From NCBI RefSeq assembly GCF_020520425.1, contig NC_079491.1, positions 40,290,027 through 40,354,026 on the forward strand: a stretch of DNA of 64,000 nucleotides, written 5' to 3'. A program made the translations under genes and the position numbers. This document shows positions 1 to 64,000 of this stretch, one piece after another. The notes beneath the pieces are model-generated. The model was not told the DNA's origin. It saw only the letters and a list, made by a program, of their open reading frames with translations, and ran no database searches. Source of the DNA: Spinacia oleracea (taxonomy: Eukaryota > Streptophyta > Magnoliopsida > Caryophyllales > Amaranthaceae). How positions within the stretch are numbered: the first letter of the stretch is position 1; each line of letters begins with the position of its first letter.

Positions 1-1857
1 CTATGACAGTTCAAAAATCAAAACCGGATGTTCTATCCCTTAACTCAGTTAAGCTATAGTTCAAAGCTACTCTCACTTCTCTGTGTTTTGAACTGCATAT
101 ATTCAGATTAGGGTGCTTACTGCATAGGTTTATTCCTTACTCCATACAACTGGTAGTCAAACCTATATTTGGTGCCAACTAAAGCAGGGAAAGGCAAAGA
201 AATTTATAATAAAGACAAGCAAAGTGCTGATAAGATAAGATATTTAACACTGCGATACACTGCCACTACCTAATACTACAGTTATGACATATAGAAAGCA
301 TGCAGTAGCTTAACATAACGATGACAGACAGACAATGAGCTTATCAGTTGCCTAATACTAAGTTCTGCTTTGTAAAGCTCAGTTCTGTTTTGTGCAAAGT
401 TTGTTCAGTTCTTTTCTACTTACAGTCAGTCCATCGGTCACACATTTCACATAATCAGTCACAGAAAACAGTGTAGCCTCAAAAGAAGTTATAGATAACA
501 GTAGAAAATGCTAAGTGAAAGGGTTCAAATAATTAGTATAAGTTCTATAGCGACAAATAATTTTGCAAACTCATCCAACATGCACATTTGATGCACCAAG
601 TTTCTCACTAAAGACAACCTAAACTAACCAAGTACAGCTAGGTGTCTTAAAGATTGACAACAGATTTTTCATACTAAGTACCAGATATCTTGGTCAGAGA
701 TTATCACCTAAATCTCACTAAATGTCTGTGTGTCTTTATACAAAGCATTGCCATGTATCCAAATTTCAAAGATTCTAGGCCAACTAAAAGTTGCAAATTT
801 AAAACTATGGAATCACAAAAGTACAAAGTAATTCAAGAAAGATACCGCAGAAAATTAGAAATAGATAGACAATACCTACAGTAGTAACTACACGGAAGAA
901 GAAGTCAGACGTTCGATCACCACTTTCCAACTATCGTCCAAATTACCAACTATCTGCAATTGAAAACTAAAATAAATGAAATAGCAAACACTCTGTAAGC
1001 GGTATATAGAAAATCACAGAAACTAAGAAGACCCATTCTAGTTTTTTTCTTGAATTAAGGATGCAATATAACATGGAAAACTTAAAGGCATATGATTGAC
1101 ATTAGAAATTGACATGAAAAAACGTGAATTAACAATATATGACGGAAATTAAAATAGTGAATCAAACCTAAATATTGTTATATGATAAAAATCAAATAGT
1201 GAAGGCGTGAAGCAGACCAAAAATACCTGGCGAATATATCCGGCAACACCGAGGATGAAGCAGCAATTAAGAAACCAGAGTATGCTTGAATTTCTCCAAT
1301 TAAAAACCAGAGAGAGCAACGAATTTATCTTGAATTTTTTGGGCGAATTGTGAATTCAATAATTGGGATTTTTCATGAATTTATAGGATGAGGAGTGAGA
1401 TAGCTTATAATGGGAGATTTGACTTTGCTAACGTAAAGGTTGAAGACGGAATTCATGGAATTCGTTAATGGCCGGTGCTGAAGGTGAGGAGGAGAGATAC
1501 GAATTCATCGGAAATCTGACGAGGGTGGTTAGTTTCCTAAAGCAGCAAGGTATGTCGGTGGGAGGAGGTTGAGAGAAACGTGGGAGGTGGGTTGAGAGTT
1601 AGGCGGGATTCTGCGAAAAAAACAGAGAGTTAGGCGGGATTTTTTGCCCAAAAATTCAGTTGCATTGCTGCCTCACAAACACGTGCAACACACGTGTCTT
1701 TTTTTTGTAAGTAGCGACGCTTTAGAACGTCGAAATATTTTGCGGCTCTCTAAAGCGTCGCAATTTACAAATTAATATTCGCGCCCCAATTTCCTTGCGA
1801 CTCTTTGTTAGACCGTCACAATAATTCCGTCTCAATATGTACCTCTTTTTTGTAGTG
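1..1857 (-). mobile_element. CACTA (En/Spm-type) transposon, right terminal part only
   Basis: The segment ends at 1857 with the reverse complement of CACTACAAAAAAGAGGT, a typical plant CACTA terminus. Just inside it lie subterminal inverted motifs: GCGACGCTTTAGA (1714-1726) and its exact reverse complement (1749-1761), plus further GCGAC/GTCGC copies to about 1820. From about 1650 leftwards the minus strand looks like a non-coding leader with a possible splice donor near 1227 (CCAG/GTATTT), as in the 5' leader of the CACTA element at 38-58 kb. No transposase domain is visible in 1-1650 and the left terminus lies outside the window, so the 3-bp target duplication (candidate TCT at 1858-1860) cannot be checked. 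The short ORF at 690-884 shows nothing recognisable. The terminus is well supported; that all of 1-1650 belongs to the element is inferred. Confidence 0.6.
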
Positions 1858-1965
1858 TCTCAACTGTCCATTTTGTTTTAATCTAACGACTATTAGAGGT
1901 TCTCATTATAAGGAGGTTCTTATCTTAAGGGAGGTTCTCACCAGAACCTGGTTATATATATATAT

Positions 1966-2038
<73 letters not shown>

Positions 2039-2613
2039 TTGATAGTAAAGTCAATTCATTAATAAAAAGCCATACGACATCTACAAAAAATAATCGAGCC
2101 ATACGGGTTAGGTCTTCTTGTTGTTGGATTTTATTGGCCAATGGATTTTTATTACTTTATTAAAACAAAAAATATATGCTTTTACCGTGGTGAGCTGAGT
2201 CTTCTAGGATTCTAAATTAAGGATTTCCATTACCGACTTTTTTCTCTGTTCACTATGTCTTCTATATTCGAACAAGAGATTATTCTAAGTTACTTCTCTT
2301 GCTGATTTTCGAAAAGTTGGTTACCTTAAATTCCTATTCTTTTCTATGGTTAACCGTGTTTTGTTTTTCTTCTTTTCCTTGATGCCTGGAAGACAATGCT
2401 TGTGGCACCATATGTCATGAATTATTGAGGAACTTTGTTTCGTAAATATCTTGGTACGTATAAATTAGATTGGTGATTGTTACATCTAACCATCAAGATA
2501 ATATTTGCAGCTTTGGTTGTACTCGTTTGCTAGAAATTTCTCTAGCCTTTCGACTTTAGTGTGATACATTTATTTTCTTTACTTTATTCGTATCTCTAAC
2601 CATGGTTGTACCC
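1858..2613. other. Non-coding stretch with AGGTTCT motifs and AT microsatellite
   Basis: No coding region is seen. Bases 1893-1950 repeat AGGTTCT three times and close with its inverse AGAACCT. After the microsatellite, 2045-2100 shares a block (TTCATTAATAAAAAG, then CATACGA) with 10,180-10,202, so both sites hold a piece of the same dispersed repeat. The rest (2100-2613) is AT-rich, possibly intronic sequence brought in with the gene fragment that follows. Confidence 0.5.
1949..2040. repeat. (TA)n microsatellite
   Basis: About 90 bp of almost uninterrupted TA dinucleotides with a few A or T slips. Confidence 0.95.
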
Positions 2614-2850
2614 AGCAGGTTGCATCTTCAACTAATAAAGAAGTAGAAGCTCGTATTCCTAATTATTATAGCTTGCCTGCATGCACAATCTATTTGTTAG
2701 CTTCATGATGTATCATGCATTTATGTTCTTTTTGCTTAAGTTTTTTCTCATGTAAGTATTTGTGCTTATTGCCTCCTAAGGTTCATATTTGTGATTACAG
2801 GCAGATGTAGAGACAGATAAAGTGTATGCAGCCCCTGAAACTGTTACTGT
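2614..2850 (+). pseudogene. Auxin response factor (ARF) gene fragment, two partial exons
   Basis: Two short exon-like pieces match the conserved stretch that opens the ARF family's N-terminal region before its B3 domain. The first (from about 2617, after CAG) reads VASSTNKEVEARIPNYYSLP, and the second (from about 2803, after ATTACAG) reads ADVETDKVYA. In ARF proteins these two blocks are close together, separated by roughly a dozen residues and an intron, which fits the spacing here. Both reading frames run out quickly into unrelated sequence or stops, and no B3, middle or PB1 domain follows. It is therefore a displaced fragment, probably carried by a transposon. Family assignment rests on recalled motif similarity. 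Confidence 0.65.
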
Positions 2851-3305
2851 GTTTTTTCTATAACTTTTGAAAATTTATATTTTTGCGATTATCGGCAATG
2901 GTAGTTGGTAAGAGAATTGTTATTTTTCTAGCCCTGATCATTGGCTCCGGTAGAACCATTAGATGTTTAAGAATGTTGAATACCTATTACAAAATTAATG
3001 CAGGAAAAGAGAAGGTGATGTTGAAGGAGTCAATTCAAGAGATGATGGATGCGATTACCAGGGAGGTACAAAAATTAGGCAAAGATTGCACCATCAGATA
3101 ACGATGGTCAATTTGTACATTTGAATATTTGCTGGAGCATTATTTGGTAACTTTTGAGTGTTTGGAGATTAAACTGATGTAAGGGTGAGGTGCTTTGTAA
3201 AGGGATCTATGGTACATGGTACAAATTATTTATGGAATTATCATATAGGTTTAGTACATTATTTTGGCGTGAGTGGGCAGCATTTTTTTTTATAAATAAA
3301 TACTG
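2851..3305 (+). other. Unassigned stretch with a possible terminal exon
   Basis: A 72-codon frame (2883-3101) ends in an exon-like piece that begins after AATGCAG near 3003 and reads KEKVMLKESIQEMMDAITRE before stopping at 3101. The family is not recognised. It could be a second captured exon downstream of the ARF piece, or chance. The remaining sequence to 3305 has no feature I can name. Confidence 0.3.
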
Positions 3306-3525
3306 GATAAGAGACCCGTCAGGTGTAAAACCAGGTCTACAGGTTTTGCAATAAAAAAAATTATTTAAATTTCATAGAGACCCGATATCTCTAATATGGG
3401 GTCTGGATTTTGTTATCAAGAGACCTCATTTCTTAAAGGACGGGTCTTTTTATTTAGCAAAGAGACCCTTTTTCCCACTAGCAGTATAACAGACCCCTTT
3501 TCTATAATAATGGGTCTCTTTGCTT
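3306..3525. repeat. Cluster of GAGACCC/GGGTCTC motifs in both orientations
   Basis: At least eight copies of GAGACCC or its inverse GGGTCTC, some with one change, occur within 220 bp, and another GGGTCTC lies at 4139-4147. Dense inverted short motifs are typical of CACTA subterminal regions, where the TNPA-type protein binds. No CACTA terminus was found beside them, so the parent element is unidentified. Confidence 0.55.
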
Positions 3526-3534
3526 ATTTTTGTA

Positions 3535-3910
3535 CTCTCTCCGTTTCTAAATACGTGTCCAGTTTCCATTTATGGCGTTCCCTTTTATGTGTCCACTTTC
3601 CGTTTTTGGACATACATCTTTCCCACTTTTTTATACACTTTTCCCACTTTTCCATACACTTTTCCCACTTTTCCATACACTTTTCCCACTTTTCTATACA
3701 TCATTATTACCTTTTCTTACACATTCTACAATTTTCCCACTTTTCAATCACCACCTCCACTTTTATTTATACTTTATCAACAAACAATTATCTACTTTTT
3801 CTTTTCCCAAAAAAAAAAAAACACTCCTAATCATTACCTCTTACACCATTCAATTTTATTAATTACCGTGTACATGTCCAAAGTGGACACGTATTTAGGA
3901 ACGGAGGGAG
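3535..3910. mobile_element. Stowaway-like MITE (Tc1/mariner type), 376 bp
   Basis: Starts CTCTCTCCGTTTCTAAATAC and ends with the inverse (GTATTTAGGAACGGAGGGAG), flanked by TA on both sides (3533-3534 and 3911-3912), the Stowaway signature. The interior contains a 21-bp tandem repeat (CACTTTTCCCACTTTTCCATA, about 3 copies, 3637-3700) which accounts for the overlapping open frames here; none looks coding. Confidence 0.85.
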
Positions 3911-3912
3911 TA

Positions 3913-4483
3913 GTAGTGAATGGAGGGAGTACTACGTAATAACTAATGACAATAAAGTAGAATAATGAATGACCATTATTTTTTTATAACAAAAAGTAAT
4001 TAGAAATATTAATAAGATTGAGATACGTGTCATCAAAATTGTATTGCTTATCATTGAAATGACGATAGTTATGCTTTTTAAATACTAGGTATTGATTGAT
4101 GGTATGTACTGACATTTTACCCTCGAGACGACTATGGTCGGGTCTCCTAATGTATTTCTTTTTAACCTATAAAATAAAACTGAAACACGGAATTGTAACA
4201 AACACAGACTGTTCAAAAACAGGACAGTTGACAAAAATTAGCTCATATCACTAGCAGCATAAAGCCAAAGGATAAGTTTTTAGTTTATTACTTGTAACAC
4301 ATCTAGTTTCACCATTGGTTCAATAACTAAACTGCATAACATTTACAGAGCAATGCCAAGATATTATATTTCTTGATTGCAAATCGAGTACCTCTAGCTT
4401 AGCTGCAGGGACAACCCTGACACTCCATGACTCACATGGGTATGTACACTTGTTTCTACGATGCTATCATATGTTACACATCT
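3913..4483. other. Intergenic, 3' flank of the CTD phosphatase-like gene
   Basis: AT-rich with no coding signal. A second partial GGAGGGAGTAC motif at 3921-3932 suggests remains of another MITE end. The last 200 bases presumably hold the 3' UTR of the minus-strand gene; no definite polyadenylation signal could be chosen. Confidence 0.4.
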
Positions 4484-5617
4484 TCAAAGATGTGCAGCTT
4501 GTAGATTTCGTGCTAACCCATTATAATTAATCTTCTTCAATTGTTGTTTCTTTTGCTTCTTAGACAATGATTTTTGCTTCATCAGTACCCTTTGAAGAAC
4601 TTGCCTTACATCCCTGTTACCATAATCCTCAATCCCCTTGACAGTCGAATTATCATCAAAGAAAGCCTGATGAACAAGCCTTAGCTTATCTAAAGCCATT
4701 GCTAGCACTCCATTTTCTCCGCTTTCGTCCCCATTCAGCTGAGACCAAGACAGCCTCGGAGGGGAAGCATCATGAACTTTATCCTCAGGACTAAAATAAG
4801 AAAAGTAATTATAAGGCGTTACTTTAAACAAGTTAGTCTTATGATCCTCCCAAACGGCTTCATTATCATCCATTACCACAACAACTCGTTCGTGTTCCAA
4901 AACAACATCCAGACACTTCTTGTGCTTGTCTAAAGCAACACAGTCCTCCCTTGAAATAACCCTCCAATTATCGAAATACATCCCATCAGGATCGAGCAAT
5001 TTCGACATATCCCAAGCATATGCACGACACCCTAGGGTATATATTGTTATGTCAAACATCGTGCTCGCCTCCCTGAGAAATTCGCGAACAAATGGCCGTA
5101 ATTTCGTCCACCCATCACCCACCTGAAACAATGTACCTAATTCCCCTGCCAAATTATAATCAACTCCATATCTTTTTGACCTAAGTCGAAGAAAGTTCCT
5201 ATCTTCTGGACTAAGTTTGTACAACTTCCGTGTATGAACAAGCGTATGATCCAAATCAACAACTAAATGAAGCTTTCTGCGGGATAATAACCTTTGCAAA
5301 TTGGTATCTCGAATTCGATTAACCTCCTTCAAACATACATTTAATCTAGGGTAAATGTACCAAAAGGGTATCGTAGAAATCGTACCGTTTGTTTCTTGAC
5401 CGCATTTAGTGCACGAATTTCCGATAAAAACAGGATGGGGGCATGAATTCGGAACACGATCTTCATCATCATCATCAATTGTGTTGTAATTTAGAATTCC
5501 TGATGCAATTTGTTGACCTAATAATGATGATAATAAATCGAGTCTGAAATTTGTGCCTGTTTCTTCGTCGAGTTGTTGCTGCTCCATGTTCAGAACTTGT
5601 GTGTTGAAACAATGCAA
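4484..5617 (-). CDS. RNA polymerase II C-terminal-domain phosphatase-like protein (FCP1/CPL4 type)
   Basis: The 377-residue frame is uninterrupted and single-exon. It carries the FCP1 homology (NLI-interacting factor) domain of the HAD superfamily: nucleophile motif DLDHTLVHT at about residues 121-129 (Asp121 and Asp123), KLRPFVREFL at 172-181, TLGCRAYA at 194-201, and the acidic metal-site motif VVVMDDNEAVW at about 246-256. Upstream, CPHPVFIGNSCTKCG (59-73) is the Cys/His cluster seen before the catalytic domain in plant FCP1-like proteins. These enzymes dephosphorylate the heptad repeat of the largest Pol II subunit in the nucleus. The C-terminus is basic (residues about 349-365) and there is no BRCT domain, so it is shorter than classical FCP1/CPL4. 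A second in-frame ATG at residue 11 (5587) is an equally plausible start. It is the only intact cellular gene in the window. Confidence 0.9.
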   Translation of the reverse strand: MHCFNTQVLNMEQQQLDEETGTNFRLDLLSSLLGQQIASGILNYNTIDDDDEDRVPNSCPHPVFIGNSCTKCGQETNGTISTIPFWYIYPRLNVCLKEVNRIRDTNLQRLLSRRKLHLVVDLDHTLVHTRKLYKLSPEDRNFLRLRSKRYGVDYNLAGELGTLFQVGDGWTKLRPFVREFLREASTMFDITIYTLGCRAYAWDMSKLLDPDGMYFDNWRVISREDCVALDKHKKCLDVVLEHERVVVVMDDNEAVWEDHKTNLFKVTPYNYFSYFSPEDKVHDASPPRLSWSQLNGDESGENGVLAMALDKLRLVHQAFFDDNSTVKGIEDYGNRDVRQVLQRVLMKQKSLSKKQKKQQLKKINYNGLARNLQAAHL

Positions 5618-5910
5618 ATCACGAATTGATCCAATTGGAATTGTTGGGGGTTTTTTGCGTGTGGTGGTTAAACCCTTGAAATTTTCTCTCTCTTTTGTTT
5701 TGTTTTGCTTTGTTTTGTTGAAATAGAAAAATTTTATGTTCTGTGTAACTTGATCGGTTGATCCTCAGGGAAATACTTTTTATTTTATTTCGAATGTGAT
5801 TTGGAATTGGGGACCGACCTTGTTCACCACGGCAAAAGTACTAATATGCCGGAAACAGAATTGCCACATGACAAGTGGGCTTTCATCTATTTGAATAAAG
5901 TAAACACAAA
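5618..5910. other. Upstream region of the CTD phosphatase-like gene
   Basis: Contains the presumed 5' UTR and promoter of the minus-strand gene, including T-rich repeats (TTTTGTTTTGCTTTG, 5697-5718). No TATA box clear enough to call. Confidence 0.35.
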
Positions 5911-6039
5911 ATCTTGTTTACAAAGGGTGTACAATAAATTATTGTACACCAAGCCCAACTATCAGGCTTTTATTGTTTTGGGCTTTACTCGCACGTGTGA
6001 ATATAAAAGAAATGCGTCGTTCTTCCTTTCCTTTTTTCT

Positions 6040-6446
6040 CTCTTTAATCTTAGGACCAGCACGGCAACACCGCTTGTACCATCAGCGAAAGAAGCATCTT
6101 CATCCATGCTACCACCCATATCAGGACCAGCACCGCCTTGGTACATCTTTGCAATGATTGGGTTGCAGATAACTCCAGCTCATTCATCTTGTCATCGAAC
6201 TCGTCCGCTTCAGCAAGCTGGTTTCTGTCCAGCCATTGAATTGCCCGTTCAATAGCATCCTCAATCTTCTTGTCGGCTGCGTCCAACTTAGAATTGATCT
6301 TGTCGTCCTTGATTGTATTTCGCATGTTGTAAGCATAGTTCAATTCTCATGGGCGTTCTTGTCCTCTACCTTCATCTTATGCTCTTTTGGCCGGTAGTTT
6401 TTTCCTCAACAGAGACATTGAGGATACCATTGGCATCAATGTCAAA
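6040..6446 (-). pseudogene. Cytosolic HSP70 (HSC70) C-terminal fragment
   Basis: Read on the minus strand, 6446-6380 encodes DIDANGILNVS and KTTGQK, from the end of the HSP70 substrate-binding beta domain. An internal deletion then skips the start of the helical lid. Reading resumes at [31 protein letters not shown] and [11 protein letters not shown], followed in another frame by [13 protein letters not shown] and MGG/DED residues typical of the cytosolic HSC70 tail. The ATPase domain is absent. At least one internal deletion and one frameshift (about 6180) make it non-functional. It sits at the left edge of the TAAAAGTTAG repeat field. Confidence 0.85.
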
Positions 6447-6450
6447 GTAT

Positions 6451-7260
6451 ATTATCTTAAAAGTTACATCAACTTTTACTCTATTAAGGGTTAACTTTTA
6501 ATACAAAATGTTAACTTTGCTTTTTAAGGTTTCACCGAAAAATGAATATCAATATAAAAGTAAAAATTAAGAAATTTTTTATTATCATTTACCTAAATTT
6601 TACTATATGATAGTTAACTTTTAATGCCAAAAAGCTAATTTTTACTTTTTTTTTACTACAAAGAAACTAATTTTAAATTCTAAGTTTCACTTAAGTGAAA
6701 TTTCAAAATATTAATATAAAAGTTAGTCATAGTGTAGTAAAAGTTAAGAATATCAATATAAAAGTTCGTCATAGTGTAGTAAAAGTTAAGAAAAGTTTAT
6801 ACCTAACTTTTAATACAAGATGGCTAACTTTTAATGCAAAAAAGGCTAACTTAACTTATGAGTTTTCACTTAAATGAAAAGTTAGTAATATCAATATAAA
6901 AGTTAGCTATGGGGTAGTAAAAAATAAGAAAATTCTTATATCAGTTTACCTAACTTTTACTACATAAAGGCTAACTTTTAAAGCAAAAAAATTAACTTTA
7001 TTACTCCTTTTTTTAATAAAAAAAATGCTAACTTTAATTTATGAATTTTCACTTCAAATAAAAGTTAAACATATCAATATAAAAGTTAGCCCTAGTATAG
7101 TAAAAGTTAAGAAAAGTTTTAATTACCAGTTTACCTAACTTTTACTACATAAAGGCTAACTTTAAATGCAAAAAGACTAACTTTAAATGCAAAAAAGACT
7201 AACATTAAATGCAAAAAGGCTAACCTTAAATGCAAAAAGGCTAAGTTTTATATTTCTACC
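6451..7260. repeat. Diffuse repeats of TAAAAGTTAG / CTAACTTTTA
   Basis: Short units of the type CTAACTTTTACTACATAAAGG and its inverse recur every 30-60 bp in both orientations with much divergence. There is no coding signal; the ORF at 6695-6877 is a product of the repeats. The same units reappear at 8720-9075, on the other side of the regular tandem array. Confidence 0.75.
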
Positions 7261-8725
7261 TTTTTTCGGCTAATGTGAGTCATGCAATCTGTTTTATTCC
7301 ACACCTTGTAATTTTATGTGTTAAAGTTGTGGTTATGTTGGTTAAAGTTATGAAAATTGTTCTAAAAGTTAAGACAGTCTTCCGTCGACTCAAGCCTAAC
7401 ATTTACTTTTAATAACTTAACTTTAACTGCTAAAAGTCTGACTTTTATATTTTTACCTTTCTTCAGCTAATGTGAGTCGTGCATTATTTTTATTTCACTC
7501 ATTGTACTTGTCTGTGTTAAAGTTGTGGTTCTATAGGTTAAAGTTATGGAAATTGTTCTAAAAGTTAAGGCAGTTTTTCGTCGTCTCAAACCTAACTTTT
7601 ACATTTATTAACTTAACTTTAACTACTAAAAGTCTGACTTTTATATTTCTACCTTTCTTCGGCTAATGTGAGTCATGCAATCTGTTTTATTCCACACCTT
7701 GTAATTTTACGTGTTAAAGTTGTGGTTATGTTGGTTAAAGTTATAGAAATTGTTCTAAAAGTTAAGACAGTCTTCCGTCGACTCAAGCCTAACTTTTACT
7801 TTTAATAACTTAACTTTAACTGCTAAAAGTCTGACTTTTATATTTTTACCTTTCTTCAGCTAATGTGAGTCGTGCATTATTTTTATTTCACACATTGTAC
7901 TTGTCTGTGTTAAAGTTGTGGTTCTATAGGTTAAAGTTATGGAAATTATTCTAAAAGTTAAGGCGGTTTTTCGTCGTCTCGAACCTAACTTTTACTTTTA
8001 TTAACTTAACTTTAACTACTAAAAGTCTGACTTTTATATTTCTACCTTTCTTCGGCTAATGTGAGTCGTGCAATTTATTTTATTCCACACCTTGTAATTT
8101 TACGTGTTAAAGTTGTGGTTATGTTGGTTAAAGTTATAGAAATTGTTCTAAAAGTTAAGACAGTCTTCCGTCGACTCAAGCCTAACTTTTACTTTTAATA
8201 ACTTAACTTTAACTGCTAAAAGTCTGACTTTTATATTTTTACCTTTCTTCAGCTAATGTGAGTCGTGCATTATTTTTATTTCACACATTGTACTTGTCTG
8301 TGTTAAAGTTGTGGTTCTATAGGTTAAAGTTATGGAAATTATTCTAAAAGTTAAGGCGGTTTTTCGTCGTCTCGAACCTAACTTTTACTTTTATTAACTT
8401 AACTTTAACTACTAAAAGTCTGACTTTTATATTTCTACCTTTCTTCGGCTAATGTGAGTCATGCAATCTATTTTATTCCACACCTTGTAATTTTATGTGT
8501 TAAAGTTGTGGTTATGTTGGTTAAAGTTATGGAAATTGTTCTAAAGGTTAAGACAGTCTTCCGTCGACTTAAGCCTAACTATTACTTTTAATAACTTAAC
8601 TTTAACTGCTAAAAGTCTGACTTTTATATTTCTACCTTTTTTCAGCTAATGTGAGTCGTGCATTATTTTTATTTCACACATTGTACTTGTCTGTGTTAAA
8701 GTTGTAGTTTTATAGGTTAAATTTG
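7261..8725. repeat. Tandem array with alternating 197/196-bp monomers (dimeric unit about 393 bp)
   Basis: The anchor TAATGTGAGTC occurs at 7271, 7468, 7664, 7861, 8057, 8254, 8450 and 8647, giving spacings 197, 196, 197, 196, 197, 196, 197. Two monomer types strictly alternate: type A continues with CTTGTAATTTTA and GTTATGTTGG, type B with GCATTATTTTTATTTCAC and GTTCTATAGG. Corresponding monomers one dimer apart are nearly identical, whereas neighbours differ clearly. The array has eight monomers (four dimers) and then decays into the diffuse repeats. Confidence 0.9.
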
Positions 8726-9107
8726 TACTTAAGTGAAAAATTAGGAATATCAATTTATATTTCTTAAAAATAAAGAATTTCAATATAAAAGTTTAAGTTT
8801 TATATCAGTTTACCTAACTTTTTTTACATAAAGGCTAACTTTTAATGCAAAAACGCTAACTTTTACTTTTTTTTAATTCAAAATGACGAACTTTAACTTT
8901 TGAAGGTTTTCGTAAGTTAAGAATTAAGAATATCAATATACTCCATAAAAGTTAAGAATATTAATGTAAAAGTTAGCATTGGTGTAGTAAAAGTTAAGAA
9001 AAAGTTTTATATTAGTTTACCTAACCTTTATTACATGAAGGCTAACTTTTAATGCAAAAAAGCCAACTTTTACTTTTTATGCCGATTTATTTTTTATAAT
9101 AAACCAA
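8726..9107. repeat. Diffuse TAAAAGTTAG repeats, right flank
   Basis: Same degenerate units as on the left side of the array (CTAACTTTTTTTACATAAAGG, CTAACTTTTAATGC). No gene. Confidence 0.65.
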
Positions 9108-9179
9108 TAGCCTATGTAGGATTTGAACCTACATCTCCATACAAGTTGCACGGTGCTCGGCCAATTAAGCTAATAGGCT
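9108..9179 (-). tRNA. tRNA-like sequence, probably a pseudogene
   Basis: On the minus strand a cloverleaf can be drawn: acceptor AGCCTAT paired with ATAGGCT, D arm GCTT...GAGC with GG in the loop, anticodon stem CCGTG/TATGG (two G-T pairs), and a T arm TAGG/CCTA enclosing TTCAAAT, a good B box (GGTTCAAATCC). The anticodon loop reads CAACTTG, which lacks the near-universal U33, so the anticodon (ACT by position) is doubtful. It may be a decayed nuclear or organelle-derived tRNA or the head of a SINE; no SINE body follows. Confidence 0.5.
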
Positions 9180-9446
9180 TACAAAATAAAAACACACAAT
9201 GTAGAACATATATTCTTAACTTTTAGCCAAGTTACTATTATTTCACCCACAATCAGAATAACTTTGTGTATGTGTCCTTGTATTATGTTTTAATTACATA
9301 CTTAAAGCACAATTGAGTATCAAAGTCCATGAAAGTTACTGACCTAATGGAAGTAGAGGTTATGGATTTCCTCAACGCACGAAATTCCCTTGATCTTCCT
9401 CTAAAGATGCCCAAAATAATGAAGAAAATACAAACAAATTACGTAC

Positions 9447-9720
9447 CTGAGGTCCAAGCAAATGAACAAGAATCCCACTAGTAGAATATCCCAACAAAGC
9501 TCCAAAAGAATGACAAAATACACAAAGACTTTGCAAATAGGCTAGGTTGTTAATTCCTTCACCTTAATACTTTTCTTAGCTGTACAAGCATCAATAGTCG
9601 TGGTGGCGATTACCATTCCACCATGAACTCCTATAAAACAAATGAGAGCAAAGCTTTCAGGCAACTTCGATGTTACGATCACGAGGATCGTAGACGAAAC
9701 ACCAACAATCCAGCGAAGAC
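9447..9720 (-). pseudogene. Folate-biopterin transporter (FBT family) exon fragment
   Basis: The minus strand encodes two pieces in different frames. The first is LPESFALICFIGVHGG followed by TTTIDACTAKKSI, matching the conserved VTIDAC segment of the FBT family. The second is LQSLCVFCHSFGALLGYSTS then GILVHLLGPQ, matching the following membrane helix. The second piece ends at a good donor (CTCAG/GTACGT at 9447/9446). A frameshift near 9550 and the lack of the other roughly ten transmembrane segments show it is a stranded fragment. The family imports pteridines and folates at plastid or plasma membranes. Assignment is from recalled family motifs. Confidence 0.7.
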
Positions 9721-10063
9721 AAAGTAAGGCCTACGATGATATCCCATGATTAGGTTTCCCACAAATTTGATAATTCAAGTTTGAGCAAGCAGGAAAATAA
9801 AATATGTGGGAAACCTTGATTAGGTTTTTGCAATCGGAAAAATTGAATGGAGTTTGTTGATTTTGCAAATATATAGCAGATTCAATGTTGACTTTGCTGC
9901 CAATTTCACCTCTGTTTCGCGGCTTCTAGTTTTCCTCCTCTGTTCTGCGTTCTGTTCTCTCGCCTTAATAGCGTGGTTTCTTTCTTATGTTTAATGACTT
10001 CACACGTGTGAAACTTTGGTGTACTTTAATATTAACGTACACCTATTGCGCGCAAGACCTATT

Positions 10064-11849
10064 GTAAAATAAAATAAATAAGAAATTAGAGTCTGAAACT
10101 AACCAGAACCGAAATAGATTTATCTTCAATTGACCCAGTCAAAATGAAATGTGGGTTTTTTTTTAAGGTTAAATTTGTTCATTAATAAAAAGTCATACGA
10201 TATTTACAGTAGAAATCAAAATTAACAAACACATAATAATTTGGATCAAATGAAATTTTAATTCGACAAAATCACGATCGTTGTAGATGAGATCTGACAT
10301 TGATGATACTCTCTTTTATATCGTTGTTTGATATAGCATTCAACGAGGGAGTCTTTCGATATGTTGTAGTTTTGAGATTGGAATAAATTCGATTCAATTC
10401 AATTGATTGTAGACGTAGAACTGACAACTGTTGTACACCGCACAAATCTTCATAAATAAATCAACTTTTCTTACAAAATTAAAAACATAGCCTCATACTC
10501 TGACAAAAATAGAGATAAAACCCAATACCTAATAAATGGGTAAAGAAACTCTCCAATAAAGAGAGAATGAAGTTTTAATTTCAAACGTTAAATCAAAAGC
10601 TAGGAAAAACAAGAAAAATAGAGCTTACCATCAACCTATATTGAGATAATATCATAATATAAATGATAATATATCCTTTACATTATTACTAATTATATAA
10701 ATATACTTAACATATTAGTGGTAGATTTGATTTTATAATATCTTCTAATTATGTACAATATCTTTGTTATTTTAGCAATTGATATTATTGTTGACTTTGT
10801 AATATTCTTACGCTTGTATAAATACTTCATTGCAAACATCATTACAATTAAGCTTTCTCATAACTCTATCAACCTAAAGGTTGGTGGTATCCCCTAAACA
10901 ATTAGATTTTGAAGGAGGAAGAGAGAGAAGAGAAAAAAAAAAAAAGGGGAGGAGCGGCGATTATTAGTCTTAAGCCAAATGTAGTTGGGAGTCATTAGTT
11001 TCTTACAATGACCGAGTTAATTTTTAGTCAACTCAAAATTGATCTATCTTAAGGGGAGGTGATAATTTTTAGTGGAATATAGTGTGTGGGAAAAAAGAAT
11101 GTAGTGTATGGGAAAGTAGAATATAGTGTATGGCCGGAACGTGGAAAAAGTAATGTCCAAATAAGGAAACATGACTATAAATTTAGGACACTCGAAATAG
11201 AAAACATGACTATAATATTTGGACAGGGTAAGTATTAGACTACTAGTAATATATAGTCGGATCCTATAGGGTCACACACAATAGACTAACGAATAAGTTC
11301 AATATCAACCTAGGCCTAACATAGGCTTGGTGTTGGGTGGGCGTAAGGAGTTTAGGGTTTACTAGATTTGAACATTAACTTATTATAGACATTACAAATA
11401 TAGTCTAACCCTTATAAAGCAATTAGTAGAAGGTACACCCGGTTGCGTGTAGCTCTACACACAACCGGGTTAAAACTACGTCGTTTTGGTAATTTTTGCC
11501 AAAAAAAAAAAATCAAAAAAAGCACAAATATTTCTCGGAGATTCTGGCGGGTATTTAAAATAGGATAAAATTTTAAAATTCAAAAAACTGCCAAATAATA
11601 AGGCTGAAGAAAAGGAAATCAAATATGGGAAATCAAATTATCACACCTCGTTGAAATCGTCAAAACCAAAGAAACAAAATAAAGAACATTTACACTAGCC
11701 TAAAATGGCAAATTAGGCAACCGCAGTTTCTCAAGTTCGTGAATTTCGAATGTGTTAAACCTTCTTCTATTCAAGTAAGTGTGTATTGATGTTCCTTTCT
11801 TGGGTAATTTAATTGCTAATTTCAAACTCTGTGATCTTGACACTCACAC
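10064..11849. other. AT-rich intergenic stretch without recognised genes
   Basis: No coding region, RNA gene or clear element termini. Noted pieces: a block shared with 2045-2100 (10,180-10,202), a TATAAATAC-containing stretch (about 10,815) that could be a decayed LTR, repeated AACATGACTATAA units (11,168-11,215) of MITE appearance, and a strong short hairpin (11,437-11,470). Confidence 0.5.
11437..11470. repeat. Perfect-looking short inverted repeat
   Basis: Arms ACCCGGTTGCGTGTAG (11,437-11,452) and CTACACACAACCGGGT (11,455-11,470) pair with one mismatch around a 2-base loop. Confidence 0.8.
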
Positions 11850-14025
11850 TGTAATACCTCGTATTTTTATAATATTTATAAGTATATTTTATTATATTTA
11901 TAAAGCATTTTACGATTTATTATCATTTAAATAATATTTAAACGTATTGCATTTAATGTATTTTAATTAATTAGAATATTTATTATTTTAATTAATTACG
12001 AAACAAATTTAATTCTTGAGTCGGGAAATTAAATGAGTTGCAAATGATTTTTAAAGCTTCGGGTTTTAAATAAAAAGTCCAATTCGTTTTATAAATCGAG
12101 CCCAATCCAAAGAGTTTAATTTAAATCCTAAGCTAGCCCAATTCATTTAATTCCTAAGCCCAACTCAAATATCCTAAGCCTAGCCCATCAAGGGATTAGG
12201 GAGCCTATAAATAGGACTCCCCCATCATTAAATGAGCCCCTAAAATTCATAAACCCTATTTTTGCTTTGCTTGCCCAACACTCCTCTTTTCTCTCTTTCT
12301 TTCTTTCGGCCCTCTTGTGCCGTCCCCCTTGCCCCGCACTCAACCGAGCACCATTGCTCGTTGGTGCCTCGTGCCACTCGCACAGCCCTCGTCCCTCGCC
12401 CCTCTCTTCGTGCTCGCTTGTGCTCTCGTGCACGCGGCACCGCCCACACCCCTTCCTCTCTTGCTGCGTCGTTGTTGTTGTGTTGTGTGGCTATCGTTGC
12501 TGCTCTCCCTCACTCGCCCGACCTCACACCCACACTCCCTCACTCTCTTCGTCCGCGCCCAGCGCGCTGCTCCCCTCTCGCCCAGCCCGCTCGCGGCCCC
12601 CTGCTGCCTCCGTCCCTTCGCCGCTGCACACACGCACACGGTTGGTGCGTTGTGTGTTGTCGTTGTTGCTTGTTCGTTCGTTGTTCAATTCTTTTCGCCC
12701 AATCACATTATATTCGTGGTTGTTCCGTGCTATAGGCCGGATTGGTATAATTCTCTTCTTCCTTACCTATTCTATTTAAATTCCGTATTTTAAATTATTA
12801 TATTAATATTATTTTGAGTAATTAAAATGCTGGGAACCGGTTATGAATACCGTGGTTTGAGGATTTGTGTGTTGTGATTCATTAGGCTTGTTTTAACTAT
12901 TAAAGGACGAATTTTCAGATTTGTTTATTGAATAAAGCATCGATTTTTATGGTAATAAACTAGTGTTATTGGGATTTTCAAGTTAGGGTTTTAACCTAGA
13001 CCTAATGAGTCAATTGATTAGCATAATTAGGTGATGATTTTAATTATGATGATCAATTATATTTTCAGATTTGAATAAAGGTCTAAAGTGTCGGTTTTTA
13101 TTGATTTTAAAGGCGGAAAAAGTATGTTTTTGTACTAGGGATTGATTTTGCAAATTGAGACGTTTTTATTATTAAAAAACGATTGAATTCTAAAGTCTAA
13201 AGGAGGTTTTAAATTTTATAAAGTTGCTGGAAATTTAATGAACATGGAAATAATTTAAGTTTCATTATTTTGATGATAGGAGGTGATTTCTAGTTGAGTG
13301 CTCGTTATTGCAAAGTGGCCCCTACGCTTAGGTATTCAAGGTACGTACAAGTCTAGGGCGACCACACATTTTTGTCAATGATATTACATGATTGTTGATG
13401 ATGTGAATTACATTATGTGGAATCATGTTTATTTCGGTGAACGAGCATGTGATTTGTGATGTTGGATTTATTGGATTAATTGTTGAACAATCATGTTGGA
13501 ATTATTATGAGTATGGATTTCATTGTCAATCATGTTTTTCAATATTTATGCATGTATGGTTTATTTCACATGCAAGGGATGGATTATTTATTTGTATGCT
13601 ATTGTACGGGATGTCTAGCATACTTTGAGCCAATTATTCGTACCTCGTTGTACTATTTATTTTACCACATGTGAAGGGTTAGCTCACGTAAGCCACCGCA
13701 CATGTAGGGTTCGGTTGGGAATATTATGTATGAAATGAATTAGGATTTGTCGTGAAAGGGCACAACCCTCATGTTAATGTGCATGATGTGGAGTCTCACT
13801 TTGGTGAGGAGGAATATGGTAGTAATATCACAAGTGCCTTGCTTGGTTGATCACAAGTCTTAAAGCATTAAAATAAGATTGTTTTGGTTGTTTTTATTAA
13901 TTGTATGTGTGTACATTGTCGAGTCTTGAGTTCCCCTTTAATAAAATATTAATAAACGTAAAGTGCAACCCGAACAAGCTTCAAAACTCTTGGAACGTAT
14001 ATACCTTGAGTATGAACAATGGGGG
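11850..14025 (+). repeat. Ty3/gypsy 5' LTR, first part
   Basis: Begins TGTAATACC and aligns almost base for base with 61,451-63,621 of the 3' LTR. It is cut at 14,025 by the copia complex inserted in a run of G. A GC-rich low-complexity stretch (12,290-12,660) creates open frames of 150-170 codons on both strands; they differ by indels between the LTRs and are not genes. Confidence 0.93.
12206..12215 (+). promoter_or_regulatory. TATA box of gypsy 5' LTR
   Basis: TATAAATAGG, preserved at 61,807-61,816 in the 3' LTR, in the position expected for the U3 promoter. Confidence 0.7.
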
Positions 14026-15418
14026 TGTTAGGTTATGATACATATGACAATTCATAAATCATGCGGAAAAAACCATTAAGCCAGGAAAACATATTATTTA
14101 CACATAATCATTTAGCATAGTTTAGATGCATACTCTTTGTTGCGTGCCTTCCCTAGCTGCGCCCGAACCGAACAAGAACAAGTCTTTAGGACTCCAAGTG
14201 TCGTCCCTCCGTAGATAGTCCACAGCACGTCCGGATCCGCCTTAAGATTGACCAACTAGAATCGCTCTTAAGGTACTATTATTTTCGGCACTTTTAGGCA
14301 AATGTGTGACTGAATTTTTCTCTCAAAAACTCACTTTGAATACTTGAAAGCTCGTTGTAAATATGTGACCCTAGGCACTTATTTATAGAGTTTATGGAAA
14401 GGAATTATAATCCTATTAGAATACAAATCTATTTAATTATAACCCTACTAGGATTCTAATTAAACAAAGTTTATCTATTAGGATTAGATTTAATCATATT
14501 ACGAATCCCGGTAGCCTTAGGATTCCGAGTAACACACACGAGTGGCGCACAAGCACCGCACGCCCGCACGCAGGCCTTGCGGCTCACGCCGAGCGCACAG
14601 CGCAAGGCCCACTGTCGCAGCCTTGTCCGCGCGCGCCCAAGCTTCGGCTGGGCCTGGCTTTTGCGCTGGGCCTGGTCGTATGCTTGGCGTGTGGCTGTTG
14701 CGCTTTGCTTTCTAGGCGATGGCCCGGCTTCGTGCTGGGCCTTCGTCTGGCAGGCCTCGTCCGATGCTAATTCGTACGATACGCTTCCGATTAAATTCTC
14801 GATTCCGGAATTCATTTTCGATACGAACAATATTTAATATTTCCGATTCCGGAATCAATTTCCGTTTCGAACAAATACTTAATATTTCCATTTTCGGAAT
14901 TATTTTCCGATTCCGATAATATTTCCGATTTTGACAATATTTCCGTTTCCGGCAATATTTCCGATTCCGGTAATATTTCCATATCCGATAATATTTTCCG
15001 ATACGTACCATGTTTCCGTTTCCGGCAACATCTACGACTTGGATAATATTTATATTTCCGATACGATCCATATTTCCGTTTCCGGCAATATCATCGTTTC
15101 CGGAGTATTCTTTTCTTGCCTGTGACGATCTCAGCTCCCACTGAAACCAAGATCCGTCGATTCCGAATATCCATAGATGGAGTATTTAATGCCATTAAAT
15201 ACTTGATCCGTTTACGTACTATTTGTGTGACCCTACGGGTTCAGTCAAGAGTAAGCTGTGGATTAATATCATTAATTCCACTTGAACTGAAGCGGCCTCT
15301 AGCTAGGCATTCAGCTCACTTGATCTCACTGAATTATTAACTTGTTAATTAATACTGAACCGCATTTATTAGACTTAACATTGAATGCATACTTGGACCA
15401 AGGGCATTATTTCCTCCA
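14026..15418 (-). repeat. copia LTR A (3' LTR of the outer element)
   Basis: Starts TGTTAGGTTATG and ends TTTCCTCCA. It pairs with LTR D by its shared start (GCGGAAAAAACCATTAAGCC) and U3 sequence. The TATA box on the minus strand is at 14,378-14,387 (TATAAATAAG). The 14,790-15,110 stretch is built of short TTCCGATTCCGG / TTCCGTTTCCGG units, which cause spurious open frames. Confidence 0.92.
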
Positions 15419-15502
15419 GTCTCCCACTTGTCCTTAGGGACAAGTGTGCATTTCCTAATTCCTTTGTCGCTCGATGCTTGCTCTTGAACATAAGGTAAGA
15501 GC
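15419..15502 (-). other. 84-bp stub of copia interior between LTR A and LTR B
   Basis: Identical over 83 bp to the first bases of interior 1 (16,873 on) and interior 2 (24,419 on), including the purine tract next to the LTR (GTCTCCCACTT on the plus strand). It ends exactly where LTR B starts. It is the remnant of the outer element's interior left of the inner insertion site. Confidence 0.85.
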
Positions 15503-16872
15503 TGTTAGGTTATGATACATATGACAATTCATAAATCATGCGGAAACAACCATTTAGCCAGGAATACATATTATTTACACATAATCATATAGCATAGTTT
15601 AGATGCATACTCTTTGTTGCGTGCCTTCCCTAGCTGCGCCCGAACCGAACAAGAACAAGTCTTTAGGACTCCAAGTGTCGTCCCTCCGTAGATAGTCCAC
15701 AGCACGTCCGGATCCGCCTTAAGATTGACCAACTAGAATCGCCCTTAAGGTACTAGAATTTTCGGCACTCTTAGGTAAGAAATATGACTGAATTTTTCTC
15801 TCAAAACTCACTTTGAATACTTGAATTAATCTCTGAAAATATGTGACCCTAGGCACGTATTTATAGAGTTATGGAAAGGGAATTGGAATCCTAGTAGGAT
15901 ACGAATTAATTAAACTTAGAATCCTACAAGAACTCTAATTAATTAATTTATCCTTTTAGGAATAGGAATTTAATCATATACTAATTCTAATAGTTTTAGG
16001 AATCATGCATGAACACAAACTCACACACACACGGCAGCCACGAGGGCCGCCCATGCGTGTGCGTGCGAGCAGCAGCCCACGCAGCGAGGCCATGGCCTTG
16101 GCGCGCGCTGGGCCTGCCTTGCGGTGGGCCTGGGCGCTGCCTTGGCTGGGCGCGCGTTTGGCTTGCTGGGCGATGGCCCGACTTCGTGCTGGGCCTTCGT
16201 CCGGCAGGCCTCGTCCGATGCTAATTCGTACGATACGCTTCCGATTAAATTCCCGGTTCCGGAATTCATTTCCGATACGAACAATATTTAATATTTCCGA
16301 TTCCGGAATCAATTTCCGTTTCGAACAAATATTTAATATTTCCGTTTCCGGAATTATTTTCTGATTCCGATAATATTTCCGATTCTGACAATATTTCCGT
16401 TTCCGGCAATATTTCCGATTCTGGCAATATTTCCATTTCCGATAATATTTTCCGATACGTACCATGTTTCCGTTTCCGGCAACATCTACGACTTGGATAA
16501 TATTTATATTTCCGATACGATCCATATTTCCGTTTCCGGCAATATCATCGTTTCCGGAGTATTCATTTCTTGCCTGTGACGATCTCAGCTCCCACTGAAA
16601 CCAAGATCCGTCGATTCCGAATATCCATAGATGGAGTATCTAATGCTATTAAATACTTGATCCGTTTACGTACTATTTGTGTGACCCTACGGGTTCAGTC
16701 AAGAGTAAGCTGTGGATTAATATCATTAATTCCACTTGAACTGAAGCGGCCTCTAGCTAGGCATTCAGCTCACTTGATCTCACTGAATTATTAACTTGTT
16801 AATTAATACTGAACCGCATTTATTAGACTTAACATAGAATGCATACTTGGACCAAGGGCATTATTTCCTTCA
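15503..16872 (-). repeat. copia LTR B
   Basis: 1370 bp, TGTTAGG...TTCCTTCA, same length and subtype as LTR C with about six differences noticed by eye. Minus-strand TATA box at 15,857-15,865. The 183-codon frame on the minus strand is produced by the TTCCG repeats and is not a gene. Confidence 0.92.
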
Positions 16873-17736
16873 GTCTCCCACTTGTCCTTAGGGACAAGTG
16901 TGCATTTCCTAATTCCTTTGTCGCTCGATGCTTGCTCTTGAACATAAGGTAAGAGTCGTCATCCTTATTATGTCCAGAGGTGTTCCTCGGTTTCAGAGTT
17001 CAACTGATCAAATAAACAGATAATCATAGCCTATGATTCATCCGAGCACGGCCATGCATTTCACAGTTTCTAGCTCTCCGAGTGGCCTTGTACAACTTTT
17101 AAGCATCTCATCCCGATTTATGGGAGGACAATCCCAATCTTGCGATCTTGAGATTAGACTTCGTTTGATAGGTGATTACCTGAGCGTTGCCTTTATAGCC
17201 TCCTTTTACGGTGCGACGGTTGGTCAACGTCAAAGCAACCAGTTCTCAAACAAGTAATCTCAAATCACTCAGGTATTGAGGATTTAGTGTCTAATAATTT
17301 AATGAAATTTACTTATGACAGATTTTCATCTCTTACAGTAAAGTTTCACAGGTCTTGTCCGATACTAGTCTTCCCAAAGTAAGTATCTATGCAAATGATT
17401 ATGACATTGCCATGTCCACATAGTTCAAGAAACAGAACTACTAGTCATCTTGCATTCTAATCGTCTAACGTTTTCTATGCGTCCAATTTTATAGAAAACT
17501 CCGACTAGGGACCATTTTCAACCTTTGACATTCAAGTTCACTTGATAGACATTTCTTAGTCACAGGACTGGTCCTGACAGTCTATCTTGAATATATCGTC
17601 AAATTGAAGGGACTCATCATTTAATAAACCACAAATTAAATGGAAAAATGAATTCTTTTCATTTATTGTGAATGATTAACCAATAATGTTTTACAAAGAT
17701 TTAAACTCTAAAACTTTAAAACATTAAACAGAGACA

Positions 17737-20526
17737 TCAAAGCCATTCTCCAATATGCTTGATTCCCATAGCTGCAGTGTGCGAGTTGTGCTTCGCCTGC
17801 GGCAGAGGTTTAGTTAATGGATCTGATATGTTGTCATCAGTTCCAATTTTGCTTATCTCGACTTCTTTTCTTTCAACGAACTCTCGTAGAAGGTGAAATC
17901 TACGAAGTACATGCTTGACTCTCTGGTGGTGTCTAGGCTCTTTTGCCTGTGCAATAGCTCCGTTATTGTCACAATATAGGGCTATTGGTCCTTTAATGGA
18001 GGGGACTACACCAAGTTCACCTATGAACTTCCTTAGCCATATAGCTTCATTTGCTGCTTCATGTGCAGCAATGTACTCCGCTTCAGTTGTAGAATCCGCA
18101 ATGGTGCTTTGCTTAGCACTTTTCCAGCTTACTGCTCCTCCGTTGAGGCAGAAGACAAACCCAGACTGTGATCTGAAATCATCTTTGTCGGTTTGGAAAC
18201 TTGCGTCCGTATAGCCTTTAACAATTAATTCATCATCTCCACCATAGACCAGGAAGTCATCTTTGTGCCTTTTCAGGTACTTCAGAATGTTCTTGGCAGC
18301 AGTCCAATGCGCCTCTCCTGGGTCTGACTGGTATCTGCTCGTAGCACTGAGTGCGTACGCAACATCCGGGCGTGTACATATCATAGCATACATTATTGAA
18401 CCAATCAATGATGCATATGGAATCCCATTCATTCGTCTACGCTCATCAAGTGTTTTTGGGCACTGAGTCTTGCTTAGAGTCATTCCATGAGACATGGGTA
18501 GGTAGCCTCGCTTGGAGTCCGCCATCTTGAACCTATCAAGCACCTTATTGATATAAGTGCTTTGACTAAGTCCAATCATCCTTTTAGATCTATCTCTGTA
18601 AATCTTGATGCCCAATATGTACTGTGCTTCTCCTAGATCCTTCATCGAAAAACATTTCCCAAGCCAAATCTTGACAGAGTTCAACATAGGAATGTCATTT
18701 CCGATAAGCAATATGTCATCGACATATAATACTAGGAAAGCAATTTTGCTCCCACTGACCTTCTTGTATACACAAGATTCGTCTGCGTTCTTGATGAAAC
18801 CAAAGTCACTGACTGCTTCATCAAAACGTATATTCCAGCTCCTGGATGCCTGCTTCAATCCGTAGATTGATTTCTTTAGCTTGCATACCTTTTTAGCATT
18901 CTTTGGATCCTCAAAACCTTCAGGCTGTGTCATAAACACAGTTTCTGTTAAAACGCCGTTTAAGAAAGCAGTTTTGACATCCATCTGCCATATTTCGTAA
19001 TCGTAATATGCAGCGATTGCTAACATTATCCGAATAGACTTTAGCATTGCAACTGGTGAAAAGGTTTCATCGTAGTCCACACCGTGGACTTGCCTGTAAC
19101 CTTTTGCAACCAATCTAGCTTTGAAAACTTCAAGTTTCCCATCCTTGTCCTTTTTCAGTTTGAAAACCCATTTGCTTCCAATGGCTTAGTAGCCATCTGG
19201 CAAATCGACCAAATCCCATACTTGGTTTTCAGACATGGAGTCCAATTCAGATTGCATGGCTTCTTCCCATTGCTTGGAGCTAGGGCTCGTCATAGCTTGT
19301 TTGTAAGTCGCAGGTTCATCACTTTCAAGTAATAGAACGTCATAGCTCTCGTTCGTCAAAATACCTAAGTACCTTTCCGGTTGAGATCTATATCTTTGCG
19401 ATCTACGCGGGGTAACATTTCTAGATTGACCATGATTCTCACCAGATTCTTCTAAAGATCTCTGAGTTTCATCCTGAATGTCATCTTGAGCATTCTCTAG
19501 AGTTTGTTGTTCGACTCGAATTTCTTCGAGGTCTATTTTTCTCCCACTTGTCATTTTGGAAATGTGTTCTTTCTCCAAAAAGACACCATCTCGAGCAACA
19601 AACACCTTGTTCTCAGATGTATTGTAGAAGTAATACCCCTTTGTTTCCTTTGGATAGCCCACAAGGATACATTTGTCAGATTTTGGATGAAGTTTGTCTG
19701 AAATTAATCGTTTGACGTATACTTCACATCCCCAAATCTTAAGAAAAGACACATTTGGAGGCTTTCCAAACCATAATTCGTATGGAGTCTTTTCGACAGC
19801 TTTAGACGGAGCTCTATTTATAGTGAGTGCAGCTGTATTTAGTGCATGTCCCCAAAATTCTAATGGAAGTTCGGCCTGACCCATCATTGACCTGACCATG
19901 TCTAGCAAGGTTCTGTTCCTCCGTTCCGACACACCGTTCCATTGTGGTGTTCCAGGAGGAGTCAATTCTGATAGAATTCCACATTCTTTCAGATGGTCAT
20001 CAAATTCATAGCTCAGATATTCACCGCCTCTATCAGACCGCAGTGCTTTAATCTTCTTGCCTAATTGATTCTCTACTTCACTCTGAAATTCCTTGAATTT
20101 GTCAAAGGATTCAGACTTATGCTTCATTAGGTAGACATAACCATACCTACTGAAGTCATCAGTGAAAGTGATAAAGTAGCTGAAACCACCTCTAGCATTT
20201 GTACTCATTGGTCCACATACATCTGTATGGATTAAACCCAATAGTTCATTTGCTCTTTCTCCAACTTTAGAGAAAGGTTGCTTTGTCATTTTGCCAAGTA
20301 AACATGATTCGCATTTACCATAATCCTCTAAGTCAAATGGTTCTAGAATTCCTTCCTTTTGAAGTCTTTCTAAGCGTTTCAAGTTTATATGGCCTAATCG
20401 ACAATGCCACAGATAGGTGAGATCTGAATCATCCTTTTTGGCCTTTTTGGTATTTATGTTATAAACTTGTTTGTCGTGATCTAATAAATAAAGTCCATTG
20501 ACTAATCTAGCAGATCCATAAAACAT
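17737..20526 (-). pseudogene. copia pol (integrase, reverse transcriptase, RNase H) of interior 1
   Basis: The minus-strand frame runs from the deletion junction near 20,583 to 17,737 with one in-frame TAA at 19,186-19,188, where interior 2 has a glutamine codon. The order is integrase (zinc site HCRLGH...CESCLLGK, then the DDE core with HTDVCGP and DRGGEY), reverse transcriptase (YVDD, here LYVDDILLIGND), and RNase H (YTDASF, STTEAEY). Integrase before reverse transcriptase is diagnostic for Ty1/copia. It lacks gag, protease and an initiation region, so it could only move by help from another copy. Confidence 0.93.
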
Positions 20527-20583
20527 CTCTTTAAAATAAAACGAACAACTATTGTCTTTTATTAAAAAGGAAAATCCCTTAGC

Positions 20584-23033
20584 ACGACATAAAAGGACTC
20601 CTTACTTATATCGTTGAGTTTCACCAAAACTAACATGTACTCACAATTATTTGTGTACCTTGCCCCTTTAGGACCAATAAGTAACACCTCGCTGAGCGAA
20701 AACTATTACTAGATTGATGTAAAGGATATCCAAGCAAGTGTATATTTTGGCATGGCACCTTTTAACTCAATTTTTAAGTTTGGAACTTAAGGCTCTTACT
20801 ATGTTGGTTAGATTTTAAGTGAACTAAAATCCTTAATCATGCAACATAATCAAGCTTTTGATCTCATGCATTTTAAGACATATTTAAAAGCAATAAATAA
20901 CTTAAAACATGCATAAGATAAATGTGATCTAGTATGGCCCGACTTCATCTTGAAGCTTTGACTTCAAAGTCCGTCTTGAAAATCTCCGTGGGAGGCACCA
21001 TTTTCTTCAAATAGGATAAGCTATAACTAATTACAACTATTTGATGGTACGCAGACCATATTTGAATTGAAAAATAACTTTGGTACTTTAGACCAATTAC
21101 ATTCAAATTAATGGTACGCAGACCATATTTTCTATCCTATTTGGGCCATACTAGTCACTTCATAACCTGCAAAACAGTACATATACAATATATACCATTC
21201 ACCCATTCATTATCATGAATGGCCCACATAGCTGGTTAGTAAAACACATTATGCATCACGTAAACATTTGCAGCAATTAATCAAGGGCACCAATAATCTA
21301 CCAATTATTCAGTCCTTATTAATTCTAATCAAGTTGTTTTAACCTTAAGGATTTGTAGACCTAATCAAGAGTTTTATGACTAAAAGGGCTCCCACTTAAA
21401 CCAATAAATTCATATGCTTTACTAATTTTAAACATAAAAATGTATTTCAAGTCTAACCGGAAACATACAAATTTAATTAAAATTTAAATCTCATATAAAT
21501 TTATAATTGAATCCAAAAAGTTTAATTCAATTTCAGTCCTATTTAAATTAATTCATGATTTTAATTTTAGTAAAATAATTAGAATAAATAAAATTTATTA
21601 TAATTACAATATTCAAAATTAAAATCCAAGAAAATAATTTAAATTATTAATTTTAAAATTAATTAAAATTACGTAAACTGAAAAATTTCAAATTAAACAT
21701 TCAAAACGATCTAATCGCAACGCAAACACCCTACGCATTGCACGCCCATGGGCCGCACGCACACAGCCATCGCTGGCCATGTGCGCGCAGCCCATGCGCT
21801 CGTCGCATAGCTGCTGCATCTTCCATCGCAAGCCATCGCACGCTATGGTGCTCGTTGCGCGCGCGCCAGCGCTCGACGCACGCGAGCCATCGCTCGCTGT
21901 GCGCGCTCGCCAGCGCTCGCTGCGCGCGAGCCATTGCTCGCTGTGCGCGCAAGCCATTGCTCGCTGTGCGCGCGAGCCATCGCTCACTGTGCGCGCGAGC
22001 AATTGCGCGCGATCAATCTCTGGGCGCAGCGCTCGTGGCACGCGAGCTTGCGCTCGCTGCGCGCGAGGCTGCGCGCGCTTGCGCGAGGCAGTGCGCGTCG
22101 TGGCGCAGCTCGCTTGCTGCCCACACGCGACTGCCTTGGCTTGCCTTTCGCCCATGCCCATTTGTTCATAGCTCGTGGCCCACGACACAAGGCAGGGCTG
22201 CTGCCTTGTGCTCGTGCACCATGCCCTTGCTCATTGCATTCGTGCCGCACGGGCGACGAGCTCCCTTGCTCGTCGTCGCATGCCCGCACTATACAACACC
22301 CCTTAAGGGTAACACGAAGCGTCCATTGCTTTGTGCGTGCAAGTTATATGAACGAATCGCATAAAAATTTAAAATTTATATTTAAAATTAATGACAAATT
22401 AATAAATAATATTAATTTCATAATTTTAGGGCGAAAAAATCGAAAATTTATTATTCAATTGATTTCCGATTGTCATGGATTCAAGTCTAGGTCATAAAAA
22501 TTTAAAATTTATCATAAATTTGCAATTTTTATGGTGGTTTTTAATCATAGGTTTCTAATTAGATTATAATTAATTATGAAAATCAAATTAATTCTAAATT
22601 ATTCTAATTTTCAACAAATTAATCATAATTACAAATTAGATTGCATAATTAACAAGGCTAGGCATTCAAACTTGTTAAACATATATACTGTAGGTCAATC
22701 AAAAATTCAAGATTTATCAACAAGAATCGCAAATATTTAATTTAACATCTTAAATTTACGAAATTTTGCATTCGAAAAACTAAAACCTTCGAAAAGTCAT
22801 AGTTAGGCTTCGAATTTGAAAATTTTAGAATGCCTTTTACATGCGGAATTGACACAAAAATCACTCGATTTGGATGAGTAACGAAGAAACTGCCGAAAAA
22901 CTGCGTACGTATAATTAAATAAACGCAATTTGCAATTAATTAACAATTACGAAAATTAATCACCCCTTTTAATTCTTGCAAATTTGTAATATTTAACCAT
23001 GTTCATGCAATTTAGATTATGAAAATAATAAGG
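20584..23033 (-). other. copia interior 1 leader (5' untranslated region)
   Basis: AT-rich, non-coding, with a GC-rich minisatellite (21,740-22,100) rich in GCGCTCGC/GTGCGCGC units. Equivalent to 29,557-32,006 of interior 2 and very similar to it. Long frames here (166-208 codons, both strands) come from the GC-rich repeats. Confidence 0.8.
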
Positions 23034-23047
23034 GGCTCGTGATACCA
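23034..23047 (-). other. copia primer binding site, interior 1
   Basis: TGGTATCACGAGCC on the minus strand, one base from LTR C, resembling the complement of the 3' end of initiator tRNA-Met. Confidence 0.75.
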
Positions 23048-23048
23048 C

Positions 23049-24418
23049 TTTTAGGTTATGATACATATGACAATTCATAAATCATGCGGAAACAACCATT
23101 TAGCCAGGAATACATATTATTTACACATAATCATATAGCATAGTTTAGATGCATACTCTTTGTTGCGTGCCTTCCCTAGCTGCGCCCGAACCGAACAAGA
23201 ACAAGTCTTTAGGACTCCAAGTGTCGTCCCTCCGTAGATAGTCCACAGCACGTCCGGATCCGCCTTAAGATTGACCAACTAAAATCGCCCTTAAGGTACT
23301 AGAATTTTCGGCACTCTTAGGTAAGAAATATGACTGAATTTTTCTCTCAAAACTCACTTTGAATACTTGAATTAATCTCTGAAAATATGTGACCCTAGGC
23401 ACGTATTTATAGAGTTATGGAAAGGGAATTGGAATCCTAGTAGGATACGAATTAATTAAACTTAGAATCCTACAAGAACTCTAATTAATTAATTTATCCT
23501 TTTAGGAATAGGAATTTAATCATATACTAATTCTAATAGTTTTAGGAATCATGCATGAACACAAACTCACACACACACGGCAGCCACGAGGGCCGCCCAT
23601 GCGTGTGCGTGCGAGCAGCAGCCCACGCAGCGAGGCCATGGCCTTGGCGCGCGCTGGGCCTGCCTTGCGGTGGGCCTGGGCGCTGCCTTGGCTGGGCGCG
23701 CGTTTGGCTTGCTGGGCGATGGCCCGACTTCGTGCTGGGCCTTCGTCCGGCAGGCCTCGTCCGATGCTAATTCGTACGATACGCTTCCGATTAAATTCCC
23801 GGTTCCGGAATTCATTTCCGATACGAACAATATTTAATATTTCCGATTCCGGAATCAATTTCCGTTTCGAACAAATATTTAATATTTCCGTTTCCGGAAT
23901 TATTTTCTGATTCCGATAATATTTCCGATTCTGACAATATTTCCGTTTCCGGCAATATTTCCGATTCTGGCAATATTTCCATTTCCGATAATATTTTCCG
24001 ATACGTACCATGTTTTCGTTTCCGGCAACATCTACGACTTGGATAATATTTATATTTCCGATACGATCCATATTTCCGTTTCCGGCAATATCATCGTTTC
24101 CGGAGTATTCATTTCTTGCCTGTGACGATCTCAGCTCCCACTGAAACCAAGATCCGTCGATTCCGAATATCCATAGATGGAGTATCTAATGCTATTAAAT
24201 ACTTGATCCGTTTACGTACTATTTGTGTGACCCTACGGGTTCAGTCAAGTGTAAGCTGTGGATTAATATCATTAATTCCACTTGAACTGAAGCGGCCTCT
24301 AGCTAGACATTCAGCTCACTTGATCTCACTGAATTATTAACTTGTTAATTAATACTGAGCCGCATTTATTAGACTTAACATAGAATGCATACTTGGACCA
24401 AGGGCATTATTTCCTTCA
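23049..24418 (-). repeat. copia LTR C (shared by interiors 1 and 2)
   Basis: 1370 bp, same subtype as B. Its first two bases are TT rather than TG. Its left side joins the primer binding site of interior 1 (5' LTR position) and its right side joins the purine tract of interior 2 (3' LTR position). Minus-strand TATA box at 23,403-23,411. Confidence 0.92.
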
Positions 24419-25284
24419 GTCTCCCACTTGTCCTTAGGGACAAGTGTGCATTTCCTAATTCCTTTGTCGCTCGATGCTTGCTCTTGAACATAAGGTAAGA
24501 GTCGTCATCCTTATTATGTCCAGAGGTGTTCCTCGGTTTCAGAGTTCAACTGATCAAATAAACAGATAATCATAGCCTATGATTCATCCGAGCACGGCCA
24601 TGCATTTCACAGTTTCTAGCTCTCCGAGTGGCCTTGTACAACTTTTAAGCATCTCATCCCGATTTATGGGAGGACAATCCCAATCTTGCGATCTTGAGAT
24701 TAGACTTCGTTTGATAGGTGATTACCTGAGCGTTGCCTTTATAGCCTCCTTTTACGGTGCGACGGTTGGTTAACGTCAAAGCAACCAGTTCTCAAAAAAG
24801 TAATCTCAAATCACTCAGGTATTGAGGATTTAGTGTCTAATAATTTTAATGAAATTTACTTATGACAGATTTTCATCTCTTACAGTAAAGTTTCATAGGT
24901 CTTGTCCGATACTAGTCTTCCCAAAGTAAGTATCTATGCAAATGATTATGACATTGCCACGTCCACATAGTTCAAGAAACAGAACTACTAGTCATCTTGC
25001 ATTCTAGTCGTCTAATGTTTTCTATGCGTCCAATTTTATAAAAAACTCCGACTAGGGACCATTTTCAACCTTTGACATTCAAGTTCACTTGATAGACATT
25101 TCTTAGTCACAGGACTGGTCCTGACAGTCTATCTTGAATATATCGTCAAATTGAAGGGACTCGTCATTTAATAAACCACAAATTAAGTGGAAAAATGAAT
25201 TCTTTTCATTTATTGTGAATGATTAACCAATAATGTTTTACAAAGATTTAAACTCTAAAACTTTAAAACATTAAATCAGAGACA

Positions 25285-28200
25285 TCAAAGCCATTCTCCA
25301 ATATGCTTGATTCCCATAGCTGCAGTGTGCGAGTTGTGCTTCGCCTGCGGCAGAGGTTTAGTCAATGGATCTGATATGTTGTCATCAGTTCCAATTTTGC
25401 TTATCTCGACTTCTTTTCTTTCAACGAACTCTCGTAGAAGGTGAAATCTACGAAGTACATGCTTGACTCTCTGGTGGTGTCTAGGCACCTTCGCCTGTGC
25501 AATAGCTCCGTTATTATCACAATACAGGGCTATTGGTCCTTTAATGGAGGGGACTACACCAAGTTCACCTATGAACTTCCTTAGCCATATAGCTTCCTTT
25601 GCTGCTTCATGTGCAGCAATGTACTCCGCTTCAGTTGTAGTATCCGCAATGGTGCTTTGCTTAGCACTTTTCCAGCTTACTGCTCCTCCGTTGAGGCAGA
25701 AGACAAACCCAGACTGTGATCTGAAATCATCTTTGTCGGTTTGGAAACTTGCGTCCGTATAGCCTTTAACAATTAATTCATCATCTCCACCATAGACCAG
25801 GAAGTCATCTTTGTGCCTTTTCAGGTACTTAAGAATATTCTTGGCAGCAGTCCAATGCGCCTCTCCTGGGTCTGACTGGTATCTGCTCGTAGCACTGAGT
25901 GCATACGCAACATCCGGGCGTGTACATATCATAGCATACATTATTGAACCAATCAATGATGCATATGGAATCCCATTCATTCGTCTACGCTCATCAAGTG
26001 TTTTTGGGCACTGATTCTTGCTTAGAGTCATTCCATGAGACATGGGTAGGTAGCCTCGCTTGGAGTCCGCCATCTTGAACCTATCAAGCACCTTATTGAT
26101 ATAAGTGCTTTGACTAAGTCCAATCATCTTTTTAGATCTATCTCTGTAAATCTTGATGCCCAATATGTACTGTGCTTCTCCTAGATCTTTCATCGAAAAA
26201 CATTTCCCAAGCCAAATCTTGACAGAGTTCAACATAGGAATGTCATTTCCGATAAGTAATATGTCGTCGACATATAATACTAGGAAAGCAATTTTGCTCC
26301 CACTGACCTTCTTGTATACACAAGATTCGTCTGCGTTCTTGATGAAACCAAAGTCACTGACTGCTTCATCAAAACGTATATTCCAGCTCCTGGATGTCTG
26401 CTTCAATCCGTAGATTGACTTCTTTAGCTTGCATACCTTTTTAGCATTCTTTGGATCCTCAAAACCTTCAGGCTGTGTCATAAACACAGTTTCTGTTAAA
26501 ACGCCGTTTAAGAAAGCAGTTTTGACATCCATCTGCCATATTTCGTAATCGTAATATGCAGCGATTGCTAACATTATCCGAATAGATTTTAGCATTGCAA
26601 CTAGTGAAAAGGTTTCATCGTAATCCACACCGTGGACTTGCCTGTAACCTTTTGCAACCAATCTAGCTTTGAAAACTTCAAGTTTCCCATCCTTGTCCTT
26701 TTTCAGTTTGAAAACCCATTTGCTTCCAATGGCTTGGTAGTCATCTGGCAAATCGACCAAATCCCATACTTGGTTTTCAGACATGGAGTCTAATTCAGAT
26801 TGCATGGCTTCTTGCCATTGCTTGGAGCTAGGGCTCGTCATAGCTTGTTTGTAAGTCGCAGGTTCATCACTTTCAAGTAATAGAACGTCATAGCTCTCGT
26901 TCGTCAAAATACCTAAGTACCTTTCCGGTTGAGATCTATATCTTTGCGATCTACGCGGGGTAACATTTCTAGATTGACCATGATTCTCACCAGATTCTTC
27001 TAAAGATCTATGAGTTTCATCCTAAATGTCATCTTGAACATTCTCTAGAGTTTGTTGTTCGACTCGAATTTCTTCGAGGTCTACTTTTCTCCAACTTGTC
27101 ATTTTGGAAATGTGATCTTTCTCCAAAAAGACACCATCTCGAGCAACAAACACCTTGTTCTCAGATGTATTGTAGAAGTAATACCCCTTTGTTTCCTTTG
27201 GATAGCCCACAAGGATACATTTGTCAGATTTTGGATGAAGTTTGTCTGAAATTAATCGTTTGACGTATACTTCACATCCCCAAATCTTAAGAAAAGACAC
27301 ATTTGGAGGCTTTCCAAACCATAATTCATATGGAGTCTTTTCGACAGCTTTAGACGGAGCTCTATTTATAGTGAGTGCAGCTGTATTTAGTGCATGTCCC
27401 CAAAATTCTAATGGAAGTTTGGCCTGACCCATCATTGACCTGACCATGTCTAGCAAGGTTTTGTTCCTCCGTTCCGACACACCGTTCCATTGTGGTGTTC
27501 CAGGAGGAGTCAATTCTGATAGAATTCCACATTCTTTCAGATGGTCATCAAATTCATAGCTCAGATATTCACCGCCTCTATCAGACCGCAGTGCCTTAAT
27601 CTTCTTGCCTAATTGATTCTCTACTTCACTCTGAAATTCCTTGAATTTGTCAAAGGATTCAGACTTATGCTTCATTAGGTAGACATAACCATATCTACTG
27701 AAGTCATCAGTGAAAGTGATAAAGTAGCTGAAACCACCTCTAGCATTTGTACTCATTGGTCCACATACATCCGTATGGATTAAACCCAATAGTTCATTTG
27801 CTCTTTCTCCAACTTTAGAGAAAGGTTGCTTTGTCATTTTGCCAAGTAAACATGATTCACATTTACCATAATCCTCTAAGTCAAATGGTTCTAGAATTCC
27901 TTCCTTTTGAAGTCTTTCTAAGCGTTTCAAGTTTATATGGCCTAATCGACAATGCCACAGATAAGTGAGATCTGAATCATCCTTTTTGGCCTTTTTGGTA
28001 TTTATGTTATATACTTGTTTGTCGTGATCTAATAAATAAAGTCCATTGACTAATCTAGCAGATCCATAAAACATCTCTTTAAAATAAAACGAACAACTAT
28101 TGTCTTTTATTAAAAAGGAAAATCCCTTAGCATCTAAGCAAGAAACTGAAATGATGTTTTTAGTAAGACTTGGAACATGGAAACATTCTTCCAGTTCCAA

Positions 28201-29250
28201 AACTAGCCCGGAGGGCAACGACAAATAGTAAGTTCCTACAGCTAATGCAACAATCCGTGCTCCATTTCCCACTCGTAGGTCGACTTCACCCTTGCTTAAC
28301 TTTCTACTTCTTCTTAGTCCCTGTGGATTGGAACATAAGTGTGAGCCACAACCTGTATCTAATACCCAAGAAGTTGAACTAGCAAGTATACAGTCTATAA
28401 CGAAAATACCTGAAGATGGAACGACTGTTCCGTTCTTCTGATCTTCCTTTAGCTTCAAGCAATCTCTCTTTCAATGCCCCTTCTTCTTGCAGTAGAAGCA
28501 TTCAGATTCAGAAGTGGGTTGACTGACCTTCCTCTTTACAGATTTGGCGCCAGTTTGCTTAGTTGGGCTGGCCTTGTTGCCACCTTTCTTAGCATTCCTC
28601 TTCTTTCCAGATTTCTTGAACTTGCCCCCACGCACCATAAGCACATCCTGCTTATCACTTTTGAGCGTCTTTTCAGCGGTCTTCAGCATACCGTGAAGCT
28701 CAGTGAGCGTTTTGTCCAGACTATTCATACTGTAGTTCAGTTTGAACTGATCATACCCGCTATGAAGAGAATGGAGGATGGTGTCTATAGCCATTTCCTG
28801 AGAAAATTGCTGATCCAGCCGACTCATATTCTCAATGAGTCCAATCATTTTGAGAACATGTGGACTTACGGGCTCGCCTTTCTTAAGCTTGGTCTCAAGA
28901 ATTTGCCTATGAGTCTCGAATCTTTCGACTCGAGCCAGATCTTGGAAAATGTTCTTCAACTCATTGATGATTGTGAAAGCATCTGAGTTGATGAACGTTT
29001 TCTGCAGATCCGCACTCATGGTGGCGAGCATTAGACATTTCACATCCTTGTTGGCATCAATCCAACGATTGAGGGCTGCCTGAGTGACCCCGTCGCCTGC
29101 GGCTTCGGGCATCGCCTCTTCTAGGACATACTCCTTTTCTTCCTGCATAAGGACTATTTGCAAGTTCCTTTGCCAGTCAAGGAAGTTTTTCCCGTTCAAC
29201 TTCTCCTTTTCGAGAATTGATCGAATGTTGAATGAATTGTTGTTTGCCAT
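25285..29250 (-). pseudogene. copia gag-pol polyprotein, interior 2, two nonsense codons
   Basis: One frame of about 1321 codons starts with ATG at 29,250 (MANNNSFNI); the open frame extends further upstream but this start fits the gag family. Order: gag with UBN2-type core (residues about 1-240), zinc knuckle CFYCKKKGH...C (251-264), protease LDTGCGSH (Asp298), integrase (HCRLGH zinc site, DDE core), reverse transcriptase with YVDD at about 993-996, RNase H near the C-terminus. An in-frame TGA (28,471-28,473) falls within the zinc knuckle, and a TAG (27,022-27,024) lies between integrase and reverse transcriptase, where interior 1 is open. No frameshift is seen, so inactivation is recent and by point change. 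The copia lineage is not assigned. Confidence 0.93.
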
Positions 29251-29556
29251 ATTAAAAACTACAATTGAAAAGAATAAACAAATAAATAACCATTCACAGT
29301 TTCTCTTAATAAACTTAAATTCTAGCATACATGCATAATTCAATGTTTATCAAGCATTTTATTCAAGTTATGTGTTCCGGCAGGTGTGAATAAAATGATT
29401 CCAAGATCCTAAAATCATTGAAGAACTAAGCACAGTTTGTCGACTTAATCCTAAAACATCTTAGGTAAGCAAAAGCCTTTTGCTAATAGTCTAGAAACTA
29501 TTCTTGGTTGATAGGTACGTCTAAGAACTTATTAGGTAAACCTATCGATTTTGCCA

Positions 29557-32006
29557 CGACATAAAAGGACTCCTTACTTATATCGTTGAGTTTCACCAAA
29601 ACTAACATGTACTCACAATTATTTGTGTACCTTGCCCCTTTAGGACCAATAAGTAACACCTCGCTGAGCGAAAACTATTACTAGATTGATGTAAAGGATA
29701 TCCAAGCAAGTGTATATTTTGGCATGGCACCTTTTAACTCAAGTTTAAAGTTTGGAACTTAAGGCTCTTACTATGTTGGTTAGATTTTAAGTGAACTAAA
29801 ATCCTTAATCATGCAACATAATCAAGCTTTTGATCTCATGCATTTTAAGACATATTTAAAAGCAATAAATAACTTAAAACATGCATAAGATAAATGTGAT
29901 CTAGTATGGCCCGACTTCATCTTGAAGCTTTAACTTCAAAGTCCGTCTTTAAAATCTCCGTGGGAGGCACCATTTTCTTCAATTAGGATAAGCTATAATT
30001 AAAACTAATTACAACTATTTGATGGTACGCAGACCATATTTGAATTGAAAAACAACTTTGGTACTTTAGACCAATTACATTCAAATTAATGGTACGCAGA
30101 CCATATTTACTATCCTATTTGGGCCATACTAGTCACTTCATAACCTGCAAAACAGTACATATACAATATATACCATTCACCCATTCATTATCATGAATGG
30201 CCCACATAGCTGGTTAGTTAAACACATTATGCATCACGTAAACATTTGCAGAAATTAATCAAGGGCACCAATAATCTACCAATTATTCAGTCCTTATTAA
30301 TTCTAATCAAGTTGTTTTAACCTTAAGGATTTGTAGACCTAATCAAGAGTTTATGACTAAAAAGGGCTCCCACTTAAACCAATAAATTCATATGCTTTAC
30401 TAATTTTAAACATAAAAATGTATTTCTAGTCTAACCGGAAACATACAAATTTAATTAAAATTTAAAGCTCATATAAATTTATAATTGAATCCATAAAGTT
30501 TAATTTAATTTCAGTCGTATTTAAATTAATTCATGATTTTAATTTTAGTAAAATAATTAGAATAAATAAAATTTATTATAATTACAATATTCAAAATTAA
30601 AATCCAAGAAAATAATTTAAATCATTAATTTTAAAATTAATTAAAATTACGTAAACTGAAAATTTCAAATTAAAATTTCAAAACGATCTAATCGCAACGC
30701 AACAACCTTACGCATCGCACGCCCATGGGCCACACGCACACAGCCATCGCTGGCCATGTGCGCGCAGCCCATGCGCTGCGTCGCATAGCTGCTGCTGCTT
30801 TCCTTCGCAAGGCCTCACGCGAGCTGGTGCTCGCTGCGCGCGCGCCAGCGCTCGATGCACGCGAGCCATCGCTCGCTGCGTTCGCTCGCCAGCGCTCGCT
30901 TGATGCTCGCCAGCGCTCGCTGTGCGCGCTCGCCAGCGCTCGCCAGCGCGCTCGCCAGCGCTCGCTGTGCGCGCTCGCCAGCGCTCGCTTGATGCGAGCC
31001 AGCGCTCGCTGCGCGCGCTTGCGCGAGGCAGTGCGCGCTGTGGCGCAGCTCGCTTACTGCCCACACGCGACTGCTTTGCCTTGCTTTCGCCCTCGCCCAT
31101 TCGTCCATTGCTCATAGCACACGACACAAGGCAGGGCTGCTGCCTTGTGCTCGTGCACCATGGCCTTGCTCATTGCATTCGTGCCGCATGGGCGACGAGC
31201 TCCCTTGCTCGTCGTCACATGCCCGCACTATACAACATCCCTTAAGGGTAACACGTAGCGTCCATTGCTTTGTGCGTGCAAGTTATATGAGCGAATCGCA
31301 TAAAATTTAAAAATTTATATTTAAAATTAATGACAAATTAATAAATAATATTAATTTCATAATTTTAGGGCGAAAAATCGAAAATTTATTATTCAATTGA
31401 TTTCCGATTAACATGGATTCAAGCCTAGGTCATAAAAATTTAAAATTTATCATAAATTTACAATTTTTATGGTGGTTTTCAATCATAGATATCTAATTAA
31501 ATTATAATTAATTATGAAAATCAAATTAATTCTAAATTATTCTAATTTTCAACAAATTAATCATAATTACAAATTAGATTGCATAATTAACAAGGCTAGG
31601 CATTCAAACTTGTTAAACATATACTGTAGGTCAATCAAAAATTCAAGATTTATCAACAAGAATCGCAAATATTTAATTTAACATCTTAAATTTACGAAAT
31701 TTTGCATTTGAAAAACTAAAACCTCCGAAAAGTCATAGTTAGGCTTCGAATTTGAGAATTCTGGGTTCGGCAGAAAAATACTACTTTTGTCAAAATTTTA
31801 GAATGCCTTTTACATGCGGAATTGACACAAAAATCACTCGATTTGGATGAGTAACGAAGAAACTGCCGAAAAACTGCGTACGTATAATTAAATAAACGCA
31901 ATTTGCAATTAATTAACAATTACGAAAATTAATCACCCCTTTTAATTCTTGCAAATTTGTAATATTTAACCATGTTCATGCAATTTAGATTATGAAAATA
32001 ATAAGA
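29557..32006 (-). other. copia interior 2 leader
   Basis: Non-coding, AT-rich, with the GC-rich minisatellite at 30,825-31,035. About 2.45 kb of leader lies between the primer binding site and gag, long for a copia element. Confidence 0.8.
30825..31035. repeat. GC-rich minisatellite in copia leader (CAGCGCTCGC units)
   Basis: Runs of GCCAGCGCTCGCTGTGCGCG and shortened versions, 10- to 30-bp spacing, about nine copies. The matching array in interior 1 (21,860-22,080) has different variants (GAGCCATTGCTCGCTGTGCG), so it has turned over since the copies separated. Confidence 0.8.
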
Positions 32007-32020
32007 GGCTCGTGATACCA
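32007..32020 (-). other. copia primer binding site, interior 2
   Basis: TGGTATCACGAGCC on the minus strand, one base from LTR D, resembling the complement of the initiator tRNA-Met 3' end. Confidence 0.75.
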
Positions 32021-32021
32021 C

Positions 32022-33416
32022 TGTTAGGTTATGATACATATGACAATTCATAAATCATGCGGAAAAAACCATTAAGCCAGGAAAACATATTATTTACACA
32101 TAATCATTTAGCATAGTTTAGATGCATACTTTTTGCTGCTTGCCTTCCCTAGCTGCGCCCGAACCGAACAAGAACAAGTCTTTAGGACTCCAAGTGTCGT
32201 CCCTCCGTAGATAGTCCACAGCACGTCCGGATCCGCCTTAAGATTGACCAACTAGAATCGCCCTTAAGGTACTATTATTTTCGGCACTTTTAGGCAAATT
32301 TGTGACTTAATTTTTCTCTCAAAAACTCACTTTGAATAATTGAAAACTCGTTGTAAATATGTGACCCTAGGCACTTAATTATAGAGTTTATGGAAAGGAA
32401 TTATAATCCTATTAGAATACAAATCTATTTAATTATAACCCTACTAGGATTCTAATTAAACAAAGTTTATCTATTAGGATTAGATTTAATCATATTACGA
32501 ATCCCGGTAGCCTTAGGATTCCGAGTAACACACACGAGTGGCGCACAAGCACCGCACGCCCGCACGCAGGCCTTGCGGCCCACGCCGAGCGCACAGCGCA
32601 AGGCCCACTGTCGCAGCCTTGTCCGCGCGCGCGCCCAAGCTTCGGCTGGGCCTGGCTTTTGCGGTGGGCCTGGTCGTATGCTTGGCGTGTGGCTGTTGCG
32701 CTTGGCTTGCTGGGCGATGGCCCGGCTTCGTGCTGGGCCTTCGTCTGGCAGGCCTCGTCCGATGCTAATTCGTACGATACGCTTCCGATTAAATTCTCGA
32801 TTCCGGAATTCATTTCCGATACGAACAATATTTAATATTTCCGATTCCGGAATCAATTTCCGTTTCGAACAAATATTTAATATTTCCGTTTCCGGAATTA
32901 TTTTCCGATTCCGATAATATTTCCGATTCTGACAATATTTCCGTTTCCGGCAATATTTCCGATTCCGGTAATATTTCCATTTCCGATAATATTTTCCGAT
33001 ACGTACCATGTTTCCGTTTCCGGCAACATCTACGACTTGGATAATATTTATATTTCCGATACGATCCATATTTCCGTTTCCGGCAATATCATCGTTTCCG
33101 GAGTATTCTTTTCTTGCCTGTGACGATCTCAGCTCCCACTGAAACCAAGATCCGTCGGTTCCGAATATCCATAGATGGAGTATTTAATGCCATTAAATAC
33201 TTGATCCGTTTACGTACTATTTGTGTGACCCTACGGGTTCAGTCAAGAGTAAGCTGTGGATTCATATCATTAATTCCACTTGAACTGAAGCGGCCTCTAG
33301 CTAGGCATTCAGCTCACTTGATCTCACTGCATTATTAACTTGTTAATTAATACTGAACCGCATTTATTAGACTTAACATTGAATGCATACTTGGACCAAG
33401 GGCATTATTTCCTTCA
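32022..33416 (-). repeat. copia LTR D (5' LTR of the outer element)
   Basis: 1395 bp, TGTTAGG...TTCCTTCA, same subtype as LTR A, with a few percent difference. Its TATA region (32,374-32,383) reads TATAATTAAG, altered from LTR A. Confidence 0.92.
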
Positions 33417-34200
33417 GGGGGGAGTCTTGCCGGAAAGCTCGTACTCCTACTAATGATACAAGACGTTGTTTCATTTATATTATGCGCAGGAATTCCGTCG
33501 GTATGGCCCGACACTCGGTATGGCCCGATTTTATTGTTATTATATTTGGTGTATGGTTGGCTCCCATCACCTTTTCCTTTATGGAATATTCTTTTGGCCC
33601 GTTCGAAGCTTATTCTAATTAAATTGTGAGTCTAGAGTCGAGTCAAGTGTCGAGTCTTGTATTCATGATTGGTTGTTAATTATTATATGGATTTCGCATG
33701 ATGATTAGTACTTAGCGAGTGATGCATGTATTAGTTTCATTTCACTCTATTCTTGTAAGTACTCAGCTTTTGCTGACTACGTGCTTTGTGTGTTTTGGTC
33801 ATGGCCTTCGCCTTAATGACCCTATGATGATCTATCATTTGCACTTGCATTGATGGGGAGTAGAATAAAATAGCAGGTTGGTTGATCGGAATCATGTGGC
33901 TTGGGATGATCGAGAGAGTTGCATGTTTTCGTATTTTGAAACTATTTAATTATACTTTAATTATGTTTTGAATTCGTTGAACTATTTATACTTTGGTTTT
34001 GGGCCATTATGGTTCCAAATTGTAGGAGGCCTCAATATTTCATTAATTATGTTTTTCAAAAGTTAGTTGACATTTAATTCCGCTGCGTAATTCTAGTAAT
34101 AGCCTTAACCGTTATCACGGTGGCGGTAATGCTTTAGTAATTCCTTTATTTTAAGTTGGAAAATGGTTTAATAAAAGCAAGGAATTATTAGGGTGTTACA
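33417..34200 (+). repeat. Ty3/gypsy 5' LTR, second part
   Basis: Continues the LTR after the copia complex (six G, then AGTCTTGCCGG, as at 63,617 on). Ends GGTGTTACA, the inverse of the LTR start TGTAATACC with one change. Confidence 0.92.
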
Positions 34201-34203
34201 AAG

Positions 34204-34217
34204 TGGTATACTAGAGC
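34204..34217 (+). other. gypsy primer binding site
   Basis: TGGTATACTAGAGC, three bases after the LTR. It resembles the usual plant initiator-tRNA-Met site TGGTATCAGAGC with a 2-base expansion. Confidence 0.65.
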
Positions 34218-35004
34218 TTAGTTTCATTCCTTCTTTGTAGTAAACAATACTACAAAATGGTAATCGGAGACTAATGCTTCTTTGTAGTAATTCATACTAC
34301 AAAGTGGTATTTGCGGAACTTTAGGATTTTTAAATATTATTTTCCTAAAGTCAAAACGTATTATTTTGAGTACTCAATATTTTAAAGGTCAAATATCAAT
34401 TATTTTGGGTCGTTTGAAATGAGTTGAAAAGTTGGATTATTACTTAATATTAATTAAATTTTTCGAAATTTTTTATTTTTCCGAATTTTCCGAATTAATT
34501 TCAAATTTATTTTATTAATTTCGGAAATTATTTTATTTAATTATCCGAATTATTTTAATCATTTATTTATTTATTTATTTTTATTCGAATATTATTTCGA
34601 ATTTATGTTTAAAATTTTCGGATTTCTTTTTTTTATTTATCCGAAATTTATTTATTTATTTAATCAATAATTCTTATTAATTTTCGATTTTAATTTAAAT
34701 AATTTCAACAAAGTTAGGAGTTATTTCTTAATTAATTTCGAATATAAATATTATTTTCAAGTGAGAAATGGGTAGACTAAGAAGGGCATATTAGTCTAAG
34801 AATGCATATTATGTGACAATGTGATTTATTAAGTGCCATGTATATGTTCTAACCATGTTTTATCTTGCTTTATGTGATTAATTGCATCATATTTCATGTT
34901 GAGCATATATTTGTGCATTGAAATTGTATGGCTCCACGAACTATTTATTGTATCCTTTTGGGGTTGGAATTTCTATGGAAACGCGTTAGTAAGACTTTTG
35001 AGTT
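34218..35004 (+). other. gypsy leader, AT-rich
   Basis: Non-coding; strings of ATTTATTTATTT and TTTCGAA motifs. A repeated CTTCTTTGTAGTA unit occurs near 34,230 and 34,280. Confidence 0.6.
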
Positions 35005-35712
35005 GTGAAATTTCAGGAATTAAGGATGCTACCTTCTAAGTTCACCAGTCTAGGATACTTAGAGAAGATGGATAATAAGACTCCTCGCACGTATGTTCAG
35101 AAGATCGTGTTTGCTTGTGACTATTTGGCTTCGACCAAGAATATGCCCCATCTTAGGCACAAAGATATGATGGCTAGTATGGTTATACATTGTTTACCCC
35201 ATATGAACCCTTACATAGACCTCAAGAACAAGTTCAGTGACATGCATTTTGGTGATGGTACCCCTAATTGGTACAAATATGGGACTAGTGATGGTAGGTG
35301 GAAGTATGACTCTGAGGTTCTTGCTACTATCTTAGAGGTTGCGGAAAATTGCTATGAGGATGGGAAGTATTCTGCGGGTTTTGGTATGGGCTATGGAGGA
35401 GTAGAAAGTGATGGTGAGGATGGCATGATCCATGATGAGACAACTAGTGAGGTTGAGGAGGATAGTGATGATGATGTGGTAGAGATTGAAAATCCTAACC
35501 CTATAGTTCCTGAACCCACTATTGAGATATCCATTGGATCTGAAGATGAGTTTGAAGAGAATAATGTGGTTGATAGTGAGCCACAGCAAAATGATGAGGC
35601 TATGGATGAAGACTCGGATCCGGAAGAAGACTTGGATGATCCTAATGATCAAGACTTTACTCCAGAGCAATACAAGGAAAGAAATGATCGTCGTGATGAC
35701 GTTAGTCTCTAG
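35005..35712 (+). CDS. Extra ORF upstream of gag, acidic protein of unknown function
   Basis: The open frame has 235 codons; the first ATG is codon 8 (35,026). Just before it lies a splice-acceptor-like TTTCAG (35,012-35,017), so an upstream leader exon is possible. The N-terminal half (to about residue 130) is mixed, with TYVQKIVFACDYLAS, HKDMMASMVIHCLPHM and a glycine-rich GFGMGYGG. The C-terminal 90 residues are strongly acidic (Asp/Glu runs such as EEDSDDDVVEIE and EDSDPEEDLDDPND). No membrane segment, zinc finger or enzyme motif is seen. Extra genes before gag are known in Ogre-type gypsy elements, but I do not recognise this protein. It has stayed open while gag-pol decayed, so it may be real. 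Function unknown. Confidence 0.55.
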   Translation: MKFQELRMLPSKFTSLGYLEKMDNKTPRTYVQKIVFACDYLASTKNMPHLRHKDMMASMVIHCLPHMNPYIDLKNKFSDMHFGDGTPNWYKYGTSDGRWKYDSEVLATILEVAENCYEDGKYSAGFGMGYGGVESDGEDGMIHDETTSEVEEDSDDDVVEIENPNPIVPEPTIEISIGSEDEFEENNVVDSEPQQNDEAMDEDSDPEEDLDDPNDQDFTPEQYKERNDRRDDVSL

Positions 35713-36168
35713 AGAAATGTAATCCTTAGTTTTATTTTTCGTTGATTAATAAAGTGGCAAAGCTACTATTTATGGTTTTAGTTTTATCATAGTTGGAGAA
35801 TAAATGCTATGGCATTAGTGGATGTAAGACTTATTCATTGGAGTTTTAATAAAAGAATAGAATTTCTTTTTTCGTTATCCTTTAAGTTCAATTCTAAATT
35901 CTAAGTCTCGTGGGTATCGCAAAGGGATTACTTGTTATTTCTTCAATGAAATTTCATGTGCAAGGTGGTTTAGTAGCAACCATCTAAATTTACTTGCATC
36001 GAATAGTGGGGTGAGAAGGCCCAAGAATGGCGCCAACTCTTCCCCTAGGTTGCGCTTAAATGTGTTCTTGTTGTGAGTAGGTTCGTTGTTGAACTAGTGC
36101 CTAGCCTTAGTAATGTCAGGTCCAACCAATATTAAAGTTAGCCTTTTTATTTATTCAGGAGAAGGGAT
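35713..36168 (+). other. Spacer between extra ORF and gag
   Basis: No coding signal. Ends with an acceptor-like TTATTCAG (36,152-36,159) just before the gag ATG, so gag could be expressed from a spliced transcript. Confidence 0.5.
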
Positions 36169-38181
36169 ATGGCTAACCAAGAGATTTCTGAAGTGGTTAG
36201 ACAACTAGCTGAGGTAGTTCGAGACCTAGCTCAAACCAGAGCCAACCCAATGCCTGATCCGGCTGGGGAAATGTTTAAGAAAATAGCTCAAAGCAAGCCT
36301 CCACTCTATAGCGGAGAGATTGAACCTAGTGTGCTTGAGAACTGGTTGAGAGAGTTTGATAAACTCATAGTAGCTGTGAATTGCCCCGAAAACCTTAGGG
36401 TGAATAGTGTTGTGTACTACCTAAGAGGTGAAGCTGATTTATGGTGGCAACGATGTGAAAATACCCTTAAAGCCACACTTAACTTTAGATGGGAAGCATT
36501 CAAAACTGCACTAAGGAATAAGTTTTACCCACCTTATCTGAAAAAGCAAAAGGCGCAAGAGTTCATTGAACTCAAAATGGGAGGTCTGTCAGTGACGGAA
36601 TACTATTCTAAGTTTATAGAGCTGTCTAGGTTTGCACCTGAAGTGGTGGCAACAAAAGAGCTTAGGGCTCAAAGATTTGAGAATGGTTTGACCATGGACT
36701 TACAGTTGTTGTTGTCTGGAGAGACCTTTACCTCATTAGACACCCTGTACGGAAAAGCTGCTCACATGTATGGGTTACAGCAAAGGAAGAATGGTAGTGC
36801 TGAAAAGAGAAAGGATGGTGGAAGCTCGAATCAAGGGAATAACCATCAGAATCAGGGGAATTTTAAGAAGCACAAAGGAAATGGGAATTTCCAGTTTAGG
36901 GCTAACAATGGTGGTAATCGCACCAACCAAGGTGGTGGAAATCAGTCTGGAAGGAATGGAGTACGGACCTACGAATGTAGGCGCTGTAACATGAATCACC
37001 CTGGAAAGGATTGTGATGGAAACTTGGTGACTTGTAGATTCTGTCAGAAGTTAGGCCATAGGGAGTATGAATGCTATTCTAAGAATGGAAAGCCTAACCA
37101 AGGTAATCACCAAGGCAATAACCGGAATAATCAGAACCGGAATTGTGGAAATGGAGGTGGAAACCAAAGGAACTGCCAAGGTGGTAACAATGGCAATAGC
37201 AATGGCAATCACCAGAACCATGGAAAGCCTGGAGGGAACCAACAGCAGAATGGGAACCGAAACAGCAATGGGAACACCAATGGAGGTGGCTATAACAAAG
37301 GAGTTGCCCAAGGAAAGTTGAATGTGATATCTAGGCAAGAAGCGGAGACTTCCTCTGGCGTCATAGCGGGTACTTTTTCTATTAATTCCGTTCTAGTTAA
37401 AGTTCTATTTTATTCTGGTGCGACTTATTCTTTTATATTAGTAGATGCTTTGGGGAAACTAGGGTTGAAAGGGCCTGAACCAATTGAGGTACCTATAGTC
37501 ATACCTACTGGTAGTATAGTGAAGTGTACCAAAATTCATAGAGATGTGCCTTTGACCATAGCCAAGACCGTGTTCTTATCTAACCTAATCGAATTTGAGT
37601 TAGGAGAGCTAGATGTAATTCTAGGGATGGATTGGTTGGCCAAGTTTAAAGCCAAAATAGATTGTGAGAAGCAGAAGGTTAACTTGAGGTCTAGCCTAGG
37701 CAAAGTAGTGTCATATCGTCGTTTTGGTAAGCCTAAGAACATAGGAATCATCACGGCAATGGAACTCGTGAAGCCAGTCAATAAAGGGAACCCAGCCTTC
37801 TTATGTAATGTGAGGAACCTAGAGCATGTGATCAAGGATCAGCCTGAGGATATTGCAGTAGTCAATGAATTCCTTGATGTATTTCCAGAAGAGATCCCGG
37901 GGATGCCTCCCAATCGACCTATTGACTTTACCATAGATTTAGTGCCTGGAACCGCCCCTATTTCAAAAGCACCTTATCGAATGGCTCCAGCAGAAATGAA
38001 TGAGTTAAAAAGCCAATTAGAGGATCTATTGGAGAAAGGTTATATTAGACCAAGTGCATCGCCTTGGGGAGCACCAGTTCTGTTTGTGAAGAAAAAGGAT
38101 GGAAGTATGAGGCTCTGTATAGACTACAGGGAGCTCAATAAGGTCACAATCAAGAACAAGTATCCATTACCTAGGATAGAA
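36169..38181 (+). pseudogene. Ty3/gypsy gag, protease and start of reverse transcriptase
   Basis: ATG at 36,169. Gag core (Retrotrans_gag) covers about residues 40-205, with WLREFDKL and [12 protein letters not shown] Gln/Asn/Gly-rich linker carries two zinc knuckles, [13 protein letters not shown] and [14 protein letters not shown] (36,974-37,073). The protease active site at residues 413-420 reads LFYSGATY: the catalytic Asp is Tyr (TAT at 37,411-37,413), so the protease should be inactive. The protease fold continues (VILGMDWL), then reverse transcriptase begins ([30 protein letters not shown]). The frame is cut by the CACTA element after the TSD copy at 38,179-38,181 and resumes in phase at 58,601. 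Confidence 0.92.
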
Positions 38182-38194
38182 CACTACTAGAAAA

Positions 38195-38562
38195 ACGACA
38201 TTTAACGACGAACAATTTCGTCGTTAAAAGCCTTAATTTTCGTCGTTAAAACCTTTAACGACGGCCATGATGTTCGTTGTAACAGGCTCCGTCGTTATTG
38301 GCTTTAAAGACGATGTTCGTCGTTAATAATTAATGTTTCTTAACGACGAATTACCGTTTCGTCGTTACGTATTAACGACGGATTATCGGTTCGTCGTTAA
38401 TAATTAACGACGGATTATTGTTTCGCCGTTAACTTTTAACGATGAAATCATAATTCGTCGTTAATAATTAACGACAAAGTTAAAACTTCATCGTTAAAAG
38501 TTAACGACGAAACAATAATCCGTCGTTAATTGTTAACGACGAACCGATAATCCGTCGTTAAA
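38195..38562. repeat. Subterminal TTAACGACGAA repeats with long hairpin
   Basis: About 15-20 copies of AACGACGA or its inverse. The arms 38,372-38,446 and 38,487-38,561 (75 bp each) are inverted copies with about two mismatches, separated by 40 bp. Confidence 0.9.
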
Positions 38563-38911
38563 TGCTTATTCACTATGATCAATTAAGCAATAACGACCAA
38601 CATATCCCTTGTAAAATGTCCTTTCCAACGGGCCAAAAATTTGAATTTTTGGCAATAACGACCAACTATTCTGTCGTTAATATTGCAATCATAATTATAT
38701 TATTTGCGCTTTTCAAAGCACCTACATTTTCCCTGTCCAACAATGTAGATAACTATAAATCAATTAAAAAAAATAAAATTTCATTACTCAAAATATTTTT
38801 GACAATAGAATTTCAAGTTATGTTAAATGAAAAATCACATCCCCTTGTCTTTAAATTCTAATAAAGATAAGTAATTCTTGTTCAATCTAAAAGAACAAAA
38901 TAAAAATCTAA

Positions 38912-41900
38912 CTAGTTGAAGTATTCTGTACGTCTTGGAGTGCCATCTTTTGAAAAGCGTTGCAAGAACACTTCTTTAAATGCATTAACCTCTTCTTCAA
39001 CTGAACTCATGCGACTCTTCAGTGCATTGTTTTCTTCCTGTACCGTATCCACGCGATTGGTAAGAACATGATTTTGTTTGTTTGCCTCATTCAACTTAGA
39101 TTGAAGTTCCGACCTACTAGGTTGTGGTCCTGATAATTCTTTAAGTGTTATTCCTCCTCCAAAACCCAAAACCCGATCACGAGACTTCGACTTAAACACC
39201 TTTTGTGCTACCTATATAAAGAAGCAAAAAAGTTAAATATCATGGCATGGGAAAGTAAAAATAAAACCAAAAAACATATAAATGATGAAAAAGTACCTGT
39301 ACATGGGAAAGTGTTGGTTCTTCTTCCATTATTTTCTGAATTTCCTCCTACAACATATGTAACCATCTCAATTAGTATCATACACGGGTGGCTCTAATTA
39401 AAGGCCAATTGTCAAAGTTCTAATCTACTAGTTAAATTTCAAGATCCAACAATATTCTTTTAATTTAGTTCATTACTTTTGATGAGTCTGAGTGACAAAA
39501 TTTTAGGATCATTATTTACCAACCTGTTCTTATAAGTTGTCTCGTTGTATAACAAAACAAAAATTTACCGGGCTACACCACTGAATATATGATTCTGATC
39601 CGTCTATTTTTCTCGCTAAGTTTGTGCTTTGACATTTGTGGAATACACTCAGTGTCGTTCTCCTAAATCTTTTGTTTTTTATTCATCTCTGCAGTTTTGC
39701 TCTCTTAGGGTCCCGTGAAAGTCACAGGTCATTATCATTTGTAACAATGACAAAGTGCTGTTCATGGCATCAATTCAATCTTGGGAGATAGGATATCCAG
39801 CATCAACAACAATGGGACACCTGAACCTGCAACAGCTTTCCTAGAGCGGTTGTCTGCACAGACACAGAAGTTGGAAGAACACTTGAATGGGAATTCTCAT
39901 TTTTTTCAAGATGTTGATCTAGACTTTAACCTTGAAAATCCCGAGTCTGGTATTGAGGCTGCTCTAACAGCCTTGAGGAAGAAGGAGGAGGATCTACAAG
40001 AAGAAGAAAGAATGGTGATTTGGAACATGCTGAATTGAATCAAGCAAAGGAGGAATTAGAGCGTCGAGAGAAGGAAATTGCAGCAGCTTCTTCCAAGCAG
40101 GAGAAATTGGAGGAGGAGTTAAGACAGGCTAATATGAAGTTGATTTCACAGGCAAGACATGTAGAAGATATGAAATTTCTATTGAAGGAAAGAGAACAGG
40201 AGATTGCTGCATCACAGTCCATATTGCTGCCCAACTAGAAATAGAAAGTCAAAGAGGAAAGCTCAGAGTTGCAGAGGTTCTGAATAAGGATTTTGAGCTT
40301 GATCTATCATTGAAGAGGGGTCTATTGATGAATCTACTGGGGGAATAGGATGAGGAGAAGTGTTCTTTGCAAAAAGTAACCAGTGAAGTGTCTACTCTTC
40401 GAGAGGAGATGAATTTGAAGAACAGTGAATTTGAAGAAAACAACAATCTTCTGGAAGTGAAGGAAAAAGAATTGGTAGAGGCTAAACTAGAAATTCAGCA
40501 CTTAATATCTGAACAGAAGTCTCTATTAGACCTATTAAGCAATAACTGATATGTTGCAGTTGGGATGATTAGACCTATTAAGGTTTCTTTATTGCAAAGT
40601 CGCATAACAGCAACCAATACTGGGAAATAGATGAGCAGATAATAGGTCTAATCCTGCTTTTACTAACTTCTGCTCAATTGTTTTCGTTGTGTAAATAGTT
40701 GTTGTAAGCTGACTGTAATTCCAGTATTTAGATAAGGGGATTAGTGGTAGTGAGCTATGTACATGGTCAAGAACAAGAACTGGATTTATTCTTTCAGGTC
40801 AATGCAACTCGTATACCGGTTTAGTATAACATAGGTAAAAAAATCAACTCGTATACCGGTTTAGTATAACATGAATGATGAGAAAGATAATAAACAACTA
40901 AATGAAACTTTGAATACCAACCAGAAAAAAAAAGGCAGCATTGTTAGATAACTACTCATTCCATTTAGCAGTTTGCAAAGCTTGGAAATGAATAATCACA
41001 TTATATCTAACTATTAGCAGTTTGCAAAGTTTATTCTAATGAAAACGTAGTTTATTTCACCATAAAGCTAACATAGGTGAGAAAAGACATACATATTTTT
41101 GTGTCGTTTCTGCATTTGGGAGGTTAGTGCCTTTCTTGCGAGTTGCGTGGAATACATCTACCAAAGTTGGTTTTTCCCCCTTATTCGCTCCCTTCCATAA
41201 AACAACAAAGCACCAATAGTTAAATATACTTTATCCACATATATCTCAAAAAACACAAAATAATACTTTAATTATCTTTCTCACCAATTCATCCCAAATG
41301 ATTTGTCTAGTAGGCTTGCTCCCTGTTCGATGCATTAGCTCTTTTGCATAACTGTGCCTATTTTCAGAGTTCCTTGCACTCCTTTCCTGTAATTTATTTA
41401 AGTATTATCATCATTGCATATATAAGAAACAAAAGCATATCATGTATTTAAGTGAATTTACCTTAAACTTTTCGTCAGAATAAACCTCATTTATAAGCCA
41501 CTTCCAATCCTTATCGTCAAGTCCACTAGGCGGCTCACCTTTGTATGCAGCTTCTAAGGTGATTTCCTTTTTAGTGACATTATTCCTTAACAAGTCTGAC
41601 CTCCAGTTTGTCCATAACTCTCTCATATGGCCAAGGACATGTTGCTTGTAAATGTCCATGCTTTTATTAGTGAAGACATCCTAATGTAAAAGAAATATCT
41701 ATGTTACACAATAAACATCTAATAATTTAATAAAAAACAGTGATTTGTTTTCACCAAATAATAATTCTTTTCTTGCCAATGAAAATGCAATGCACCATAC
41801 CAACACTCACGCTGAAAGTGTATGCAAGAAGAAACAAGAAAAGGCAACCAGCAGTAGAGGACAAAGGAGCAGCAGAGAGAACTACAACAGCCTTGGCAGA

Positions 41901-43365
41901 GGGGTGGAACGACCTCCCTTAGTGGACGCAGTCCTGATGTTCATTAATTGCTTATGTCCTAGTCATTTCTGCTTAATTACTTTTGTCTTATTATTACAAA
42001 TAACTTCCTCTATTTCTTGCTGTTACTCTACTGTGACAATTCTGGTATGCTTGGAATTTCCGAGTTCAACACTTCAGCCGCGTTCAGCCTAAGAAGCTGA
42101 AATAATTTCAATGGAAGTCACTTCAGTTTATTCCTTTGTTTTTTCCTACTTTATTCTTGCTATTCTCTCTTATGCTCTTGGTTAACAAGTTCATTATCAG
42201 ATTCTTAAGGCATCAGCTTATTAAAAAAAATCCAGTTGACATCATTTTCCCTAGGAAATACGGTGTAGTTTTGCAGTGATATACAGGTTCTAAGCTATCC
42301 CTGTTGATTTTTCATTCTCAAGATTCATCTATTCAAACAATTGAACAATCAACACCCCGCCAAATCGTTATTGACATAAATTTGCAAGGCTTGTGAGTGA
42401 TAAACGATGCCATTATAGCATCCACTTTAGACTAACACACAGCAAAGTTCAAACTTCATACTTCATGAGAACTGCATTTTATATTATTTAAATATTGATG
42501 ATGGGATATTAATTAATTTCGACTACCAACATAATCAAAAAACTTTTTTTTGGACCCACCTGTGTACAATCCCCAGCCACAGTTCATACGGAGTATTCAA
42601 TTATAATTCTAATTAGCAGTTCAAAGAACACACGTCTTGCAACTTAGCTATCTAAAAAACAGGTAACTATTCCCTCTTCCTGAATTTCTAATTAGCAGTT
42701 CAAATAACAAAATTGAGGAAGGGATGATCCAGAGGCACAGACAGACACAACACTCACAGTGCTCTATCATGCCTCACCTTCAGTCAGAACAACAACCACA
42801 CCACCACACAGAAAAAACAAACATGTCAACAAAAACATAGTAGGCCCAAACTGAAAGTTACATGTCTAATTACATTCTTACCGTGACGGCACTCCACATG
42901 TGTTCCTTTTCTTTATCTCCAATATCATCCCATTTGTGCACTCTCACCGGGCAAATGTTTGTATCTCGCACTATAATCCCCAAATGCCGTGCAAATACTT
43001 TATGATTCGTTCCAACAGCTCTATTGTTGTAGAAAGTAATCTCCAACTTCTCATCGGGTTTAAGCTTGGCAATTTCCTTGCATTTGTTTCTTCCCCTCTT
43101 TTTCTGATTCACGTTCTTCACAGTGGAAGAAGAGCCAACACCTTCAACAAAAACAAATAATCAATAAAAGTATTAAGTATATAGGATAATCAAGGAAATT
43201 TTAAAAAGATAAACCATTACCGTTCACATCTTCTTGAATTGTTTGAGATATCTCTATCTCATTGACATGTTCCTTTTCAATTCTGTCTTCACAAGCCTTG
43301 TTATCATGGTTATCAAAGTTCTCGTTTCCATTTTGAATGTGCATATCCTCATCTTCTTGATTAGT
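38912..43365 (-). pseudogene. CACTA second gene, Transposase_24 (Ptta/En/Spm, TNPA-like) protein
   Basis: Exons by splice sites and similarity on the minus strand: 43,365-43,221 (acidic, NQEDEDMHI...), 43,141-42,882 (RGRNKCKEIAKL, DEKLEITFYNNRAVG, ARHLGIIVRD), 41,680-41,462 (YKQHVLGHMRELWTNW...), 41,386-41,285 (RSARNSENRHSYAKELMHRT), about 41,200-41,092 (KPTLVDVFHATRKKGTN), and 39,199-38,912 (RVLGFGGGITLKEL followed by a coiled coil to the stop). This is the usual layout of the Transposase_24 family, proposed to bind subterminal repeats and help TNPD. Its 5' exon and start are not clear. A foreign gene piece sits in its last large intron. No stop was noticed in the listed exons, so this gene may be better preserved than TNPD. 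Confidence 0.75.
39745..40560 (+). pseudogene. Captured coiled-coil protein gene fragment, no introns visible
   Basis: On the opposite strand to the transposase gene, three consecutive frames read a continuous coiled coil: GTPEPATAFLERLSAQTQKL and ALTALRKKEEDLQEEERM (39,781-40,015), then HAELNQAKEELERREKEIAA and EKLEEELRQANMKLISQARH (40,024-40,235), then VSTLREEMNLKNSEFEENNN (40,367-40,549). Frame changes near 40,018 and 40,240-40,360 break it. Heptad-like Leu/Glu/Lys pattern throughout. It looks like an exon of a host long coiled-coil protein; I cannot name the gene. Its place inside a transposase intron marks it as a capture or insertion. Confidence 0.65.
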
Positions 43366-43390
43366 TCAGTTATGTTCGTTCAAAACTTAT

Positions 43391-43473
43391 CAGTTCTGTT
43401 CTGATCAGATCAGGACTAATCAGAACTGTTCTGTTCTGTTCTGAACAGTTCTGATCAGATCAGAACAGTTCAG
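43391..43473. repeat. Inverted repeat rich in CTGATCAG/CAGTTCTG
   Basis: CAGTTCTGTTCTGATCAGAT (43,391 on) and the near-inverse CTGATCAGATCAGAACAG (43,451 on) face each other, with more GTTCTG units between. It lies in the gap between the two transposase genes. Similar motifs recur at 51,771-51,830 inside the inner CACTA. Confidence 0.7.
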
Positions 43474-46194
43474 TTCTTGTACAATTCAGTACTTACTTCC
43501 ATCTTGAGCCAACTTTTAAAGTTTTTGCACCATTCCTCTTCAGAGATTCCAGGATTCGTCAATGCTTGTATTTCAGAATACTCTCTGTGAATATATTAAT
43601 AAAAATTCATTTGAAGTGACAAACTTTATAAAAAAAAAGAAAAGGAAGTTATTAAGAAAAGTGAAATTAACTTAATAAAACTCGTTCTCTTACCTAAGAA
43701 AAGGCTGAACCTCATCACAATTCTTCAAAATATAAATGTGAGCGTCATCCAATTCCCCCTTCTCAAGATCTCTAACACTTGCATCCCCTAGGCTTCGACC
43801 AGAATGACTAAAAATAGGCAGGGTATCATCATGACCTTGGCTATTTTCATAATTTCGATCAAGTCGATTAAATCGGGTCTCTATACTCTGCATATACCTA
43901 GAGCAACGATTCATGCACTCTTCTGCTACATAGCCCTCCGCAATCGAAGCCTCCGGATGAGCCCTATTCCTTATGTAAGACTTCAGCTTATACATGTATT
44001 GTTCTATTGGATACATCCATCTGCACTGAACTGGCCCTCCCATTATAGCTTCGTTAGCTAAGTGGATAGGTAAATGCATCATCACATCAAAGAAGGAAGG
44101 AGGAAAAACCTTCTCCAATTTGCAGAGAGTTATAGGAATTTGGGACTCTAGTTGCTTCAAATCATCCACATTAAGTACTTTCGCACATAATAAAGTAAAG
44201 AACAATGACAACTCAATTAATGCTTCAAGTACAAGTGGAGTGAGAAGACCACGTATTGCTAAAGGAAGAAGATGCTCAAGTATTACATGACAATCGTGGC
44301 TCTTCAAACCCGAAATCTTAGCTTCCTTCGAGTTTACACAATAAGATATATTTGATGAAAAACCATCAGGGACTTTTAGCTCTTTCAAAAAGTTACAGAA
44401 TGTTTATTTTTCGGAGGAGGAAAAAGTATATGGAGCTGGAGGCATCTTCCATTTGTCCCCTACTTTGATAGGGTGCAATGTAGGCCGCAACCCCAAATCT
44501 TTCAAGTCATGACGTGATTTTAAAGTGTCTTTTGTCTTCCCTTGAATATTCATTATTGTCCCAAGAACACTATCACATATGTTCTTCTCAATGTGCATCA
44601 CGTCTAAATTGTGTCATAAGAGATTAGTCTTCCAGTATGGAAGTTCAAAGAAAATACTTTTCTTATTCCAAGTGTCCCTCCTAACTTCATGAGATATTTT
44701 TGTCTTCACACTTGGATCCTTAGACAATATAATGTTCTCGAGATCCTCAAGTTCATTAAGAATATCATCTATTGAAGAAGGTTGTGGAGGTCCTTCACGC
44801 TCGACTGTTCCATCAAATGATTTCTTATCCTTTCTCTATCTATGATTCATTGGCAAATAGCAGCGATGACGCATATAGCATTCCTTTCTTCCGTGAGGTA
44901 GCCTCATTGACCGAGTATCCCTAAGACAACAAGGGCATGCTAGATACCCCTTAGTGCTCCAACCAGATAACATCGCATAGGCTGGAAAATCATTAATGGT
45001 CCACATTAAAGCTGCACGTAGCTGAAAATGACGTTGCGTTGCTGCATCAAAGGTCTCCACACCAACTTCCCACAGATCTTTCAATTCCTCAATTAGAGGC
45101 TGCAAATATACGTCAATTGCATCACCAGGACCTTTAGGACCCGGAATAAGCATTGACAAAATCATATTAGACTGCTTCATACAAAGTTCAGGAGGCACAT
45201 TATACGGAATAAGGATAACAGGCCATATACTATATGATGTTTTTGAATTTGCAAAGGGTTGAAAACCATCACTAGCAAGCCCGAGCCTGACATTTCGAGG
45301 GTCTGATGCAAAATTAGGATGCTCTGTGTCAAATGACTCCCAAGCCGTTCCGTCAACTGGATGTCTCATTGTACCACCTTTCTTCTTTTTCACATGATGC
45401 CATGTCATCAAAGAAGCAGTCTTGGAGCACATAAATAGTCTTTGCAACCTCGGTTTTAATGGAAAGTATCGTAGTGTCTTCTGAGGTATTCTCTTACCAT
45501 TCGATTTACACTTCTCTTCCCCATTGTGTTTGTTACTCTTCCATCTTGATGCACCACATATGTCACAGGCATTCAACTTCTCATTCTCCTTCCAATAAAG
45601 CATGCAATCATTGACACATGCATCAATTTTTTGATATGACAAACCAAGGTCTTTCATTACCTTCTTAGACTTATTATAAGACTTTGGCAAATTTGATCCC
45701 TTGGGAAGAAGATCCTCCTTTAAGAAATCTAAGAGCATGGTAAATGATTCGTTGGTCCAACGACCCAAAGTCTTAATATGAAGAAGTTTTAAGAGGGCAG
45801 ACATTCTAGAACTCTTGCAACCTTCATAAACCGGATCTTGAGAATCCTTCAACAAGTTATAAAACCTTTAGGCATCTGCATTTGGTTCCTCAAGATTACT
45901 ATCATTCAAGGAAGAACCAACATTATTGCACTCGGAATATAAATCCCGAATAATACCAAGCATTTCATCTAACTCGTTTCCATTTTCTTCCGCGATATTA
46001 TCACTAGTAGAAAAATATTTATTTGCTGCTATGCGTTAGTGGCGTTAATTCAAAAACGCCTCTAACTAAATGATAAAATGGAGGAATCAGGTGAAGGAGC
46101 ATTCATTGGCGGTGTTAGTTTTAATTATAACGCCTCGAATCGGTGTTAATTTTTAGTTAGCGGCGTCTTCATGTATAACGCTGCAGTGTTCTAG

Positions 46195-48529
46195 CTCCCA
46201 ATGCAGGAACAAAATTTCACCCCGCGCATAATTCTTTGTTTAGGTTCTCGTCATTTCATAAAACCTCCTCCCTAAACTGGGTCTGACTCTGAACTCTTTC
46301 TTCACCAGTGAGTCTCGCCGGAAAAATGAAGCTTGAGATTCATCTCCACCGTCATTGTCTGGCCTTCGAACTCATATCCACCGTCGCTGTTCTTACTAAA
46401 GGTAAATTATGCTTCCACTCGTCTCTCCTCCTCCTTGCCATTTTATCCGTTCAATTACTATATTCCCCTTGTTTCAGTCTCTCAATTTTACATGAATATG
46501 TTTGAATTATCGAATTATTTCTCTCTTGCTCTCCCCTCTCCTATCTCCCGCTGAAACTGTAAAACCCTAATTATCAATTTCAAATTTTCGCTTAAAAACC
46601 TTAAAAATCCTTCGAATTTGAGGTCAGGTAATTTCGTGTGTCTAATTTATTATGAAAATTTGATTTTTAGGTCAGGTGCTTGGAAGAAAGAGGACCTCAA
46701 ATTTGAGAGAAACACGAGTTTTATTCCAGTAAGACATACTTTTACTTGCTAAAACATGAGTTTTACTTTAATTGTCTATTTATATTTTCTGGGTTTGGTT
46801 TGAAATGAGTGCAGAAATCAGGGAGGTTGTTGCAACATCAAGTGCTATAATATGATTCAGAAGGTGAATTTTTAAATTGAAGTTATTAATTTTTGTTGTT
46901 CTGATAATTAACTTGAGTGAGTTGTTATGGTATCGTTATTTTGTTTCAACTTTCATTATCTCTTGCTGTTGGATCTTTTCAATACACTAAATTATGGTGA
47001 TTTAGCAAGTACTTAGTTCTACTTTAGGTGATTAAAATTAAACAATCAAATGATTGAGAAAATTTGGACTTATACAACTTTTTCTTGTACGACTACTGAT
47101 TATGGTGATATAAAGTCTAAAGAATGTATGTACATACTGTAGTATATTAAGTTTTGATATTGTAGTGGTAGTGTTGGACACTGTTGTTTGATTGTTATTG
47201 TTGAGGAACATATGAGTTATATTACACGGTTATATTGTTCATTGTTGCTCTTTGGAACTAGACGTCGGCAATACAAGAGTATAGAGTAATACACTTAGCT
47301 TAAATCTGAGGTTTCAATCCCCTTGTTTTATAAATGTATCTTGGCGGTGCTTAAATTTTTAGTATCTTTACCAGGAAGGGGAAAAAGTGTCTTGTGGTAG
47401 GTGATAAGTCTTGCTACTTCGTTGAATCTTAGCCCAGAAACACACCTGACTAATCAATTTTCAGAAGGCGACAAAGGGTGTGTCCCTCATCTCTCTGTGT
47501 AAAGTAGGTCGCAGTTCAGATAGTTGAGTCTGCTCTTTAGCTAGAAGTCTTATTGTGGAAGAAGTTTATTAGAACCTATCTTTATTTATTGTTGGAGGTT
47601 GCTAAATTTTGATTGCATATGTAGGAGTATCATACTAGCTCACTGTAGGACAAAAGAACTCAATTACCAGCTTTTCTGGTTTAGTTTTGAGCAGCATATT
47701 GTAGAGATTTGAAGAAATTAAACAACTCCTGAAATAGATTGGCATTTGTTGCTTCTGATGTATTGTGATGTTGATGTCTGATGTATTGTTGCTTCTACTA
47801 TACTGTGTTGTTGCTATCTGTTGTTGTTGTTGTTATACTATGCTGTTATTATGAGATGTTATTGCTGCTATGCACAATCTGTTGTTGATGTTGTTGTTGT
47901 TCTAAGTTGTAGCATCTGCTGTTATGCACAAGTTATTGCTGGTATAGATTTAGATAACTTTTACACTTCTTTTCGTATTATTTATCTACTATGTTTCAGC
48001 TAGGAACGTCTTTCTTGGGTGGTCTTTGGCAAGATACAATTACCAATTGGTTGCATGGTGCTGTGTTGTACTTCTGTCTCTAACTTATTACTTTCCATGT
48101 CCTACTTAGATGACTCCCAAACTATGGATTTCCCCTTTAATAGCATCCAAAAGCTTCACCTACCTCCTCTCATTAGTTCTAATGTAGGCTAAGCTTTACT
48201 GCGGACAAGTCCCAGAATAATTTAGAGCTTTATTATTTGTGATTTGTGACAACATGCCCCCTTTGCCTTTATGCTCCTAGGTTATTCATGGGTGTTGTAT
48301 ATAACGCCAGTACACTTTGACTACTGTTTACAGGGTTTTATTAGCTTTAAACTGGTTTATATCAGCTGGATAATGGCCTGATATATGAGACTAGCTCTGA
48401 GGAGAGCTAATATGACCCTAGGTTTTATTGGCTTTAAACTGATTCAGGTGTTGTCTATTAACTGGTCTTTGCCAGGAGAAGGCTGCTCTGTTTTTTTTTA
48501 GCAGAAGATACAAACACACAAAGGAAGAA
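46195..48529 (+). other. Inner CACTA, left non-coding part
   Basis: No recognised gene. Short frames near 46,308-46,554 and 47,821-48,003 look like leader and low-complexity (TTGTTGTTG) sequence. It could hold the promoter and leader for transcripts running into the captured exons. Confidence 0.5.
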
Positions 48530-49000
48530 TCACCCATATTTTCTAGCTTTTTGAGACAGATCATGGGCAAACTTAACTCTATTTCTACTACATTTGACAA
48601 TGGAGCAGTGTTCAAAACTATCAGCTATCATTCTAATCTCACTGCAAATTGAAACCAGTTCTAATCTACATTCAGGAAACTCCCTTAATGCTTTAATACT
48701 GTTGTACCAATCAGTGAGAATTGTTAAACATCGAACTTGAAGAGATACAGCTTTCTGCATACCAGCCAAAATTGCCTTCATTTTAGATTGTCCAGCATTT
48801 ACTGCTTGTACTCTCTGACCATCTGCACACACAATTCTTCCATTTACTTCTATACCCCATCCTACTGCAGCAATCATACTCCCTTTCTTCTTTAAGTGTT
48901 TCCATGCCCCATCAACAATAAGTACATCTGCATTATCATCAGATAAACCTTTTAGAATCAGCCTGTTTTCATTAGTGCTAGACCAATCTGTTTCTGAATG
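48530..49000 (-). pseudogene. RNase H-like domain fragment of a plant LINE (RVT_3 type)
   Basis: Minus strand, 186-codon open frame: DGAWKHLKKKGSMIAAVGWG, IVCADGQRVQAVNAGQSKMK, AILAGMQKAVSLQVRCLTIL, TDWYNSIKALRE, FAHDLSQKARKYG. The spacing of Asp (start), Glu-like position (here Lys in SKMKAI), Asp (LTDW) and Asp (AHD) follows the RNase H-like domain found at the C-terminus of plant non-LTR retrotransposons and related host genes. The second acidic residue appears replaced. No reverse transcriptase part is present. Confidence 0.7.
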
Positions 49001-49086
49001 TGTATTCTTCCTTTTGAAAGTCATGTTGCGCATTCTATCTGCTTCAATTGCTTCTTTCAAAAACATTTGACTTGTTTCAATTATCT

Positions 49087-49577
49087 GCAATGGATCAAAA
49101 GAAGTGCCTCAGAAAATAATACAGTTTCTATGAATCCAGATGATGATGCTTCAAAGTTAGTTGATTTTCAGAAGATCATGAACTTTTCTTCTGAATTTGA
49201 GACTGTTTTAAAGGAGGTTATGTTCATTTCTGAATCTGATAAGAATGATGAAATATTAAACAACTTTGCTGATAACGTGGAGGTGCACTTTGCTGTGAGG
49301 AAAAAGAGAGAAATGCTGGCAAATGCTAGACAGTTGATTCTACGATGTGACTTTACTGTTCCAGAAGTAAGTCTCATTCAACCTGTCTTATATCTTTGTG
49401 CTCATCTGCTGGAATTACGTACTAACAATTAGCTCTCAGGAGTTTAGCAGCAAAGGACCTAAGTTCATAAATAACACATACAATGATTGTGCTGTCAATT
49501 TGCTTTTTTCGTCAAAGAGGTGTATAGTGTCCCTTGCTGCTTGTCAGTTGATGAAGTTGGTGCATCAAACACTTCAA
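49087..49577 (+). pseudogene. Captured ZW10-like kinetochore protein gene exons
   Basis: Two exon-like pieces. The first, to 49,366, reads DASKLVDFQKIMNFSSEFET, VLKEVMFISESDKNDEILNN and FADNVEVHFAVRKKREMLAN and ends at a GT donor. The second, 49,440-49,577 after CTCTCAG, reads CAVNLLFSSKRCIVSLAACQ and LMKLVHQTLQ before another donor. This combination matches the middle of plant ZW10 (centromere/kinetochore, also Golgi-ER tethering) as I recall it. The frame is open within the exons, but the N- and C-terminal parts of the gene are missing. Confidence 0.6.
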
Positions 49578-50037
49578 GTAAGATAGTTATTTCTGGCTAT
49601 TATTCTGACTTGTTCACTTGTTTATATTATCATTATGTATAATCACACTAAGCTTTCATTTTGGCAAATTATGATAGAATGTGATACATGGATCATTCTG
49701 ATTAGCGGATAAACCCCATGAAATGTTAAACTTGACATGTTTAAGAGTTACTTCACATGAACATTTTTCTTCACCATTTTATCACAGTTATACCTATTAG
49801 TTTTGCTTCGTGAACATTTTGCTTCATTTAGACCCATTAGTTTCTGAAATGGAAACTATTTTGTGTTATGATCATCTATTATGATACAACTAGGTTTATT
49901 TTTTTTGACTGTTGGTTAATTAAATAGAAATTGTGTTAGTTGAGATTTTAAGGGTGTTAATTGCAAAATTGCAATGCTGCTTTTTTCTTGAAGTATGCTC
50001 ACTTTTAGGAAGCTTCATTTGCAAATACTGTTATTAG

Positions 50038-51200
50038 GATTAGGTTATGGTTCTTGGCTTCCTATTGGAGTTACCTGATGCAGTTTTTATACAGCGTGGA
50101 ACAGGCTTGTCAACTCCCCTGAACACATCTTCTACGCGGCAAATGAAATCTGCAGAAGATCTGGCTGAATATTTGAAAAATTTCCGTGCAGACAACATTG
50201 TGAACAATGTTGAATTCATTAGAGAGAGCATTGTTCCAGAAGCTGGGCCTTGGACTATCTTGGGTCAGGTGTAAATTGACTTAGGTACTTGTCTCTTGAT
50301 TGTTTTGCATGATTTCATGCATAGTTTGCGAGTACAGACACTGTATATTTTGCAATGTTCCATGTATTGTTTATCTTAACTAAGTTTTAACTAGTATTTG
50401 TTCCCCATAACCTTTCCATGCTTGATCCAACTTTTCACAGTCTAGTGGAAAGAAGTGTATTTATAGAGTAAACAAAAGAATGTTCGTGTGTGTTTTCTAT
50501 TCTTTTGATCCTAGGTATTTAGGATTCATGTCATCTTTTTATTCTATTTTGAGATCTCTGCCTGTGTAGTTTGCATACTAATTGTTGAGCTCCTTGTCAC
50601 TATTTAGTCATAAAAATTAATGACCCTAATTATATACCGTAATTCTTTAGTCTTCCCAATTTCTTCTTTTCTTTGTTCGTTCCCTTAATTCCTCTGTTTT
50701 TCACAGGCTTAAGAGAGCCTGGGATCCTGTTATAACTCCAGGTGCACAAAAGCAACTCAGTTATTACTTTCTGAATGCAGTAAGTAAAACCAATACATGT
50801 AAGGTTGTAATTCAAGTACACTGACTCTATTATTTACTTGGTATGACAATTATTTGCTTGAAACTTTCATAGATGGCTGTTTGATAATTGGGGGGGTTTC
50901 AACACGAACCCACTATATGCGATACTTCATGAGGTGATTTACTGCCAAGTAAGTTTAGTCTCTATCAGTATAGATTTTTTTTAAATAATAAAAACAAGCC
51001 GCCCGCATGCATACATTGGAGCATAAATGCTTGCTTCTGCATGTCTAGCAAAGATTTCATGATAATCATGATTAATGTTTTCGATTCTGCAGGGTGTTCC
51101 ATCTCAGTGGGCTGCTCAAAGAATAAGGGAGGCCAACGGAAGCAAGTTTGACGCAATCAAAGCAGCAAAAGAAGGGCGTCCTGTATATTTTACGGGAGAG
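50038..51200 (+). pseudogene. Captured proline iminopeptidase-like gene, four exons
   Basis: Exons bounded by GT-AG: about 50,038-50,268 (LPDAVFIQRGTGLSTPLNTS, EDLAEYLKNFRADNIVNNVE, AGPWTILGQ), 50,707-50,779 (KRAWDPVITPGAQKQLSYYF), 50,873-50,948 (NPLYAILHEVIYCQ in part), 51,093-51,200 (GVPSQWAAQRIREANGSKFD, AAKEGRPVYFTGE). The order matches plant proline iminopeptidase-like alpha/beta hydrolases (S33), but the exons with the catalytic Ser (GQSxGG continues after the first exon), Asp and His are missing. The Asp expected before RGTG is Gln. It is therefore a catalytically empty, spliced-looking relic. Confidence 0.72.
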
Positions 51201-51908
51201 GTAACTTTCTGGAGATTCTATTTCATAATTATGTAGTGTAGTAAACTAGTAATCATTGGGATATAACGTATGCTCAGTTCTGGTAATGGGCTGAAGCTAA
51301 TGCTACAACTACAATTATAGTATGTTAGTATTACTTCTGGACTTCAAGGAGATATTTCATATTCTTATCCAAGAATTGACCATAGACTGTTAATAATACT
51401 CGAGTGCCTTATTATATTGCTTAACCATGCGAACTGATCGAGCTCTTTGAATTTGATATTTTGATTTAACAAGCACCACACAGAAGTACATGGTTTACAG
51501 TTTGTATCTGTTTACTAATTTCTTAACACCACACAGAAGTACATGGTTATGGTTAGTATTGTCATATACTGGAGTTCACATTATATGCATCAATAATTCT
51601 TTGATTTCCAATGAACCTAAGAGAACAGGTCTTGCATAAAATTAAAAATAGTTGTCTGTTTAAGCATGAAACAGAAAATTTAAATCTCAAATGTTAAAGA
51701 TAAGAAGGAATGACAGTTTCCTGGGAGAATATTCATATCGGCGCAGTTGAAAGAAACAAAACACAAGCTTTGTTCTGATCAGACTTTCAATTCTGACCAG
51801 TTTCAGACTTTCAGTTCTGATCAGTTCAAGCTTTGTTCAAAGTTGACCAGGATTGACTTTTTTGAGATTTTGGTCAAAGTTGACCAGCGTTGCAGTGTGG
51901 AGGTAAGC

Positions 51909-52985
51909 TAATACTAAGTATATTAAAAATTAAAAGGGTTTAGAATACCAATCTAAGTTCACGGGTTAGAGTTGGGAGCAAAAACGACTATAACACTCAA
52001 AATATGACCTATAATGATCAATAAAGCCTTAAACGCGCATAACTTGACCAAAGTAGATGAGAATGAGTCTAAGTAACCTAATACTAAGTATATTAAACAT
52101 TTAAAGGGTTTAGAATACCAATCTAACTTCACGGGTTAGAGTTGGGAGCAAAAACGACTATAACAGTCAAAATATGACCTATAATGATCAATAAAGCCTT
52201 AAACGCGCATAACTTGACCAAAGTAGATGAGAATGAGTCTAAGTAACCTAATACTAAGTATATTAAACATTTAAAGGGTTTAGAATACCAATCTAAGTTC
52301 GCGGGTTAGAGTTGGGAGCAAAAACGACTATAACAGTCAAAATATGACCTATAATGATCATTAAAGCCTTAAACACGCATAACTTGACCAAAGTAGATGA
52401 GAATGAGTCTAAGTAACCTAATACTAAGTATATTAAACATTTAAAGGGTTTAGAATACCAATCTAAGTTCACGGGTTAGAGTTGGGAGCAAAAACGACTA
52501 TAACAATCAAATATGACCTATAATGATCAATAAAGCCTTAAACGCGCATAACTTGACCAAAGTAGATGAGAATGAGTCTAAGTAACCTAATACTAAGTGT
52601 ATTAAACATTTAAAGGGTTTATAATACCAATCTAACTTCACAGGTTTGAGTTGGGAGCAAAAACGACTATAACAGTCAAAATATGACCTATAATGATCAA
52701 TAAAGCCTTAAACGCGCATAACTTGACCAAAGTAGACGAGAATGAGTCTAAGTAACCTAATACTAAGTATATTAAACATTTAAAGGGTTTAGAATACCAA
52801 TCTAAGTTCACGGGTTAGAGTTGGGAGCAAAAACGACTATAATAGTCAAAATATGACCTATAATGATCAATAAAGCCTTAAACGCACATAACTTAACCAA
52901 AGTAGATGAGAATGAGTCTAAGTAACCTAATACTAAGTATATTAAACATTTAAAGGGTTTAGAGTACCAATCTAAGTTCGCGGGT
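51909..52985. repeat. 170-bp tandem array, about 6.4 copies
   Basis: ATACTAAGTATATTAAACAT recurs at 51,911, 52,081, 52,251, 52,421, 52,590, 52,760 and 52,930: period 170 with one 169. Copies are nearly identical, differing at single sites (for example TTCACGGG/TTCGCGGG). The last copy breaks off at about 52,985. It lies between captured exons, in what would be an intron. Confidence 0.95.
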
Positions 52986-53253
52986 ATGACATTTATTGTC
53001 ATGAATATGACTATAACAGTCAAAATATGACCTTTATTGTTTAAGTGGACTAAGTTTTATTGATGGAAAGACACACGATTTTTGGTTGCTTTATTGTCAT
53101 GAATAATGTTGTTGTCATGTTGTCAAGGTTCTTGATTCTAAGGGTTTTCGCCCTTCCATGCTTAGCCATGGTTCGAGGACCTAGGAGACAAAAACTTTTT
53201 AGATCATCTAACCGAAGATAACTAATTTTATGATATATATATTATTTTGTTAG

Positions 53254-53349
53254 GTTTGCACATCACTGAGTGGAGATCCTTTCACCGATGAGAAATTTGA
53301 TGAAATACGAGACAAATGGGCATCATACTTCACCGAACATTGTGTGTAA
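53254..53349 (+). pseudogene. Captured terminal exon, unidentified
   Basis: After an acceptor (TTGTTAG, 53,247-53,253) an open frame reads SLSGDPFTDEKFDEIRDKWA then SYFTEHCV and stops (TAA 53,347-53,349). Composition and the clean acceptor suggest a genuine last exon of a host gene. I do not recognise it; it need not belong to the iminopeptidase-like gene. Confidence 0.45.
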
Positions 53350-54299
53350 TTAACGCTTCATCGATTTCTTTTTGTGGATGTTTCATGCTATTAAAATCAT
53401 ATATAATTGCCTTATTATATTTTTGGTGCAATTTTGTAACGTATGAAGTGTAAAAGATATAGTTATTATAGACTTGAAACTATTAGGTGGTTTATTTTTG
53501 TAAACATATGATGTTTAACTTATATGTAAAAATCAAAGTTTCTTGGAAGTTATTGGTGGTTGATGACACTTTTGGACGTTGTATAAATGTGGCGTGAGTA
53601 CAGGTTGTATATTTTTGGGATTGTTGAATATAAAAATAATATATTATTTATCAAAAAAAGTTACACATTATTTGCGGCGTTTAAACTCCCGCAATTTTAC
53701 CAAAGTTTGAGGCGTTTAGGTAGAAGCGCCGCAATACAATACTATTCATTTGAGGCGTTTTTTCTGCATTACGCCGCAAATGAATGATTAATTTGAGGCG
53801 TTTTTTAACGCCGCAAATCAATACCATTCATTTGCTGCCACTCTATTTGCTGCTACGCCTAAAACGCCGCTAATGAATATAAAAGTGACGCCTCAAATGA
53901 ATGTTTTTCTACTAGTGTATCATCCCCATCATCATCCCCATCATCATCCCCATCACACACAAGTTGAGGCTCTTGCTCCAACCTTTCCCCGTGATGAAAC
54001 CAAAAGGTGTACCTTTTGACTACTCCATAAACTAGAAGATGTTATCTCACTTTTTCTCGGTCCCCAAACTCACCATTCACACATACGCAACAAGGACAAC
54101 GAATATTATAGGTTCCCAACTTTTGAAATGCATAGTCTAAAAAACTATTAACTCCCACTTCAAATGATGGGTCATTAACGTAATCTTCGATCGCCATCCA
54201 ATCCTTACTAGGAGTCATTTTCCCAAAGTGAAAACAAAAAAGAAGGAAAACAGATAAAGGACCTAACTCAGCTGCAAAGAAGAAAAAAGAACCCAAATA

Positions 54300-57200
54300 C
54301 TAATTAAGTAAACCTTAAGTGCGGATAAACCATAAGTATCTATATAAAACACCTATATCAAATGCCATAAAAAATATTAGTGACACCAGAGTACAAACTA
54401 TAGAACACACAAGTCTCTACTACCCATTATTCACACACAGAAGAAACAACTTAGAAACTTTTAACTTAATTAAAACCGATCAAAGAACACTGAACATAAA
54501 TACTGAGAGAAACTAGAATTAGGACACGACAATGAATTAAACATTGATTTTTAAGGAGATAATAAGTTCTTAAGGGGATAAAAGAAAAGAGCTCTATGCT
54601 CTTTTATACACAAAGGTCTAATCACATAAACCCCAACAATCATATCTCGAGAAATAGGCGTAGATCCTGCCTAGTTCTCCAGTGTTAATTCAAGCACCAT
54701 TAATCTAGACATATATTTTTATTTTTATTATTCTTTTTATTATTCAAAGTTTCTAAAGTTCAGGGATAGATATTTGTTGTTAATTCAATTAGTTAGTGGC
54801 AAGTTATTAGGAAGTCAGTTTATTTGTTTAGTTGTGTTAGTGGGCTATTAGTGGAATATCAAACATGTAGGTTCTTAAGTTTTAGTTAGTCAATAATGCA
54901 CTTAGCCTAAATAAAGCTTTCTAATTCAGATTCCGTCTTATAGGACATACATATTGGTTCTAGCTTTCTAATTATAGGGTAATCTGCTATTTTTTGACTT
55001 AATAAGTTTAGGAAATAACAACATAATGGAAAGGTTTGGGAAAATGATAGTGGGCATTAGGAAATGAATAATAGATTTTCGGCATAAGCTAGTTGTGTAT
55101 AGTATTCTCAATTAGTATCTGATTAACTCATGGTAAAGCAATATACAAGTATTTGCTTGTAATTATCCATAATATGGTAAAGCAATACTTAATTTTGTTT
55201 TAAATATAAGCTCCAGGTTCACTAGCTTTTCAATATTTAAAATAGAGCCGCGAACGGTACTTTTATTCAACACTTTATATAGAAATTATGTACATGAAAA
55301 ATTAACTTAGTTTGGCATTTGTACTATGTATCTAACAAATATATTTAGCATCAAGATTCAAGAGTAGTCTTTATTGGGAGTTACGGCTAATAGTTCAACT
55401 TAAGTCACCCTTGCTTACACCCTTTGGTTTTCTTAGTCGGTATATATAAGTGAATGGCGTGTGAACAGAACCTTGCAAACCAACTGATGTATGGTTTTGG
55501 ACTACAATGTTGAGCATATTTATCTGACATTACAGGTGCAGTTTCATTTACTTTGTGAAATATGGTGATATGAAATACTGTAAGACACTGGTAAGCTGAG
55601 AATTAAGGAGACAAAAATGCAATTAATTCATTATTACTAGAATCTACATAGATGAACACATTGCAAAGACATCTCCATTTAGAAAGAAGTAGAGAAACCC
55701 ATGAATGATCCAACAATATCCATAAAATGAATTGAATAAGGCACTTACAAAAAGACCAGCTTAAAATGAATTGAATAAGGCACTTACAAGTAATGCCTTC
55801 TCTATTCCAAGAATTAGAGATCCAATTTGGTCAGCTAAGCTTTCTAACAGAACAACGACGAGTTCTTTTTAACACAGAAAAGACAGCAACCTACCAAGAT
55901 CAGGAACAAGATCAAGAAACCTTAATACAGAAAAAATATAAAATATAGTCAGAGGGATAGTAAAAGGCCAAGAATTAAAAAAAAATCATTATCCAGATCT
56001 CATAATCACTGTCAAAACCATGTATCCCATTCTCATCATTCAAGAATGTTATGAATGTTTTACTGCACAACAATCAACAAAAAAAATAGGTTTCATTTGA
56101 GAATGTTATGAATGTTTTAAGCTAAATTGTGCATTTGAGAATGTTATGAATGTTATGAACAAGACCCGACCCCAAGTACGCAACACTTGAGCCAGTTTTG
56201 AGATTTTAAAACTTGTATGAAACAAATAGTATAATCATCTTAAAATCAAATATACTCAGGTCTTGTTCTTTTCACTTAATTTAGCTTAACTTCAAAAACT
56301 CTTACTGCTTTTTACTAATTCAAACTAATTGAGCTTAATTTTTACAGATTAATTAATTTATTGATTCAATGTTGTATTGGTCCTGTCCATTAGCTAATTT
56401 GTTTCTACTGACTAAAACTCAATTTTACTTGTTAAGGGTGTGTTTTACGAAGTATTCAACTAATTTTTGCTTATCTGAACTTAAATAAACTTATTTTAGT
56501 TGTAAATTGAACATGAGAGCACTTATTTTAGTTGAATTCAAGAACATGGCAAAGAAATAACATAGGTCTTATCATGCTTACACAGAAAATTACCCTAATC
56601 AATGACATAACTACAAACCTATAATCATAGTAGGAGTATTATTTACAGAATTACAGTAGTCATTTATAAAGTCAATAATCAAAGACTGACCTTTGTCAAT
56701 AATCAAAGACTGACCTTTGCCAAGTCAATAATCATAACTACAAGCCTCTTTTCCAACCTCCCACAATGAGTTTAAGACATGAAACTAGACAACTAAGCAG
56801 CCAAGGGAACTATATATCTATATTTACACAAATGGAAATCACATCATGTTAAGCACATAAGGGACTATATGGACACGAGAATGGGGCATGCGATGTGAAA
56901 CAAGAACATTACTTTAACCTTGTTGAGGAGTTGGTGAGCATATTTTAGCAAGGGTTTTTCCATTCCCCAATATCCAGAGGCAATGCCTACACTCGTGCAA
57001 AAATGGGGGATTGGAATTTCGCTTAATTAAAGAACCTCCAACACAAAATAATAATATCCAAAGACAACAAGTTTTTGGCTGTAACACTGCCATTCTGTGT
57101 AAAATGGCAAAAACTTGAGGTAGTATGAAAAATACCATATAGAATAATAGAAAACAGGCAATAAAATGCCCCCCTCCCCTCAAAACACCTCCTGAACAAA

Positions 57201-58427
57201 TTGAATTTGATGAAACTCTAGTCTAAACATCTATGTACAGAGTTCTGATTGGGCAGATTAATGAGCCATATAACGAATTCAAGCAAATAAATACTGAGAT
57301 TTGAAAACTATTCAATGTACAAAAACTATTCAGCATGAAAACAGAGAAGCAGCAACAACAACAACTGGCTCAAGTGTTGCGTACTTGGGGCCTGGTCAGC
57401 TGTTACTTGGTTAATTGAGCGTAGGAGGGCAGAGGGCTAGGAGTCTTAGACTAAGGCAGGCAGAATTCAATACAAAATTTAAGATACCATTTACACAAAA
57501 ATTACCAATTCACAATTGTTTTTTTTTAACTGGTCACTCAAATAACACAACTGGCCTAATGATCGAGTAGTAAACCAGTTTTGACTGTATTTAGAGTGCA
57601 AAGACAGCGACATGGCAAACACGATTTCCAAAGACTTCACCAACAAAGCTAAATAAACGTAGGCACACACACACAACAGACTCACACCAACTCGCCTATA
57701 ATCATACGGGTAAAGACCAAAGACAGATAAATTAGTTCAAAGTTAGACAGATAAAATTACTTTTGGGATAGTAAAAGGCCAAGAATTTTTACCTGAAGCA
57801 AACCAGAAGGCACGCGGGCAGAAGGCACACAAGAGCAGCAAAATTCCAAACGAGTAACCTGAAGAGTTGAATTTACATTATCATCATCCTCAAACAAACT
57901 GATAATGAAAATTACAGTATACGATTCAAAAAAAAATCACGTTATTTGAATTGAATTGTCATCAACCATAACAAAACCAAAAATCAAGAAATCGTAAATT
58001 TAGAAATAGGGGATTTCATGGCCAAAACATTCACCCAAAATTGAGAATCAGAATTTTCGAAAAGGAAAAGGAGACATACTCAAGAAACAATAGAGAAAAG
58101 GAAAACATACCAATCGAATTCAAGAAAATTCTTCAACCTTCGAATCCAATAATCGTCAAATCTGGTTAAGGATTGAAGATTCAGTTTTACCAATTCAATT
58201 TCTAGGAGGAATTGAGATTGAGAAGGAGAATCCGACTTTTCTGAGTTTTGGTATTGACGCTTGCGAATAGGGTTCTGAGTTTTGGTATCTTTCTGAGGTT
58301 TTTTGAGTTTTGGTATCTTCCGAGTTTTTTTGAGTTTTTGGTGAAAATCACCCGCTATCAAATCCCGCTTCCCATTTTCTAGGAATAACGACGACAAGTT
58401 ATATTTAATTTTTATTTTTTGCTGCAC
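54300..58427 (-). other. Outer CACTA 5' region, non-coding
   Basis: About 4.1 kb upstream of TNPD without a recognisable gene. It contains a 28-bp inverted pair (56,170-56,197 and 57,363-57,390), a 26-bp tandem duplication at 56,668-56,720, and near the right terminus a purine-rich leader-like stretch (58,080-58,380) whose 115-codon minus-strand frame I take to be part of a non-coding leader exon. Confidence 0.55.
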
Positions 58428-58429
58428 GC

Positions 58430-58575
58430 ATTAACGACGACGTTGGAATTAAAAAACAATATGTTTATAGTTTTAGGCTTATTCATTAACGACCTACAGT
58501 ATGCTTCTTGTTAATAAGCAGAAAATAATAGTTTTTACGACAGATATTTTAGTTCGTCGTTATTAATTTGTTGTT
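58430..58575. repeat. Outer CACTA right subterminal repeats
   Basis: Scattered AACGACGA and TCGTCGTTA motifs matching the left subterminal region, but fewer and more degenerate. Confidence 0.75.
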
Positions 58576-58597
58576 AAAGATGCTAATTCTAGTAGTG

Positions 58598-60502
58598 GAA
58601 GACCTATTTGACCAACTAAAAGGAGCAGGAATCTTTTCAAAGATCGATTTGCGTTCGGGTTATCATCAATTAAGAATCGCTGACCATGACATACCAAAGA
58701 CCGCATTTAGGACTAGATACGGACATTATGAGTTCACTGTTATGCCTTTTGGGTTAACCAATGCCCCTGCAATATTTATGGACTTAATGAACCGTGTATT
58801 CCATGCCTATTTGGAAAAGTTTGTAGTGGTTTTCATAGATGACGTCCTAGTGTATTCAAAGAGTGAAGAAGATCACGCGGAACACTTGAGATCGGTGTTG
58901 AGTACCTTGAGAAATAACCAGTTGTATGCCAAGTTCTCAAAGTGTGAGTTTTGGTTGGAAAGAGTTTCATTTTTGGGACATTTTGTGTCAAAAGAAGGAG
59001 TGGCAGTTGACCCTGCTAAGATCAAAGCTGTTAGTGAATGGCCTACACCCAAGAGTGTGACTGAAATTCGTAGTTTTCTGGGATTGGCTGGCTACTATAG
59101 ACGATTTGTGCAAGACTTCTCTGGGATTGCCAAGCCCATGACTACCTTGATGAAGAAGGAAACCAAGTTTGAATGGAGTGACCAGTGTGAGGAAGCATTC
59201 CAAGCCTTAAAGACGCGATTGACAACCGCGCCAGTATTAACCTTACCAGATGAGAGTGGTGCATACGATGTGTATAGTGATGCCTCTAAGAATGGTTTAG
59301 GGTGTGTATTGATGCAGAACGGGAAGGTTATTGCGTATGCGTCAAGGCAATTGAAGCCATATGAATCCAATTACCCTACCCATGATTTAGAGTTGGCCGC
59401 TATAGTGTTTGCATTGAAAATATGGAGACATTATTTGTATGGTGTGAAGTGTAGGATATTTACGGACCACAAAAGTTTAAAATACATCTTAACACAGAAG
59501 GATTTGAATATGCGCCAACGAAGGTGGTTGGAGTTAATTAAGGACTATGATTTGGATATCCAGTACCATGAGGGAAAAGCCAATGTAGTTGCGGATGCCT
59601 TGAGTAGGAAATCAAGTCATAATGTTAATGCGTTAGTCATTGCTAACGAGCTGTGTAAGGACATGCAGCGTTTGAACCTTGAAATAGTAAGTGGTGAAAT
59701 CCTTGTGGGAATAATGAATGCCTTAACCATCCAACCGTCAATATTTGATGAGATTAGGGAGAATCAGGCAGGTGATGTAAAGTTGGAGCGAATCAAGGAA
59801 AAGATTTCCCAGGATAAGGAGTTAGATTTCCGAATCCATGATGATGGAAGTTTGAGGTACAAAGGCAGGTGGTGCGTGCCTCAAAAGCGTGGAGAATTGA
59901 AGGAGAAATTGATGAAAGAAGGGCATAATACGCCATATTCTGTGCACCCAGGGGGTGACAAGTTGTATAAGGACTTGAAAAAGGTCTATTGGTGGCCAAG
60001 GATGAAGAACGAAGTGGCTGAATTTGTGGCTAGATGTCTGACTTATCAGAAGGTTAAGATTGAGCATAGGATACCTCAAGGGAAGGTCCAACCTTTAGAG
60101 ATTCCAAGCTGGAAATGGGACTGTATTTCTATGGACTTCGTCACTTGTTTACCTAAGTCAAAGATTGGGAATGATATAATTTGGGTTGTGGTAGATAGGT
60201 TGACTAAGTCAGCAGTGTTTATACTAATGAAGGAAACCTGGAAAATGGAACAACTTGCTAAAGCCTACATTAAGAATGTTGTGAGGTTACATGGAGTTCC
60301 TAAGGATATCGTATCAGATAGGGATTCAAGGTTTCTTTCGAATTTCTGGAAAAGTGTGCAGAAGAGCTTTGGTACGACATTGAAAATGAGTACAGCCTTC
60401 TACCCAGCCACGGATGGACAAACTGAAAGGACTATCCAAACCCTGGAGGACATGCTTCGGGCATGCGTTATTGATTTCAAGGAAGTTGGGAAGATAGCCT
60501 AA
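58598..60502 (+). pseudogene. Ty3/gypsy reverse transcriptase, RNase H and integrase (continuation)
   Basis: Resumes the frame cut at 38,181. Reverse transcriptase motifs: [22 protein letters not shown] and FIDDVLVYS (active site, about 58,832). RNase [47 protein letters not shown]. Integrase zinc site: [10 protein letters not shown]...CLTYQ, where the last cysteine of the HHCC finger is Tyr (TAT at 60,044-60,046). The DDE core ([25 protein letters not shown]) is present. The frame ends early at 60,500-60,502 because one base is missing near 60,481. Confidence 0.93.
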
Positions 60503-61179
60503 ATTTGATTGAGTTTTCCTATAACAATAGCTATCATGCTAGCATTGGAATGGCACCATTTGAGGCTCTGTATGGATGAAAGTGTAGAAGTCCACTTTGT
60601 TGGAATGATATTAGTGAAACCGTAGTGTTGGGACCTCAAATGATAGAGGACACCATGAACCAAATCCGAACCATCCAATCAAAGATTCAAGCGGCGCAGG
60701 ATCGCCAAAAGAGTTATGCAGACTTGAAGCGTAGGGATGAAGAGTTCAACATAGGTGATAAAGTGTTGCTCAAAGTGTCACCAATGAAAGGTGTCATGAG
60801 ATTTGGAAAGAAAGGGAAGTTAAGCCCTAAGTACATAGGCCCATATGAGATCTTAGAAAGAATCGGAAAGGTAGCCTATAGACTAGCCTTTCCTATGGAC
60901 TTGCATAGAGTGCATAATGTGTTCCACATATCTCAGTTAAGGAAATATATCCCGGATAAATCGCATGTGTTGCAACCGGAGACCATAGAATTAGACCAAA
61001 GTCTAACCTTTGAGGAAAGACCTGTCAAAATCCTTGATAGCAAAGTGTGTAGTACGCGTACTAAAGATGTGAAAATTGTCAAAGTGTTGTGGTCTAATCA
61101 AGAATATGAGGAAGCCACTTGGGAAGCGGAGGACAAAATGAGAAAGAAATATCCCGAGCTTTTTCCCGAGGTTAGTTGA
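60503..61179 (+). pseudogene. Ty3/gypsy integrase C-terminus and chromodomain-like tail
   Basis: In the shifted frame the integrase continues ([20 protein letters not shown]), meets an in-frame TGA at 60,576-60,578, then runs open to the TGA at 61,177-61,179. It includes the GPY/F-type module (FNIGDKVLLKVSP, LSPKYIGPYEILERIG, DLHRVHNVFHISQLRKY) and the tail VLWSNQEYEEATWEAEDKMR, a chromodomain-like fold as in plant chromoviruses, which may direct integration to particular chromatin. Confidence 0.9.
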
Positions 61180-61450
61180 GTTACGGGGTCGTAACTCGTG
61201 TCTTTTAAGGGGGGTAGAGTGCGGTAGAATTTCGCGCTTTTTACCTTGTTTTCCCCTATTTGATGCTCAATTTAGTGCTTTCTATTGAATTTGCACTTAT
61301 TATTGTCCTGTTTAATCATGTAAAGAGTACATAAACTTAAAACTTTCGTAAATGAACGTATTGAAAGTCTCAGAAAGTCTCAACTTTTGAGTTAAATTTT
61401 GATTTCCGAACCCAAGTTTCGGGACGAAACTTCTTTTAAGGAGGGTAGAC
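61180..61450 (+). other. gypsy 3' untranslated region with two purine tracts
   Basis: TTTTAAGGGGGGTAGAGTG at about 61,203 and TTTTAAGGAGGGTAGACTG at about 61,435 are near copies. The second directly precedes the 3' LTR and is the working polypurine tract by position. Confidence 0.75.
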
Positions 61451-64000
61451 TGTAATACCTCGTATTTTTATAATATTTATAAGTATATTTTATTATATTT
61501 ATAAAGCATTTTACGATTTATTATCATTTAAATAATATTTAAACGCATTACATTTAATGTATTTTAATTAATTAGAATATTTATTATTTTAATTAATTAA
61601 GAAACGAATTTAATTCTTGAGTCTGGAAATTAAATGAGTTGCAAATGATTTTTAAAGATTCGGGTTTTAAATAAAAAGTCCAATTCGTATTATAAATCGA
61701 GCCCAATCCAAAGAGTTTAATTTAAATCCTAAGCTAGCCCAATTCATTTAATTCCTAAGCCCAACTCAAATATACTAAGCCTAGCCCATCAAGGGATTAG
61801 GGAGCCTATAAATAGGACTCCCCCATCATTAAATGAGCCCCTAAAGTTCATAAACCCTATTTTTGCTTTGCTTGCCCAAGTGCCCAACGCTCCTCTTTTC
61901 TCTCTCTCTTTCTTTCGGCCCTCTTGTTCCGTCCCCCTTGCCCCGCACTCAACCGAGCACCATTTCTCGTTGGTGCCTCGTGCTACTCGCACAACCCTCA
62001 TCCCTCGCCCCTCTCTTCGTGCTCGCTTGTGCTCTCGTGCACGCGGCACCGCCCACACCCCTTCCTCTCTTGCTGCGTCGTTGTTGTTGTGTTGTGTGGC
62101 TGTCCCTCACTCGCCCGGCCTCACACCCACACTCCCTCACTCTCTTCGTCCGCGCCCAGCGCGTTGCTCCCCTCTCGACCAGCCCGCGCGCGGCCCCCTG
62201 CTGCCTCCGTCCCTTCGTCGCTGCACACAAGCAGACGGTTGGTGCGTTGTGTGTTGTCGTTGTTGCTTGTTCGTTCGTTGTTTAATTCTTTTCGCCCAAT
62301 CACATTATATTCGTGGTTGTTCCGTGCTATAGGCCGGATTGGTATAATTCTCTTCTTCCTTACCTATTCTATTTAAATTCCGTATTTTAAATTATTATAT
62401 TAATATTGTTTTGAGTAATTAAAATGTTGGGAACCGGTTATGAATACCGTGGTTTGAGGATTTGTGTGTTGTGATTCATTATGCTTGTTTTAACTATTAA
62501 AGGACGAATTTTCAGATTTGTTTATTGAATAAAGCATCGATTTTTATGGTAATAAACTAGTGTTATTGGGATTTTCAAGTTAGGGTTTTAACCTAGACCT
62601 AATGAGTCAATTGATTAGCCTAATTAGGTGATGATTTTAATTATGATGATCAATTATATTTCAGATGTGAATAAAGATCTAAAGTGTCAATTTTTATTGA
62701 TTTGAAAGGCGGAAAAAGTATGTTTTCGTACTAGGGATTGATTTTGCAAATTGAGACGTTTTTATTATTGAAAAACGATTGAATTCTAAAGTCTAAAGGA
62801 GGTTTTAAATTTTATAAAGTTACTGGAAATTTAATGAACATGGAAATAATTTAAGTTTCATTATTTTGATGATAGGAGGTGATTTCTAGTTGAGTGCTCG
62901 TTATTGCAAAGTGGCCCCTACGCTTAGGTATTCAAGGTACGTACAAGTCTAGGGCGACCACACCTTTTTGTCAATGACATTACATGATTGTTGATGATGT
63001 GAATTACATTATGTGGAATCATGTTTATTTCGGTGAACGAGCATGTGATTTGTGATGTTGTATTTATTGGATTAATTGTTGAACAAGCATGTTGGAATTA
63101 TTATGAGTATGGATTTCATTGTCAATCATGTTGTTCAATATTTATGCATGTATGGTTTATTTCACATGCAAGGGATGGATTATTTATTTGTATGCTAATG
63201 TACGGGATGTCTAGCATACTTTGAGCCAATTATTCGTACCTCGTTGTACTATTTATTTTACCACATGTGAAGGGTTAGCTCACGTAAGCCACCGCACATG
63301 TAGGGTTCAGTTGGGAATATTATGTATGAAATGAATTAGGATTTGTCGTGCAAGGGCACAACCCTCATGTTAATGTGCATGATGTGGAGTCTCACTTTGG
63401 TGAGGAGGAACATGGTAGTAATATCACAAGTGTCTTGCTTGGTTGATCACAAGTCTTAAAGCATTAAAATAAGATTGTTTTGGTTGTTGTTTATTAATTG
63501 TATGTGTGTACATTGTCGAGTCTTGAGTTCGCCTTTAATAAAATATTAATAAACGTAAAGTGCAACCCGAACAAGCTTCAAGACTCTTGGAACGTATATA
63601 CCTTGAGTATGAACAATGGGGGGAGTCTTGCCGGAAAGCTCGTACTCCTACTAATGATACAAGACGTTGTTTCATTTATATTATGCGCAGGAATTCCGTC
63701 GGTATGGCCCGACACTCGGTATGGCCCGATTTTATTATTATTATATTTGGTGTATGGTTGGCTCCCATCACCTTTTCCTTTATGGAATATTCTTTTGGTC
63801 CGTTCGAAGCTTATTCTAATTAAATTGTTAGTCAAGAGTCGAGTCAAGTGTCGAGTCTTGTATTCATGATTGGTTGTTAATTATTATATGGCTTTCGCAT
63901 GATGATTAGTACTTAGGGAGTGATGCATGTATTAGTTTCATTTCACTCTATTCTTGTAAGTACTCAGCTTTTGCTGACTACGTTTTTTTATGTGTTTTGG
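61451..64000 (+). repeat. Ty3/gypsy 3' LTR, truncated by window end
   Basis: Begins TGTAATACCTCG and follows the 5' LTR over 2550 bp with small indels (for example eight extra bases near 61,876 and a 14-base gap near 62,100). It shows the uninterrupted site (six G at 63,617-63,622) where the 5' LTR carries the copia complex. TATA box at 61,807-61,816. About 400 bp of LTR lie beyond the window. Confidence 0.93.

Follow-up and report, generated by a model that had tools for sequence, protein, structure and literature searches.

In 2011, Steinbauerova et al. reportedly found extra ORFs of chromoviruses only in the 5' regions of elements from Poaceae, some of them histone H3-like. In the grass elements Retrosat2, RIRE3, RIRE8, FRetro3, ZMsat2, Sorsat2 and Brasat2, a sense ORF termed ORF0 lies behind the 5' LTR and ahead of gag-pol, as given in the accessible part of the report (PMC3485330); the ORF0 of four Oryza elements have an average Ka of 0.2574 and an average Ks of 1.6471, and ORF0 was confined to grasses among the genomes searched in that study. 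In sunflower, a corresponding 5'aORF is present in 500 of 523 copies of Tekay group 2 and lacking in groups 1 and 3, and its protein is described as unlike the grass proteins in sequence (PMC11728184); as far as these two sources describe them, the published ORF0 and 5'aORF proteins are mostly unalike also among themselves. REXdb, with a minimum length of 250 codons, counts 3372 Ty3/gypsy elements that have extra ORFs, and the encoded proteins are highly heterogeneous (PMC6317226, in the portion available).

The DNA analyzed here (the window) is a stretch of 64,000 bp from spinach, Spinacia oleracea (contig NC_079491.1, positions 40,290,027 to 40,354,026), which contains a damaged Ty3/gypsy element with a chromodomain; the element carries an extra sense ORF between its 5' LTR and gag, a trait of the Tekay ORF0 and 5'aORF, and appears Tekay-like by its domains and termini. 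Coordinates of the features are summarized in Table 1.

Table 1. Features of the chromodomain-carrying Ty3/gypsy element, its extra ORF and the insertions nested in it
Feature	Position	Strand	Basis or remarks
5' LTR, left part, starts TGTAATACC	11850..14025	+	match to 61449-63622 at 96.8%; boundary from sequence
TATA boxes and candidate splice donor	inside 5' LTR left part (11850..14025)	+	
TATA box TATAAATAGG (candidate promoter)	12206..12215	+	kept in 3' LTR at 61807
Candidate exon 1, 591 nt without ATG, 3' of TATA box	12236..12826	+	
Candidate small exon, 61 nt, acceptor 13280 to donor 13341	13280..13340	+	approximate matrices
Nested Ty1/copia elements within 5' LTR, GGGGG flanking both ends	14026..33416	.	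sequence comparison
5' LTR, right part, ends GGGTGTTACA	33422..34200	+	first 377 bases match 3' LTR copy
Primer-binding-site-like TGGTAT..AGAGC	34204..34217	+	three bases 3' of LTR
Extra ORF (ORF0/5'aORF-like)	35002..35712	+	ATG 35026, 228 aa; acidic tail from about residue 127 (35404)
Candidate acceptor TTTCAG/G, 9 nt 5' of extra-ORF ATG	35016..35017	+	approximate matrices
Candidate acceptor TTATTCAG/G, 10 nt 5' of gag ATG	36158..36159	+	approximate matrices
gag, protease (active-site change), start of RT	36169..38181	+	Retrotrans_gag 1.2e-14, RVP_2 4.3e-33
CACTA transposon in RT (CACTACTAG ... CTAGTAGTG), GAA flanking both ends	38182..58597	.	
Remaining RT, RNase H, first part of integrase	58598..60499	+	Pfam
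C-terminal part of integrase, chromodomain	60580..61176	+	SH3_Tf2-1 4e-27; Chromo
3' LTR, runs past window end	61451..64000	+	repeat comparison and sequence

The Pfam domains follow the order gag-PR-RT-RH-INT of Tekay/Del chromoviruses (RVT_1, 8.6e-31, RT_RNaseH, 9.5e-34, and Integrase_H2C2, 2.2e-15, in the piece behind the CACTA transposon), with an rve match of 24.5 bits in the broken integrase that lies under its cut-off of 32.6; a chromodomain 3' of the integrase (PF00385, 26.4 bits; cut-off 25.1) is a further Tekay/Del trait. Without the nested insertion the LTR measures about 2955 bp and has the ends TGTAATACC ... GGTGTTACA, as expected of Tekay/Del LTRs of about 2-3 kb with TG..CA ends; for comparison, intact LTRs of beet Tekay elements are given as about 2.6-3.0 kb in the accessible text of PMC3605345. 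The 3' LTR copy is cut by the window end, and its last part, 63618-64000, matches 33417-33798 at 97.4%. Tekay/Del chromoviruses are expected to have a primer site that matches tRNA-Met, and the motif 3' of the 5' LTR bears some likeness to a worn site of this type. The lesions of gag-pol that were reported in the earlier note are all present: the protease reads LFYSGA, with the active-site D altered, where LFDSGA is usual; the integrase frame ends at 60499 and resumes in another frame, and a stop codon lies at 60577-60579. The interruption of the RT frame by the CACTA transposon is an additional lesion absent from that note.

Several other features were observed in the window. Just 3' of the primer site (34233-34304) there are two near-copies of a hairpin (TTTGTAGTA, 5-nt loop, TACTACAAA) 47 nt apart; the fold of 34226-34312 has -25.3 kcal/mol, and the pair might serve in dimerization or packaging. 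Rfam matched mir-142 at this pair with 22.2 bits, far below the gathering score of 57; over 33400-36400, Rfam gave three matches at E up to 1, all under their gathering scores. The CACTA transposon is 20.4 kb long and contains minus-strand segments of tnp2 and DUF4218 (tnp2-type transposase, Transposase_21, 5.9e-85 at 44839-45867), a tandem array of 6.4 copies of 170 bp (51903-52985) and, just within its end, imperfect 64/32-nt repeats of TTAACGACGAA units (38340-38543). The copia elements are nested in each other, and their LTRs at 14026, 15502, 23051 and 32021 measure about 1.4-1.5 kb; within this cluster, 15502-20584 is duplicated at 23048-28132 (98.9% identity), and a copia-type gag lies on the minus strand at 28474-29346 (Retrotran_gag_2, 1.3e-11). 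At lower coordinates, a tandem array of period 197 (7221-8721) shows a higher-order periodicity of 393 with 97% matches; a 426-codon frame on the minus strand (4487-5764) with an NLI-interacting-factor-like phosphatase domain (NIF, 8.9e-25) is perhaps a host gene, and a tRNA-Ser with the odd anticodon ACT, as called by ARAGORN with bacterial settings (9108-9179, minus strand), is possibly a false call.

The extra ORF is open from 35002 to 35709 and ends in a stop codon at 35710-35712, i.e. it comprises 236 codons from stop to stop and 228 codons from its first ATG at 35026, in agreement with the 228-235 codons noted earlier; a GTG start at 35005 reflects the bacterial convention of the ORF tool only. 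The encoded protein has a mixed N-terminal part and a strongly acidic tail, as had been described: residues 1-126 are net neutral (pI 6.95), and residues 127-228 consist of 41% D+E with a net charge of -38 (pI 4.05). No basic cluster was found in the protein by a simple pattern search.

The extra ORF is real and shows a coding signature; the earlier observation of an added acidic ORF, behind the 5' LTR and ahead of gag in a gypsy element with a chromodomain, is confirmed. When 2000 leaders of 1966 nt were simulated under each of six Markov models, no frame on the plus strand reached 235 codons, and none of 5000 sequences of 702 nt with the ORF's own composition was open throughout in each of two models. 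With a training set that included gag-pol and excluded the extra ORF, the codon score was 0.175 in frame 1, compared to 0.005 and 0.052 for the two remaining forward frames, and was below zero on the reverse strand; the gag-pol pieces scored 0.122-0.156 and the leader upstream of the ORF about -0.23. Against a stop-free dinucleotide null of 0.050 +/- 0.026, the ORF scored 0.177, a value reached by none of 1000 null sequences, and its synonymous codon choice was matched or beaten in 1 of 1000. An acidic tail by itself raises such scores; the N-terminal half nonetheless scored 0.150 alone (the other half, 0.180). GC content rises from 0.24 to 0.42 across the ORF and is 0.35 behind it. Length and codon usage thus suggest that the ancestors of the element maintained the extra ORF as coding sequence.

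The fact that the ORF is open beside a decayed gag-pol, which had been considered telling, carries little weight for the time after insertion. The LTR pair differs at 58 of 2539 aligned sites, with five indel events (K2P 0.0232), which corresponds to an insertion age of about 0.9-1.7 million years with approximate rates. In this time an unselected ORF would, on average, have acquired 0.28 nonsense mutations and 0.69 indels and would have remained intact with a probability of 0.38; therefore, the intact frame in this copy is uninformative on selection after insertion.

No family was recognized for the protein, as the earlier note had stated, and nothing beyond chance was obtained from Pfam, NCBIfam, PHROGs and PDB sequences: Pfam gave no match for the ORF and no family for its N-terminal 133 residues at E up to 10. 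Matches that were taken as chance comprise NCBIfam hemN (E 0.016, 14.0 bits; cut-off 324.95), one PHROG (E 0.31), nine PDB entries that are all proteasome subunit beta type-5 (E 1.9-4.1), and the DNA mimic DMP12 with the N-terminal part (PDB sequences, E 1.4). A duplicate of a Ty3 or copia gag was rejected as well, the gag of this element giving a best blastp E of 4.7 and the copia gag no listed match. AlphaFold2 on 35023-35406, run without relatives, gave no confident fold (pLDDT 40.2, pTM 0.29). A second copy of the ORF was not present in the window. Searches for relatives of the N-terminal part gave four pattern stretches in viral contigs and 64 in genome contigs, and those in viral contigs with gag and with RT gave four and 13, none of them confirmed in any case; tblastn against plasmids and phages gave no match. 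Since all of these collections cover prokaryotes or viruses, the searches say nothing on plants.

By description, the extra ORF resembles the grass ORF0: both are sense ORFs that follow the 5' LTR and precede gag-pol in chromovirus-type elements whose LTRs are about 3 kb long and have ends of the TGT.A.ACC kind. ORF0 is also described as fast-evolving and as lacking an accepted function, which may hold for the extra ORF as well. Like the sunflower 5'aORF, the extra ORF is a sense ORF in this position in a eudicot element, Tekay in sunflower and Tekay-like here, and its protein is biased in composition and without a domain match; the sunflower protein is mostly disordered, and the spinach protein is probably so. 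The proteins themselves differ, since the sunflower protein is given as 402 aa long with 15.9% proline and a basic C-terminal nuclear signal, whereas the spinach protein has 228 aa, 6.1% proline and an acidic C-terminus. The ORF also resembles the eORF-5'F class of REXdb, which comprises additional sense ORFs towards the 5' end of Ty3/gypsy elements (PMC6317226), but with 236 codons from stop to stop and 228 from its ATG it is shorter than the limit of at least 250 codons stated there, and so would be missed by that survey. Hence, an ORF of this kind is already known, because 5' sense ORFs are described for Tekay elements of grasses and sunflower (PMC3485330, PMC11728184, in the parts available), and the view that extra genes are not a standard part of Tekay/Del elements is not supported. 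In spinach the slot holds a different, very acidic protein, the ORF0 proteins being compared by description only. A description of an acidic ORF0 was not found in the literature, which is weak evidence as subscription papers lay mostly outside the search.

Candidate splice sites were scored with approximate plant matrices and ranked among the 7333 AG and 6611 GT sites of the window. By these scores, good splice-site matches adjoin both start codons: the TTTCAG before the extra ORF, already pointed out as acceptor-like, ranks in the top 0.82% of AG sites, and the acceptor before gag in the top 0.08%, being the best acceptor of the leader (the sites are at 35017 and 36159; exon starts of 35018 and 36160 had been off by one). 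Among all 2436 ATGs of the window, an acceptor scoring 4.2 bits or more occurs within 12 nt at 18, and one scoring 6.6 bits or more at three. Against a splicing role of these sites speak acceptor 36081, which scores about as high as 35017 although no ATG of interest lies downstream of it, and the donor-like sites inside the extra ORF. Within the LTR, the candidate small exon is bounded by an acceptor (13280) in the top 0.7% of AG sites and a donor (13341) in the top 0.09% of GT sites, the latter identical in the 3' LTR at 62937. In 60 perturbations of the matrices, the ranks were a median of top 2.5% for 35017 (range 0.01-14%), 0.36% for 36159 (range 0-2.6%), 1.5% for 13280 (worst 23%) and 0.17% for 13341 (worst 1.4%); 36159 and 13341 hold under perturbation, and the acceptor of the extra ORF is weaker than that of gag.

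Upstream of these sites, the stretch 12236-12826 behind the TATA box contains no ATG, although about 5.8 would be expected and only 7 of 2000 simulated stretches had none, and no good donor was found at its end, the best one (12641) ranking in the top 5.5%. The stretch is C- and T-rich, and its 3' LTR counterpart starts at 61837. An exon 1 that extends from the TATA box at 12206 to donor 13341 would contain 11 ATGs unless another intron is removed, for which a good donor was not found.

We consider it somewhat probable (roughly 0.55) that the extra ORF is an accessory gene of the ORF0/5'aORF type in a Tekay-like chromovirus that is reached by alternative splicing; its splicing, expression and selection are what we infer from the signals described above. 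Transcription would begin in the long LTR, and the unspliced RNA, which retains the primer site, would serve as genome. Joining of the LTR donor at 13341 to 35017 would yield an mRNA in which the ATG of the accessory gene comes next, and joining to 36159 one in which that of gag-pol comes next. Either event would remove the primer site and every leader ATG 3' of the LTR, among them the 15 ATGs between the primer site and the extra-ORF ATG and, with splicing to 36159, also the extra ORF's own. One promoter could thus serve both products, with the choice between them lying in alternative 3' splice sites. As in this proposal, an early product has its own spliced mRNA in BARE; however, BARE belongs to the Ty1/copia superfamily and has one ORF, and its spliced RNA codes for Gag only (PMC3735527, in the portion available).

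The ORF may instead be a captured fragment of a host gene, or a remnant of another mobile element, within one subfamily, open through its recent origin and useless to the element. We regard this as unlikely, though worth serious attention: the ORF has no family match that would indicate its origin, the insertion is recent enough for 0.38 of unselected ORFs of this size to be still open, and plant LTR elements are known to capture genes (PMC7264820, as far as available). On the other hand, its codon choice agrees with the coding regions of the window, neither terminal repeats nor a target duplication or poly-A tail were recognized around it, and a random fragment would not be expected to have an acceptor directly 5' of its ATG.

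A role as first cistron on the unspliced leader, in which translation of the upstream frame lowers or regulates that of gag-pol and the protein itself is of little importance, seems quite improbable to us. In its favor are the 15 ATGs from the primer site to the extra-ORF ATG and the 44 onward to the gag ATG, which would make gag hard to reach on unspliced RNA, but a regulatory upstream frame need not retain 228 codons with gene-like codon use. Very improbable is an N-terminal extension of Gag, produced by splicing from within the ORF to 36159. The ORF and gag share a frame, donor-like sites are found inside the ORF (35091, 35294 and 35414), and the top acceptor of the leader lies before gag; however, on unspliced RNA ten stops in this frame lie between the two, and an in-frame fusion via 36159 requires a donor at codon position 2, for which, among these three top-5% sites, only 35091 fits, with loss of most of the ORF. 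Finally, a chance open frame in a non-coding leader, for which the length of Tekay leaders speaks (beet Bongo3 measures 11565 bp with 2561-bp LTRs, according to the accessible text of PMC3605345), is extremely unlikely in view of the simulations with all six models and of the codon scores.

If the extra ORF is an alternatively spliced accessory gene, the composition of its protein allows some speculation on function. The mixed N-terminal part of 126 residues and the strongly acidic, probably disordered tail might bind basic partners, e.g. histones or, in Gag, the basic nucleocapsid portion, and the protein might so be a chromatin- or RNA-protein-binding regulator of silencing, packaging or integration; such a function is a doubtful proposal. 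Slightly more doubtful still is a wider one, in which the protein was acquired separately into the slot between LTR and gag of Tekay elements, where grasses and sunflower have unrelated proteins, the slot being a dedicated, alternatively spliced site for exchangeable anti-silencing or chromatin-binding genes, filled here by an acidic-tailed histone- or Gag-binding protein.

Surveys with a minimum of 250 codons would overlook ORFs such as this one. The proposed splice anatomy offers a direct test of two-gene expression from one promoter in such elements. If the extra ORF proves to be conserved, the 5' slot of Tekay elements would house unrelated proteins in several plant lineages, and this would point to a general need, i.e. 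counter-silencing, packaging or targeting, that is met by different proteins.
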